Positions 1 to 64,000 of a stretch of 64,000 nt of DNA are shown in pieces. How positions within the stretch are numbered: position 1 is the stretch's first letter; every line of letters starts with the position of its first letter. A program made the position numbers and the translations under genes. This DNA comes from Isoetes taiwanensis (lineage: Eukaryota; Streptophyta; Lycopodiopsida; Isoetales; Isoetaceae), in NCBI GenBank assembly GCA_021234155.1, contig JAJEKV010000690.1, positions 1 to 64,000 of the forward strand. Direction: 5' to 3'. The notes below the pieces were generated by a model, which was given only the letters and a program-made list of their open reading frames with translations, ran no database searches and had not been told where the DNA came from.

Positions 1-984
1 TGAAGATTTTCAAGACAACTTTAGTTGCATATTTCCAAAGCCATATGAATGCTACGCTTTGTTCAAGATGCATCAATGCAAGTTATAAAAACCATGGAGA
101 CATTATTGAAACAAGGTGCTTCGCACGGAGGGTTGCCCTCCATGGCCGGAGAGTGAAATGGCTTAAATCATAGTTCAAAGTCATGTTTAACTTAACTAAG
201 CATGTGGAAATCCATAACCCTGAACATTTGGAAACAAAATTCTCTGCAGCCAGCCGAACTACCTTTATCTTCCAAAATGCACTAAAGTGTTTGGCAACCT
301 GTAAAGTAAAGAACACACGAATTTCAAACCTGAATATAATGATACAGAATAAAGCTTTGCTGTTAGGCAAGCAGAAAGTATCCAACATAAATCGGCTCGT
401 GGAGCCGCAAAACACATCGAATATCTTATTGTTTATCGGGTCTTTGGAGCATCTTCACCAGAAAATATTAAGCAGATCAGGCTAAAAAGCTTTAGGCACA
501 TGCTTTTGCATTCTATTGTACAATTCAATGGATGCATCCCCTGTTTCAAATTGTTATTTGCCATAATGACGACAGTGCATGTATATACTGTAGGTCTTGT
601 AATTTTCTTATATGCCTCCGGGTTTGTCGTGATCCAAGCACATCCCTCGCTTAGATTTTGGTGGCCAAAACACATGAACTCTAACTCCATTTTTGAAGCT
701 TTTTCTTTGCAAGACTCGCCTCCCGCTTTAGGGTACCCAAAGTAATGTGCAAATGAGAAGATCAAGAATGTAAAAATCGAAGAAGGAAATGGGCTTACCG
801 CCGCAAAAGTCAAGAGCCCCATATTCTCGACCAAACCACGCCCAATCCTCCTGGGTTTATTCCTTCCCCAATCCATTATTTCCTAAAGAATTGAAGAGAA
901 GGGCATCAGAATCGTGGTTGCCCTTAAGGTCAAATCGCGATAGACATAATTTAGAAAGTCAGCGAATCATAGGCTTTTGAATCA
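1..984. repeat. Repeat family Z, copy 1
   Basis: This stretch is nearly the same as 26678-27630, in the same orientation, with scattered substitutions and a few short indels. The ORFs inside it are short, differ between the two copies and match no family I recognise, so I call no gene. At about 984 the similarity to copy 2 stops and the tail of repeat Y begins, whereas copy 2 runs into unrelated sequence. The left end lies outside the window. Confidence 0.85.
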
Positions 985-1170
985 TGACCGCTTAATTTAT
1001 TTGCCGGACATATATGGAAGAGGTTATCATTATGTTTATTCAATGCAATATGGCAATGTTAATTGTTTTCTCGCAAGTTTAGACTAAAGAACCACAAATA
1101 ATTTGTAAAATTTAGAAGCATTTGACTTTAAAAATCATATTTAAAGAGGATCTTGTTAAACGAAGGGCTT

Positions 1171-1201
<31 letters not shown>
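985..1201. repeat. Tail of repeat family Y with poly-T tract
   Basis: About 185 bases match the right end of Y (compare 30400-30585), followed by an uninterrupted T run at about 1170-1201. Other Y copies also carry a pyrimidine-rich tract here (22356-22400, 30580-30643), so the tract marks a conserved Y/X border. Confidence 0.75.
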
Positions 1202-1203
<2 letters not shown>

Positions 1204-3029
1204 CACACCAAATTTACCGGCCTACAGCCTTTCCTCGATTTCTAGCCTATCCACGCAGTAATTTCCATGTCATCAAAATTTGATGTGGGTTATTTTGCAC
1301 CATCAGATTCTACTTTTACAAATCTAAGGCCGTAAAAATTAGAAAATCGACAAAAAATGGGCACCGGAGATGGAAAGGGTCGAAATAACTTATTCTTCAT
1401 GCTATTGCATCATCGAGATTGTGCTATTGATTTCGCTTTGTGCTATTGATTTGGTTTCCTCGCTTCCCGAAAGAAGCATAGAGGTCGCATTCATTCCGTA
1501 AACGCCCTTTTTTTTTTTTTTGGCATGTGCTCGTGTTTTTCTTTTCCTTTCTCTTTATGAGGTCCGGTGATAGCGCCCGTACCATGGTGCTTTTAAACTC
1601 GACCGGGCTATATCAAGATTGCCCCGATGTTTTGCTTTCTTTCATGTTTATTTCTTCTCGCTTAACTAAATGCAGATTTGATGGCTTCGTGAGTTGAATG
1701 GGATACTTGACGCTCATTGTTGCCGTAAGCATTTGAAGGCAAAGGTATAACATGGTAACAACCGCTTCTATAATTTGACCTCGATTCTTCTTCCGTTTCT
1801 TTATCAGATCCGGGAACCGCCTTTGAGGTTTCCCAAAACAATCTATCGGATGCTAGATTCAATAAATAATGCAAAATTTAGATGTAATGCCATTAAATGG
1901 TATCTAAAGTTTAATTGTAAAAGACTCAGAGCAAGGATGCTATCACTTTGTGGTTGAGCAGGAAAATAGTTAAAAAAGAAAGAATAGAATCTTGAATTCT
2001 AATCTTCTCGAGCCATTCCATATTTTATTTTTCGATCCATCCATCGCCCGATTTTCGGGCTTATTTTCACCGGAGTCCATATCACTTTCCTTCCTCAAGA
2101 AACTCCATTTTTTTTCGGGAAGAGATACACTATGGGAGTGGATGTGAGCCGTAATAAAAGTGTGATTGCCTTCTTGGATAGTGTGTGGTTGTCGAGATGG
2201 TTGGCATAGATTGATCAAGTAATGAAACCATCATCCATCGCTATTGTTTGCATATGAAGCGTGCTCGCTAAGAAGCTTTTATAGAGGCTGATATGTTTTG
2301 TGTGATATCTCACCAGATTATCAAGATGGAAAATATGAATACCATGTCGTACTTTTCTTCATATAGGAGATCCTTATGGTTAATTTAATGGTTTGTAGTT
2401 CTCGTTAGTTTGGCCAAGTTGTTTGAGACAATCTCACCGACACTTATGCTTGGTTTGATACTATAGCTTTCACAAGTTTGGCAAGGATTTCCAACTAAGA
2501 TTATCTTGTGTAAGTATTCTCAGACTTAGATGGTAGATAATAGAAGTAGATAATGAATTTAATTCCTTGAAGACGCATAATCTAGTGGCTTATAGAGAAC
2601 TTGATGTTCTAAAAACAAGTTGTGCTACTAAGGATGCTTACATTTGGAGCTTCGGTTGTTAAACCGGTGTTGTACATGTTTATAGGTGTTAACATCGATT
2701 TCATTGGTATTCAAGTGTCTAATAAAAAATTTTATTGAAGATATTGAGTTTGTGTTAAGGTATGCCATGTCGCTTTTTTGGTTTTTGGTTTGTCGGATTT
2801 TGTCGCCCTTATTATTTTGATCAAACCGTACTTATTTCGATTACAAGAAGATAGATTGTGGTGCTATGGTCAGCCTTATGTACAAGAATTCTCTCGCAGA
2901 AAGTTCCAGAACACATGCAAGAAACAGAGAAATATAGGTAGGTCTCATACTATTAGCGCTTTATAAACCGAGCAAGACGTAATTAAAAACAGCTTTTTAT
3001 GCTATAGGTTCTTGTAAACCTTACAATAT
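1202..3029. other. No gene seen
   Basis: AT-rich sequence with only short, unconvincing ORFs on either strand. I see no second copy of it in the window, no RNA gene and no recognisable protein motif. Confidence 0.5.
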
Positions 3030-3617
3030 CAAGACAAAGACACTACCAAAGCCACATAAATCCCACATTGAACGAGGCCCGCAATGCTACCCAAGGCACT
3101 CCACTTGCCCATGAAAAGGCGCAGCACTCATTGCCTCCATTCGCACAAAGGGCACATCATCTTCAAATTGAGACGGGCGATGGATTGGTGAGCCACGCCA
3201 GACGTGCCTCGCCAATGCCGCCAAATGGGAGTCATTGAGGATGAATCTCATACCCTTCAAAGTTGCCCAAAGATATGATCAAATTCCTCGACGCTTATGC
3301 CGAAGCTGGTCGCCCGCCAACCGCTACATGTGACATTGAGCACAAAGATCCCAGACGGGTGCTAGGATCATACCTTCGTGAGGTTATGGACATGCGAGAT
3401 CAGCTATGTCCCGGGGCACACACTTGACTTGTATATATACATTGATGTATACTTGTACGCTTTGATAAAGATTCTTATTATCGCCACGTTTTTCCTCAAA
3501 ACCCTTCGGGGGGGTTTTTTAACCCGACAAGAATAAGTTTGTTGCGCCCTTATGGGTCCCATAGGCCGATTGGCCTCAAGTGGGACTATAAAAAATCATT
3601 CTCATTCTCATTCAATA
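3030..3617 (+). mobile_element. 5'-truncated LINE, 3' end only
   Basis: This is a plus-strand copy of the 3' part of the LINE that lies on the minus strand at 16597-20130; compare 3060-3600 with the reverse complement of 16610-17150. It keeps the C-terminal coding end and the 3' untranslated region and finishes in a short TCATTC repeat at about 3585-3606, as the longer copy does on its own strand. 5' truncation is the usual product of target-primed reverse transcription. The reading frame is broken. Confidence 0.75.
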
Positions 3618-6477
3618 ACAACAATATCAAGATAATCGTGCCTTATAATAACGCCATCACCTGAAATGGTTAAGAGGTTCCCCTTCCCTTTGAAGATTAC
3701 CTAGCCAGAAGGATCTAGACAAAAGTGTGATACACCAAATCCTCGATTCACCTAGTTTCAGATAGATCCCCTTTCAAGAAAGAAATTTAGCATGCGTGGC
3801 TAAAAAATACTATTTTTAAGGTGTTCTCCAAGCCGCAGCCCAAATCTCATTTAGTAGGATACCTTTTTTATTGGAATGACTAACCTTTCACTTAATTAAC
3901 CGCTTTGCAATTCATAGAGAGTTAAAGATTTTATGTTCTTAGTCCAAGAATTTCGCTTTTGATTAATCCCCGACCGAACCGATCTATACTCGTGAGAAAA
4001 CAACAATGAGGTTTGAAGCCCAAGACAACCTTTTTAAGGACACTACTAAGTCTTCTTTGAAGAAAATACTTGCTCTTCCTAGCCATCACTTGTCGAACCC
4101 ACTTTAACACAAATGATTTCTGCCGCATGTATAGTTTAACCGAGCTCAAGATTAAAATGAGAACTGTTTGATTTCACCGCTATTTTTTTTCTCGGCTGCT
4201 TCAAATAGCCCTTAAGGCAAGATGCCAAAGCATATGTTATTCTACGTGATGATGACCGTATCGCTTCTTTCTATCCCCGTTTCATTTGCTCAATCCACAT
4301 TTGCTCATTGCCTTCTCCAAATTGTGACATTATTTATGCTCATCCGCATTTAAGATACCGCTATTATAATTCATCCTATTTCAAAACATAGTTAAATAAG
4401 CTTGACAAATGATTCCCCTGATTACCCGGTCATCGTTTGTACCGCTTTGACAAGAACATAATAATATACTTTATGCAGCTTTTATCTTTTTCCCTTTCTT
4501 CCACTTCATCGATGTAGGCTACACGCAATGAAGGATACCGCACTGAAGCCGATGATAAATAGATGCATGAGAGTAGGTTACTTTGTTTCACATGAGATGG
4601 TTAATTGCTCATGAGCATGAGAATGTGGCCCGCAAGAGGGTCCAAAGGTTCGCTCGTTGTCCATAGATTTGGCAAGCCGCAACATATGAAAATTTAATGT
4701 CAACTATTACATTTAGCTTTGCCCAAAATGTGTCTTGAAGACTATTTGATTCAAGCTTCTTAGGTGAAGAGATTGTTGGAACTTGTTTTGAATCGTGTTC
4801 AACCCCCGTAATCATAACTCGACTATTGACAATTAGATGGTCGCTTTGAAACAAAAATGGGTTTCTTTTTCCCCATTTCCACCATCACGCAAAAACAACA
4901 TGCAAGATATAGTGGGAGATAACTAGAGTTATCTAGGTCCTGAAACCAAAACTTGCATATTTGCGCTTAAATATAAGATGCAGCAGATTATTTAATTTCA
5001 TTAGCAAGATGTTCTTATAAGTTCAATCATTATGTAAGGGGAAATAAAAGGGTCTCAATAACATAAAACTGAATTCCTAAATATAGATTAATGTCTTCTT
5101 ATAAAAAGCGTGTATCATGACCTGACCTGTATACTAATGATTTGCAATATTTGCTCACAACTGCTACATTATAATATTTTGCATTTGCAAAAGACTACAT
5201 TATAATATCATGTTGTTGCAAAAGGCTGTTACGTTTAGGGAATATATAATGAATAGCTAGGTTTTTATATTTTACAGTTCTTTGCTTTCTAGATAGCTTA
5301 TGACTTGGAGAGGATACACTTTTAATTGTTTGGGTGATCAGCCCCAAGAGAGTTTTGTTGGAGATTGATATAGATAAGTCAAGATCTCTAGTGGTAGTCT
5401 CAAGGCTTTTACCATTTTGTTAAAGGTTCACATTTCTAGGCATGTTAGAAGCATGTAAAAGGGATGAAGCCGTGATGGAGGGGAGGTACATCCATTGCCA
5501 TGTCATGGAAAGCATGCTTTGATTTGACCAAGTTGTAGGAAATGCGGTTACTGATGTATATCATGTGCGAAAGTTTCAAGGTAGGATTTGGGCAGTTTTG
5601 GGCATTGCTAGATAGAGATGTAATGTCATGGAGTACGATATTTGTTCGACAACTTAAATTTATTTCCTAATCATTGTTATTTTTCAATGCTTCCCGTGAA
5701 TGTCGCTTTGGCCTTAAATAATGTGAAGGGCCTATTTCGTAATCACTTATATGACATTAATGTTTTGGTAATGTTGATGTGATGCTAGCAATTTTGAGTA
5801 GACATTCATGAGCTTGTAAATTTGGCCTTGTGGAACATTGAAGAAGCCCTTAAAAAAAAAAGCAACAAAAGACTAAAAGAAATTAAATTAGGAAAAAAAT
5901 CTAAACATACCTCTCAAGTTCAAAAAAATACTCTAAATTATCCAAAAACATAGTATTTAGCTCAAATGGCAATATTAATTAAATGAACAACTTCAATAAA
6001 CGTAAGTTGTGAATCTTGATTGCAAAGAAAAATAAAAAAAAAAGCCATGAACTTAGATTTAGATGAATTTGAGGTTGTTAGGAAAATTTTACCTAATCTA
6101 CAATGTTTCTAAAGACAACTTTCGAACTTGAGGAGCCTCAAAAACTATATCACCATTCTACATTTGAAGCGTATTTGCAAACTTCAAGGGTATTATAGAT
6201 GGAACTTGGCCATTAGATGTCTCAGAATGTGTCATCTCATAGAGCGAAAGCAATATAAATGACTTAAATATCATTTAGAAGTGTTCCACATCTACAAATG
6301 GTAATAAGACTTGTTGAATCAACCTTATCGATCATTAACAATGGTCTTATATAGTGCAATGTCATTGTAAGTCTAATCACACTAATCGTGAAAAAGCCTA
6401 ACAAAATTCGGGTCTTGCCTACACCACGCCTTCCGTGTGCCTTTTGCTAGTTTCCTTTTTTTTGGTTTGTGTTAAAT
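3618..6477. other. No gene seen; AT-rich
   Basis: AT-rich single-copy-looking sequence. The ORFs (for example minus 3931-4149 and 4609-4854) are short and match nothing I know. Confidence 0.5.
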
Positions 6478-7597
6478 CCTTTAGCTATTGTTAACACATT
6501 GAATAGAATAGAATAGAATAGAGGAAACATTGTACCTCATTAGAGGAAGTAGAAGTATTGGTGATGGTACAATTAATGATGAATGTATATGTGATATTTA
6601 TCCTTAGTTGAAATGGGTCAACATTGGTAAAACATGTTAATGGTAATCTAAAAAGGAAAAAGAATGGACGGTAAAAAAATGTGTGAAGTCACCGGAATTG
6701 ATGGCGAGAAATGGTGGAAGACGGCTCTAAAAGACGGTGCCTCCCCCAAAAATTGTTGATGGATTCGCGGACTTTGAAGGCTACCGCAATATGCAAGCAA
6801 AGATTTATCAAGGTAAAATGGTCTTAAATAAACTCTAACTCTAAAAATATGAGCTACGATTTTGGTAGCCGTGAATTAGAGGAAGAAGAAGCCGTAATAT
6901 GAAAGGAATGTGGAATTAATGGTGTCTTAGACCGCCTCCTTGGAGAAACTATATAGGGATAAAAGGGCAGAGACAGAGCTATGACACTAAGCTTTAATTT
7001 TAGGAAGGCAGCTCCAGATTTGCTACCAAAAACAGAGCTTATTCTAATAATAAACCATCCGGGTATTATAGAAGTGGAGCAAAAGAAATACTCGTTGAGA
7101 AGATTGCTAGAAGAACTTGGTTATAAACAAGGTGAGCCAACATTAATTTATAATCGACAAAGATGAGTTGCATTAGAATTGTTAAAACCCCCGCATAAAC
7201 ATGAGAGAACTAAGCATATAGAACTTGATGCACACTTTATCGAGATGTAGCGTAAAAAAGAGATATATTCGAATGGGTTATATGAACACGTGATCCAAGA
7301 GATTGCGCATATATTCACAAATGCATTGGTGGAGAACTAAGGGTGACTATGGAAAGCTAAACCTATGGTTAATGGTGTTCAAATGTTGATAAGTTAAAAA
7401 TGGCCTATATATTGAATTTGGAAAGAGGTCGGTGCAATAAAAAAGGAGGCAACTATGCTGGGAAAAGTTAGCAACCTTCTAGGTCCATGGAGGCATGAGA
7501 CACGATGTCCCAATAGGTCGAGATCAGGCCAAAGCGGTCGGATCCGATCCTATAAACTTAAGATGTAATTAGTAAGTTGGCACCGGGTCCGTGAATT
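6478..7597 (+). pseudogene. Repeat X copy 1 with decayed chimeric copia RNase H ORF
   Basis: X begins with a stretch containing a TAGAA microsatellite (6501-6522). It then carries the remains of an ORF that starts MSYDFGS (about 6849), is acidic and then Arg/Gly/Ser-rich, and joins in frame a copia RNase H tail (about 7080-7340) ending TKALVEN or its equivalent. Compared with copy 2 (9022-9516), this copy has several frame breaks. Many changes sit on CAG or CTG triplets. The repeat ends at GAATTCATTT (about 7597), where it meets Y. Confidence 0.7.
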
Positions 7598-8700
7598 CAT
7601 TTGCCACTATAGACTTCCTATGTTTTATTTGAACATTGGTGAAAAATTAGAGAAGTGCATTTGACTAGGAAGTTTTTTTGTCATCACAAATTGGCATGTC
7701 GTTGATCAAGAAACATATGGAAAAACAACTAAAATGCTTCTTTCCTTTGGGGTCACCGAACCAATCAATTTATTAGAAAATTATATTCGTAGTTTTTAAC
7801 AAAGAGTCATCATTGAATTCGGCCTCTAAGAAGATTGCTTACATTTTCTTCCCCGGCTTAATTTCTTTTCGTGATCAAAGGAAACAAACTATTCTTGGTC
7901 CCCACCCTATTATGAAGCTCTTATTTTATATGGCAACTCAGAATCCACGTAAGGGTCCACCTACAATGCAAGAGACCCCAATAGTTAACATGTGGTTTCT
8001 TGTGTGTAACAAACTCTTAAACAAATGCATTGACCTTATGCTACAAATGTTCCACTCTCTAAGTCATTTAATCGGGCCTTATAATGCTAATAAGTTCCTT
8101 GAGTTTTCTATTATATAAAAGCATTGTCAAGTAGGAGTTCGCTGCAAGCATTGAGTAGTTGTGGAAATATATGGGGAAGATCCTACATTACTCGGGCCGC
8201 AGAAGTGGGATTTTCCCTATAGTAAGTGACCAAGAAAATGTTGAACGATTCCATGATGAGTACTCAACTTGTTTCATTTATTCGTTGTCCGATAGTGGTT
8301 TCTTATTTTTTCCTAATCTTCGTGGTCGATGGAATTACGTTGTGTTGTAATTTCATATGTAAGCTATTTCCAAGTCCCCGGGCAAGTACACATCCCGGTC
8401 TTACTTTAAGGTCGGCTCATTCCATTCCCTCGCAATGTTTATGTCACATGTAATCATTTGCCCCTTCAATATTGTGGTTTCATCACAAGAATTATCAAGC
8501 CTCAAAAATACTCACCACCCATTATGGAACCCTAGAGACCTATCCAAAATACATGGTCGTTTTAATTTATTTGCTGGACATATATGGAAGAGGTTATCAT
8601 TATGTTTATTGAATGCAATATGGCAATCTTAATTGGTTTCTGCGTTCAGACTAAATAACCACAGTCAAATTGTAAATTTTAGAAGCATATTAAACGTAAT
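7598..8700 (+). repeat. Repeat family Y, copy 1
   Basis: The stretch matches 29203-30600 and parts of 13476-16596 and 20530-22380. It begins abruptly at GCCACTATAG, which lies inside longer Y copies (15500, 21310), so it is left-truncated. The same truncation point fused to the same end of X occurs at about 29203. Short ORFs recur between copies but with frame breaks, and no protein family is recognisable. Confidence 0.75.
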
Positions 8701-9021
8701 GCGCCTTGTTATTGAATATGCATTTAGGAAACATTGTACCTCATTAGAGGAAGTAGAAGTATTGATGATGGTACAATTAATGATGAATGTATACCTGATA
8801 TTTATCCTTAGTTGAAATGGGTCAACATTGGTAAAACATAATCTAAAAGAAAAAAAGAATGGACGGGTAAAAAAATGTATGGAAGTCACCGGAATTGATG
8901 GCAGAGAAATGGTGGAAGAGACGGGTGCCTCCCCAAAAATTGTTGAAGGATTCGTGACCTAGAAGACTACTGCATTATGCAGGCGGCATTTAGGTCTTAA
9001 ATAAACTCTAACCCTAAAACG

Positions 9022-9516
9022 ATGAGCTACGATTTTGGTAGCCAGGAATCACAGGAAGAAGAAGCGCCAGAATATGAAACGAACAGGGAATGAATCTGGT
9101 GTCTTAGATCAGTTTAGTTGGAGAAACTAGATATGGATAGAATGGGCAGAGACAGGAGCTATGATACTAAGCGTAATTTTGCTGAAGGCAGCTCCGGATT
9201 TGCTACCAAAAGAGAAGCTTATTCTAATATGAAACCATCTGGATATTATGGAAGTGGAGCAAAAGAAATAGTCTGGTTGAGAAGATTGCTAGAAGAACTT
9301 GGTTATAAACAAGGTGAGACAACATTAATTTACACTAACAGCATGAGTTGCATTGCAATTGTTAAAAACCCTGTACAGCATGAGAGAACTAAGCATGTAG
9401 AACTTGATGTACACTTTATCAGAGATGTAGCAGAAAAGAGATATATTCGAATGGGTTATATCAACACAGATCTGCAGATTGCAGACATATTCACAAAGGC
9501 ATTGGTGGAGAACTAA
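9022..9516 (+). CDS. Chimeric ORF: unknown N-part fused to Ty1/copia RNase H tail
   Basis: The open part is 9118-9516. An in-frame ATG lies at 9022, but two stops interrupt the first 30 codons in this copy. The first part is hydrophilic (Asp/Arg, then Gly/Ser/Lys-rich). From KEIVWLRRLLEELG onward it is the C-terminal part of a copia RNase H: an IYTNSMSCIAI segment (usually TDS), the NPVQHERTKHVELDVHFIRD block and the terminal IADIFTKAL motif. The RNase H domain starts in the middle, so the enzyme would be inactive. The same fusion point recurs at about 6981, 25962, 28544 and 30960, so the fusion came before amplification. The flanking X repeat runs from about 8700 to 9545. Confidence 0.65.
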
Positions 9517-9545
9517 GGGTGACTATGGAAAGCTAAACCTATGGT

Positions 9546-12500
9546 TGTCATGAGATGAATCTAATATAATGTGACAAAGCAAAAACTCTTGTAAAAGAGA
9601 ATTGAACCAAAGGCACACATTCTTAAATCATGTAGCCAAAATTATGCAGAGGTGTCTGCAGGTTAAACTTTCAGATACCAATTTATTGGAGTCTTTGATA
9701 GATTGTGCAAGGGCAATATCATTGGGAACTCAGTTAAGGTCAGAGAAATGGCATCATCTACAGCTCAAAGGCTGGCATTTTATTTTAAGAGGCTCTGTGG
9801 TTCGAATTTCTTCACTTGGATTGGAGGAGCATTTTCAGATTACTATGCAATGCCTTCAGTACAAGATTTTCAACTAGGCAGCATTTTCAACAGGGCATGC
9901 TCAAACGTTAGCTGGCCTTTGAGAAAACTCCATACCTCAAGTTGAGAAATGCCAATCAAGTAATTTTGAATGCATGCAAAGGTCTTCTTTAATTGATGAG
10001 CTAATCACTTTGCCAGAGTCTCCTCTATTTAAATTAACAGGAGTCCGCTGCAGCTTAATCTCCAAGAAGATGAAGTTCTGATTGTGAATTGCGTTTTTTG
10101 ACATCATAACCTCATTGATGAAAGCGCTTAGAAAGCTCTGGCTCTGGCTCAGTAGTATGAACCTAACGATTTATCTTAAAATTTTGAATATTGACCATGC
10201 ACCGTTTTCATGTCTAGATTTCTTGAATCCTTGGTTTATCATGTCATGATCATTGATTCATATGGTCATTGCTTCCCACAAGATCATCCAGAGATACGAG
10301 AACCAGCAAGATAAGCATTGTAGAAAGATTTTGAATGCCCCATCACTTGCCAGGGATTGGAAAGAGTAGAGGGACAGAAAATTATAAGCAGTCTCGCCTC
10401 ATGGAAGGACAGAGAAGGCAGGATTTAAGGTAATGCCATTAGATCCAGAAGTGTTCAGCAAATTTTAAGAATATTTAACATCTTATCACAAGGAATCCAA
10501 ATTGAAAATGGATGGAGGATGGATGCAGTGCATATTCTGCCTGGTGCCCACAATGTAAATATTACATTGCATGCTTTTATATAACTACTATACCACCATT
10601 ATATAAGTTGTATATGTGGGTGATTATGATGTAAAGGCTTGATCAACCATTTTGATAGATGCACAACCCTCCATCTGCCTACGGGCAGTAATTCAGTAGA
10701 GTACATATGCTTGCTTTACTAACATCCATGCGTCTTTTTACAGGGTCATGCTGTATCAAAAATAGTTCCTTTACCATAATAATCATTGACGAGTATGAGA
10801 CAACAAATTATCTTCTTCTAATTTACTCACATCTCCTCTCCTAGGTGGTAAACACAATGAGTCATCTGGTGAGCAATCTGGTGTTGCTGGTGTGCTGCAA
10901 AACTTGAATTCTAAGGAGTCATGTCGCTGCATGAATAACCAAGCTGTAACCCTCCAAGCATCATAGAACTTGTTTTCAGTTTCTTTTCCATAAACATCAC
11001 AACTTGATCTTTCCGCCATAGCCGAAACCATCTACAATACTTTCTCATCTTTGCGCCAGTTTTCTTTAACTCTCACATATATCTGCATATAAGAAATGCA
11101 ATAATTATAGAAAGTCTCTTATACTATAGTACACAACACTGTCTCTTATACTATGTGCACGAGCTGCAGGTCTTCAATGCACGCCCAGCCTACAGCCCAG
11201 CATAAATTTATCAAGCTTTGTAGGAGTAATTGTTTTGTTATAAGAAAGTTTAACTTTGAAATCTTTTGCAGACTTGTAGTATTATCTCATATTAGAGGTA
11301 CCAATCGATTGGAAGCCAAATTCATGTGTCTTCAGAAAAGCCTAGATCCTTAGCCCAAGTAATCAGGTATAGATGCAAGGTATGATCCAGCTCTAGCTTC
11401 ATTGCATCATAGGCCTAAGCTGTCTAGGGAAGAAAGGCAATAATAACAGATCCTATTTCGCACCAATGTTTGAATCTTCAACAATCAATTCTTTTGTGTT
11501 ATAGTCTAGTTGCCTCTGCCATCCAAGCAGGCATAGACACCGTGAATGTCTGAGGCCTCTTGGAGGATGCAGGACCTCAACACGAAGATCCAGATAATGG
11601 TCCTCTCCAAGCTGAGATTCCCTTTCTCCTATGCACATTACCAAGACATCCTATCTTCGAATTCAGTGCATCAACCACAGCCATGTATTGTGAAATTCAC
11701 AGTGGTAGATGCAGTGATAAGAGGTGCCATACTCCATCAATGAGTAACGTTGAAAGGCACCTCATTGTATGTGGACTATATGGACTATGACCTCACTCAC
11801 TACAGCAGGACTCTCATCGATTAGAGCTTACTCACATGAGGAACTTTTAGAAACACTGGTGGTGCTGCTACGTTTGTCCAAGAAAATGTACGAACTCTCC
11901 GTCCACCTAACTATATTGTAGCAGACGTGTAAAAAGAGCAGTTAGACCTTCTGCTGCTGCAGCAAATGCCAACACAACAGCTCCTTAGGCAAGTGTTGCT
12001 ACCGTTCCTGATGCAATTACTATTGTTACTACTGTTGCAATCCCTCAAGGTGCTATTGTCGCCTCATGCAACCCATCAGGATGCTATTGCTGCTCCTACA
12101 ACCACTTGGAGGTCCTGCTACCACTGCTATAAACCATTAGAATGCTACTATTGCAACTGCAACTGCACATGCTACCACCTCCAAATAGAGAATGCGCCTG
12201 CATATAGTTTTCAAGAATTGTAGAGGCTTTCATAATATAAGGATAGCTTGAACTCCATAGTGTGAAGTCCCATGGAGTCACTGCTCGGGCAAGAGAGAAT
12301 ATGGAGGAATAGCTTGGTACTATAGGACCTAATTGACACCTTCAGTTTTTCGTCACAGACAAATATAATTGTTACATGTGGATACGTGCAGAAGGATTGA
12401 TGAACTTAACAAAGGAGCTTTTATTAATGCACGCAAATATATAGAATGGCATGGATATTTGGACTCCTGTGATTGCTGGGAACACCGAGAACGGACATTG

Positions 12501-13475
12501 CAATGTGGCTAAAGTCACATTTTTGAGCATTTTGAAAGCATATACAAGCATTGGGACATAGAACTGAACAAAAACTTCTTGAATAAAATGTATTCCTTGA
12601 AAATGAAGAAGATACAATAGCTTCTAGAATACTAGTTAGAATCAACTAATTGAATGAAGTGTTGTGACTGTGGCTTAGAATGACATGCGTTAGCAAAAGG
12701 TGACTCATCATGCAGAGTCACGTAGCCATGTGGAGAATCCTCTAATATCTCCTCCTCCGTGACTAGCGTGAATGGAGAAAATAACAATAAAAAACAACAA
12801 AAACAAAGGGATGCCACGCCCTTCAAATGATTACGACAATGAGCACAACTTAGCCAAGTAGCAAATCAACTTATCGTTGACAATCAACCAAATAGCAAAT
12901 CAACTTATCTTCACATAGGTAACTATAAAACTACTAGATCTCTTTGACCTGTCTCCTTGCCAAGAAAATTTCTTTATCTGTTTTCCAAGCACGAGCCACC
13001 ATAACTTATTATGCAAAACAGAAATTCCATGTCCTGAAATTTCCACTCAAGAAATATCTCTCCCCTTAAGATACCCAATTCGCTTCTTTAAATCAACATG
13101 ATATTGGCTCACCTTCCTTCGCCATCTCTCTCAATTGCCCTTGCACTTCCCAGCTATGGTGGCATGTCGAAAATGAGATGGAAATGATGCTTTTTTGTTC
13201 GTCACATTTCAAAGTGGAGTTTCCTCTCGCTATCAAAATGCAAATCTTTTTCGAGGAAAGTTGTCGAGGCAAGCTTGAGATACCGAAATGAAGCAAACAA
13301 ATTCCATAGAGACAAAACCGCAAAGCCGACAAAACCGGATGTTCGCTAACAATATCCCCGCCACATATTCCAACTTCATCACTACTGAGAGGTAATATTA
13401 TATTCTATTAAATAAATATCCCACGGGTAGATCTAATAAAAAATTTGTCGATATAAATGCAATAAACTTGAAAAT
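9546..13475. other. Mostly non-coding, single-copy-looking segment
   Basis: After X copy 2 diverges from its relatives there are about 3.9 kb with no second copy in the window. A CTG/TTG-rich low-complexity stretch lies at about 11950-12200 and gives Leu-, Gln- or Ala-rich translations by frame, so ORFs there are not trustworthy. Apart from the weak candidate at 10783-11031 I see no gene. Confidence 0.45.
10783..11031 (-). CDS. Possible exon or gene fragment, unknown
   Basis: An 82-codon minus-strand frame of balanced composition with motif-like stretches (FYDAWRVTAWLF, LCLPPRRGDVSKLEEDN). It is too short to be decisive and has no neighbour that supports it. It could be one exon of a decayed gene or a chance ORF. 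I do not recognise it. Confidence 0.2.
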   Translation of the reverse strand: MVSAMAERSSCDVYGKETENKFYDAWRVTAWLFMQRHDSLEFKFCSTPATPDCSPDDSLCLPPRRGDVSKLEEDNLLSHTRQ

Positions 13476-16400
13476 ATTATTAGTTGGTGTGGCACCTGAA
13501 AACCATCAAGGGAAAGTAATTTCGCATGAGCAAGGGAAAGTAATCCTGAGGCTGCATGATCGGGTGTTCGCCATCCCGCTCATGGGGTGGGGTTGTCCGC
13601 CACCTCCCACCATGAATTAGAGACGGGAAGCCAGGATGGGACGGGAAATCTGTTCTGTTCTGGCGGCACAGGATGAGAAATCTCTTCTCGTGGGATGATA
13701 TGTGGTTAAAAGTGAGGGTTTGATGGGGTGGATCGCCTTTAAGCCACGTTGAAACTTTTTAAACTCGGCACCATGGATTTTCCTATGCCATTCTAAACTT
13801 GAGCACCTCGTTAGGTCCTATGGATCATTAGGTCCTATTGGAGATGGTCTCATAGCTTCGAGAAGTAGCAATTGCTGGTGGTATATCATGGAGGGCTCTT
13901 CAGATGTTTTATGTGGTTACAACTGAGGGTTTGATGGGGTGGATTGCCTTAGGCACATTGAAATTTTTTAAACTCAACCACCATGGATCTTCATTTGCCA
14001 TCAGATGTTGTTATGCATGGCGAGTTCTTCCTATGCCATTTTTAGGTCCTATATAGATCTTCGTTTGCACATCATTCTTGTGTGTAACAAACTCTTAAAC
14101 AAATGCATTGACCTTATGCTACAAAGGTTCCACTCTCTAAGTCATTTAATCAGTCTTATAATGCTAATAAGTTTTCTATTATATAAAAGCATTGTCAAGT
14201 AGGAGTTCATCAAGCAGATTGATTAGTTGTAGAAATATATGGAGAAGATCCTATAGTACTCAATTTAGCAGAAGTCGGATTTTTCCTATAGTAAACCCAA
14301 CCAAGAAGATGTTGAACCATTCCATGATGAGTACTCAACTTGTTTCATTTATTTTGTTGTCCGATAGTGGTTTCTTATTTTTTCTCCAATCTTCGTGGTC
14401 GATGGAATTGCCATGTGTTGTAATTTCTTATGTAAGTTATTTCCAAGTCCCGCTCAAGTACACATCCCGGTCTTACTTTTAAGGTCGCTCGCCCATTCCT
14501 ATGGCAATATTTATGTCACATGTAATCATTTTCCCCTTCAATATTGTGGTTTCATCACAAGAATTATCAAGCCTCAAAATACTCACCACCCATTATGGAA
14601 CCCTAGAAACCTATCCAAAATACATGGCCGTTTAATTTATTTGCTGGACATATATGGAAGAGGTTATCATTATATTTATTCAATGCAATATGGCAATGTT
14701 AATTGGTTTTCGCTCGCACTAAAGAATCACAAATCAATTTGTAAAATTTAGAAGCATTTGGGCTTTAAAATCATATTTAAAGAGGATCTTGGTAAACGAA
14801 TGTGCCTTTAGTTGGTGTGCCACTGAAAACCATCAAGGGGAAAGTACTCTGAGTCGCATGACGGGTGTTGGCCATCCCATTCATATGGGCTGTGATGAGA
14901 AATCTCTTCCGTGGGATGATATGTGGTTAAAAGTGAGGGTTTGATGGGGTGGACTGCCTTTAAGCCACGCTTGAAACTTTTTAAACTACCACCATGGATT
15001 TTCCTATGCCATTCTAAACTTGAGCACCTCGTTAGGTCCTATGGATCATTAGGTCCTATTGGAGATGGTCTCATAGCTTCAAGAAGTAGCAATTGCTGGT
15101 GATATATCATGGAGGGCTCTTCGTGATGTTTTATGTGGTTACAAGTGAGGGTTTGATGGGGTGGATTGCCTTAGGCACGTTGAAATTTTTAAACTCAACC
15201 ACCATGGATCTTCATTTGCCATCGATGATATCGAAGTTCTTTATAGATCTTCCTTTGCCATCATGCAATTGGACAAAGGTCCTTGATGTGGCCTATCCTT
15301 GAAAGCATTATAGCTTCTAGAAGTAACAATTGTTGGTGACATATCATGAAGGGCGATATTTTATTCCATCAAGAAAGTTGATGCATTATGCAATCCTCTC
15401 CATACCATGGGTAGGGCCAAGTATATCAATGCAGGTATTGCAATGATGCGAGGATGTGACCTCTACGGAGTTAAACATTATGAACATTTGAAAAAGGGTT
15501 GCCACTATAGACTTCCTATATTTTATTTGAACATTGGTGAAATATTAGAGAAGTACATTTGACTAGGAAGTTTTCTTGTCATCACAAATTGGCATGTCGT
15601 TGATCACTAAACATATGGAAAAACAACTAAAATGCTTCATTCCTTTGGGGTCACCGAACCACCGAACTTATTAGAAAATTATATTCGTGGTTTTTTGGCT
15701 TGTCATCATTGAATTCCGCCCTCTAAGAACATTGTTTACACTTTCTTCCCCTGGCTTAATTTCTTTTCAGATCAAAGGGAAACAAAACTATTCTTGGTCC
15801 CCACCCTATTATGAAGCCCTTATTTTATATGGCAACTTTGTAAATCCACACAAGGCTCCACCTAGAATGCAAGGGACCCCAATAGTTAACATGTGATTTC
15901 TTGTGTGTAACAAACTCTTAAACAAATGCATTGACCTTATGCTACAAAGGTTCCGCTCTCTAAGTCATTTAATCGGGGTCTTATAATGCTAATAAGTTTT
16001 CTATTATATAAAAGCATTGTCAAGTAGGAGTTCATCAAGCAGATTGATTAGTTGTGGAAATATATGGAGAAGATCCTATAGTACTCAATTTAGCGTAAAT
16101 GGGATTTTCCCTATAGTAAACCCAATTCAAGAAGATGATGAGTACTCAACTTGTTTCATTTATTCCGTTGTCCGATAGTGGTTTCTTTATTTTTCTCCTC
16201 AATCTTCGGGTCGATGGAATTACCATGTGTTGTAATTTCATATGTAAGCTATTTCCAAGTCCCCGCCTCAAGTACACATCCCGGTCTTACTTTTAAGGTC
16301 GCTCGGCCCATTCCTATGGCAATATTTATGTCACATGTAATCATTTTCCCTTCAATATTGTGGTTTCATCACAAGAATTATCAAGCCTCAAAATACTACA

Positions 16401-16596
16401 CCACCCATTATGGAACCCTAGAAACCTATCCAAAATACATGGTCGTTTAATTTATTTGCGGAAATATATGGAAGAGGTTATCATTATGTTTATTCAATGC
16501 AATATGGCAATGTTAATTGGTTTCGGCTCGCACTAAAGAATCACAATCAATTTGTAAAATTTAGAAGCATTTGGGCTTTAAAAATCATATTTAAAA
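13476..16596 (+). repeat. Two tandem Y units
   Basis: Two consecutive Y copies (13476-about 14805 and 14806-16596) repeat the same order of blocks: a GGGTTTGATGGGGTGGA block, a GTCCTATGGATCATTAGG block, then the long shared right half. The second unit is longer because it keeps the middle segment (15330-15900) that the first lacks. The minus-strand LINE begins exactly where the second Y reaches CATATTTAAA. Short ORFs recur but no product is recognisable. Confidence 0.75.
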
Positions 16597-17589
16597 GAGA
16601 ATGAGAATGAGAATGATTTTTATCGCCCATCGAGGCCAATCGGCCTATGGGACCTTATATAGGAGCGCTAAGCAAACTTATTACCGTCCGGTTTAAAACC
16701 CTCACCTCAAGGGTTTTCGAGGGAAAACCGCGGGTAAAGTAATAAGAATGTCACAAACTATACAAGTATACATCAATGTTTATATACATGTCAAGTGTGT
16801 GCCCGAGGACATAGCTGATCTCGCATGTCCATAACCTCCTCGAAGATATGATCCCAAAGACCCGCACGGATGCCGTGGCTCAATGTCACATATAACGGCT
16901 GGCTGTGCCCGACCAACTCAACATATCGCGGTTCAAATTTTATCATATGTCGGGCAACTTTGAAGGGTATGAGATTCATCCTCAATGACTCTCATTTGGC
17001 GGCGATTGACAGAGCTTCCCGTCTGGCGTGGCTCACCAATCCATCCGCCTGTCCCAATTCGAAGATGATGTGCCCCGTATGCGAATGGAGGCAATGAGTC
17101 CGCGCTTTTCATGGGCAAGTGGGTACGCAGTAGCATTGCGGGCCTCGTTCCAATGTGGGATTTATGTGGCTTTGGTAGTGTCTTTGTCTTGACTGTTCAA
17201 GGGCATTGGCATCCCAAAGCTTGCCGAGGAAGCAATCGCCAAGATATTGCCTCAAGCTATGGCGACTGCCTCTGTTTGCACATGTATGCACACATGCGTT
17301 CCCGCACATTCCATCTAGCCAACCATTGAGCACTCTTTTTCCCTCCAAGAGCCTTGAGGCTCTGTGCTCCATTGCCATGATATAAGCTAGTTTAGGGGAG
17401 GCGAGCATCGCCCATATTGACCACCTTCTGAAAATAGACAATGTGGCAATCAAGGGTCCCTCTCCAAGAGGCAAGAATCCTCGCCTCCCCGCAATAGAAT
17501 TTGATATGGGACTGTGGACTTCACCCCTAGTGCTCATTACTAAGAAGGCTTTCTGGACTGCTCCAAGTCATTCCAAGTAGCAAGTGATA

Positions 17590-18910
17590 CTACCGGGCCC
17601 CATACTTCCACCCCAGATAAAAAGGACGGGCTCCACTAAGACCTTGAATAGGCGTGGTGATGGGCCCAATCATACAACTCCTCAGCTCTATGACTATTAT
17701 TTTTTGCATTGCATATAGTGCCTTCGGCCCGCCGTCACTTCGTGGAAATGTGTATAGATGTGTCCCGGTGCATAGTAGAAGGAAACTCCACTCCCAAATA
17801 TTTGTATGTGGATGCAACTTCCACATTTTGGCCTCTGGTAGATGGCGGAAGGAGGGGACCCCTACTGACGGAAGATGATATGAAAACCACCTTAGTCTTA
17901 CGGTTGACGCGCATATCACGCCGCGATGGAATGTGTCCGTGGCATCGAGATGTCGATTGCATGTCCGGCGGGTGTGTAAGCTAGGAGGTCCACATCATCA
18001 GCATATATTAACCGCCCGATGATCCGATAGAGAAGGTGAGCTCCATCGCCCCCCATTATCGCCAAGCCAGCTCTCTAATTGATCAATGTAAAGCCCAAAC
18101 AATGTTGGGGAGAGAGGGCATTTCGACAAACCCCGTCACGCTATCAAATGGTTGGCTTGTCTGCTGCAACCGTGCTCGGCATCTTTCAGATATACTTCAT
18201 TAATCGCATTTCTCGCAAATCTGAGGAACCCTTTGTTGATCTTGCCCATAGTTTTTCTCGAGCCGCATGTCAAACGCCTTCGCGTGAAAATCCACAAAGC
18301 AACAATATAGATCCTAACGGGTTCCCATTTGTCTTCAATCAGAGTTATAGCGTGAAGATGTGGTCAATGGTTGAGTGCGGTCTGAATCCCGCCTCGGGTG
18401 AGGGCCCGCACCTCTGCCGCCTACCGCCCTGGAGCTCAATCGCTAATGCTCAAGAATCCCAAAGAAGCAATTTTGCAAACACCGAACTGGACCATGATTG
18501 TTCGATAATTGGGTGGGCAAAGTGTGGGTCACCCGCCTTATATATGGGGAACAACTCGCTATTGGTCCACCGCAGCGGAAACCTTCATGTAATGCCTTGT
18601 TGAACAAGGCGGAAGATCGGTATTATGGACGGCCCTGCCCCACTTAAGCAATTCTGCCTACATACCATCCAAGTCTGGGGCTTTCCCATTGGCAAGACGC
18701 CGCAAGCCTTGTTCCACGTCCGAATCTGTGGATTTCCCAGATCGGGCCTTCTTTGCAAGGGTAATGCCGCATGTGCACCCCGAGGGTCGATAGCTGTTGC
18801 AAGTATTGTCTCCCACCGCCGGGAGTGATATTCCCCGTGATGCATCGGGCTTTCTAAGAACCCTTTTTGCCGTAAGGTCCCGGGATGACGCTTCAGGAGG
18901 TAAAACATTT
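17590..18910 (-). pseudogene. LINE reverse transcriptase domain, frameshifted
   Basis: The minus-strand frames hold a GKAPDLDGM motif (18661-18693), which is the conserved KAPGPDG block of LINE polymerases. Further downstream is LIYADDVDLLAY, whose YADDV active-site motif is coded at 17991-18005; the two adjacent Asp residues are the catalytic metal ligands. The frame shifts several times between these blocks, so no polymerase can be made from this copy as read. Confidence 0.8.
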
Positions 18911-19188
18911 CCTTTTGATGCGTTGCAATGTACCCGCTTTCTTAGCTTTAAGGAAGATGCAATCTTGTCGACCGCATGTGGGTAAAGCGTAATCGTGACT
19001 TGGCGGAGCCACCGCGTTTGTGTTCCTTGCACTGCGCATCAAACCATTGATTATGTGGGAAGGTTGTGTTCTCGGAGGTCCCTCTTGGGCGGTTTATCCC
19101 AAAGCACCTCTCTGCCGGAGTCCTAAGCACATCGGGTCACCGTCTCCATTTGCTGCTCTAGTGTAGGATGTTGCAAAATTTCCGCCAG

Positions 19189-20090
19189 TCATCTATAAGC
19201 ATCCGGGCATAAGCCCCTCGTGATGTTTCCAATCGCATGCTGAGGCATGTGAGGAGTTTTTGCGGGGGGTTCGCGACAACCCCGCCAAGCCAACTTCAAG
19301 TAAAGTGGTAAGTGGTCCGAGTCAATTTCTTCATCCCTATTAGTTGTTCCCACCCGGAAAGTGCTTGACGACATGCATATCTTGCTCGTGCACCAAAGAC
19401 ATAGTCCACCACACTAGATCCGCCCCCTGGTTTTCCCCGCCTACAAGTGCTCTTGCAAGTGGAAGGCCACCGTGCTAGTCCATTGCGCATTACCCGGGTC
19501 AAAGATACCGCAGAGCAAAAAGCAATCGTCGACCATAGCGCATGACCCGATTGTCATCTTATGTCCGTGGCCAAGCTCCTTCGCAGGATGCAACCGCAAT
19601 ATATCATCGGGCCAAGGGATCAAATCTCATGGGTTGTTCTACCCTGGTGCACGATTGAAGTCTCCAAGGAGTATGACATCGCCTAACCGCTATGTGCGTA
19701 TGTCATCATATAGATCGACATAGGGGTCCAGCCTATCCACATCCGAGTGGGTGTGATAGAAGTTGCTTTTTCGCATGTGGAAAGTAGCAGGCCGCCACAA
19801 AGAGGGGTCACATCGCGGTTTTGCACACGCACCCACAGTGTACTGGTTGTGCTTATCCGTCTTGAACAAGGAGATTGATTGTGCCAAGGTTGTTCGGTAG
19901 TAGCAGTAACCCCCATGCCCCCCGCGCTCCCGTGGCAATCATTGAAGATTGAGTAGGCCGTATCCCCGTAAGTCCGGGTATCCCGTGGTCCCGCATGTTC
20001 CCATGATATGAGGAAGATGAAATCCATGTCCGCAAAGAAACGATATGAACAGACTATCTCCCTTGAACCACAAAGTGGAAGCCCAGGCAA
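19189..20090 (-). pseudogene. LINE APE-type endonuclease domain, frameshifted
   Basis: The minus-strand frame reads DEEIDSDHLPLYL at about 19304-19336. SDHLPL is the C-terminal catalytic block of LINE endonucleases (the SDH motif of the exonuclease-endonuclease-phosphatase fold). Upstream fragments in shifted frames give a FADMDFIFL stretch typical of an earlier strand of the same fold. The domain lies 5' of the polymerase as expected. The frame is broken at several points. Confidence 0.7.
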
Positions 20091-20130
20091 ATCTGTGTGA
20101 GACTATGAAACACAATTCCTACATGCAAAT

Positions 20131-20529
20131 CACATGGGCAAAGCAGGGAGATTCAAGGGGCTTTCCAGCGAAACAAATTTCGGCGGAAGCGGGTTAAAAT
20201 GTGCCAGCAAATAAAAGGTGAGGCAATGATACCCAGGAGCACAGAGGGGTTTGCGGCCTGATTTACTTGCAGCCAGAAAATTCGAGGTTTTGTAAGAGGA
20301 AAAATTATTGAAACATATAAAATTACATACCATTAGGAAGAAATCTGCCCCGATGACTTTCCAAGCGGCAATAAATTTTAACTTTGGCCAAGTTCTTGAT
20401 CTCGAATATGATCTTGTTTGGGCCTGACACCGTTGGGACCCAATTTGCAGCCCGAAAATCTGTGTTTCCTGATGCGCAGATGGTCAGTGAAACATATCCA
20501 AATCACATACCAACGGGTGGATGGCTTTC
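20131..20529. other. No gene seen between LINE and repeat Y
   Basis: About 400 bases that could be LINE 5' untranslated region or filler. It holds an imperfect direct duplication: the block at about 20265-20360 resembles 20440-20535 (GCAGCC...AAAATC, then AAACATAT and a TACCA...GG block). Confidence 0.4.
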
Positions 20530-22400
20530 CAGCCATTTTGTGAAACTTTTAAACTCGGCCACCATGGATTTTCCTATGCCATTCTAAACTTGAGCACCTT
20601 GTTAGGTCCTATGGATCATTAGGTCCTATTGGAGATGGTCTCATATGTGGTTAAAAGTGAGGGTTTGATGGGGTGGACCGCCTTAAGCCACGCGTTGAAA
20701 CTTTTAAACTTCGGCCACCATGGATTTTCCTATGCCATTCTAAACTTGAGCACCTCGTTAGGTCCTATGGATCATTAGGTCCTATTGGAGATGGTCTCAT
20801 AGCCGGTGAAGTAGCAATTGCTGGTGATATATCATGGAGGGCTCTTCGAGATGTTTTATGTGGTTACAAGTGAGGGTTTGATGGGGTGGATTGCCTTAGG
20901 GCGTTGAAATTTTTAAACTCAACCACCATGAATCTTCATTTGCCATCGATGTTGTTATGCGTGGTGAGTTCTTCCTATGCCATTTTTAGGTCCTATATAG
21001 ATCTTCGTTTGCACATCATGCAATTGGAGATGGTGTCATATCGAGTTTTTTTTATAGATCTTCCTTTGCCATCATGCAATTGGACAGTGCTCCTTGATGT
21101 GCCTATCCCCAAGCATTATAGCTTCTAGAAGTAACAATTGTTGATGACATATCATGAAGGGCAGATATTTTATTCCATCAAGAAAGTTGATGCATTATGC
21201 AATCCTCTCCATACCATGGGTAGGGCCAAGTATATCAATGTAGGTATTGCAATGATGCCAGGATGTGACCTCTACGGAGTTAAACATTATGAACATTTGA
21301 AAAAGGGTTGCCACTATAAACTTCCTTTGTTTTATTTGAACATTGGTGAAATATTAGAGAAGTGCATTTGACTAGGAAGTTTTCTTGTCATCACAAATTG
21401 GCATGTCGTTGATCACTAAACATATGGAAAAACAACTAAAATGCTTCTTTCCTTTGGGGTCACTGAACCACCGACTTATTAGAAAATTATATTCGTAGTT
21501 TTTTAACAGTTGTCATCATTGAATTCGGCCTATAAGAAGATTGCTTACACTTTCTTCCTTGCTTAATTTCTTTTAGATCAGGTGGAAACAAACTATTCTT
21601 GGTCCCCACCCTATTATGAAGCCCTTATTTTATATGGCAACTCTGTAAATCCACACAAGGCTCCACCTAGAATGCAAGGGATCCCAATAGTTAACATGTG
21701 ATTTCTTGTGTGTAACAAACTCTTAAACAAATGCATTGACCTTATGCTACAAAGGTTCCACTCTCTAAGTCATTTAATCAGTCTTATTGGAGAAGATCCT
21801 ATAGTACTCAATTTAGCAGAAGTGGGATTTTCCCTATAGTAAACTGACCCGAAGAAGATGTTGAACGATTTCATGATGAGTACTCAACTTGTTTCATTTA
21901 TTCTGTTGTCTGATAGTGGTTTCTTATTTTTCTCCGAATCTTGTGGTCGGATGGAATTACCTTGTGTTGTAATTTCATATATAAGCTATTTCCAAGTCCT
22001 GCCTGAAGTACACATCCTGGGTCTTACTTTAAGATCAGGCTCATCCATTCCTATGGCAAAATTTATGTCACATGTAATCATTTGCCCCTTCAATATTGTG
22101 GTTTCATTATAAAAATGATCAAGCCTCAAAATTCTCACCACCCATTATGGAACCCTAGAGACCTATCCAAAATACATGGCTGTTTAATTTATTTGCTAGA
22201 CATATGTGGAAGAGATTATCACTATGTTTATTCAATGCAATATGGCAATGTTAGTTGGTTTCTGCGTTCAGAAAAATCATATTTAAATGCGTTCAGAAGC
22301 ATTTGGGCTTTAAAAATCATATTTAAAGAGGAACTTGTTAAGCGTAATGTGCCTTGTTTTTTTTTTCTTCGCCCCCCCCCCTCCCCTTTTTTTTTGTTTG
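20530..22400 (+). repeat. Repeat Y, longest copy
   Basis: This copy holds all Y blocks and repeats its left block twice (20530-20660 and 20640-20790). A frame at about 21160-21371 (QIFYSIKKVDALCNPLH to LNIGEILEKCI) is also open around 15350-15560, so it could descend from a real exon, but I do not recognise the protein. The unit ends in a C/T-rich tract (22356-22400), after which repeat X starts. Confidence 0.7.
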
Positions 22401-22555
22401 TGTTAAATCCTTTAGCTATTGTTAACACATTGAATATGCATTTGCGTAACATTGTACCTCATTAGAGGAAGTAGAAGTATTGGTGATGGTAGAATGATGA
22501 ATGTATACGTGATATTTATCCTTAGTTGAAATGGGTCAACATTGGTAAAACATGT
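22401..22555 (+). repeat. Left piece of repeat X interrupted by Helitron-like insertion
   Basis: X sequence runs to AAAACATGT and stops at 22555. The continuation TAATGGTAATC is found at 25165. Uninterrupted copies of the same stretch occur at about 6630 and 25770, so this is one X copy split by 2.6 kb. Confidence 0.85.
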
Positions 22556-22935
22556 TCACTATCACTACTTATGTAAAGCAGTGTATTTTGTTCTTAAAAA
22601 AATTGGATGTCTAATATTTCTGGGCTGAGAGCGATCCTGGCGCTCGACACGTACATTTTTTCTTCATTTCTAAAATCTTAAAAAGAAAATGCTGATTAAC
22701 ACGTGGATCTTCCCCTTTCTTCTCTTCCTTGCTCTGCAAGCAATCCATCGCTATGGATCCTCGTCTTGGTTTCTTGAGGAAAGCCAGATAAAGATAAAGA
22801 TCAAAATAACTTCAAAGCTCACGCCTTCCGGCTATGGCGACATACCTTGGCGATGTTGCGTCCATTCATATTTTCGGCCTTGCCAGATGCTGTAGCAGTG
22901 CTGCACAAATTTTTGCCCTCAAATAACGAGGATTA

Positions 22936-23200
22936 AGCAGAAAACATTTACTCCTGTGATGAGTTCCGCATGTATAAATTCAAGGTTCGAAGGTGCATGA
23001 GAGGAAGAAGCCATAACTGGACGGAATGCCCCTTTGCTAATCCTGGAGAGAAGGCAAGAAGGAGATATCCAAGATGGGTTCCATATCTGGGCACTGCTTG
23101 CCCTGATTTTAGAAAGGGAAACTGCAAACAGGGCGATGTTATATGGCCATGGGGTTTTTGAATGCTGGCTTCATCCTGCTCGCTACAGAACTCATGGGGT
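22936..23200 (+). pseudogene. RR-TZF tandem CCCH zinc-finger gene fragment
   Basis: The frame reads [16 protein letters not shown], then a block with [19 protein letters not shown], then [16 protein letters not shown]. After a break the next frame continues [15 protein letters not shown]. This is the arginine-rich region plus tandem CCCH fingers of the plant RR-TZF family (AtTZF/OZF type; cytoplasmic RNA-binding regulators of mRNA turnover). A few codons are missing after KQGD where the family has a Cys-Glu-(Tyr/Phe)-Ala-His stretch, so one CCCH finger loses ligands. There is no start region and no C-terminal half. It is a captured fragment. Confidence 0.85.
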
Positions 23201-23262
23201 TCGAGCTATGGCTATGGTGGATTCGAGCTATGGCTATGGTGGATTTTCATTCGAGCTATGGC
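23170..23262 (+). repeat. Short tandem repeat, TCGAGCTATGGCTATGGTGGAT unit
   Basis: A roughly 21-22 base unit built on TTCGAGCTATGGCTATGGTGG is repeated about three times directly after the TZF fragment. It would code for Gly/Tyr/Ser-rich repeats in one frame and may be the expanded, low-complexity tail of that gene fragment. Confidence 0.6.
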
Positions 23263-23399
23263 ACAGTGGTGGATCCGTCCCCTGTAGATTTCCGCCGGAG
23301 TTGTGCAAACTTAAAAGATCCAAGCATTTTGCCTCCCCTGCATTTCAAGTTTCTTCCCCTTTTCAAATTCAGTTCATATTTTTCTGTCGTGCCCACCTT

Positions 23400-23670
23400 T
23401 CTTTCCCTTCACAAAACCCTACTTCTTTCGCCATGGATCTGGCACCCCAAATCGGCCACCCCAAATCTGCCATCACTGCCACTGTTGTACCCTATGCTGC
23501 ATCTTCTTCCATATTTTTTTCCGATCCAATGCGAGGAATGCAAATGTGGGGACGTATTCTGCTCCCTCCATTGCTATTCAGATAAACATAACTGTGCCTT
23601 TTCACAAAACTGCCGGCCGAGGCCATAGCCAAGGCTAATCTGGTGGTTATGGCTAGGAAGATTTTTTGTT
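23400..23670 (+). pseudogene. A20/AN1 stress-associated-protein fragment (AN1 finger)
   Basis: The frame at about 23518-23628 reads QCEECKCGDVFCSLH then CYSDKHNC, matching the second half of an AN1 zinc finger (CRCG-x-x-FC-x-x-HRY-x-x-x-H-x-C) with the usual His-Arg-Tyr changed to His-Cys-Tyr. A shifted frame continues EAIAKANLVVMARKI, which corresponds to the short conserved tail that ends plant SAP proteins (usually EAIAKANPVVKAEKI). A 5'-UTR-like stretch and an ATG (23433) precede it without introns, which suggests a retroprocessed or captured piece. The upstream Cys pair and the A20 finger are not readable. Confidence 0.7.
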
Positions 23671-24063
23671 GTTCTTGCAAATGAATCTTTTTAGAACAAG
23701 TTCATGGGGAAAGTCTATGCCTTGGCAGAAGGAATACATACAAACACAATTTCATCTCTGACAGGAAACAATGTCAAAATAGCATGGTGTAGCGTTTTGA
23801 TTGAACAGCCCATGGAGAAAGTTATGGCCCAACTCCAAATTTGCAAGTGTATTAAACAGAATTCCTAGCCCGTGCCCAGCTCCAAAATATAAAACTTAAA
23901 CAAACTTTTTAAGACGTGATGGAGTCAACGAGCCGACTCCAAAATCACGTCTCCTTTTACAGATACTGGCACTTGTTGGAGTAACGAGCCTTTAACTTCA
24001 AGAATTAAGTCCTCTCTGCATAAAACATAAGAGTTATTGTTAATATTCTCAAATCCGAACCAG

Positions 24064-24690
24064 CTAGAATTCCACCCATCTATACATACTTTTTAGCTCA
24101 GAAATGTCTACTTTCTTTGCTTTCCTTTTCTGTGATGAAGTGCCCGAAACAACACCTTCAATATGTTCTAATGGTGTGGATGCATGGGTCGCTGAAGGCA
24201 AGCTGGCTTCAATATATCCTAATGGTGCGGATGAATGGCATAAGATGCTGGAGCGGCATTCAGCATTATTTGTTTCCGCATAAAAACTTTCACATGTGCT
24301 TGGTACAAGCCTTGGGCTGCAATCAATGTGCCTTTCACTTAGCACATTTTCGTCTTCTACTGTAACTTGAATGCTATTTGGATTATTTTTCACACTGGAA
24401 GGGACAGAATGGGCAGGCAGATCATGTCCGGGTTTTTCAATGCATGAACCCTGCACAACATTCTCAACACCATCAATGTTCTGGGCACCGCTATGTATAT
24501 TGTTATTCTGCTCAATCCCTGCCATTGGTTCTGATCAACATCACCATCATCGGATTGTTTGGACTCATATTGGCTTGTGTTTTGAAGCTTATCACCAGTT
24601 TGGGTTGTAGCTGGAACTTTACTCTTAGATATACTGAACTTGACATGAATAATCTTTGGCCCATTCACAACAGCCACATTTCTCGGGTTT
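24064..24690 (-). pseudogene. Third captured gene fragment, C-terminal exon, unknown protein
   Basis: On the minus strand, RNVAVVNGPKIIHVKFSI opens a frame that runs to about 24530. After a one-base shift a second long frame continues to a natural stop after KAKKVDISELKSMYRWVEF. The composition (Ser/Asn/Glu-rich linker, basic patch, short hydrophobic end) looks like a genuine C-terminal exon. I do not recognise the family. It lies in the opposite orientation to the two zinc-finger fragments inside the same insertion, so three unrelated pieces were assembled. Confidence 0.5.
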
Positions 24691-25130
24691 GAGACAAAGT
24701 TTCAAAAATCTATTGCCCACAAGATTTTAATGCATCATTTAAATCCGTGAACATTCATTTAAATCCGTGAGGGCAATTTCCTCGCAGAGGAGCAAGATCT
24801 TTCTTGGAAGAAAATTGCAGGGGGCTTGCAGATTATTAACAAGCAGAAATAGTCCATTAATTTTGTTGAACCGCAGAGCATTGCAGCCAGACAAAGGCGA
24901 AAAAAGATGAGCAAAAGCATTTCAATTTTTCAGAAGCTTATTCCAGAAGAAAATAAGCACCGCTTCCATGCCTATGAAGCAATTAGATTCGTGTAAAAAA
25001 TTCAGGTCCAAGGTCCAAGCAGAAAAGAGTTCAGAACTTACAATTTTTAACTGGCACAAAGAACCTCCTTGTGCCACATTACACGTTAATCGTGGGTCCA
25101 AGTCAACAAGTTTAGAACCAAAGAAATGTT

Positions 25131-25152
25131 CGCGGCGGCCTTGGCCGCCGCG
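25131..25152. other. GC hairpin near the Helitron-like 3' end
   Basis: CGCGGCGGCC, a TT spacer and GGCCGCCGCG form a perfect 10-bp stem. The AT-rich flanks (AAGAAAT before, ATTTCTT after) extend the dyad. It lies 12 bases before the junction with repeat X. Confidence 0.85.
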
Positions 25153-25164
25153 ATAAATTTCTTG

Positions 25165-25615
25165 TAATGGTAATCTAAAAGGGAAAAAGAATGGACGGGT
25201 AAAAAAATGTATGGAAGTCACCGGAATTGATGGCAGAGAAATGGTGGAAGACGGCTCTAAAAGATGGGTGCCTCCCCAAAAATTATTGAAGGATTCGTGA
25301 CCTAGGAGACTACTGCAATATGCAGGCGGCATTTATCAAGGTAAAATGGTCTTAAATAAACTCTAACCCTAAAAATATGAGCTATGATTTTGGTAACCAG
25401 GAATCAGAGGAAGAAGAAGCGCCAGAATATGAAATGAACAGGGAATTAATCTAGTGTCTTAGATCAGTTCAATTGGAGAAACTAGATATGGATAAAAGGG
25501 GCAGAGACAGGAGCTATGACACTAAGCGTAATTTTGGTGAAGGCAGCTCCGGATTTGCTACCAAAAGAGGAGCTTATTCTAATACGAAACCATCTGGGTT
25601 TTATAGAAACGATTG
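25165..25615 (+). pseudogene. Right piece of split repeat X, chimeric ORF without RNase H
   Basis: X resumes here and carries the MSYDFGN-like start (about 25378) and the GEGSSGFATKRGAYSN block. It stops at about 25615, before the RNase H tail, where another X copy begins. A stop codon interrupts the early ORF (about 25453). Confidence 0.65.
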
Positions 25616-26677
25616 TTTTGTTTGTGTTAAATCCTATTGTTAACACATTGAATATGCATTTAGGAAACATTGTATCTCATTAGAGGAAGTAGAAGTATTG
25701 GTGATCGTACAATTAATGATGAATGTATACGTGATATTTATCCTTAGTTGAAATGGGTCAACATTGGTAAAACATGTTAATGGTAATCTAAAAGGGAAAA
25801 AGTCACCAGAATTGATGGCAGAGAAATGGTGGAAGACTGCTCTAAAAGACGGGTGCCTCCCCAAAAATTGTTGAAGGATTCGTGACCTGGAAGGCTACTG
25901 CAATATGCAGCCGGCATTTATCAAGGTAAAATGGTCTTAAATAAACTCTAGCCCTAAAAATATGAGCTACGGTTTTGGTAGCCAGGAATCCAAGGAAGAA
26001 GAAGCACCGGAATATGAAACGAACATGGAATTAATCTGGTGTCTTAGATCAGTTCAGTTGGAGAAACTATATATGGATAAAAGGGGCAGAGACATGAGCT
26101 ATGACACTAAGCGTAATTTTGGTGAAGGCAGCTCCGGATTTGCTACCAAAAGAAGAGCTTATTCTAATGCGAAACCATCTGCGTATTATAGAAGTGGAGC
26201 AAGCTAGAAGAACTTGGTTATAAACAAGGTGAGCCAACATTAATTTTTTACTGACAGCATGAGTTGCATTGCAATTGTTAAAAACCCTGTACAACATGAG
26301 AGAACTAAGCATATAGAACTTGATGTACACTTTATCAGAGATGTGGTAGAAAAGAGATATATTCGAATGGGTTATATCAACACAGATCTGCAAATTGAAG
26401 ACATATTCACAAAGGCATTGGTGGAGAACTAAGGGTGAATATGGAAAGCTAAACCTATGGTTAATGGTGTTCAAATGTTGATAAGTTAAAAATGGCCTGT
26501 ATATTGAATTTGGAAAGAGGTCGTGCTTGGAAAAGTTAGCAACCTCCTAGGTCCATGGAGGCATGAGACACGATGTCCCAAGAGGTCGGGATCAGGCCAA
26601 AGCGGCCAGATCTGATCCTATAAACTTAAGATGTAATTAGTAAGTTGGCACTGGGTCCAAGAATTTATTAGTTCGAT
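25616..26677 (+). pseudogene. Repeat X copy with chimeric copia RNase H ORF
   Basis: The ORF starts at 25962 (MSYGFGS) and stays open to 26207, past the Gly/Ser-rich block. Then a short deletion removes the WLRRLL codons of the RNase H part, and the tail (26220-26432) continues out of frame to the usual IFTKALVEN end. The 3' part of X follows to about 26670. It includes a conserved purine-rich tract and leads directly into repeat Z copy 2. Confidence 0.7.
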
Positions 26678-27630
26678 TGAAGATTTTCAAGACAACTTTA
26701 GTTGCATATTTCCAAAGCCATAAGAATGCTACAGTTTTGTTCAAGATACATCAATGCAAGTTATAAAAACCATGGAGACATTATTGAAACAAGGTGCTGC
26801 GCACGAGGGTTGCCCTCCATGGCGGGAGAGTGAAATGGCTTAAATCATAGTTCAAAGTCATGTTTAACTTAACTAAGCATGTGGAAATCCATAACCCTGA
26901 ACATTTGGAAACAAAATTCTCTGTAGCCAGACGAACTACCTTTATCTTCCAAAATGCACTAAAGTGTTTGGCAACCTGTAAAGTAAAGAACACAAGAATT
27001 TCAAAACTGTTGCTGTTAGGCAAACAGAAAGTATCCAACATAAATCCCCAGAGTCGCAAACGATTGAATATCTTCTTGCTTTGGGTCTTCGGAGCATCTT
27101 CACCAGTAAAATATTAAGCGGATCAAAGCTAAAAGCTTTAGGCACACGCTTTTGCATTCTATTGTACTTCAATGGATGCATTCAATTTTCAAATCGTTAT
27201 TTGCCATAATGACAACAGTGCATGTATATACTGTAGGTCTTGTAATTTTCTTATATGCCTGGTTTGTTGCATCCAAGCACATCCCTTTTTAGATTTTGGT
27301 GGCCAAAACACATGAACTCGACCCATTTTTGAAGCTTTTCTCTTTGCAAGACTCGCCTCCAGTTTTAGGGTACCCAAAGTAATGTGCAGTCGAGAGAAGA
27401 TCGAAATGTAAAAAATCGAAGAAGAAGGAAATGGGCTTAGCTGGCCGCCAAAATTTGAAGAGCCCCATATTCTGGACCAAATCCGCTGCCCAATCCTCTG
27501 GTTTATTCCTTCCCTACTCCATTATTTCCGAAAGAATTGAAGAGAAGGGCACTGGAATCAGGGTTGCCCTTAAGGTCAAATCTGCATAGGCATAATTTAG
27601 AAAGTCAGGCGAATCATAGGCTTTTGAAAT
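26678..27630. repeat. Repeat family Z, copy 2
   Basis: Matches 1-984. Here Z directly follows the 3' end of an X copy. Only short indels separate the two copies. No gene is called. Confidence 0.85.
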
Positions 27631-28534
27631 TAGTACTAATAATGGCGAGTGTTTTCTTGACTCGAATTATAATCATAGAAATGTAGGCGAACATTTTTTT
27701 ATGTAGATTTTAAATAACCGCACAATTTTTTGTTGCCCGTAGTTAGTCGAGCAAACAAAGTACATGGACATGCATATTAGAATATATTCCCATTGCTTTT
27801 TTCAAATGGTCTATGGTTTTTTCAAGAGCTATGCAATGGTTTTTTGGGGAGGCTCTTATTTCTTCTTCAATGCTTTAAGGTTGCCAAATTGAACTATGGA
27901 ATGGTTGGGGATGAAGTTTATGGCTACATAAAATGGCTTTTCTAACCGAATACTAGAGAATCAATTCAACATTGTTAACCTCACACTTATAATTTTTTTT
28001 TGCATGATCAAACACTTAACTTTCATAACGAAATTTGAGCTAATTGTTCAATAAATGAAAAGCAAAAATTCCAATCAAACTTGCAATATATGAAATGGAC
28101 AACATTTAACATCACAAATAAGCAACAATACATTTAAAATGAACGATATAATAGGGTTCAAAGTGTACAATAATGCTTCATTAACTACAAGGATGTCCAG
28201 TTTGGTCTATATTAGGGATGGGACAAATAGGTGAGTAACAAAAGACAACCACTGTGATGTAAACTCCTACTCATCAAATCAGATTTACTGTACATTCATG
28301 TCTCTACAGTCAATTACAGTTATTTGAGGAGAAGCGATGTAAAGTTGAATTCTAAAACATAAGATTCTCTTCAAGCAGAACTTGATGATAGAAAATCAAC
28401 TTCGATCATGATTTTTAGCTGTTTTGTGGACACAAATGCCTTAACAAATTTTTGTGATGGTCGCAAGACAGACAACAATTTATATGTCCAGCTAAATATC
28501 AAGACATGCTATTTACAATAGTTCTATCTCAAAT
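27631..28534. other. No gene seen; AT-rich
   Basis: AT-rich single-copy-looking filler between repeat Z and the next X copy. I see no ORF worth naming, no RNA gene and no repeat. Confidence 0.5.
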
Positions 28535-29202
28535 TCAGTTCAATTGGAGAAACTAGATATGGATAAAAGGGGCAGAGAAAGGAGCTATGACACTAAGCGT
28601 AATTTTGGTGAAGGCAGCTCCGGATTTGCTACCAAAAGAGGAGCTTATTCTAATACGAAACCATCTGGGTTTTATAGAAATGGAACAAAAGAAATAGTCT
28701 GGTTGAGAAGATTGCTAGAAGAACTTGGTTATAAATAAGGTGAGCCAACATTAATTTATACTGACAGCATGAGTTGCATTGCAATTGTTAAAAATGTTGT
28801 ACAACATGAGAGAACTAAGCATGTAGAACTTGATGTACACTTTATCAGAGATGTAGCAGAAAAGAGATATACTCGAATGGGTTATATCAACACAGATCTG
28901 CAGATTGCAGACATATACACAAAGGCATTGGTGGAGAACTAAGGGTGACTATGGAAAGCTAAACCTATGGTTAAAAAATGTTCAAATGTTGATAAGTTAA
29001 AATGGTCCGTATATTGAATTTGGATAGAGGTCGTGGTGCAATAAAAAGGAGGCAACTATACTGGGAAAGGTTAACAACCACCTAGGTCCATGGAGGCATG
29101 AGACACGATGTCCCAAGAGGTCGGGATCAGGCCGAAGCGACCGGATCAGATCCTATAAACTTAAGATGTAATTAGGAAGTTGGCACAGGGTCCAGGAATT
29201 CA
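28535..29202 (+). pseudogene. Repeat X copy, truncated, RNase H tail
   Basis: X starts within its ORF at CAGTTCAATTGGAG (28535). The frame 28544-28738 covers the Arg/Ser-rich block and the start of the RNase H part, and is stopped by TAA just after ELGYK. The rest of the RNase H tail is readable to 28941. The element then runs to the GAATTCATTT end, where truncated Y begins. Confidence 0.7.
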
Positions 29203-30600
29203 TTTGCCACTATAGACTTCCTATGTTCTATTTGAACGTAAATATTAGAGAAGTGCATTTGACTAGGAAGTTTTCTTGTCATCACAAATTGGCATGTCGT
29301 TGATCATTAAACATATGGAAAAACAACTAAAATGCTTCTTTCCTTTGGGGTCATTGAACCACCAGCTTATTAGAAAATTATATTCGTAGTTTTGTAACAT
29401 AGCAGTCATCACCCGGGGGATTCAGTATTCTTTGCAGTACGGGACATGTGCATGCAAGAAAGGGGGGTTTTTTTTACCATTCAGTATTTGTATACTTACC
29501 ATTAGGGGGTTTTTTTGCCATTATCTGGGGCAAAATATATACTTTAGGGGTTAAATTAGCTTCCACAGATCAGTATACTAGGGATGTTTTTGGGCACACT
29601 TCGAACGCAGATGTCCATACCCTTTTATTACTAAGTGCATCCCCCGGGAGTCATCATTGAATTCAGCCTCTAAGAAGATTGCTTACACTTTCTTCCTGGC
29701 TTAATTTCTTTCAGATCAGGCGGAAACAAACTATTCTTGGTCCCCACCCTATTATGAAGCCCTTATTTTATATAGCAACTCTGTAAATCCACACAAGGCT
29801 CCACCTAGAATGCAAGATACCCCAATAGTTAACATGTGATTTCTTGTGTGTAACAAACTTTTAAACAAATGCATTTACCTTATGCTACAAAGGTTCCACT
29901 CTCTAAGTCATTTTATCAGTCTTATAATGCTGATAAGTTCCTTGAGTTTTCTATTATATAAAAGCATTGTCAAGTAGGAGTTCATCATGCGGATTGATTA
30001 GTTGTGGAAATATATGGAGAAGATCCTATAATACTCAGTTTAGCAGAAGTGGGATTTTCCCTATAGTAAGCTGACCCTAAGAAGATATTGAACGATTTCA
30101 TGATGAGTACTCAACTTGTTTCATTTATTCTGTTGTCTGATAGTGGTTTCTTATTTTTTCTCTGAATCAGATGGAATTACGTTGTGTTGTAATTTCATAT
30201 GTAAGCTATTTCCAAGTCCTGCCTGAAGTACACATCCTGGGTTTTACTTTAAGATCAGGCTCATCCATTCCTATGGCAATATTTATGTCACATGTAATCA
30301 TTTGTCCCTTCAATATTGTGGTTTCATCACAAGAATTATCAAGCCTCAAAATTCTCACCACCCATTATGGAACCCTAGAGACCTATCCAAAATACATGGC
30401 CGTTTAATTTATTTGCTGGACATATATGGAAGAGGTTATCATTATGTTTATTCAATGCAATATGGCAATGTTAATTGTTTTCTGCATTTAGACTAAAGAA
30501 CCACAGTCAATTTGTAAAATTTAGAAGCATTTGGCCTTTAAAAATCATATTTAAAGAGGATCTTGTTAAACGTAAGGCGCCTTCTTTTTCTTCTTCTTTT
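29203..30600 (+). repeat. Repeat Y copy holding a small TIR element
   Basis: Left-truncated at the same base as the copy at 7598 and joined to the same X end. It is interrupted by the 237-bp element at 29412-29648. It ends in a long C/T tract (30580-30643). Confidence 0.75.
29412..29648. mobile_element. 237-bp MITE, TIR CCCGGGGGAT, 8-bp duplication
   Basis: Ends are CCCGGGGGAT and its exact complement ATCCCCCGGG. The element is flanked on both sides by AGTCATCA (29404-29411 and 29649-29656). Other Y copies hold the empty site with a single copy of this sequence or nearly so (AGTCATCATTG at about 7805). It has no ORF. An 8-bp duplication fits hAT-like and several other cut-and-paste families, and the G/C-rich end is not the usual hAT start. 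Confidence 0.92.
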
Positions 30601-30643
30601 TCTTTTTCTTTTTCTTTTCCTTTTTTTTTTTTTTTTTTTTTTG

Positions 30644-31300
30644 TGTTATATCCTTTAGCTATTGTTAACACATTGAATATGCATTTAGGAAACATTGTAC
30701 CTCATTAGAGGAAGTAGAAGTATTGGTGATGGTACAGTTAATGATGAATGTATATGTGATATTTGTCCTTAGTTGAAATGGGTCAAACATGTTAATGGTC
30801 ATCTAAAAGGGAACTAGAATGGACGGGTAAAAAAATGTATGGAAGTCACCAGAATTGATGGAGACGGCTCTAAAAGACGGGTGCCTCCCCAAAAATTGTT
30901 GGAGGATTCGTGACCTAGAAGACTAAGTGGTCTCAAATAAACTCTAAACCCTAAGAATTTGAGCTACGATTTTCGTAGCCAGGAATCAGAGGAAGAAGAA
31001 GCGCCAGAATATGAAACAAACAGGGAATTAATCTGGTGTCTTAGATCAGTTCAGTTGGAAAAATTAGATTTGGATAAAAGGGGCAGAGGCAGGATCTATA
31101 ACACTAAGCGTAATTTTGGTGAGGGCAGCTCCAGATTTGCTGCCAAAAGAGGAGCTTATTCTAATACGAAACCATCTGGGTATTATAGAAATGGAACAAA
31201 TAGGGAACACTTTGTAGCAAATAGGGAACACTTTGGAGAAAATGGGAATCTGATGAGGACGAAAATTAGGTATGGTGTAATATGGTAATGTCTTCCTAAG
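30644..31300 (+). pseudogene. Repeat X copy, chimeric ORF without RNase H
   Basis: The frame 30961-31288 (TTG in place of the ATG, then SYDFRSQES) covers the acidic start and the Ser/Gly/Arg block. It then departs from the other copies at NGTNREHFVANREHFGENGN, which contains a short internal duplication of the REHF unit. The RNase H tail is absent. This could be closer to the unfused parent sequence. Confidence 0.6.
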
Positions 31301-31503
31301 ACAATTATAGGACAAGAAGGTGTCTGCTCCATGCATTAGAGGAGCATGCTGGTGTAGCTATGTAAAATTTTGTTTAAAAGGAGGGACAATTTACTTATTA
31401 TAATGACTAGTAATAAAAGCTACTAAGTAAAACGGTAGTTTGTTATGTCTTTTTTTATGCTTGATCCTCTATCATCTAAGTAAGCTTATACTGATCAAGA
31501 GCA

Positions 31504-31555
31504 AAAGGTACAATGGGCAAAGGGCGAAGAGCCAAGAAATGCCCAATGTACCTTT
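31504..31555. other. Imperfect hairpin
   Basis: Two 16-base arms (AAAGGTACAATGGGCA and TGCCCAATGTACCTTT) pair with one mismatch around a 20-base loop. I cannot tell whether it is transcribed. Confidence 0.6.
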
Positions 31556-31685
31556 GGCCTTTGTATCGTTACCAAGTATATTGCTAATATTTACATGATT
31601 GGCTGCAGGTACCAGACATTTCTTCTCCCATTGTACTTTTTTGCTGTTATGCTAGGTTGTAGCTCAAAGGGAAGTAAAGGATCAA

Positions 31686-32175
31686 GCACAAAATCTTGAA
31701 GAATGGATTGCTGGTGCAAGTTGTTTGCTGGGTGTGCTCTTGGTTTTCTTTCGGGGTTTCTTCGGGAGCACTGGGTCCTTACCCTTGACCTTTCTCTACT
31801 TCAGGAGTTCCGCCTTCTCTGCGAGTCTCCTTCTTTTGGCTGTCCTCTTTGTCTTGCTGACTTTCTTGGTGCGACGGACCGGCTCTTCTGTTGCTGCACG
31901 GTCCTCCTCATTTTCTTCCTCCTCATCCCCATGTTCCTGGTTCTCGGGGTTCTCTTGCCGATCAGGATTCTGCTACTGCTCTGTTGATCCAGATCTTGCT
32001 CATTCTCCTCCTGGATATCTGGATTTGGGTTTGACTGGTCCGGGTTTGGGTTTGAAGATTCTTCATTCCTGGCTCGCTCTCAAGCCTCTCTCGCCTTTTG
32101 TTCGACGGCAAGCACTTGGATGCTTGTCGATCCGTCCTCCATAACCACTCGAGCGGTCTGTTTGGTGCGGGTCAT
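31686..32175 (-). pseudogene. Gag-like ORF of LTR element with histone H3-like N-terminus
   Basis: The minus-strand ATG at 32175 opens MTRTKQTARVVMEDGSTSIQ. Residues 3-9 equal residues 2-8 of histone H3 (RTKQTAR), where H3 has Met-Ala before them. Downstream frames, which shift at least twice, are disordered and charged: Asn/Pro/Gln-rich, then Glu/Asp-rich, then a basic stretch (RRTKKVSKTKRTAKRRR). No histone fold follows. The position, downstream on the minus strand of an LTR and a primer-binding site with a long leader between, suits the start of gag. It is truncated at about 31686. Confidence 0.55.
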
Positions 32176-32398
32176 GTTTTGAAATATTGCAATCGCCTTT
32201 CGAGCACCTAAAAATCGCCTTCTTGGTCGGAGAGCAGCAAGCTGGAGGAGTACGGCGAGAATGAAGAACCCTAAGAGTCTGTTTATAGGTCTGGGAGTTT
32301 TAGGGTTTCGACTTGCAATTTCATGTTATACCATTATTTAAAGCATTAGTGTTTGCTGGATTAAGACATTACATTCTTTTAGACAAAGTACTGCTACC

Positions 32399-32662
32399 AC
32401 TCACACAGTGCGTGAGAGGCCTATTCAAAATTTTTGAAAAAGGCTTGGGCGCACTCTGTGAGGGGTTACTCCTGTTTGGCTCTATTTTAGGTTTTCTAAG
32501 CAATTTCTTGGAGTTATATGTTTTCTTGGCTTAAATTCAAATTCTAAGCTGCCCTGAACTATTAGATTACTCTAATTATGCATCTTTCTAGGTCAAAATT
32601 GGTCAAACACTCATACAGTGCGCGAGAGGCAGGGCCTGGGCGCACTCTGTGAGGGGTTACTC
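32399..32662 (-). repeat. Duplicated hairpin-forming blocks in retrotransposon leader
   Basis: Two blocks (32399-32470 and 32608-32662) share CACTCAYACAGTGCG and GCGCACTCTGTGAGGGG. Within each, ACAGTGCG can pair with CGCACTCTGT to make a stem. They lie in the leader between the primer site and the gag-like start, where packaging or translation signals of LTR elements usually sit. Confidence 0.6.
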
Positions 32663-33161
32663 TCTAGGTTCTAATTTTTCTTTTTCTGATTAACATTATC
32701 TTAGCTTATTGATCTAAGGATTGGAAAAAAAAAAATTTCTCAATTTTCGAGGTTTATGCTTGGGTTGTTATCCCCAAGGTTGAAGGTCTACTGTTAGTCC
32801 TTTCAGGGAAAACACGATTGCAAATTAAACGGGAGTGTTGCATCACTCCCGTTTCAAAGATTCCCTTTTAAAAAACACCATGTTTCTAAATTAAGCCTTT
32901 TTTGAAAGTTGTTGAGAATTTCTAGAGGTTCGCATTTTTTTTCGTGCCATTTTGGGCCATTATTAGGCGATAACTTTGTACTTATGAAACAGAAATCATA
33001 CAAATAGCTTAAATTTAGGCAGAGACTTGAAGAGATGGAAGCATGAAAAAAAACAAGCAATTTAATAGAGAGGAAAAAAAGTAATATGTTTTTAATAAAT
33101 TTTCGTACATCAATATGGAAGATTCATTGTAATAAATAATGATAATTTTAATATGCAGTAG

Positions 33162-33762
33162 TCAAAGATCTACATCATAGTCCTCATCATTTTTTTTGCT
33201 GCTCTCTGCCGTCTCGTCCTTCTGTGCCGTCTGCTCCTTTGCTGGAGACTTAAGTTTTGTATCCTCCTTGTCCTCTGGAATGGTAGCTAAAGCTACTTCT
33301 TTAAGCTCTGCAAAGGTTGCCTCATCGTCTAGTGAGCTGGAGAATGGAGGCTGTATCTCTGAGGACGTTAGTTTAGCATAATCAGATGAAGACTTGGCCC
33401 CTAGCTCTTGATGTTCATCTGGTAAAGTAGGTAAGGCAGCCAGTCTCATCTTCACAAAATTAACAGCATCCTTATCAATATCCACGGCTACACAGTTGCG
33501 GCCCTTCTTAAGTGCACATGCGATAGTAGTACCAGAACCAGAGAAAGCATCAAGCATTCCAATCTCCGGACGAGAACATGTCCAGGAGATGGTTGATGAG
33601 CTTTTGTGGTTTCTGGTAGTGATTCACAATCCTGCCTTGTGCAGTTGGGTCCTGCAATTTCTGTAAGACTGCTGGAAACTCAAGGACGTTTGAAAAGTTT
33701 TGACAGGCGGCAGTGTTGAAGTGTTCCATGGTCCTCTTCCCATCAAAACTCCAATAAGCTAC
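33162..33762 (-). pseudogene. DNA methyltransferase, C-terminal half (FSGSGTT)
   Basis: The minus strand reads VAYWSFDGKRTMEHF, NHYQKPQKLINHLL, then, after a one-base shift, LDAFSGSGTTIACALKKG and VAVDIDKDAV, followed by an acidic low-complexity tail. FSGSGTT is the AdoMet-binding motif I of N6_N4_Mtase enzymes. KPQKLINHLL corresponds to the conserved KP-x-x-L segment before it. The catalytic motif lies upstream, at 46900-47000, so the order IV then I is the beta-class order. Element C lies in the middle of the gene, directly upstream of this piece. Confidence 0.85.
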
Positions 33763-34075
33763 ATGAAGGTAGGGTAGAAGCATGAAAGGGTGTCTTGTAT
33801 TTCTTGCAAATTGATGTAAAAAAATACACTAGCTTAAAGTGAATTTAAGGTAAAATTTGAATTTTACATGGGCTGCCTATCATTAATGCTTTTGGTCCAC
33901 TTGAGATTCTTTTTGCAATTATTTTTGGCAACCCACCGAATTTGGGGGCACGTTTTGAGTTTTGAACTCCCTCCACAGGATTGAAGCTACCGGATTGAAA
34001 CCCCTTTCTCATTGGAACCAAGAATAGGATCCCCATTTCTATGCCTGTTTGATCGATCTTGGAATGTATGAAGCT

Positions 34076-37040
34076 ATGGCAGAATCAAATTCACCAGCAA
34101 CAACAGATTCGGATCTTGTTCTTGAGGAGGACTTACCATCGATTCGGAATTTTGCTATTGAGGAGGACTCTACATGCATTTCTTAGGGACAACCAATCTT
34201 CATCAAAAAAGATGCAATAGAGAGGCCGGATATGGGACAAAAGCAGATTAGAAGAAGGGTGAATGATTCGTGAATCACATACTAAATCAAGTTTCTAGAT
34301 TGAATCCAAAAGAGAAAAAAAAACTTTCTTTGGAAAATTGCTCCAGGATAGTAGATTGGACTTTTTATTTGGCCCCTGTTGTTGGAAGGCCTAAAGAGGC
34401 TATTGTGAAAAGAGATTTATTTGAAAACCTTAAGGATGGCCTCCAAGAAGTGAAACGTGCTAATAGCAATGACAAGCTTGTCGCCAAACACAATGTTCTT
34501 TCCATGGTAGTTGGAAAGGAAGGAGTATTTACAGCAGACCACACGGGCAGCCAAAATCCTCAAATTGCATCCTAGAAATATGAAGCTAGCAAAAGAAAGG
34601 AGGAAAAAATGTCACTTGTGGGAGCAAATCTGTGGGCATTAGCAGGACGAAAGCCAAGAAAAAAAATGCCATAGATCGGGGCTATGAGGGACAGAGTTGT
34701 TGGTTTACGGTTAGATAATACAAAAGTATCACCAAAGGTAAGAGATGTCATGAAGAAGAGGACTGAACCAATTCAAGACATCGACACATTACATGTACAT
34801 GCTAGTATTTTAGGGTCATGGAGGAGTCACATAGTTTTTTGAATTTTCGATCTGAACATCAAATGTACTTTAGATAGGAATGTATGTAGTCATGTAGATG
34901 TTTTCTACATTTTTGCGTGTGTGATAGTCTTTTTACATACAAGCATGTTCCACATCATGCATCAAGAAATGTTATTCGGTTTTTCTTGTAGAAGTTATAT
35001 TGACATGCTTTACATTGAATCCAACTTGAAGGTATACTTGAAGCTAACTGTAGAGATGTGCTATAGATGTAAGAAAATAAAACGGAAGGAAGCCACTTGT
35101 AGGAATGTAGTAGATGTCAAGAAAAATATGTGAATGCTTTTCATAGAGTAGCTATTATGTAAGGATGTGGGGTTTTGAGGAAGAAAGTACTTAGTTTGAA
35201 GAATGTGGAAGATACATTAAAAACATATAGAATGTACATTCTAATATTTTGTAAGATTACGGTAAAGGTACTTTTGCAGGTTGAATTATACCAAATCTTT
35301 GTTGATCAACATCCAAAAGTCAAAATTGGCATCGGGCAATTCGAATACTTAAAACCTCCTTGCATCACTAAAAGCTAAAGGAGAGGAATACCTTATTTGT
35401 GTGAAGCATGAGCGAAGCAGATTTTATATAAGAAGGCTTTCAATATGATGAGGTCAAAATTCCACGAGAATTGTACTTGCAATTGCAATGTGTGTGCTTC
35501 GGGTTAATGCCGGGATTTGCCAAGCTAAGAAGCAGGATTATGATAATGTGAGCACGCTTTGGAGAGCCATGATATGCCCGAGGGCGGCCGATGAGGAGTG
35601 GCACAAGCTAGCCTGCATGGAAACAAAATGTGACAGTTGTGGGAAACAGTTAATTGAGTTGTGTCCCAGAGAGAAGGATGGAAGCATCGAGGATTCGGTC
35701 GATTGGCAAGTCTATAACTATGTTAATGAACCTTCAAAGAAGGGAACTTCCCGAAGGCTGAAGTTAGTTGACAAGAAGGGCAGTGCAAAGGAGATGTTGG
35801 ACAGCATGTTCGACCATATGTCTAAGTTTATATATCACAATTTTGTGGCACATTGGCAAAGCAAGCAGTTCAAAGAATGCATACGAACGCCTTCGGCGAT
35901 TGATTCAGTGCTATCAGTTGTTGATTTTTCTGAAAATTATACTTTGAAGCCATTCAACGAGATTCAAGCTCAGCATTGGTACAATGAACAAATTAGTATT
36001 CTGGTTCATATCACCATGTTCAAGGTAAATGGCAGATTGAGAAAATGTGTGCACTCATTTATTTCAGGCGACAAAACTCATGATACCCACTTCGTACAAG
36101 ATGCATTCAAGATGCACCTCAAATGGTTGCAAGAGAATGGTGGTGGCCATTTGAAATACCATTTGGTTTGGTCCGATGGTTGTGCAGCCCAGTTTAAATC
36201 TAGAAGAGCATTCTATCATGTGACAAGATACCATGTTCAACATAAGATAAGAATGCAGTGGAATTTCTTTGGTTCAGGACATGGGAAGGGAACACACGAT
36301 GGGGAAGGGGCAATCTCTAAATTGTGGCTTGAAGCAGAACAAAGGAAAAAGGATGGGAAGATAGTAAAAGATGCAGCAACTGCGTGTCAAGTATTGAGGG
36401 AGAAAAAATCAGATGTGGAGAGGGTATTCTAAAAAGTGACTGACATTGATCGGTCCCAAGCACATGATGTACTTCCAGTAAAAGGCATGCAATCACTTCA
36501 TTGTGTGTCTTCAATAGACTCAAACGATGCTACAAAATTATTGTGCAGACCTCTTTCATGTTTTTGCAAAGCATGCATCAATTTTAATTGGCCTGCTTGT
36601 GAGAATGCTGACCATTGTGGTAGGTGGGAGTTGCGAAAACTAGAGCCAATTAGTAAGATCAATCCTGGAGATGTTGATGAGGCTGAGGATTTATGGGCAA
36701 ATGACGAGGATAATATTGACCAGACGCCGCAGGGTTGGTGATTATTTTGGATGCTTCACGACCAGGCATAATCATGAGGGGGTCCCTTATTATATCCTTC
36801 AATGCAATCAAGTAAAAACATGTACTCGAGGTAGATACTATGGATGACTATGGAAACTTATTTTTCAGAGGTGATGAGGTTATTACAGGCAACTACTTTG
36901 AGCTGATCCCTAGCTGCCATCAGAAGTACAGGTTACTAAAAGAGAAGAAGGTTTTGTCCCTCCCGAGTCCTGTAATAGGGGGTTTTTCGCATTGGAGCCA
37001 CCAAGCACAAGATAAAAGGTGCTGCTTATGCATATGAACT
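34076..37040 (+). pseudogene. DDE-like transposase-family protein of element C
   Basis: The gene is decayed and probably split by introns. The start at 34076 (MAESNSPATTDSD) is acidic. A NTKVSP-like block lies near 34730, then HPKVKIGIGQFEYLKPP (about 35305) and a Cys-rich block (CTCNCNVCAS near 35477). The long frame 35488-36432 has CDSCGKQLIELCP, VVDFSENYTL, EIQAQHWYNEQ, VWSDGCAAQFKS and GSGHGKGTHDGEGAISK. After a stop, 36436-36741 gives a second Cys-rich block (CFCKACINFNWPAC), and a last domain (DEVITGNYFELIP) ends at about 37040. Asp residues in VVDF, WSDG and THDGEG could form a DDE/D triad; that is inference. The protein at 51558-55439 is a diverged homologue. Confidence 0.75.
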
Positions 37041-37570
37041 GTCTCAAAGATTGGTACCGAGATGCTATTAGGAAATCTGCTTCCGAGATTGTAGATGTAA
37101 TCGCGTGAATTGCGTTTCTTGTATCAAGTTTACCTTTTTGTACATCAGGCTACATAATTATTGTCATGTGTTTGGCCAGCAGAACAATTCTGATCACTTG
37201 TTTTCAATATTAAAGTGAATACATTGGCAGCAGGTAGGTTCAAGACACTTGTACATGTACTTGAGACACTTGTACTTGTACTTGAAAACTCAAGGTTAAT
37301 GGCTACCTTAGGTTAATGGTTCATATTTCGTGAGTGTATATATGGTAAGAGCCATTTTGGAAGTGCCTAGTATTGTGGTTTTGAATTTGCTTGTTTGATC
37401 CTCAGGCTTACAAAGACAACTTATAACTTGACATAGCTCAATATGCCTCTTTTAAAACAATGGGGGACACTTATATTGTATCCTTTAGAATGGGGAACTT
37501 ATATGGGGGACACTTATGTTGTACCCTAAACCATAACTTTGGCTACTTTAGAATTGGTGGGGTCTTTATT
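37041..37570. other. 3' flank of the C gene, no ORF
   Basis: AT-rich non-coding sequence after the last readable domain, with a repeated GGGGGACACTTAT motif at about 37460-37520. Probably 3' UTR or spacer between the convergent genes. Confidence 0.4.
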
Positions 37571-37590
37571 GACCTTGTAAAAATTAAAAA

Positions 37591-37900
37591 GTGTTAACAC
37601 AAAGTGCAAGGTTTGACATCTTGCCACAAAGTGCACAAAGTGTTAACACCTTGTGCAAGGTTTGACATCTTGACACAAAGTGCACAAAGTGTTAACACCT
37701 TGTGCAAGGTTTGACATCTTGACACAAGTTGCACAAAGGTCTTGAACCTTGGCAAGACATTATTGACCTTGTAAAAATAAAAAAAGGGGACATGAGTTTT
37801 TTTTCCCTTGTCACTTATACAAGTTATTTAACACGTGCACAAAGTGTTAACACCTTGTGCACAAGTGTTAACACCTTGTGCACAAGTGTTGACATCTTGT
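37591..37900. repeat. Minisatellite built on palindrome GTGTTAACAC
   Basis: GTGTTAACAC occurs at 37591, 37640 and 37689, exactly 49 bases apart, with TTGACATCTTG and CACAAAGTGCACAAA between. A further cluster at 37844 and 37865 has a 21-base period, with a degenerate copy at 37886. The core sits in a larger dyad (CACAAGTGTTAACACCTTGTG). It lies between the two convergent genes of element C. Confidence 0.85.
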
Positions 37901-38505
37901 CCTCACCACTTATAGCAGAATTATTTAACACTTGCAGCAACAAAGTGCTAGTAATTTTGTGCAATGTTTGACATCTTGACCACTTATACAACTTATTAAC
38001 ATCTCCTCCTAATTGTGCTCTGACAATACAACAGGCAGAATTTGTGTCAAAATAGTGTACATGTTCACAATGTCAAAATATTGACATGGTCAGACTTCAA
38101 AATTTACAACTGTATCTCATGTACATGTCAAAATTTACAACTATATCTCATGTACATGGTCAGAGATTACAAAATTGTCAATGCACTTGTCCATCTCAAT
38201 CCCATGGGCTCAAGAGCATGAAGTCACAAAGATGGGATGGAAGCAAAAAGTGTGCACTTATCAAAAACGGAAATACCTTGCACTAACATTTCGAGGGGGA
38301 TGAAAGTGTATCCATCAAGTCAATTTATACCTTCACCTCCTCGTCATGGACCCCATGAAAAGTTGGAGTCCGAAAAGTAGAGGTTGCCGAGAAGAATGTG
38401 AAGGTACATAGTCCGAGTCCGAAGTCACCGCTCTGTAAGTCAAGTGTTGGGGACTTGGTGAGTCGAAAAAGAAATGGGATGTATCAAGCATACACTATCA
38501 TCAAA

Positions 38506-38641
38506 CCCATCTCAAATGATCAAGTCATGTAAGATCATGACCTCACATTCATCATCTTGGAGCACTCATCCAACCCATCTCAAATGATAAAGTCATGTAA
38601 GATCATGACCTCACATTCATCATCTTGAAGCACTCATAATA
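38506..38641. repeat. Tandem duplication, 68-bp unit
   Basis: Two adjacent copies of a 68-base unit starting CCCATCTCAAATGAT, differing at about three positions. Non-coding, in element C. Confidence 0.85.
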
Positions 38642-39213
38642 TGAGCTTAAGTTGTCAATAAGTGGTAGAACTTTTTATGAGGATAATTTAAGAACAGAGA
38701 AATGAAAGACATACAAAACACTTGGGATAAATTGACCTTTGCGTAAACCAGATACATGCTTTAGAATAATGCCATATGGCACAACTTATGTCATTTTTTC
38801 AAAATTAATTGGTTGAGGCACTCTGGCCAAGTACATCCGAAATTTTGAAGGCAACTAGGCCAAAACAAAGTCTGATTTTTATGCAGAGTGATTCCATTAG
38901 GCGCTCGAAGGTATTACCAAAGATCCGAATTTTATACAGCTTATGATATCGAGCATAAACCAAGTGTTGATCAAATCTGAAAGCGACTGCTCATCCACAA
39001 AACTCATAAACAAATGGTTAGATTCATCTACCAATCGACACATCAATGGCTTCTCCATCTTCACACCGCTTGGCTTCTTCTTGCGACATGTCCCGACCTA
39101 GCGCATAATCGTGTGAAAACCAACTCGTCTTGAAACACGTGCATAGTGCATTAAAGCAAACGTAAATGTAAAATGGTGTAAACTAAAAGCTTGCAAGAGA
39201 ATTGGACACTTAC

Positions 39214-39812
39214 CTTCAACTCCTTATTTCCGACAAACCGTTTCACAAATTTGTGCATGCGAGCCATCACATACAAGCCGCAATTCAATGCATCAGTCGC
39301 CGAGGTACTTCAAGATGTTCAAGCCCCTTCACATTATTTTCGCGAATAAAATCAACACCGCTTGAGGTTTGACTCATTGATTGAGTCAATATCGCATATG
39401 AAGCCCTCGCATTACATGCACATTTAAAAGTAGAAATGTAAATATTTAAGTAGACAGGAATGGGAGAAAGTAGATAGAAATGCATACCCTCTAATTGCCT
39501 TCTCATTTGTCGCAAAAGCTTTCAGACTATTCAATATATGAATCGATGGTGCACGAAGAACTATAGGATTCCCTTCTGCAAAGGCAAATATAGCCAATAC
39601 AAAGTGCTCATTCTCAAGCACGGGTAGAAGAACATACTGGCATTTTGACATAACCAGCCCTTTCATTCCCTGTTTCACGATATCTACAACGTTTCTTGAG
39701 GCCTCGGTTTTTTTCTTACTTGCTGTAGCTTCCTTGAACAAGTGAAAGTTAAAAGATGGATAAAAGAAAATCTTGTTCTTCCACTCCGATGGCAAATTAT
39801 GATGCAGATACC
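39214..39812 (-). pseudogene. Ulp1/C48-family cysteine protease of element C
   Basis: The upstream exon (39812 to about 39493, after an AG acceptor) reads QYVLLPVLENEHFVLAIFAF then PSIHILNSLKAF. This matches the His-(Trp/Phe) and Asp-Ser-Leu catalytic blocks of Ulp1 proteases, but with Asn in place of the Asp (ILNSLK). The next exon (to 39214, donor GTAAGT) reads TDALNCGLYVMARMHKF, the Cys-Gly block. Just before it the frame breaks where VPQQ would need two CAG codons but CGGCG is read. Ulp1-like proteases are common passengers or partners of plant DNA transposons. Its role here is unknown. Confidence 0.8.
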
Positions 39813-40189
39813 TACAAGAAGATAAGGTCATAATTATACTTCATTATAAATACACAAAGAATAGGAAACAAGATTGCAAATTAAATGGGAGTGTTGCATA
39901 ACTCCCGTTTTAAAGATTCCCTTTAAAAAAACACCATGCTCTTAAAATTGGCCTTTTTTAGATAAACTTGAGAATTTTAAAAGGTTCGCTTTTTTTTTTT
40001 CCCTCATTTTGGCTCCTCATTAAGTGACAATTTGTTTTTTTGCAAAGATGTGCCCTTAAAAATGGCAAAATGTAGATGTGAATACATAATCTCTGAAAAT
40101 GAGATATCAAAAACATCAAAATAGAGAAGAAAAAATAATAACTATTTCTTTGAATTTTTTCAAGACATCAATTTGGCACCCTCAAAATT

Positions 40190-40297
40190 TAGTCCGAATT
40201 GAACGATATGCTCGCCGACGCTGTAACTGGGTATACGCCCCAAGTCTCTACGTAGTTGTTCCTCAAGCATATTTGATTTGTTTTGACGCTCTATTGG
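40190..40297 (-). pseudogene. Methyltransferase internal exon, copy in element B
   Basis: After an AG acceptor (TATTCAG) the minus strand reads PIERQNKSNMLEEQLRRDLG and on to VQFGLNF. The exon of element A at 47269-47405 starts PKERHNMSNMFDGAAKRRDM after the same acceptor. The remaining downstream exons, including the catalytic motif, are absent from B, so B cannot make an active enzyme. Confidence 0.65.
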
Positions 40298-40372
40298 CTG
40301 AATAAAAAAACAAAAAATATTCAAGTAAACAAATGAACACTAGGACACATAAAACTAAATATAAAAACAAAA

Positions 40373-40549
40373 GTGTATTCGGAATACACTTTTTGTTTTT
40401 CTAAAATATGACGTGTATTCCGTAATACACTTTGAATTATGATAAAGCAAAAGTGTATTCTCGAATACACCTTTTGTTTTCTCGAGAAAGCAAATGTGTA
40501 TTCTCGAATACACCTTTTCGAGAAAGCAAATGTGTATTCGAGAATACAC
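40373..40549. repeat. Palindrome array 1 (element B, intron-like position)
   Basis: Five copies of an 17-18-base palindrome GTGTATTC-NN-GAATACAC start at 40373, 40413, 40453, 40496 and 40532. Spacers of 18-25 bases differ in sequence but are themselves roughly dyad-symmetric (for example around CTCGAG). The centres vary (CGG, CCGT, TCTCGA, CGAG). The array begins 76 bases upstream (gene sense) of the methyltransferase exon. Confidence 0.92.
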
Positions 40550-40559
40550 CTTTGCTTTC

Positions 40560-42730
40560 CCAATTCACGCCTCACATTCCCCCAAAGGTGTTACATTCAA
40601 GGAGGTGACCTGATTAAAAGTATTTTGACTTGTCCAAGAGGTACGATTAATGAACAAGCATAAGACATTTTGGTTTTCCCTGACACACCTAATTTGGCTA
40701 TGGCTTCCCATGTCCCTTAAGAACAAAGTTGGACCTTGTGGCTTGAGTCTTTTCTATAAATGCCTAAGGAGGATTTTTCCAATTAATTTTCTCATTGATC
40801 TTGATAAAACATCAAATGTTACTTAGCCATAATTTTTTTGTTCATCTTTCTTGCTCTGGATCATGTAAATGAACTCATCGATAGCATGCATGGATCGAGA
40901 TATAAAAAGACAAAGCAATATATTCATTTAAACAAGGAGATACATCAGAAAATAGTCCTTTTCGCTAAACTAAGGCACACAACTCTAAAGTAAAACCAGA
41001 GGGCATGAAAATATACAATTATCATCAACCAACCAGAGGGCATGAAAACATACAACTCATCATCAAGGGGTTGGGGAGATAAAATGGACCGACAAGTTGC
41101 AACAAGACCGGCAAGTTATCGATACAAGATACATGTTTTGAGGATAATGAGCATGTCCCCGCACCAACATCCTAAAACTACTAGAACTATATTTGTTATG
41201 TCGTCCAGATCCATCTTCATGTATCAATTTAGGCTTGGAATTCAGCCATCTTACACTTATTTGATAATGTTGTTGATTTTGCAAATCTTGATGAGTGAAA
41301 GACTATGAGAACCGGGCGCTTCTTTTAAGTGCCATAAATCGAAGTTGTAAACATCGGCCCTTGTAGAGCTCGCCCAACATCTACAGGTTTTGTTCATCAT
41401 GCTTTTGCAATTCTACCTAGTCTTACTTCATTGTTCAACTATCATGTTGTCGCTTATTCAACTTTCTTTGCCATACTCATGTTGCCGCATGTGTGCAATG
41501 AAGCCACATTTTGCTCCAATCGCCGCAAAAATTACACAAATTCCACTATTTAAAACTAGAAAATCCTTTGAAAGGCACAAGCCTAAAATAGTAGAAGATG
41601 TAACCATTTGCAAGGAGATTTTGCAACCAACACAAGAACAATTGCAACCGTAACCATGCTCCGTACATTAATAAAGATCTGTGGCCACACAAACATTTTG
41701 CCTTCATCAACAAACCCGACAAAGCCATGTATACAATCTTCATTACATTGTCCGGCCAATATCTTGACAGTAAATATGTTGCATTTGTTGAGTCTAAAAT
41801 AAGAACAGAGGCAATTTCGGTAAGATATCCTCGCATGACATCGGCATCTCCGATCTTATACTGTAATTTTGATGTCATTGGTCTAACTTGGCAAACCGCA
41901 TATAAAATGAAGAAGCAGAGGGATCCACGCTAACGCTGATTCTCGGCAAATTCCATATCAAACGCTATGTCATGAAATATCTATCAACCCAACTATCATT
42001 GCCATGGTGTTTCCAAAATTTCGATTTCTATGGAGATCCAGATCCGAAGAAATTCCGAACAATCGGCACAGCATGACTAAAGATTAAACTTATCTTGAAA
42101 CGCATAAAAGGAAAAAATTACAGAGACCGTGACTGCTTGATACTTAGTCTCAAGTTTCAAGTTTTTGCATGCAAATATAAAAAGGCTCGATTCAATTTAC
42201 TTCCGATTATGTATTCTCGCCATTTGAAACATAAGAGGAGATCGTGGCTACTGTAAGGACCAAGAAGGTCATGGGCTTATTTTTGCCATGGAAAAACCCT
42301 AAATCTAAGAACCCGAAGCTTACCGAGCCTCCAGAGCCGCTGTGGTTTCTTGATTCACCATGCCAGAGCCAAAATAGACCACGATGAAGTAGATCGCTCG
42401 ATAAAATCGATCGAGGGAGAAAAAAATTTGCCTCCTCTCCCCTTCAGACTAAAATGTATTCGAATACAAAGTGTATTCCGTATCAACTTTTCCACTTCGA
42501 ATGCGACCACGATCCAAGATCCCTACCTCTAAAAAGGAAACAAAAAAATCCCTTTTATTATTTAGAACCATAATCCTGTATCCCCATAAAATAAACAAAA
42601 TAAAATCGCAAGGTCCTTGAAATTTATTGAAGATACTGAAAAACCTAGTTGATGTCGCCTGATTTTCCCCTGTCCCTATCCAGAATAGGAAATATATTCC
42701 AGATCAAGTGAGTCTCAAAATCTTAGACAA
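40560..42730. other. Middle of element B: unidentified, possibly captured sequence
   Basis: Not found in element A. The minus frame 41546-41878 (LQYKIGDADVMRGYLTE and on) and a short plus frame at 42271-42387 (LPWKNPKSKNPKL) have coding-like composition but I do not recognise either. A degenerate palindrome unit lies at about 42454-42480. Confidence 0.4.
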
Positions 42731-42737
42731 CAAAAAA

Positions 42738-42838
42738 GTGTATTCCTAATACACTTTTAGATTTTCGAGCAAAATAAAAGTGTATTCCGGAATACACTTT
42801 TGTTATCCTCGAATAGCAAAAGTATATTCCAAAATACA
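42738..42838. repeat. Palindrome array 2 (element B, near right end)
   Basis: Three units start at 42738 (GTGTATTCCTAATACAC), 42780 (GTGTATTCCGGAATACAC) and 42822 (GTATATTCCAAAATACAAT, degenerate), exactly 42 bases apart. The spacer between units 2 and 3 (TTTTGTTATCCTCGAATAG...) is an imperfect palindrome centred on TCGA. Confidence 0.88.
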
Positions 42839-43202
42839 ATTTTGGTACTTTGAAATATTATATCATTAAAAAATGACTCATTGTAACCTAAAAATACCTT
42901 TTCTGGAATACAATCCAAGCTAGCAAAATGTTGTGTAGGACGTACACTTAAATTAGTGGTTTTCTAAAAATACGCCTGTAAATTTAACAAGTAGGAAAAG
43001 CGCCACTTTGACATAGTCAATTTTCTTTTGCATAAAAAAAATTGAGTGATTTTAGGGGGGTCAAAATGCAATTTTATGATCAAAATAAAATTTTTACCTC
43101 ATTTTCGCTCTTTTTTTGGGGGAAAAAGGGAATCTTTGAGGAATATTCCTTTTGCTCCCGTTTCAATGATTTGCTCCCGTTTAATATGCAACCTTGTTAG
43201 GA

Positions 43203-46200
43203 GATGAAATCGAATTACATCTACAACACCTTGTGCATACCCGCCATGATTCAATAAGCGCTTTGTCATTCTTGATCCGGGTGCACGAGTTCTTCAAGGT
43301 CAATATCGACCACCTTCATGGGAGGATCAGGGGGCTATCCTTGAAAGGCATTTAAAGGCGTAAGAACACGGGGTTTTTCACGCATGCTCCTACAAGGATC
43401 AAATTGAAGTGTCAAATATCATGCGTGTGCATAAAACAAATGTTTCATAATATTACCTTACATCAAAGATCGATTCTTCACCGGATTTAGTATCTTCAAG
43501 AGATTTTGTGTCTTCAATGATTTTTGCCTACAAGAAATGGTGTGAGTTGAAGAAATGGTGTGAGTTAAGGTGAAGTGCATACCTTTTTCTTAGCTGCACT
43601 CTTAGCCGGGTGCATCCTTTCTCGCTTGAGTTTTCCGCTTGTTATTTGGGGGCATCCTCCTCCTTCACGATAATCGTTTCTATAGCCTGCCGGTGCTTTC
43701 TTATCTTCATCCGCCATAACCAGTAGGAGAATATGCACCTCATGAACAAATGTTCTTGTTTGATGAGCTTTAAAACCAAAACTAGCTAGCAAGCCTCGCC
43801 GCCATTTTTCGCAAAGAAATGGAAAACATATTGAGCTTCAAGACCTAAAAGTACATATGAAGTGCTCGAATAGGTAGTGTAAGACAAACACAACTAAAGA
43901 ATTAAGTAGCTAAATACCTATATTATCGTAAAAACAAGTTAAAAGAACATTCATTAAATGGCGACCTATTGTAGAAACCTCAACAATGGCTGGTACTTCT
44001 CGGTGGCAATAGGGATTTTTTTTGGTCAATATTCTCGCCACCTACTTCAAGTTGTATGAATGGACAAATATAAGCTAAATTAATGATGACACCATACAAA
44101 AATAAAAGTGTCCGCTCACCTTTGATAGGAACCGTTCTTCGAGTCAAGGAAGCCAACTCTAAGATCCAAATTTGGGATCTCCTCTTGAAGACTAATTCCA
44201 CCGCAATCACACATCTTACAAATTAGCAACCCCGAAATAATATTGAAGCTTATATCAACTCAATTAAATTTGAACTTATCGATTCTGGGCATTGCCATCT
44301 CCACAAACTTTCCCGACTCGCTGCTTTCCCGAGCCGTGAGAGAATGCCTTAATAGGTGATGCCGATGTAGAAGGAGTCCGTAGGACATGGCATCATCCTT
44401 GGTTGGTTTAGGTTCAAAAAACATCGAGAATTCGTAGCAAGGTTCTTCCTTCAAGGAATGGCTTCACACCCGCATATGACAATGGCTAGTTAGTTAGACT
44501 CGGATCTGAAAAAATTCTACATGTTTACAAATCATCTACATGTTTACATTACCGTTACAAATAGAGTTCAGGTTTCTTGATGCTCCCCTGCTTCGCAAAA
44601 CAAAAATTAAATGTAATCAAACTAACAAACAAGGAATCAAGAATGTAAAGTGTCAATAAATGTAAGTCATGCAAGAAAGCATCTACATGAGATAGGTCCG
44701 TAAGTTATGCAATAAAGCATGTACATGATGTAAATTTAAGTGAAGCAAGAAAGCATGTACATGAAAGAAATGTAAATGATGTAAAGAATGTACTGTATCC
44801 AAATCCAAGCACCTTGAACTACATTCATTCTCCGTAACAACAAAACTTAAGTCCATGTAGAAGGTAAATGTCGATTCAAGATTTCTACCAAACAAATACA
44901 TATCTAAAAATAAGCACTTGCATATCAAAAAGTATTCCTACAATCAGCAAAAAATGAAATCAAGTGAACAGAATTACCTTGAGTAGAAATTTTATATTTG
45001 CACGAAGTTCTTGAGGCCAAAGACAATGAAAAACACATCGGGGGTTCAAGTAGAAACACTGTGATGAGAGACAAAAGAAGGCGTGAGGGATGTCCACATG
45101 ATGGCAACGCCAAAATACTATTGTCAAGGCATGCATTGCAAGAGCAAAGATGTGTTCTTCACACGAGGATTTGATGCCTTACTATCTCGCCGTAAGAACA
45201 GATGGATGCAAGGTAATTACATCCGATGTTTCAAGATGTAACATCATGTCCTTTATCCTACTCTCACTAATTTCATTCATCTCCAAATCCTTGCCGATTT
45301 CATGGATGGCAAGTGGCTAATGTCCCTTTCGAAGTCATGTCTTCGATTGGCTTTGTTAAATTTTTCATCTCCTCCATAAAACTTGATTTTTTCCTCTTCA
45401 AAGTGACTTGCCAATGCCATTTGCAAATCTATTGGCTGCCCTCACGCCTTTAGTGTCGAATTTTGGCAAGCCGAGTGTTTATCGTGCATCGATTTTTGGA
45501 CAACCCTACTTAATGTGCTTTCTCTCACTCTAGCCCTCGCAAAATCTCGGATTCAAGTAGCTTCCTCTTGTCCTTCAACTCCTTCAACTGCTAATCAAGA
45601 TAGTAGCATCCACAAGTTTACTCTCAACCAATTTCTTCAACCCATCCATCCGCATTTCTAAACCGACCTGTGGCATTTATTTACCTTGCATATTTTACAT
45701 TGACGATTTTAGGTCTTTGCATGTGTAACATCAGACTCCTTTTGCTCTTTTTTAGCGAAATAGCATTCTCCTTTACCTCATTCCGGTCAATTTGTATGCC
45801 TTTGTAATGAAGTGCAAAGGCCCTTGCAAAGTACAATGGAATGTGATGGTTATTGATCTCCGCCTTGCCTTAATACATGCTCATATTTCTTAAGAAAATC
45901 GCCATCCAAACCCCTTGGATCTTGGCATCTTGGTAACCCCTATCACTGGTGGTTCAGAGCCCCAAACATCATGAACCACTTGCAATGCACTGGAAAAACC
46001 GAATCAAAATTGTAGGTCCTAAGTCGTTTCTAATGTTAACCTTGAGCAACTCACAAGAATGAAGATTTTCCAGAGTTGTCTTTAGTTTCAGCCGGCTTTC
46101 GATGGCTTAGGCAGGGTTGCCATGGGCTTCAAACCCTTGGTTCTTGGCGACTTTTCGACTGATCCCACCTTGCCGCTTCATTGCTTCTTGCTTTGCTACT

Positions 46201-46330
46201 AATAGGGCTTGATCAATCACTAATGAATGCACAAAATCACACCCTCCTGCAGCCTAAACCCTAAGCTACCGATCTAGGTGATAATGGGAGAGTATCGGGC
46301 TTAGGGTCCATGATCGACCTTGCAAAGGTC
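43203..46330 (-). pseudogene. Upstream exons of the element C Ulp1 gene, poorly resolved
   Basis: Several minus-strand frames have coding-like composition: 45350-45430 (HFEEEKIKFYGGDEKF), 45110-44980 (NPRCVFHCLWPQEL), 44454-44270 (KEEPCYEFSMFFEP) and 43720-43590 (ADEDKKAPAGYRNDY, highly charged). Some end at GT donors. They lie upstream of, and in the same sense as, the protease exons at 39812-39214, with element B between. I cannot join them into one reliable frame and name no domain other than the protease. Confidence 0.4.
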
Positions 46331-46382
46331 GGCTATGGTGGGAGCAGCAGGTTGGGAAATGGGCGGGGATCAAAGAATCGAG

Positions 46383-46420
46383 GAAGGAGGTCTTTTTTTT
46401 TTTTTTTTTTTTTTTTTGAA
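46383..46420. repeat. Poly-T tract
   Basis: A run of about 25 T inside element C close to its right end. No coding meaning. Confidence 0.8.
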
Positions 46421-46585
46421 AATTAGTGCATTAAAGTTTCCCAACCCGTTTGAAAATTAGGGTACCCCTAATAAATGAGATCTCAAAGGGGAATTTTTAC
46501 ATTTTGCAAATGTAAATGTATAAAAGTGTCCCTTTTTTGCCCACCCTTTCATGCTTCTACCCCAGACTCTACCTTGCTAAGCAAC

Positions 46586-48123
46586 CTTGGTCCTCCACCA
46601 TGGTAGTTGATGTTCGCTTTTGTACCTAGTGAAACATTTAAAGTGATGTTAGCAAAAACAAGAAAACACTCTAAAAACCGAACAGGAAATACTATTAGGA
46701 ATACACTACGTAATCAAAGAGAAAAGTAAATCGTGATTCGGAATAAGACTTACCGCACAAGGTCTTCATATCCCGCCTCGAATCGGAGAACCAAAGTGGT
46801 TTTGAAAGCTGATTCTACCAAGCCCGATCGCATGCTCGAATGGAAAGTAACTAAACGCCAATGTTTAGGGTTGTGATCTGCTTGATTCCATCAATAAAAG
46901 CATTAAACTCTGAAAATTTGAAGGGCTGGTCGTCGATCGGCTTTGCCTTTAAGCTTAAACCCGTAGGGAAGATCAGCAATAACCAAAGTGAAGTCCTGTG
47001 GTTTAACCTGTTCGGACAAGGTTCGTGCAATCACCATGAATGATTGAATATAAATTGTTTTGATCAAACATGCAAAATCTCTCGTAGTCGGATGGTTCTG
47101 GCTCAACAGTTCTTCTTTCAGCTAACGACCTCTCTTCCCGTGCTGTTCTAACCAAATGCATAAAGCCCTCGGGAAGGTCTTTGTTTTTCTTTTTGCTCGA
47201 GGGAAAAACATAACAACAATCAGAAGGAGATCGTGTGTGCAAAGACGAGGAATGTTGAGAGTACTTACACGACCCTCAAAATTTGGTGCATATTGCACAA
47301 TCTTTCGTCGAAGTGGCTATTGGGTAGAGTTCCTTGCACCTTTCCCATGTCTCTACGTTTAGCTGCTCCATCAAACATGTTTGACATGTTATGACGTTCT
47401 TTTGGCTGCAAGACGTTAAGGAAACAATGAGTTAAAAAGTAAGAAACAAGGCAAAGTAGAAGAAAAACAAATAAAAGTCAAGCTAAATGTATTCTGGAAT
47501 ACAAACTGGTTAACTGGTGATGCTACTGAACAAAATGCATTGTGTATTAGGAATACACATTGCTTCTCTGAAGGAAGCAATGTGTATTCTGGAATACACA
47601 ATACTTTTTTAGAAGAGGACATGTGTATTCCGGAATACACATGCCTTCCTTTACATGGGCAATGTGTATTCCGGAATACACATTGCTTGTCTCTAGAAAA
47701 GCATTGTGTATTCCGGAATACACAGTGCCCATGTGAAGAAAGGTATGTGTATTCTGGAATACACTATCTACCCCGATGTTTTTGGGACTCTAACGTCTAA
47801 AGAGTAAAGTTTGTGGCAGAGATCTTACTTGTGCAATTCCTTTGACATTTCTTCTAGGCTAAACTCCTTATCAACAACTTTTTGGAGAAGCCGCTCCAGA
47901 ATCTCTGTGTCGGAGAAGCCCTGCATTTCTCGCCAGACGGTAATGGTCATTTCTTTTTTGGGCACGTCAGATGATTTTTTCTTGGCTGTCTCCTTGCCCT
48001 TGCTCTTTAACTCCCCTCGTTCGAACATTGAAAATATCTCGTCACCGAGTTCCCAAATCTGTTCAAAAAGATTTCCACGTGAGATAGTTGATTTGTTATT
48101 CGGAATACGTTTTTGTGCTTACC
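46586..48123 (-). pseudogene. DNA methyltransferase, N-terminal half (DLPYGF)
   Basis: Minus-strand exons: one ending at 48123 (SVRNILEMAR); 48058-47829 (IWELGDEIFSMFERGEL to FSLEEMSKELHK, helical and charged, flanked by AG and GTAAG); 47405-47269 (PKERHNMSNMFDG); about 47198-46754; and 46625-46586. The fourth holds NLYSIIHGDC and VIADLPYGFKLKG, the DPPY-type catalytic motif IV. It continues FSEFNAFIDGIKQ and EAGYEDLVR with two or three small frame breaks. With FSGSGTT downstream this is a beta-class amino-methyltransferase (N6-adenine or N4-cytosine). Marchantia DN4MT1 is a known plant enzyme of this general kind; whether this is related is inference. Confidence 0.85.
47488..47764. repeat. 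Palindrome array 3 (element A, methyltransferase intron)
   Basis: Six clear units start at 47542, 47582, 47623, 47664, 47706 and 47747 (spacings 40, 41, 41, 42, 41), plus an outlying unit near 47488. The full unit is GTGTATTCCGGAATACAC; centres vary between AG, CTGG and CCGG. Spacers are 22-24 bases and all different, and the first (ATTGCTTCTCTGAAGGAAGC...) is itself a dyad. The array fills the intron between the exons at 47829 and 47405. Confidence 0.95.
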
Positions 48124-48359
48124 TTGCCATCTCTAAAATATTCCGGACACTTCCTTCATAGAACGTCTTTGAGCAACTTCCTCTCAAAAATCCTAAGGAG
48201 TCCAAAGCGAGAAGAAAAGTACCCCGAGTCATCCTTAAAAAGCCATTGAAAATGGAATTTCCTCAGCTTTAAGTACTTCTTAGAAGAAGATGGGATGTGG
48301 TGGAGTAATTTCTTTCTCGAGCAGAGAAAATTGTTGTACAAAATATAGCTCTAAGGCAG

Positions 48360-49079
48360 TTGCAAGAACCATTTCAATGGCCTAACACCTTCCATCAACC
48401 CCGGACCAAGCAGGTCCAAGCGAAAGGCTACATTTGCACCAAAGTAGAAGACGAGGAGGACCGAGTCATGTACCCCTCGGACAAGGCAGGAATGAGCCTC
48501 AAGGTAATATCACGAAATTACCAAAGGTATGCTAATTGCTCTTCCGGACCGAGGGATGATGACAAAGGTCTAACCGTTCTCGATAGCAAAAAGTGCTTGA
48601 CACCGGTCAAGGAGGAAGGCTTAGTCACTAAACTCAAGATTCATTGGCTTGCAACACGCTCGAGAAAATGCTTTTGAAGGTAGATATGAGTTAGAAATGA
48701 GAAGCCAAGGAAAAGGGAGAAAGTCCAAGAAGGTGGGTTGTAGGGACGAAATTTGAACCTTAATGACGTGACTATATTGTGCTATGATTTTAAATTGAAA
48801 TCGACAATCGTCTCACGCTTGAGGAAGACTATCAATTTGCTTAAAAAGCTTGTAATTACTGAAGAAGATGATGAAGAAGGTGGTGACAATGCTTCACCAT
48901 CCGCTGATAGTGATGAGGAAGATAATTCAAGCACTTCCTCGAAAGTGATGATTGAAAGAAGTGAAGGTGATGACGATGGCATAAATGAATATGAGGACGC
49001 CCCGGATCCCTCTCTCATCACTCCTCACACTTTTGCACATAACCGAGTCTTAGAAAAGATCAGTAAATTTTGCATGTGA
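48360..49079 (+). CDS. Divergent acidic ORFs in element A, unknown
   Basis: Two plus-strand frames, 48360-48677 and 48753-49079, lie back to back with the methyltransferase gene. The second has a basic/hydrophobic helix (VSRLRKTINLLKKLV), then a long Glu/Asp/Ser tract (EEDDEEGGDNASPSADSDEE) and a defined C-terminus ending CM. They could be exons of one divergent gene or antisense to the first methyltransferase exon. Not recognised. Confidence 0.35.
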
Positions 49080-49458
49080 ATATGAAGATTCTATCTTCAA
49101 ATTTTGAGAATACTAAAGTTTAGGTTACATACTTACTTCAATTTTTTTTGTTAAATATTTTATCCTCGAAATTAGAGTTTCTCTCTTAAAACATACTTTA
49201 AGAACATTCTATTTGCTAAGAAAAGTGACACTTTAAAAAAGTCAATTTTTTTAGAAAAAAAAAAAATTAGTCATTTGGGAGGGGTCAAAATAGAATTTCA
49301 TGCATCTTTTTTTTTAACCTCGTTTTACCCCCTTTTTTGTAAAAAAAGGGAATCTTTGAGGAATATTCCTTTTGCTCTCGTTTCAATGATTTGCTCCCGT
49401 TTAATACGCAACTTTGTTGGAATTGGTCAGTGATTGATCTTGGTCTACCAAGATCATA

Positions 49459-49472
49459 GCTCTGATATCTGG
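49459..49472 (-). promoter_or_regulatory. Primer-binding site-like sequence of LTR element
   Basis: The minus strand reads CCAGATATCAGAGC, of which TATCAGAGC matches the classical plant LTR primer site complementary to the 3' end of initiator Met tRNA (TGGTATCAGAGC). It lies immediately inside the LTR and 37 bases from the edge of element A. Confidence 0.65.
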
Positions 49473-50990
49473 ATTAGACATCCCCTACCACGACGATGCT
49501 CTCATGTGATCCGGCCGAGGAGTTCATTCCCATGGCAACCAGGTTGACAGAGGCCGTCCACCTAGCACCCATCCCTTGACAAGGAATAGGTGAGGAAGAA
49601 TGGACGTGTCATTCATCCCGTCTTCCCTCGGGACCGTCCTAGCTGCGGAAGCATAAATAAACATAACCACATGACGTCAAACATAAATAGCTCCACCTCG
49701 AAGGGCGGCTCACCATAGCATACATGTGAAAGTACATCAACAATATCATCATAGGGGAGATCCTACCCAAGGCTCAGACTCAAGGTGTATGGACTGACAG
49801 CTTGGGTCTCTAGAAGTCATTGCAGACAGAATTCATGTCAATGGATTGGGCTGGCATAGGAACATGGCTGTTGGGTAGTTCTTTCTATACGCCCCTCATG
49901 TGCATACTTTGCAGAATAGGTTGAAGAGTCTTGGGATCGGATCAGCTTTTGCGAGTGCATAGCCAAGGGGGCTACTACCGGGTTTCATCTCCCGGGTCCT
50001 GCGAGGCGAGGGAGGGGGATCACCCCCTCAGAGGTATGCATGCCCGCCAGGCGCGAGAGGGGACCCTTTGCCTACCACGACTTGAACCTCATTGAAGGCG
50101 ACACATCACCCAAGAAGTGTCGAGCCCATGCCTTGCCCACACGCACTGACAAACCATTAGGCCTAGCCTGCTAAGATCCCTGGTAGGCTTTACACACCAG
50201 AGGGATCAATCTACAATGGGACATGTCCTCCTTATCCACCAATATAGCCCCGCCACTCACAACCAGGCGGGCTCTTATGCACAGGCTGCATTAATTGAGA
50301 ATTAATGAGGCTATCTAGATACATCAACTACTAAAGCCTTCAGGGTCTCTACCCCCCTTTCCAATACACATGAGTGCACATAGAATAAAACATAATCACA
50401 TAGAACTGAAATATAGAATAACATCTAATCTATCTACCTAAACTACATGGTTAGGTTCCTTCGTTAGGTCTTATGATTTCAGCATCTATAAGGTCACTAA
50501 GGCTAATATAACATGCTATCCCAGCTCATTGCCAGACTAAAAGTCGGCATCGCATAACAGAATCATTTTTTACCTGATCCCTGGCTTTCTCTCGCACCTC
50601 GAATCGTGTCCATGCCTTTGCTTAGGTCGAAGGCGACCGAACTTGGAGGATCTGTTGTGCAAAGGTGGCTTGACGGCATCTAGCAATGCGAACTAGCAAC
50701 TTGGCTTGGCCGAAATGGCTCAAGGAAGCCGAAATGCAAAAATGGAAAAGGTTTAGGGTTTCCCCTTTTGTTCCTTTTACATGACCTTTTAGGTTTAGGG
50801 CTAAAAGGACATGTGGGGTTTTGCCATGAGGCAAAGGAGTTAAATGCATATATTTATAGACATGTGCAACATACGAGGTTGCCCCCTAGGGTGCAATCCT
50901 TTACGGTTCCTAAGTACATGTCATCAAGGTGGTATGTACGAGTGGCATGGCAGTATAATATACGTATTTGAGCCATATATTATGCTGGAA
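49473..50990 (-). mobile_element. LTR of a minus-strand LTR retrotransposon
   Basis: About 1.4-1.5 kb of GC-richer, non-coding sequence directly 5' (minus sense) of the primer site. A TATA-box-like TATAAATATA is read on the minus strand at about 50849-50859, as expected for an LTR promoter. The outer boundary is not clear: no second LTR is in the window and I cannot identify a duplication. The leader continues at 49419-49458 and, beyond element A, at 32810-32176. Confidence 0.6.
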
Positions 50991-51342
50991 CGTCATGCTT
51001 CTCGAGCTCTTGGGGTTTCTGTGGTTTCTGAGGCTTCTTTCCTTTCTTCTCTGCCCGCAGCTTCTCATCATGTTGCTTCTTCAGTTGCTCTTCTTCCTCT
51101 GCTTATTTCGACAGCCTCCGCTCCTCCTTCCATTGGTCCCGTTCATCTTTATGCTTCCTGCGGGTCTCTTTTTCCTCTGACGTTCGCTTTCCTTTTTCAT
51201 TGGCTCCGTTTAAGTTGGAAGTCTCCACCTCTACTTCCTCTGTATTCTCCAGGGGGCCGGCTCCTGGGTGTGTTTTTAATTGATATAGGCCAAAAGCATG
51301 TGGGCTTACATTGGTGCTGTAAAACCGCTTTTCGAACTTCAA
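50975..51342 (-). pseudogene. Charged coiled-coil-like ORF fragment
   Basis: The minus strand reads a Lys/Glu/Arg-rich, heptad-like stretch (EEKETRRKHKDERDQWKEER, then one stop, then AEEEEQLKKQHDEKLRAEKK) and ends at PAYYMAQIRIL. It abuts the LTR. It may be the interrupted target of the retrotransposon or part of a gag or transposon protein. Unrecognised. Confidence 0.4.
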
Positions 51343-51557
51343 CCCCGAGCGTCATGCCCTTCAAAGCCTGCCGTCGAAGTTCTGCCCTTCATCCAACCGT
51401 CATCCAATTTTCATGGGCGGGAGAGAGCTTCCATTCTTGGATCGACTGGGCGCCGGATCAAGTTGAATTTGAAATGGGTAATGGCATGAGTAAGCTCGGG
51501 TTCTTGTAATTGTCTTAAATTATGGCGAAATTCTTTGTTTCATTTTTTTTCTCTCAA

Positions 51558-54500
51558 ATGGAATGGAACGCTTCCTTCCTCGGCTCTGCGGCCAAGAACA
51601 AGGTGGCGTTTGATCCTCGCGATCAATTCTTTTCCTAGCCTCCATGAATTAACAACAAATTCAAAAGATTTATGGAATCTTGTTCAAAATTCAAAGACAA
51701 TTATTGACAGAGGTCTTACTCCGGTCGATAATTTGTTCTTGCATGACATAACCGCGGAACAATGCTATTCTCTTTAGGAAATCTTTGGAATTGCTGCCCC
51801 CTCAGGTGGATCTTCAATTAAAGAAGTGAACCAAGAAGACAGAGGTGTAACCTCTGCTTGTTGATTTTTTTTTGCAATACTTTCTTAATTCTTAATTACT
51901 TCTACTCTATTTTTTTCAGGAAATGGTGGATTTGCTACCCCCCTAGATGGACCAACTATTGAAGAAGCTTATCAAGAAGCTGGACATGAAGGTTTAGCAT
52001 TTGTATTTGTGTGCTGCTTCAACAACCATTGAAATTTGTACTTATTAGCAGTATATATGTCTTTCTTGTTTTCAAGATTATGGACAACAAGTCATGGAAG
52101 ATGAAAGCATAAACGGCTTTCACATTTCAGGTATTTCAAATTGGTTTGCCAAATTGGTTTGCAATTTTGATTTCAGACTCAATGTCAAGGTCTTGCACTT
52201 ACTTTTATTGTACTTCCTCATTGCCAGGTCTTGGTACATGTGTTGAAGAGGTACATGGTGAATTTGTTGCAGAAGAAACAGTTGCTGAGTACTTGCAAGA
52301 GGAAACAATGGCTGAGGCAACAGGTAACTTATTTACTTTCAAGCATCATTGTCATTTTTTTTTATGGTGTCAATTCATTTTTAAAGCTTTCTCGTTCAAC
52401 CCAGAGGTGCAGGATTATCCAATGAACAAGTAGAGGTGCATTTATACCAAAACATACAAGTCTCGACACCGGATATTGAAAGTAAGAAATGTTTATTTGT
52501 TTATGTTGATTAAATGACTCTTGCTTTGTGAAATTTAGCTATTGTTAGCATATGTAGTCAGTCCTTTTTAGGAAGAAGAGAGCTGAACAAAGAAGGAAGG
52601 AGAGCAAAAAAAACAGAGAGAGAGGGAGGTTGCCGCAGATGAGCAAGCCAAAGTCAATGGTGAATTCAAAGACAAAGAAGAAGAAAAGGTCACAAAAACA
52701 TTGGCAAACTTGTAACCGAAATTTGTGAAAACGCAAGTGAAAAGGACAAGGAAGATATCTTAAGGGGGCAGCCAAATGGTTGCCTCAACTTGGTGTTGAA
52801 TCCACCAAAGAAGTAAAGACTATGAAAGCTATAGTGGATAACTTGAAGAAATCATTTGCAGCTCACAAGTATGCTAAGGATACGGATATTTGGAGAGCAA
52901 GAAGTACCGCTATGGCTTTCTCTCAGAAATTCTCGATACCAATAGAAGAGCTTTTGCAAAGCAATTGAACTTGAATAGGAGAATTGTATCGCTTGTCGCG
53001 TGAATAGAAGGTTGGCAAATTAAACATGGAAAGGTCCATGGTCAATGTTTAAGAAGAGCACTCGATGTGACAAGCTTTTTATGATCAAAGAAAATTTGTG
53101 GTTGACTTCTGGAGAAACAACACTAGAGTGTCACCTTGCAAAAAACATGTCATGAAGATCAGACTAGCTAAAGGAGTGAAAGTAATGCATCCCTTGCATT
53201 TCTTGGAAGAAACTCAGGTCAGTTTTTTTTTCTAAAGTAGTTGTGATTCTTATTTCAATTCAATTACTTACTTTTGTTGTTTCTTCAATTTGATGTTCTC
53301 CTAGGTGTGTTTCTACAAGAGGTTTACAGCAGAATACCCAAAATTTGAGGTATCTTTCTCAATGTTTCATGCTTTGAAGCCACCATATGTGAGGAAAGTT
53401 AGGGATAGAGAAACTTGCTGCTGTGTCTACCACATGAAAGCGTGACTTTTATAAGACAAGCAATAAATAAGGTTAGGCATGATGAGAAGATTCATGGTAG
53501 TAGCTGCAATTGCACATGTTTAGTTTGTGGTCCAGGACCTATTTGCATGGCCAAAACATGCACATATGCAGCTACTAGTGAGTTGTGGAGGTCATTAGTC
53601 TGTCAAAAGGATGAAGAAACAGAAGAGTGGCATAGACATGAGTGTTTAACTCTAAAATGCAAGAAATGTGGACCTGCCAATTTACCTACATGTCCAAAGG
53701 AGCTAGAACACAAATCGATCACAAAATCGAAAGTGGAAAACCTATGACAAGGTAAGAGTTCAACCTAATAGTATCATGATTTCTATTTGTGATGTCTAAT
53801 GTCAATGATTTGTCATTATTGCAGGTGTACTTGAGCCTGGCTGTGGAGAGCCAGAGCCCGATGGGAAAGGAGGGTTCAAAGTTGGTAGTAAACCAATTAC
53901 CAAACTAGTTTACAAATGCACAACCGCCGCTTGCATTTTCCAGAAGCAAAAAACAGTTCTAAAAGAATTTATTCCACATAACTATGAAGGGAGATGGCAA
54001 GCCAAGCAATTCGTGAGAATGCCCCGCAACATTCCCAAAAGACACAATTGTGTCGGGTCATAGATTTTGCTGAAAACTATAGTTTTAAGATTCAAGAAGA
54101 GATACAAAGTCTGCATTGGAGGAATGACCAATGCACAATCTTGGTGCATATTACTTATAGACACGCTACCAAGTTAGATGACATTAATCTTGACGAGAAA
54201 GAGAGAAGGGTTGTGAAGGAAACTCACTTCTACATATCAGATGACAGGGACCATGATACATTGATTGTGCAGCATTGCTTGAATAAGCATGCTGCATTCT
54301 TGAGCAGCAAAGGTGTGAAATACAACAAGCACATCATGTGGTCTGATGGATGTTCTCATCAGTTCAAAGGATCAAGAACCTTCTATTTCCTTGGGTGAAC
54401 TACCATTAACACCGGGCATTCCAATAAATTGGAACTACTTTGCCTCATATCATGGAAAGGGTAAGTACTTTTATGGTTTTTCTTTGTGTTTGTAATGTAT

Positions 54501-55439
54501 TCTTGTTATCTCATGGAAATTGTATACCAGGTGAGCATGATGGTGCTGGAGCTGTCATCAAACGAGCTTTAACTCATGAGATGCTGAAGAGGAGCTCAAG
54601 ACTTTAAGAAATGCACATGATGCAATTGGTATTTCTAATTAAACATTTTAGTGACAACTCCCAACTCGAGGGAAAGGACAGATACAGGTATGCTGAAATA
54701 GTGCTGTTTTTTTCTTACAATATGAGAAATAATCCTCTTTTTACAGGTTCTTTTGGGAAATTGGAGTGGATGAAGTCGACAGGTCACAGAGGTTTGATTG
54801 TGCTACACTAGTAGGTTCAAGCAAATTTCATTCTATCAGGCCAATTCAAACAACAGATCCAACACAGGTAGCTCATATGGATTATAGTTGTTTCTGCCAT
54901 AACTGCTGGTTAGGCAAACATGCCAAGTGTCCTAACAAAGCCAGAATAGGTACATGGCAGTACTCAGAACTTAGACCATGTGCTGATTATGTGGAAGATA
55001 TTGTGGATGGTCCTGTGTTTGAAGGTGATCCACAATGGATGTCCGATATTCTTGCAAGCTTGGGGATAATTTTTTTGATGTAGTTTTGAGCCCCGACAAT
55101 AAAGAGAAGGTGGACTTTTATGTTCTTAAATGCACCAAAGTCAAACATGTTGTTGAGAAGGCATTCAAAGATCCATGGGGTCAGAAGTTTGGCAGAAATG
55201 AAGTTGTTGTTACTGGGTTATTCTACAAGTATTTAGGGTGCAATAGATATGAGCTACTTGTGAATGAACCAGAGTGTAATGTTTACAGTCATTTGGTAAC
55301 TTCAGTTTGTTTTGAAATGAGCAATAGTGATGGAATTGGAAATTGCTTCAATTTGCCAGAAGACATACATAACCAAATACTGGACAGCTTGCCACAAAAC
55401 AGTGCTTTGTTTGCTCAGGAATCAGATCAGCCTACATGA
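51558..55439 (+). CDS. Second DDE-like transposase-family gene (element D)
   Basis: Multi-exon. ATG 51558 (MEWNASFLGSAAKNK), then LTTNSKDLWNLVQNSK and several short acidic exons to about 52480; 52568-53217 (VVDFWRNNTRVSPCKKHV); 53305-53750 (VSFSMFHALKPPYV, RETCCCVYH, CNCTCLVCGPG, CKKCGPANLPTCP); 53825-54460 (DFAENYSFKIQEEIQSLHW, MWSDGCSHQFKGS, SYHGK); 54531-about 54634 (GEHDGAGAVIK); 54748-55439 (EVDRSQRFD, CFCHNCW, NEVVVTGLFYKYLG). Introns have GT/AG borders and one splits the GHGKG-DGAG block. A few small frame breaks remain. Block by block it matches 34076-37040. Three acidic blocks suggest a DDE/D core; enzymatic activity is inferred. Confidence 0.75.
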
Positions 55440-55551
55440 AGTGTTCATAATGAATCAAAGTGTAAAAAAAAATTCCAAGTCTGCATCAAATTGTCTGCAT
55501 CCAAGTCTTTAATTGTAACATTGATTGTAACATGGATTCTTTCATTGATTC

Positions 55552-55685
55552 ATGAAAGTTTTAGTTTCATTGTTTATAACATTAAGTTTCTAGTTTCATT
55601 GTTTAGTTGTTGTTTTGTTGTTTAGTTTCATTGTTTTAGTTTCATTGTTTTTAACATTAAGTTTTTAGTTTCATTGTTTAGTTTC
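55552..55685. repeat. Tandem TTTAGTTTCATTG repeats
   Basis: A 13-16 base unit (TAGTTTCATTGTTT) repeated about six times, partly with TAACATTAAG between, just 3' of the element D gene stop. Confidence 0.8.
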
Positions 55686-55969
55686 AAAACTTCGAGTTGC
55701 CAATCTTCAAAACTTGGAGTTAATGTTTTTAATACTTTGCTTGCAAAACAAGGGATTGATAACTAAAAACATTAGCACTCCTATGACTGCAAACAACTTC
55801 ATATTCCAAAACAAGTATCCTCAAAAGATAATAGAGATATGTATTCATGTAAAAGTTTACAAAACTGGCACCTAAAAGGGAAAATTGGTGCTCACTGTTT
55901 TACATGAAAATATAACTTAGAAGTTAAAATAACTGAAAATTTTTCTGACAACAAAACAAGTATCACTTG

Positions 55970-58303
55970 AAGATATTTTTCACAACTCCCTTCATCTCGC
56001 TCCTTCTTCTTCAACCACCCTTCCATGGTAAGCTCCTCCTCCATTGGGTCGCATGCGGGCTTTTCGGAGTTTGGAGTACTTTTCGCCGGTGGATGGAGTT
56101 AGCACCACACCCACCGGTGATATTACTACAATGCTCTGTTCTCGACCGCATGAGCAAGAAACTAACTAATTAAACTAATTAAAGAAACTATGTAAAGAAC
56201 CTCGTGAAATTTTAACTCACGTGTGTTCGGGGGAGTTGGAATCTTGCCGGGTGTCGGGACCATCTCCTTCATTGACTTCATTATCTGCATAATGTTAATT
56301 AGGACTAGTTAGAAGAAAACTGCTGAAAAACTGCTTACCAGTTTTAACTGGAGTCTTCATAGGAGAGAGGGAGTGATTTTCTTCAATCTCATTTTCTGTT
56401 AAGAATAGACATTCATGTCAGAGATTTGTAGGGTTTGAATTAATGTGCAAAACTCACTTACCATTGTTCAATGGTACTTGTTTAGCTGGTGAACTCTTTT
56501 CTGTTGAACTCTTAACAGCTTTTGAACTACCTTCAGCTACATAAACAGACAATTCTAAGATATTTAAGACTTCATTGAATGAGATGTTGGAATACTATTA
56601 CCTTGCATGTTAAGGGACTGATGTTCTTTTGCAAAGAAATTCTCCAGAATATCATCCACAAAAGGTTTCTTTTCTCTCGAATTTCCTTTCTTCAAAGAGG
56701 GTTTTTGCACTTTCTTTTTTCTTAGAACCAGTCCCTTGTAAGTTAATACATGCTGACTTAGATCTGGGCTGAAAACCCTCTTCACGAGTCAAGTGTGAAA
56801 ACTTTACAGGACTAACTTTGTCCACATCGATTGGATCTATAATGAATACATATGAACACAATTAAGTTAACAGACCTAAACAATTTAGTAATCAGCAAAT
56901 TTCATACTGTTTCAAGCTGGCTTTGATGCATTACCCTTTGTAGAACTCTTTGTCAATCTTTTTCTTTGCTTTGTCCGGACCGGCTGAAAAGTCTTTACTT
57001 CTTTGGTTCATTGAATAAGGAGGTACTAGAGCTTGAATCATCTCTCGAATCTTTTCTTAGGAGTTACCTCCTTCTTTGTGCTTTTGGACTTGAAATCTTC
57101 TTTGCTGATTTTTTCCACTTCTTCCGCAGATTCATCACTATCTTCTTCATCATCGACAATCGGTGGCCGGTTCCTTGAAGCCAAGCTCGCCCAAAATGGT
57201 GGCGTGCACCTCAACTTCACAACCCCGATGCAATACATTGCATACTTTCAGCACAACATCAAGCAAATTACATGGTAAATGTGTCCACATTCTTTGAGTT
57301 TGACATGCAACTCATATTCCTCTCGAAAACGTAAGGCCACAGACCCTCACAAGTACTTCCCCATCGATGACATTGGGAAAAATGATTTCCCATTCCTATC
57401 TTTGTGATTTTTCTTTTGACTTATGATTACATTTGCAAATGTGCCACATGTTTGCACTTTGCATGCCAATATTTCAAGTTAACTTCATATTCTTCAATTT
57501 CGGACTCAAGGATAGAAATACTTGACTTTTAGTGCTTGCAGACTTGAGGAGTTGGTCTTCGACTTACGCTTGTCTAAAAATGATTGCAAAGCTTGCTCTT
57601 CCTTTTGCATTAACTCTATTGCATCCTCTTCTTGAGGTTGAGGAGCTTCAAGGCCATCCGGTTCCGCCTTTTCTCATTAATTTCATCTTCAAGATCCTTA
57701 AAGCATGTCATCGAAGCTATTAGCGTAACCTTCCATCCTCAACAGATCAGCACCGCTTCTCCACCAATTCTCGCATCGCTTGTCTTCTAACATTGTAGAA
57801 AGAGACCTCATGTGGTTCAAATGAGGATTTGGTGTTCTTTTCAAAAGCATTCCCATGCTCTTTGTTCAACTGTACTTGCCCAATTTCTGTAAGCCTCTCA
57901 CGCTAAACTTCGCCCAATTGACCTTGTACTCATCATGATTACGCAAGGCTTTAGCACTATGAGACCGGCGAATGCTTCGCAAACAATGTTCAAGTTCATT
58001 GTTTGAAGGGGTTTCTAGTAAACCCTCTCGATCAAGTCCTGTCGAGATGTCTTGAACTCGGGCCCGATCGACTTTACATGAATCTTGCCCGCCTTGGGCA
58101 TGGGCTTCTCGCCAAACTTGCAAAAATTCTGCAGATCGAAACATCTCCCTTTTTGATGCTTCTTGGATTTTTGCCCTCCATAGAAAGCTTCCGATACTTA
58201 GCAAACAGTTCTACATGTTAATTGAAAAAAAAAAACTCGGACTAAAAAAATGCTTCTTACCTCGTAGGAATTGGTTTTGGTCGCCATGTTTTTTCTTCGA
58301 AAG
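55970..58303 (-). CDS. Multi-exon gene convergent with the element D transposase, unknown
   Basis: The minus strand opens with MATKTNSYE at about 58286 followed by GTAAGA. Exon 2 (about 58210-57866) reads LFAKYRKLSMEGK, then in the next frame EFLQVWREAHAQG and NELEHCLRSIRRSHSAK. Further exons are 57700-57535 (Glu/Gln-rich helix), 57240-57038 (DDEEDSDESAEEVEKISKED), 56840-56600 (PVKFSHLTREEG, KKPFVDDILENFF) and a short 3' exon ending KKKERDEGSCEKY at about 55970. The product looks nuclear, acidic/basic and largely disordered. The layout (DDE-like gene facing a minus gene) is that of element C, but I see no Ulp1 motif here. Confidence 0.5.
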
Positions 58304-58309
58304 TGTTGA

Positions 58310-59774
58310 ATTCAAAAAACAGAAGAATTTGAAGCAGGATGAAGCATTATCATTCGCATTAAGGCAAAGGACAGATCAATCCGGTCGGACAGTCCAAGAA
58401 ATTAAGGATTTTGAAGAGCCCGAGGAAGAATTATGCATAAAATCATTCTTCCAAATGATTCGCGCCAGAAAAAGAATTGATGATTGGTGGCCTTTCTCGA
58501 CCGCCGTGACCGCTAGCGGCGACCTTCATATGTATGCCCGACGCCATCCGACCACAGCCGTCACGCGAATTAAATATTCTAAAAAGTGCTAAAAAGTGCT
58601 TTGACGAGGAAAATGGCATATATCAAGCATAAATAGACCCTCCTTGATTACCTGTGTCAGCAGCTTGTTTCATCCTATTGATCTTGCTACTGATTTTGTT
58701 CTTGATCATGTTCGTCATTTTGATCTTGATTCTATTCCTAATCCTTCTGCATTTTTGGCCTAATATTCAGCTCTTCTCTATCGGATCTCGTGCACTTGGG
58801 CGCCCGACAAAGGAGTTGTCATTTCTATTCTCATGGTCTACTTCACTTTTGCCTTGTCTGATATCATCTCAATCGGGTTAGAAGCATCTATAAAGTGGCT
58901 ATTCTTTCGGGAGCAATTCTGTCGCAAAGCACCAAATGAGAGGACTCCAGGTGTTTATTTGTAGATCTCGCCAGACCAATTTCTAGGGTGGGAATTTCCT
59001 TTTTTTAGGAAGAGCATTTCCTAAGGGGATAGAACATCAAATCTAGGCACTGGTTGACCCTAACATATACCATACTTAATTTGCAAGACTCCAATACAGA
59101 AACAACAGAGATATGCAAAAGTATACTTGAATGATCTGGGCGTCTCAAAATATAGGTTATCGCCTCTTTTATGATGCCATATCCTAAGCTTCAAACTTGC
59201 AATAAGCCTAAAGGCTATGTGGAAGCACAATTGAGAGCAACAAAGCCATAGTGTATATGCCTTCAGGACCGTGGCGGAAAGATATGTTTATGTTGCATTC
59301 CATCTACTTCAGTTAGAGGACATGCAAGAGCATTTGGCTGCATGACATGCAAGTGCAGCAATTTCTGACATTTGAATTACTAATGGCCAAATTCAACATG
59401 CATGTCATCTAGTTGACTACATGGCAACAAGATTTACATAATTGACTAGGGCAGTTTTCCTGCACTATTCTATTAAGAGTCATCTAACGGATGTAAGTTT
59501 TGAAATTGAGTGATGAATTCAATTCTAAAAATGAATCACTTGTGAAATCACTTACGAACATGCACTCCGAAGTTGCTTCAAACACAAATTTCAAATTGCA
59601 AACAATTGGTCCGAAATTGCTCACAAAATAAATTCGAAACTGAAAACATTTGCTCCAAAATCACACACGAATACTTATTCGTAAGTTTTATGTATGACTA
59701 GAACTTCTTATATGTTTCTCTTTATTGAGCTTGACCAAGCTCTTTCTGGATAAGGGAAAGCCCTTTTACTGAGT
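58310..59774. other. No convincing gene
   Basis: A plus frame at 58215-58592 overlaps the start of the minus gene and is probably its 5' shadow. 58654-58881 is Ile/Leu-rich low complexity. The rest is AT-rich with no motif. Confidence 0.4.
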
Positions 59775-60713
59775 GCAGATTTTTGGAGGGTTTTTTTAAG
59801 GATGGTTTAGAGGGTTTTTATAGGTTGGTGTAAGATATACCTCTAGAAAACCCTTCATAGGCATATACATGTATGTGAATGAATGTATATAAATTTTTAA
59901 GACATGTTCTAAGTATTCAACTTTGTTTTAGTTATAAAGTCTCATAATGCATAAAAAGTTCCTTTACTTTAATCATTATCCAGAATAAGACGAAGAAAGT
60001 AGTATATAGAACCTAAAAAAAATGCAAAAGCATAGTTAAGCCAGAAAACGTGCAACACCAAAACATGCTTATTGAATATATAGATAGATAGATAAACTAG
60101 ATGTCTGATAAAGGATGCAGACAAGATAGCAATGTGATATTTGCTATATCTATCTCATCAATACATTTATCGTCCACAAACAGCTGTAATAGGTGAACGC
60201 TCAAAGGCATTACATTGCAAACATGTAGCAATACTAACAACCACTAACTACTAATTATATATAGCTACAAATGCATATTATGTATCTTCAAGGAGTGAGA
60301 TTTTACGGTTCATCGAGCTCCTCAACATCTTGTTCCACGACATCATCATCTTCAGAATTCAACTCATATCTTGCAATGGCATCCATGAATAGCACAAGTG
60401 CGTTAATGTTGAGCTTGTTCATGCAAAGAAATTCTGGACAAAGCATTTCCAATAAATACTCCATGAACCAAATATAATTTTCATTGCTTTGTCTTTGTGG
60501 ACTTGCAAAACATTTAGTGCCTTGCAAATGACGATGACAAACGATAGAGCATATTCTAGACCTGAGAAACCAGAGAAGAAATGAGGCAACCCTGCAAATA
60601 GTTTCAAAGGGTTGTGGACATGTCTGCTCTATATGCCCAACCTCTATAGTCTCCTCATCTGATACATCAATAACTTTGCGTTCCATCCTTAAAAAAACCC
60701 TCCAAAAATCTGC
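59775..60713. mobile_element. Inverted-repeat segment, 31-bp perfect arms
   Basis: GCAGATTTTTGGAGGG and the following 15 bases (59775-59805) recur as a perfect complement at 60683-60713. They enclose 877 bases with a TAGA microsatellite (60081-60095) and a minus-strand ORF whose ATG lies inside the right arm. No duplication is visible just outside, so the arms may not be the element's ends. A related GGAGGGTTTTTT...AGAGGGTT block on the minus strand lies at 63620-63675 and could be a third arm. Confidence 0.6.
60303..60686 (-). CDS. 127-codon ORF inside the inverted-repeat segment, unknown
   Basis: Starts MERKVIDVSDEETIEVG and ends in an acidic tail (NSEDDDVVEQDVEELDEP). The middle is hydrophobic and aromatic (ENYIWFMEYLLEMLCPEFLC). 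Acidic ends with a folded-looking middle suggest a real, possibly terminal, exon. It resembles no family that I know and could be part of the transposon gene complement. Confidence 0.4.
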   Translation of the reverse strand: MERKVIDVSDEETIEVGHIEQTCPQPFETICRVASFLLWFLRSRICSIVCHRHLQGTKCFASPQRQSNENYIWFMEYLLEMLCPEFLCMNKLNINALVLFMDAIARYELNSEDDDVVEQDVEELDEP

Positions 60714-62240
60714 CCCTAGTTTGAACCATTAGCAAATCAATATCTTGTACTACCTTCAAGTTTTACATCTGCAAAATAAAGAGAAGTACGTTAACTATAA
60801 ATAGCAAAAGGAACTCTCATCAACAAATGCAATAAAATAAAGAAGGATGCAATGTATAGAGTGTTATTATTCGTTCTTTATCGGGATTTTTTCTATCCTT
60901 GATTTCTGGCCATTGGATGCTCGAATATTCTGTGCTCTATGCAAAATCAACGACCATTAAATTTCTCACCACTAAAACGCCTGCCACTTCCAATGGTCCA
61001 AAACCAATGCACGGTTAGAAGGAAAAACGAGAAAAGAAAAAAAACCAAGGCAGCCTGTGCCCAGCCAGACTGCCGGCCTGCCTTCTGCTGGCAGCGCTCA
61101 CGCTCACACCCTACCGGAATCAACCACACTGCGGCAATCAACCATCCCTTACACCTCTTTGCCTCACCCTCCCTGCTACTCGACTTAGAGCAGCAGATTA
61201 CAGAAGAGCAGGCAACTAAAAGACCAGGCCCTTAAATTTTAACGCCTGAGCAAAAGCCCTTAAATTTTAACGCCTGATCAAAAGCACTGTCTGTGCACTT
61301 TGCGCATGATTCTCAGCTCAAGTACAGCCGCCCTCAAATCCGGCCGAAGCAGCTCCCAAACCACATGGTTAGAAGAAAGGAAAAAAAAAAACAAGGTGAA
61401 GGCATCCGGAACCAGGGCCGGCTGCAGTCTCTGCCCCAAAAGCAGACCGGATTCTCTAAGCCGCCTCTTCAAAACCTCAAGCAGAATCGGCCTCAAGCCC
61501 CTCCTCTGCGTCCTTTCTCCTCTGCGCCTCAAGCCTGGACATGCCTCCCTGACCAACGGATGCCAAAATTTCTTTCTAGATTGACACCATGAAACCACAA
61601 ATCCAAATTCGCATATACGGCAATAAGCAGCTCAAACCGCTGCAAAAATACCCTCAAAATACGATTTGCAATACAATACAGCCGCCAAATCTAGGCCCAA
61701 CCATGCGAGAGATACCCTCCCCAAATACCAAACGAAATAATAGAACATACTCACAAGTGAAATAGAATTGGACTTTTAGGGACTAAAATTACTTATGCCA
61801 ATTAGATTTTACCACAAGGTCATCCATTTGCAATCCTTACCAAGACCCATACGCAAGCTCCTCTCTGTGAATTATGGGCTCCATTCTATCAATATAAGAA
61901 CTAAAAACCTTATTGAAAACAATTGTCACTGCAAAAAATACCAAGGTTTGGCATCTCCACATGATTAATGGCCCATTCACATGAAAAAACGCTGGCTGCA
62001 AATGGGCGTGACATCTACGGCAGCGCTGCAAAATTTCAAGCCGCACTGCAAATTTGCAAGCCGCCCCGCGTACACCTATCAGCGGAACGGTTGCAGCTAG
62101 AGGGCTGCTGCACCGCTTGTCACGCCCACTTTCGTAGCTGCTGCAAATTTTTGGGCTCATATGAATCCTACATAAAAAATATCTCCAGGTGCTTAGGTAC
62201 GGGTTCCATTCTTTCAAAATTAAGGCAAAAGAAGGCCTAA
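60714..62240. other. No convincing gene; long overlapping ORFs on both strands
   Basis: Frames at 61278-61598 overlap on both strands, with Pro/Leu/Arg-rich translations typical of GC-richer non-coding sequence. The longest ORF here (minus 61837-62451, 204 codons) has no motif, is rich in Cys/Arg/Phe, and contains the repeated NPGG-VPL peptide created by a DNA repeat. I do not call it a gene. Confidence 0.4.
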
Positions 62241-62243
62241 AAA

Positions 62244-62517
62244 TGAGGGGGACGGTGCCGCCTGGGTTCCAAAGGTGAGACAACGCTGAGACATGCTGCA
62301 AAAAGTGTAACGGTTTTTTCTGCAAGTGCTTACACAAGAACTCACAAAAACATCTGGCATCTGTTTCTGGACAAAGAAAAAATAGAGCAGTAATGGCGAT
62401 CCAGTCTAGTCTGAGGGGGACGGCGCCGCCTGGGGTGTTTTGAACCCACAAAAAACTTACACGAAAAAACTTACAGAAAAAAACTTACAGATTTGAGGGG
62501 CGGCGCCGCTGGTGTGA
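62244..62517. repeat. Dispersed GAGGGGGACGGCGCCGCC repeat, three copies
   Basis: Copies at 62244-62266 (GGTGCCGCC), 62411-62435 (GGCGCCGCC) and 62493-62517 (shorter). The core GGCGCCGCC is partly palindromic. Confidence 0.75.
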
Positions 62518-64000
62518 ACGCCAAATGTTTCTTGTTTCTCGTTTTTGCTTTCGTTTCTTGTTTCGTTTCCTTTTTGGATTTTGATCCAAATGACTTGGTC
62601 TGCCAGATTCGACCAAGTTCCTCCAAGTTCGACCGGCTCAGAAAACCTCTGCGCAGAGCCATCTTCACGAAATGAAAACAGCCGATTTCCGGCATCTTCA
62701 TTTTCTGCGCATCTTCACAGCCGATTTCCGGCAGATTGAAACTTCTAGCATCCCTTGTGTGCGGGGGATTTTCCATGCCATGGCAGGGGGATTTTTCTTG
62801 GAGGGTTACATGCCAAACAAATGTGGAGTGGTTACAATGTGGAGTGGTTACAAATGTGGAGGGTTACAATGTGGAGTGGTTTGAAAAATGCATGAATAGA
62901 AGGACAAAATTGAGGAAGGACGCGAAAAACAGACTTGAATAGAAGGTCAAAATTGGGGAAGAACCCAAGAAAAAGACTTACCAAACTCTGCACTTGAAAT
63001 GTGAACTACTTTGAGGGAGAATCACCACAACTCATTCACATGTTGAATATTGTATTAGAAGGCCAAACAAAACTTATAAGGTAAGTATTTGCAAATATTC
63101 AACATGCACTTGTGCAAATTTTCAAGCTAGAACAATGAAGAAACAATATACTCCGTGCAAGCATATGATGTGCAAGGGTATTAAGACGAGATAATTAATA
63201 TTAACATTCAAGGAGGCCATAGGACAAAAAGTACATTTTTACATATCACATAAAATTGTCTTTTAGATAGCCTCTCTTTTGTCTATGCCTTACAAAGAGC
63301 TCTTTCATATATGTACTCACTCCACAAATTGTTGAAGGATAGTCAAAGAAAATAGATAAAGGTTGAAATTCTTTATAGTGGTTCTTGCTATTGAATCCAT
63401 GTTTATCAAGACCCAAAATTGTCTATCGACATCATCCAATCTATACTTACAGATGAAGTCTTGCGATCAATCCTTTGAAACATGATAGTCTGCTATGTTT
63501 TTTCCATATGGTTCGTTAAATAAGCGTGTGCCAACTTTTTCTTCATTTACATCAACTGTCATTTCAAGTTTCTTTGGTTATTCGTTAATGCCACTAAATT
63601 GTCTATAATTTCATCTATAAGCAAAAAATAACCCTCTTAACCCATAAAGAAAAAACCCTCCAAAAAAAATCCCCCCTTTTACTCGGCTTTTCATATTGTC
63701 AAATGTTCGACGCACGTTAGCGCAGAGGCCCACTTGACAACACGGAAAACATAGTAAAAAGGCTTTGCCCTAACATAAAGGATAGTTGGACCAATTGGTT
63801 GTCGCCATGTGTTCCACATGGGGGTAAAAATAACAGAAAGTCAAGTAAAAAAGGAAGAAACAGTCGATGGGAACTTGCAGAAAGAGTCAGCAAAATTTAC
63901 TACACGCTTTTTCTATGTTTGCAACTGTGCATTAGGATTTTTTTGAGATTACAAAAGGGCCTTCAAAACATGCCAACTAAACCAAATGAAGATAAATGAA
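62518..64000. other. No gene seen
   Basis: AT-rich with short unconvincing ORFs. A TGTGGAGTGGTTACAA unit is repeated three to four times at about 62820-62885. Confidence 0.5.

Follow-up and report, generated by a model that had tools for sequence, protein, structure and literature searches.

A family of TIR DNA transposons within the 64,000-nucleotide stretch of DNA analyzed here (the window) probably carried a bacterial-type DNA amino-methyltransferase gene before its two copies in the window, E1 and E2, separated (table 1). The reasoning rests on three observations: E2 keeps a piece of exon 2 and intron 1 of the methyltransferase gene of E1, the ends of the two elements are ~80% alike, and both contain palindromes that occur nowhere else in the window. 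The enzyme is probably a part of the transposon family and not a chance passenger. The explanation as a whole, a family-borne methyltransferase that was acquired before E1 and E2 diverged and that marks element DNA, is assigned a probability of about 0.65.

Table 1. Positions of the nested elements, the methyltransferase gene parts and the palindrome arrays in the window.
Feature	Position	Strand	Basis or remark
E1, outer TIR element including nested E3 and E2	32811..49418		TIRs, TSD
E1 own sequence	32811-33771 (961 bp) + 46563-49418 (2,856 bp) = 3,817 bp		Nested E3 discounted
TSD of E1, GGAA on both sides	left 32807..32810, right 49419-49422		4-bp TSD
E3, separate TIR element inserted in last methyltransferase exon	33772..46562		21-bp perfect TIR GGGTAGAAGCATGAAAGGGTG
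E2, E1-family TIR element nested in E3	39867..43198		TSD AGGA/AGGA, ends ~80% like E1
Methyltransferase exon 1	47829..48130	-	Likely ATG 48130; in-frame stop after third codon; GT donor; limits inferred
Methyltransferase exon 2	47269..47405	-	One frame break; frame picked by comparison with E2
Methyltransferase exon 3	46754..47195	-	HGDC and DLPYGF; three frame breaks
Methyltransferase exon 4, part before E3	46563..46625	-	One in-frame stop
Methyltransferase exon 4, part after E3	33162..33771	-	FSGSGTT, C-terminus; one frame break; stop 33164-33162
Methyltransferase exon 2 and intron 1 piece within E2	40178..40360	-	Alignment to E1
Palindrome array GTGTATTCNNGAATACAC, 6 copies	47487..47764		Methyltransferase intron 1 of E1
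Palindrome array GTGTATTCNNGAATACAC, 4 copies	40413..40549		Left part of E2
Palindrome array GTGTATTCNNGAATACAC, 2 copies	42780..42839		Right part of E2

E1 corresponds to a 3.8-kb element (element A) that had been proposed in an earlier sequence-only reading, and its extent was confirmed by the 25-bp ends (AACACGATTGCAAATTAAACGGGAG / AACAAAGTTGCGTATTAAACGGGAG), the GGAA TSD and the length of its own sequence. A sequence comparison within the window showed 79.5% identity between the left ends of E1 and E2 (171 bp, 1.2e-36) and 80.3% identity between their right ends (208 bp, 1.6e-47); beyond the TIR, the left ends are unlike the right ends in both elements. The ends follow each other in the order left-left-right-right, which places E2 within E1. 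Both elements have the same orientation, represent two copies of one family at different sites and display the hallmarks of cut-and-paste TIR transposons (TIRs and a TSD). The terminal motif CTCCCGTTTAATNNGCAA is present in four copies (~32818 and ~39874 on the minus strand, ~43174 and ~49394 on the plus strand), which alone is weak evidence since at least four matches with up to three mismatches were also found in 3 out of 100 shuffles. The nested elements and many repeats of the region would be compatible with a host methyltransferase gene into which several transposons happened to insert and which is flanked by the TIRs of E1 through coincidence. This is very improbable given the perfect 4-bp TSD at the ends of E1 and given E2, which has the same two ends, the same gene piece and the same palindromes at another site. 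The right part of E1 also contains two adjoining ORFs on the plus strand (48309-49079), one of them with an acidic stretch, that are possibly the remnant of a second E1 gene; a Pfam search with these ORFs, which lie outside the methyltransferase gene, gave nothing above the cut-off and no transposase was recognized.

The methyltransferase gene is located inside E1 on the minus strand (48130 to 33162) and is the main recognizable gene of the element, with exons and introns that account for ~2.2 kb of the 3,817 bp. The sequence-only reading had named it the main cargo, which holds in this sense, but it may not be the only cargo. HGDC and DLPYGF (~47040-46960, minus strand) are followed by FSGSGTT (~33545, minus strand), corresponding to the beta-class order of motif IV (D-x-P-Y), target region and motif I (F-x-G-x-G-T). 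The assignment to the beta-class amino-methyltransferases that had been made from these three motifs was thereby confirmed in its motif order, and it is also borne out by Pfam: PF01555 (N6_N4_Mtase, cut-off 26.7 bits) matched the unaltered ORF 33162-33623 with 29.8 bits (7.1e-7) and a read-through across the frame breaks with 50.5 bits (3.5e-13). Further matches were obtained to PHROG_67 (6.5e-15, residues 201-497 of the first version of the read-through) and to the NCBIfam model of CcrM (8.6e-11, 41 bits compared with an equivalog cut-off of 830), and the best PDB match was CcrM (6pbd, 3e-7). No chromodomain was found in the read-through by Pfam up to an E value of 1.

The exon limits and the sites of the three introns were read from the sequence alone and have plausible splice sites. 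The gene carries two in-frame stops, five frame breaks and the insertion of E3, and exons 1 and 2 differ in phase as drawn. The methyltransferase copy in the window is a pseudogene. The idea of a mobile, self-marking enzyme, which was part of the sequence-only reading, does not apply to this copy, which is disrupted by stops, frame breaks and E3. A zinc-finger-like N-terminus (CQTC...CAIC) was considered and rejected, as it is present only in a stop-bearing frame of exon 2 and the comparison with E2 favors a different one.

E3 is 12.8 kb in length, contains E2 and interrupts exon 4, the last of the methyltransferase gene. Read along the minus strand, this exon breaks off at the right edge of E3 and continues from its left edge, a position that supports E3. 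The two exon parts share a reading frame provided that 2 nt are taken as a duplication; the exact join is placed by this frame argument only, and a clean TSD was not found at the edges of E3. The inverted pair of GGGTAGAAGCATGAAAGGGTG has a score of 42 that was reached by none of 191 random pairs of 1-kb stretches of the window (best 41), which by itself is modest evidence for E3. Two separate methyltransferase copies, as could be read from the two motif clusters, were rejected in favor of one gene split by E3. Within E3, an ORF with one stop (35452-36741, plus strand; DFSENY ... WSDGCAAQFK ... GSGHGKGTHDGEG) resembles a transposase of the DDE/RNase-H type, with a likeness to animal proteins. 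Pfam gave one match below the cut-off for this ORF (searched in two parts), NCBIfam gave none for its first part, and a fold predicted from the single sequence reached a pLDDT of 36.9. Two pieces on the minus strand (39150-39840 and 43565-43837), carrying ENEHFVLAIFAF and NCGLYVMARMHKF, resemble a Ulp1-like (C48) protease split by E2; the two ORFs of these pieces had no Pfam match. A 49-bp unit is repeated in tandem at 37582-37905 in E3, with GTGTTAACAC palindromes.

The methyltransferase piece in E2 aligns to exon 2 and the first part of intron 1 with a score of 129, which was reached by none of 1000 shuffles (maximum 69) and none of 741 other stretches of the window (maximum 57). That a second element (element B, here E2) holds an exon of the gene had been claimed from the sequence and is upheld by this alignment for a piece of the exon, and an element copy other than E1 does carry a part of the gene. 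The piece is 80% identical between E2 and E1 over 65 bp, and the splice acceptor (AG/CC) is common to both. Three groups of indels, read by hand from the alignment, separate the two copies in exon 2: those of 3 and 12 nt are multiples of three, and the remaining one (1 nt) disrupts the reading frame of E1. Among 39 aligned codons, the first, second and third positions differ 9, 13 and 10 times, respectively; third positions are not favored, and exon 2 thus gives no sign of protein-level selection.

In E2, the exon 2 piece follows the left end with almost nothing in between, and exons 1, 3 and 4 were not found in this element (blastn at 0.01; tblastn gave chance-level matches only). Based on this arrangement, E2 looks like an internally deleted or rearranged member of the family relative to E1. 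The middle of E2 (40600-42720) has no match elsewhere in the window and might represent a further insertion or additional cargo of the family. A Pfam search with ten ORFs of E2 gave three matches, all below the cut-off, and no transposase was recognized among them.

The main rival is a passive captured gene: in the style of Pack-TIR elements, a host methyltransferase (e.g., of the DN4MT1 type) would have been taken up a single time, prior to the separation of E1 and E2, and would have remained unused. The apparent introns are what would be expected from genomic DNA, and both the missing third-position bias in exon 2 and the failure to recognize a transposase among the ORFs of E1 and E2 that were searched would also agree with a capture. 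Such an origin is nevertheless somewhat unlikely, because the gene appears to extend from a probable start codon to a stop codon and contains the entire catalytic domain instead of a fragment, because its DLPY is unlike the SPPY of N4CMT, and because two of the indels between E1 and E2 keep the frame.

For a gene borne by the family speak the TIRs and TSDs of E1 and E2, the kinship of their ends, the exon 2 piece, the whole catalytic domain, the shared palindromes, the frame-keeping nature of two out of three indel groups in exon 2 and the precedents of transposons with DNA-modifying enzymes. Against it stand the lack of a recognized transposase, the broken state of both E1 and E2, the lack of a sign of selection in exon 2 and the small number of copies (two, both within one 64-kb window). 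In the favored explanation, a TIR DNA transposon family with 4-bp TSDs, in a genome that looks eukaryotic from the apparent introns and the nested TIR elements, would have acquired a beta-class DNA amino-methyltransferase of bacterial type, with N6-adenine a more likely target than N4-cytosine, and the gene, apparently with introns, would have been in the family before the two copies diverged by ~20% at their ends. The enzyme would be made from the element and would methylate element DNA, and the methylation might act as a mark that alters silencing or transposase binding. The transposase might be supplied by another copy or might have been lost from E1 and E2.

The palindrome GTGTATTCNNGAATACAC occurs 12 times in the window with up to three mismatches, six times in E1, six times in E2 and nowhere else, compared with an expectation of 0.19; none of 100 shuffles reached 12 matches. 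Every one of the exact half-sites (13 and 12) is located within E1 or E2. The array could be bound by the transposase or, more boldly, could be a target of methylation. A far-reaching version, which is speculative and quite doubtful, is that the family encodes a sequence-specific amino-methyltransferase that targets the GTGTATTCNNGAATACAC arrays and marks its own copies, which would amount to a system by which a transposon of a eukaryote recognizes itself or evades silencing through 6mA (or 4mC) and to a source of host genes of the DN4MT1 kind by domestication.

Relatives of the enzyme were sought in prokaryotic, plasmid, phage and viral collections. With a 249-aa core as the query (tblastn, E up to 1), at least 5000 plasmid records were matched, all with <60% identity and 40 of them covering at least 80% of the query, together with 1201 phage records (74 covering at least 80%). 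In contigs of prokaryote genomes, a 79-aa C-terminal piece recovered at least 286 relatives among at least 594 stretches, and in viral contigs an alignment query recovered at least 114 distant relatives among at least 600 stretches, the best 80 of which were kept. A single read-through query fitted two stretches in the viral contigs, neither of them a relative, and the TIR pattern was found in none of these contigs. No match was obtained with the full read-through in phages (tblastn at 1e-5), with 33162-38000 in phages (megablast) or with the right part of E1 (46560-49430) in plasmids (blastn). The prokaryotic or phage nature of the relatives found would be in line with a contamination or misassembly that joined a bacterial gene to eukaryotic sequence. 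The apparent splice sites, the decay and the TIR/TSD context make this extremely unlikely, and so does the lack of a close prokaryotic relative: among the best 80 of the at least 286 relatives, the top-scoring one is 41% identical across 75 residues and identity peaks at 50% across 50 residues, and near full-length relatives are 22-26% identical.

A comparison of 165 loci identified 169 ORFs that matched the methyltransferase core. The catalytic motif was tallied for the 141 out of 169 ORFs with a readable motif pair (28 ORFs lacked one): DPPY was found in 65, SPPY in 51, DPPF in 18, DIPY in five and other motifs in two. The seven best-scoring prokaryotic ORFs, which are CcrM-like and near full length with 22-26% identity, all have DPPY, and the window has DLPY, not SPPY. 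A tree was calculated from the window sequence and the first 60 of the 169 ORFs by score that contain both motifs at a plausible spacing. The window sequence is located on a long branch (3.9 to its nearest neighbor) in a ten-tip group that contains D-x-P-Y/F motifs only (supports 0.43-0.84), although the share of D-x-P-Y is partly selected since the loci came in part from patterns of alignments that include CcrM-like hits. With midpoint rooting, all 23 SPPY ORFs fall in the same half of the tree as this group and the seven CcrM-like DPPY ORFs in the other, the split of the CcrM-like half having a support of 0.4. The enzyme resembles CcrM, a prokaryotic beta-class N6-adenine methyltransferase, in its motif order and as its best PDB and NCBIfam match, but differs from it by its score far below the equivalog cut-off, its 22-27% identity to full-length relatives and its position outside the CcrM-like half.

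Judged by its own DLPY and the DPPY of the best matches, the chemistry leans toward N6-adenine rather than N4-cytosine, a choice that the weak tree does not decide. The same element could instead carry an N4-cytosine methyltransferase, as PF01555 covers both chemistries, SPPY is frequent among the matches with a readable motif and all SPPY ORFs in the tree lie in the midpoint-rooted half of the window's group. The DLPY of the window, the uniform DPPY of the seven best-scoring ORFs and the restriction of the ten-tip group to D-x-P-Y/F argue against this chemistry, which is considered unlikely.

DIRS retrotransposons encode a reverse transcriptase and a tyrosine recombinase, whereas the selected ORFs of the window had no match to domains of either enzyme and TIRs with a 4-bp TSD are present instead. 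Transposons that carry DNA-modifying enzymes are already known, namely DIRS elements with Dam-like enzymes, retrotransposons of Symbiodinium and charophytes with DNMTs, viral Mariners and TET transposons. The Dam-like N6-adenine methyltransferases of DIRS retrotransposons (PMC5890265) share with E1 the presence of a bacterial-type adenine methyltransferase in a eukaryotic mobile element (the adenine chemistry being a lean for E1), but E1 is a TIR element with a 4-bp TSD and a beta-class PF01555 enzyme that matches CcrM best in both PDB and NCBIfam. The same source describes SymbioLINE-Dnmt, SymbioDIRS-Dnmt3 and DNMTs of charophyte retrotransposons as 5mC enzymes with demonstrated de novo activity; self-methylation is proposed there for the retrotransposon DNMTs and analogous roles are suggested for the DIRS adenine methyltransferases (PMC5890265). 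A DNA methyltransferase in a transposon is common to these elements and E1, but they are retrotransposons with 5mC DNMTs and E1 and E2 are represented by broken copies only. Mariner elements integrated in viruses carry methyltransferases (Methyltransf_26, Cyt_C5) together with transposase and endonuclease genes and have TA TSDs (PMC3627910). They are, like E1, TIR DNA transposons with a methyltransferase gene, but differ from it in their location in viruses, their TA instead of 4-bp TSDs, their transposase (none was recognized in E1) and their methyltransferase families (PF01555 in E1). Fungal DNA transposons of several superfamilies carry a TET/JBP passenger that oxidizes 5mC, and an escape from methylation-based silencing is proposed for them (PMC12730594); a base-modifying enzyme is present in both cases, that of E1 being an amino-methyltransferase.

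Among host genes, the bdelloid N4CMT (N4-cytosine, SPPY, chromodomain; PMC8885841) and the bacterial-type DN4MT1 of Marchantia (N4-cytosine; PMC8566409) are, like the E1 gene, bacterial-type amino-methyltransferases in eukaryotes. N4CMT combines SPPY with a chromodomain and is a host gene, whereas the E1 gene has DLPY, no chromodomain match and a location in a transposon. The MT-A70 enzymes (PMC12695648) belong to another family. Eukaryotes gained bacterial-type amino-methyltransferases on separate occasions: 4mC enzymes are found in Marchantia and bdelloid rotifers, and early fungi took up a 6mA enzyme of prokaryotes (PMC12344493). Searches of open-licence PubMed Central literature turned up no report of a eukaryotic TIR transposon with a beta-class enzyme of PF01555. 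If the favored explanation is true, a TIR family could spread amino-methyltransferases between sites and perhaps between lineages, and host genes could arise from it by domestication. Amino-methyltransferases would then join the base-modifying enzymes of eukaryotic DNA transposons, and the family would provide a concrete case in which to search for 6mA or 4mC.

In the remainder of the window, a Pfam search with ten other ORFs (one of them in E3) gave three matches, all below the cut-off, and a search of the window with Rfam at gathering scores gave none. Three regions (6465-9607, 14075-16572, and 21164-31191) contain families of direct repeats of 90-300 bp with three to six copies each that are 61-99% alike and recur at similar spacings (described for the 20 largest of 41 families). 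These direct repeats have the appearance of large units that were duplicated into an array long ago.

Follow-up and report, generated by a model that had tools for sequence, protein, structure and literature searches.

The window (the whole 64,000-nucleotide stretch of Isoetes taiwanensis DNA analysed here) contains a Sola1-like DNA transposon with both of its ends, in which an array of short palindromes is located in a predicted intron of a minus-strand gene for a ParB-like methyltransferase (Table 1). Judging from its sequence, this copy is dead: it has been split by later insertions, most of its middle is gone (the part corresponding to positions 3193–7822 of copy E37 is deleted at ~48134–48138), and the methyltransferase gene is frameshifted. 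A second, short copy is nested within the insertion that splits the first one and carries two arrays of its own. The splitting insertion also contains tandem repeats at 37588–37900 and 38097–38637 (units of 49, 21, 31, and 68 bases), some of which carry GTGTTAACAC palindromes. Two sets of related open frames on the plus strand (35452–36741 and 53409–55083) have the look of another transposase family, with motifs such as VVDFSENY or VIDFAENY and WSDGC..QFK; Pfam gave nothing convincing for the frames scanned. A hairpin, AAACGGGAGTG TTGCAT CACTCCCGTTT, was seen just within the left end of the element in the window (32811–32855) and in the other copies inspected, and none was present at the right end of the copies inspected.

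Table 1. Features of the window related to the palindrome arrays and to the transposon copies that carry them
Feature	Position	Strand	Remarks
Transposon carrying the array, with both ends	32811–49418	.	GGAA/GGAA flanks at 32807–32810 and 49419–49422
3' part of the predicted ParB-methyltransferase gene (N6_N4_Mtase, FSGSGTT motif)	33162–33828	-	Frameshift resulting in two overlapping frames
Later insertions splitting the element, ~12.8 kb	33771–46566	.	
Second, short non-autonomous copy, 3,332 bp	39867–43198	+	AGGA/AGGA flanks
Left array of the short copy	40373–40549	.	Centres CGG, CCGT, CTCG, CTCG, CGAG
Right array of the short copy	42738–42839	.	
Exon remains before the catalytic D(L/I)PYG motif	47003–47275	-	Frame broken ahead of the motif
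Array-holding intron of the methyltransferase gene (predicted)	47406–47828	-	Donor CACAA/GTAAG, acceptor CAG; from copy comparison
Palindrome array	47487–47764	.	Decayed unit at 47487, then units at 47542, 47582, 47623, 47664, 47706, and 47747
Exon upstream of the array intron, ending ...MSKELH	47829–48118	-	
Right-hand portion of the element, with the 3' end of the transposase gene and the right terminus	48134–49418	+	

From 47542 onward, the unit starts in the window array are separated by 40, 41, 41, 42, and 41 bases. The first-pass annotation had described six units at intervals of 40–42 bases, which agrees with the segment 47542–47764 but not with the 47488 end, where a seventh, decayed unit lies 55 bases ahead of the unit at 47542. 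The latter unit is 17 nt long with the centre AGG, three units carry the exact sequence GTGTATTCCGGAATACAC, and the centre CTGG is found in two. The spacers flanking 47664–47723 are mutual inverted copies (70-nt arms, 90% complementary). Centres of the TCGA type, which had also been attributed to this array, are those of the second element copy at 40413–40549 and lie outside it.

The ends of the element are imperfect inverted repeats starting with AACA (AACA...GATTGC..ATTAAACGGGAG). In the genome, 1,090 left ends (≤2 mismatches) and 937 right ends (≤1 mismatch) were counted, and the controls gave 0. Long copies with both ends are 8.2–8.7 kb in length. The listing up to contig 907 contains 84 left ends, and for 47 of them a properly oriented right end is listed within 20 kb; these pairs comprise 27 of 7.5–9 kb, 6 of ≤5 kb, 1 of 6.8 kb, and 13 of 9–20 kb. 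Identical 4-bp flanks were found in all six long copies with both ends (E23, E30, E37, E39, L032, and the window copy) and in all seven short copies, including the second copy of the window. The plus-strand gene encodes a DUF7869 transposase (E 5e-52), and no Mutator family was among the Pfam matches of this transposase. Sola1 elements generate 4-bp target site duplications (TSDs), and the superfamily name was adopted because of the 4-bp TSD and the parallel with an Ectocarpus element (see below). TSDs of the same length are described for Sola2 (PMC3627910). The copies are mosaics, with an identity jump near the intergenic array in two of the five pairs compared (from 64–87% to 89–98% in E23/E37 and from 60–80% to 85–97% in E50/E30); the jumps in E37/E30 and E23/E50 are located elsewhere, and E54/E37 has none. 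Exchange between the methyltransferase and transposase modules may have taken place at the palindromes, as well as at other points.

The minus-strand gene, which lies opposite the transposase gene, comprises an N-terminal exon, an exon with the ParB-like stretch, and two exons that together encode a predicted DNA methyltransferase. A methyltransferase gene around the array had been proposed at first sight, and this was borne out by a match to N6_N4_Mtase (PF01555, E 1e-17); the best PDB sequence matches are CcrM, MboIIA, and RsrI. The D(L/I)PYG motif is readable in 12 of the 14 full copies (in E30 within a broken frame; it is lost in L030 and E37) and the FSGSGTT motif in 11 of them. When the last methyltransferase exon was used as a query, 3,339 candidates were obtained, and the best 150 of these, which were scored, all matched. 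DPPY and SPPY are described as the motifs of N6-adenine and N4-cytosine enzymes, respectively (PMC8885841); the D in the first position of D(L/I)PYG is more like the N6-adenine than the N4-cytosine enzymes, and the second residue is unusual. The C-terminal methyltransferase exon shows dN/dS values of 0.00–0.075 in all computable pairs, nine of the 14 copies being usable (a stretch without stops or gaps) and dS being beyond the method for seven pairs. Synonymous differences between deep lineages are near saturation (pS 0.60–0.80).

The ParB-like exon matches TIGR03764 in all five aligned copies, with a best E of 7e-5 that is below the curated cut-off, and a ParB-like partition protein of PHROG (E 0.0057); the shortened exon of L031 has neither match. 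No ParB family was found in Pfam (DUF6551 at best, E 0.0076), and there was no match in the PDB. The ParB-like domain call is weak but consistent. A BAH-like domain, suspected by eye in the N-terminal exon, found no support in Pfam or the PDB and was discarded. Scans for relatives of the ParB exon, which detect only places with an exact short peptide, gave 158 pattern matches in viral and 107 in prokaryotic contigs, none of which was confirmed by tblastn. With the joined protein, tblastn against phages gave 362 records, and the 15 listed rows all lie on the methyltransferase half, at 22–26% identity.

The exact 18-mer GTGTATTCCGGAATACAC occurs 2,585 times in the 1.66-Gb assembly and its reversed control 0 times, and one shuffle of the sequence collected up to that point contained 0 palindrome sites. 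By its rbcL gene, the assembly is that of a land plant. The first 50 exact sites in contig order form 24 clusters. The first six clusters align with one another outside the arrays, and the other 18 can each be aligned with array-masked members of the family over lengths of 219–2,422 bp. By these alignments, all 24 first-listed clusters belong to one DNA transposon family, in line with the plant transposon named in the first-pass annotation; arrays equally common away from the element family were not found among these clusters.

In full copies, the arrays occupy two zones: an intron of the methyltransferase gene and the stretch between the two divergent genes. The donor CACAA/GTAAG is present in the window and in 13 of the 14 full copies, the best match in the remaining copy, E23, being spurious; the AG acceptor of the array intron is present in the window and in 12 of the 14. 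The array intron, which had been predicted from the window, is supported by this comparison. Units with ≤2 mismatches and a fixed centre were found in the array intron of 12 of the 14 copies and between the divergent genes in 12 of the 14, and all 14 copies have units in both zones if centre-length variants count: six units with shortened centres lie in the L032 intron, and similar units occur in the intergenic zone of E37 and E54. These shortened-centre palindromes (CGG, CG, AGG, and CCT, observed at L006 4819–5080 (E37) and in E54 and L032) reflect either genuine deletions in the centre or errors of long-read assembly at CC/GG. The number of units per zone ranges from 0 to 10. The usual array intron of L035 is 94 bp long and three units are located in the next intron, in which the related copies L030, L031, L032, and E50 have one unit each; a single unit of this kind may have expanded into the L035 array. 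Single units were also seen in the next methyltransferase intron of L001 and, at position 1129, in another methyltransferase intron of L036 and L037. Eight of the 14 full copies had been picked by the methyltransferase protein alone, and all eight have units. None of the 153 sites in the 14 copies overlaps the coding matches, which occupy 51,451 of the 118,507 bases, coding parts outside the query exons being counted as non-coding.

The 18-base core consensus is identical in seven lineage groups and in the window, the copies of which fall in two groups. Units were picked at ≤3 mismatches from the consensus, a threshold that a lineage with a differing core would escape, yet every full copy has units. 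Neighbouring in-register units are 93.5% identical in the core and 65% identical in the spacer (69 triples); between copies, spacer identity is 38%. A symmetric core of 18–24 bp, flanked by weaker purine/pyrimidine shoulders, stands out in the information profile of 134 units, and the unit borders are free. In the core, TTC and GAA hardly vary, the two centre bases do, and the outer TGTA/TACA is strongly conserved as well.

Spacing was analysed at 42 loci (two overlapping loci dropped), which contain 235 sites and 157 gaps of ≤130 bases. These include 34 gaps of 41 bases, 79 of 42 bases, and 9 of 43 bases, i.e. 122 of the 157 are 41–43 bases long. The indel-to-substitution ratio in the array-masked parts of short copies is 0.132, and a rough neutral model that combines this ratio with an assumed indel-size distribution predicts that 44–49% of gaps would keep their length within one base at 60–65% spacer identity, compared with the 122 of 143 gaps of ≤60 bases that do so. 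A period of ~42 bases thus appears, under this rough model, to be kept. The conserved period proposed in the first-pass annotation is consistent with these data, and the spacing does not drift freely relative to the spacer sequence. The helical phasing offered as its reason did not hold up as such: no 10.5-bp phasing was detected among the 33 off-register gaps (p ~0.14), and units facing the same side of the helix are therefore not told apart from dimers placed beside each other.

Within one array, the mean identity between spacers is 0.573 in direct and 0.541 in inverted orientation, compared with 0.38 between copies, and a spacer compared with its own reverse complement gave 0.478. For the 147 spacer pairs within arrays, the inverted alignment is better in 70 and the direct one in 58, with 19 ties. 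The close pairs (≥0.8) are mostly direct (23 direct vs 7 inverted), and recent array growth may therefore have proceeded mainly by direct duplication. The palindromic nature of the units would let recombination flip a spacer and leave the site unchanged. The early description of the spacers as all different is accordingly half right, as they are relatives of one another, direct or inverted, within one array, and the term ‘CRISPR-like’ was abandoned because spacers are not unique and have been duplicated, sometimes in flipped orientation. A true CRISPR array, with unrelated unique spacers, is ruled out by the same related and sometimes flipped spacers.

The two centre bases of the 235 sites are CG in 127, CA in 46, TG in 43, and others in 19. 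CpG is intact at 62% of the array centres vs 71–93% for CpG columns near the element ends, a difference that may be inflated as few comparison columns were available and only those retaining some CG were admitted. This comparison of CpG decay gave no sign that the arrays are protected from 5mC. The suggestion that the centres are methylation sites appears weak, as the centre bases vary most within the core (outermost bases aside) and the centre CpGs are at least as decayed as the others. From this decay it follows that most arrays were probably 5mC-methylated over time, which would count against permanent anti-silencing in most copies.

Seven short copies were compared, namely the six listed end pairs of ≤5 kb and the window copy, whose left end is too diverged for the left-end listing. 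Arrays with an unchanged core consensus are kept in all seven, at a distance of 377–512 bp from the right end in every one and, in six of them, ~500–840 bp from the left end. In rows of ≥150 bp, the short copies match E30 and E37 over at most ~155 bp of the left end and over ~205–265 bp of the right end. In the short copies, nothing matched the methyltransferase, ParB, N-terminal, or transposase exon queries at 1e-3. The small exon beside the array intron was found just before the left array in five of the seven (54–69% amino acid identity). This remnant suggests that the short copies arose from long elements through deletions, which probably moved the intron array of the long element close to the end as their left array; the left array is thus inherited and does not represent a separate linkage of ends with palindromes. 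The short copies are descendants of long copies and of one another, so that the retention of arrays does not represent seven independent events. An interior of 2–3 kb was observed in the short copies (L038–L043 and 39867–43198 of the window).

A comparable accessory protein is described for the algal genus Ectocarpus. In Sola1-1_Ec32, a single protein combines ParB-like and N4C/N6A methyltransferase domains, its gene lies on the opposite strand to that of the transposase, similar proteins are cited for green and red algal transposons, and the authors suggested in 2025 that the transposon carrying such a protein may be bound and modified by it (PMC12477816). The Isoetes element has the ParB-like and methyltransferase protein opposite the transposase in common with Sola1-1_Ec32 but belongs to a land plant and is much smaller (8.2–8.7 vs 21.5 kb). 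The accessible portion of the Ectocarpus report mentions no palindrome array and names no target, and the Isoetes array is a candidate for such a target. In the literature search, a ParB-methyltransferase gene in a eukaryotic transposon was found only in this paper, in the portion covered, and no land-plant member with a fixed palindrome array as its candidate target was found in that search, the cover of which did not extend to Iyer 2011 and Petroll 2025. Methyltransferases are also described in other eukaryotic mobile elements, such as DIRS and other retrotransposons (PMC5890265).

The arrangement of the arrays is similar to that described for VANDAL21, in which VANC binds arrays that lie within VANC and VANB introns or ahead of the transposase gene and induces methylation loss (PMC5735166 and PMC10398659). 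As far as these descriptions go, both systems have arrays of short motifs that are specific to a TE family, are found within introns of accessory genes as well as upstream of the transposase, and differ strongly in unit number between copies. The VANC21 motif (YAGTATTAY) is described as 9 bases long, non-palindromic, present in one orientation, and diverging fast between related elements, whereas the Isoetes unit is a palindrome of 18–24 bp, fixed between deep lineages and repeated with a 42-base period. VANDAL elements encode a Mutator-type transposase (VANA) and VANC, whereas the Isoetes element encodes a DUF7869 protein and the predicted ParB-methyltransferase. The Isoetes arrays are best read, by this analogy, as convergent with those of VANDAL and VANC.

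Bacterial ParB/parS systems combine a ParB-family protein with clustered short palindromic sites. The Isoetes element resembles them in the ParB family and in its clustered palindromes, but its ParB match is weak and partial and no ParA gene was noticed in it. Bce_0392 of Bacillus cereus is described as a ParB-like domain fused to a DNA methylase, and the bacterial ParB-methylase as a non-specific nickase (PMC5512222), which cautions against assuming a parS-like clamp. The fusion is a common feature of the bacterial protein and the Isoetes one, whereas the Isoetes gene is eukaryotic, transposon-borne, and has introns and an extra N-terminal exon.

Because a VANDAL21-like layout and an accessory protein of the Ectocarpus class are combined in this element, the array can be regarded as a putative target of the ParB-methyltransferase. 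We tentatively favour, at slightly less than even confidence, the reading that the array is a cis-acting self-recognition site of the Sola1-like transposon, most likely read by its own ParB-methyltransferase, with an anti-silencing role. Family specificity, selection on the core and on the gene, placement in non-coding parts, and retention in short copies support this reading; the reader protein, the DNA modification at the array, and the anti-silencing effect are what we infer from them. The unit is an inverted repeat, GTGTATTC-NN-GAATACAC, with AAA/TTT shoulders, which would suit symmetric binding by a dimeric protein, as the first-pass annotation had also supposed, and its repetition at ~42 bases would allow several dimers to bind together. 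The likeliest reader would be the ParB-like methyltransferase of the element, the gene of which has the intron array and starts beside the other array. Binding might mark or open the non-coding element DNA against host silencing; the divergent genes of an opened element would be expressed and the transposase would reach the ends, including those of copies that have no genes. Such gene-less copies have nothing to express, and a role of the array in transposition fits them equally well. A parS-like loading site, at which the ParB-like methyltransferase would clamp or nucleate, spread, and write 6mA or 4mC as a self-mark by which related copies, gene-less ones included, would be recognised as self and kept open and mobilised, is conceivable and appears rather unlikely.

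The main rival, likewise judged unlikely, is that the array is an accessory transposase-binding site, enhancing the transposition complex from an internal or subterminal position. Subterminal repeats are transposase-binding sites in plant CACTA or hAT elements, and the short copies that lack main-exon matches keep both their ends and the palindromes, with arrays near both ends. Sites within a few hundred bases of both ends are, however, a feature of short copies and not of long ones: the arrays of long elements lie ~1.8–2.3 kb from the left end and at least ~3.8 kb from the right end, in an intron or intergenic, and the left array of short copies is probably an old intron array, the adjoining exon being recognisable in five of the seven. 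An enhancer bound by a host transcription factor, by which the element would be stress-induced, seems improbable. The TTC-NN-GAA core with its free centre resembles an inverted heat-shock element, the near-invariant TTC/GAA around a variable centre would fit such a factor, and one array is located between divergent genes; yet a heat-shock factor would not need the conserved TGTA/TACA, the 24 first-listed exact-site clusters are in this family, and short copies keep arrays.

To an equally small degree, credit was given to a passive tandem repeat that grows by slippage or recombination, is copied with the element, and has no function. The variable unit number and the duplicated and flipped spacers are as in a recombination-prone palindrome, and the left array of short copies is inherited from long ones, but this disfavoured explanation does not fit a core that is conserved across lineages with nearly saturated synonymous sites and is absent from coding matches, the second-intron array of L035, or the intact core of short copies in which the neighbouring exon has decayed. 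The smallest chance was assigned to the palindromes as RNA or DNA fold-backs (stem-loops or dsRNA) rather than protein-binding sequence, an explanation that is also disfavoured. The array RNA folds at -143 kcal/mol vs -57 kcal/mol for shuffles (z -16.6), with long hairpins formed by inverted spacer pairs, and this strong fold is due to the inversion of spacers within the array; no Rfam family reached the gathering threshold in 46500–49500 of the window. Half-site changes in 282 units (≤3 mismatches) include 10 two-sided complementary ones (~3 expected), which is in favour of folding, but 15 are two-sided and non-complementary and 210 are one-sided. Since both two-sided classes are present, as in decayed units, the fold was read as a by-product. 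Moreover, a stem tolerates any paired sequence, yet the core sequence is fixed across lineages.

Transposons of the Sola1 type with a ParB-methyltransferase, and the idea that this protein binds its own element, were known; the self-recognition reading favoured here would add a candidate for the target, proposed from sequence comparison. This candidate is concrete, long conserved, and present in many copies in one land-plant genome. If self-recognition by the array is true, TE-encoded, sequence-specific epigenetic self-recognition would have arisen at least twice in plants, in VANC and in this element, with a common layout and unrelated proteins, and if the array is in addition a loading site for the ParB-like methyltransferase, a plant genome would contain a parS-like epigenetic self-tag.
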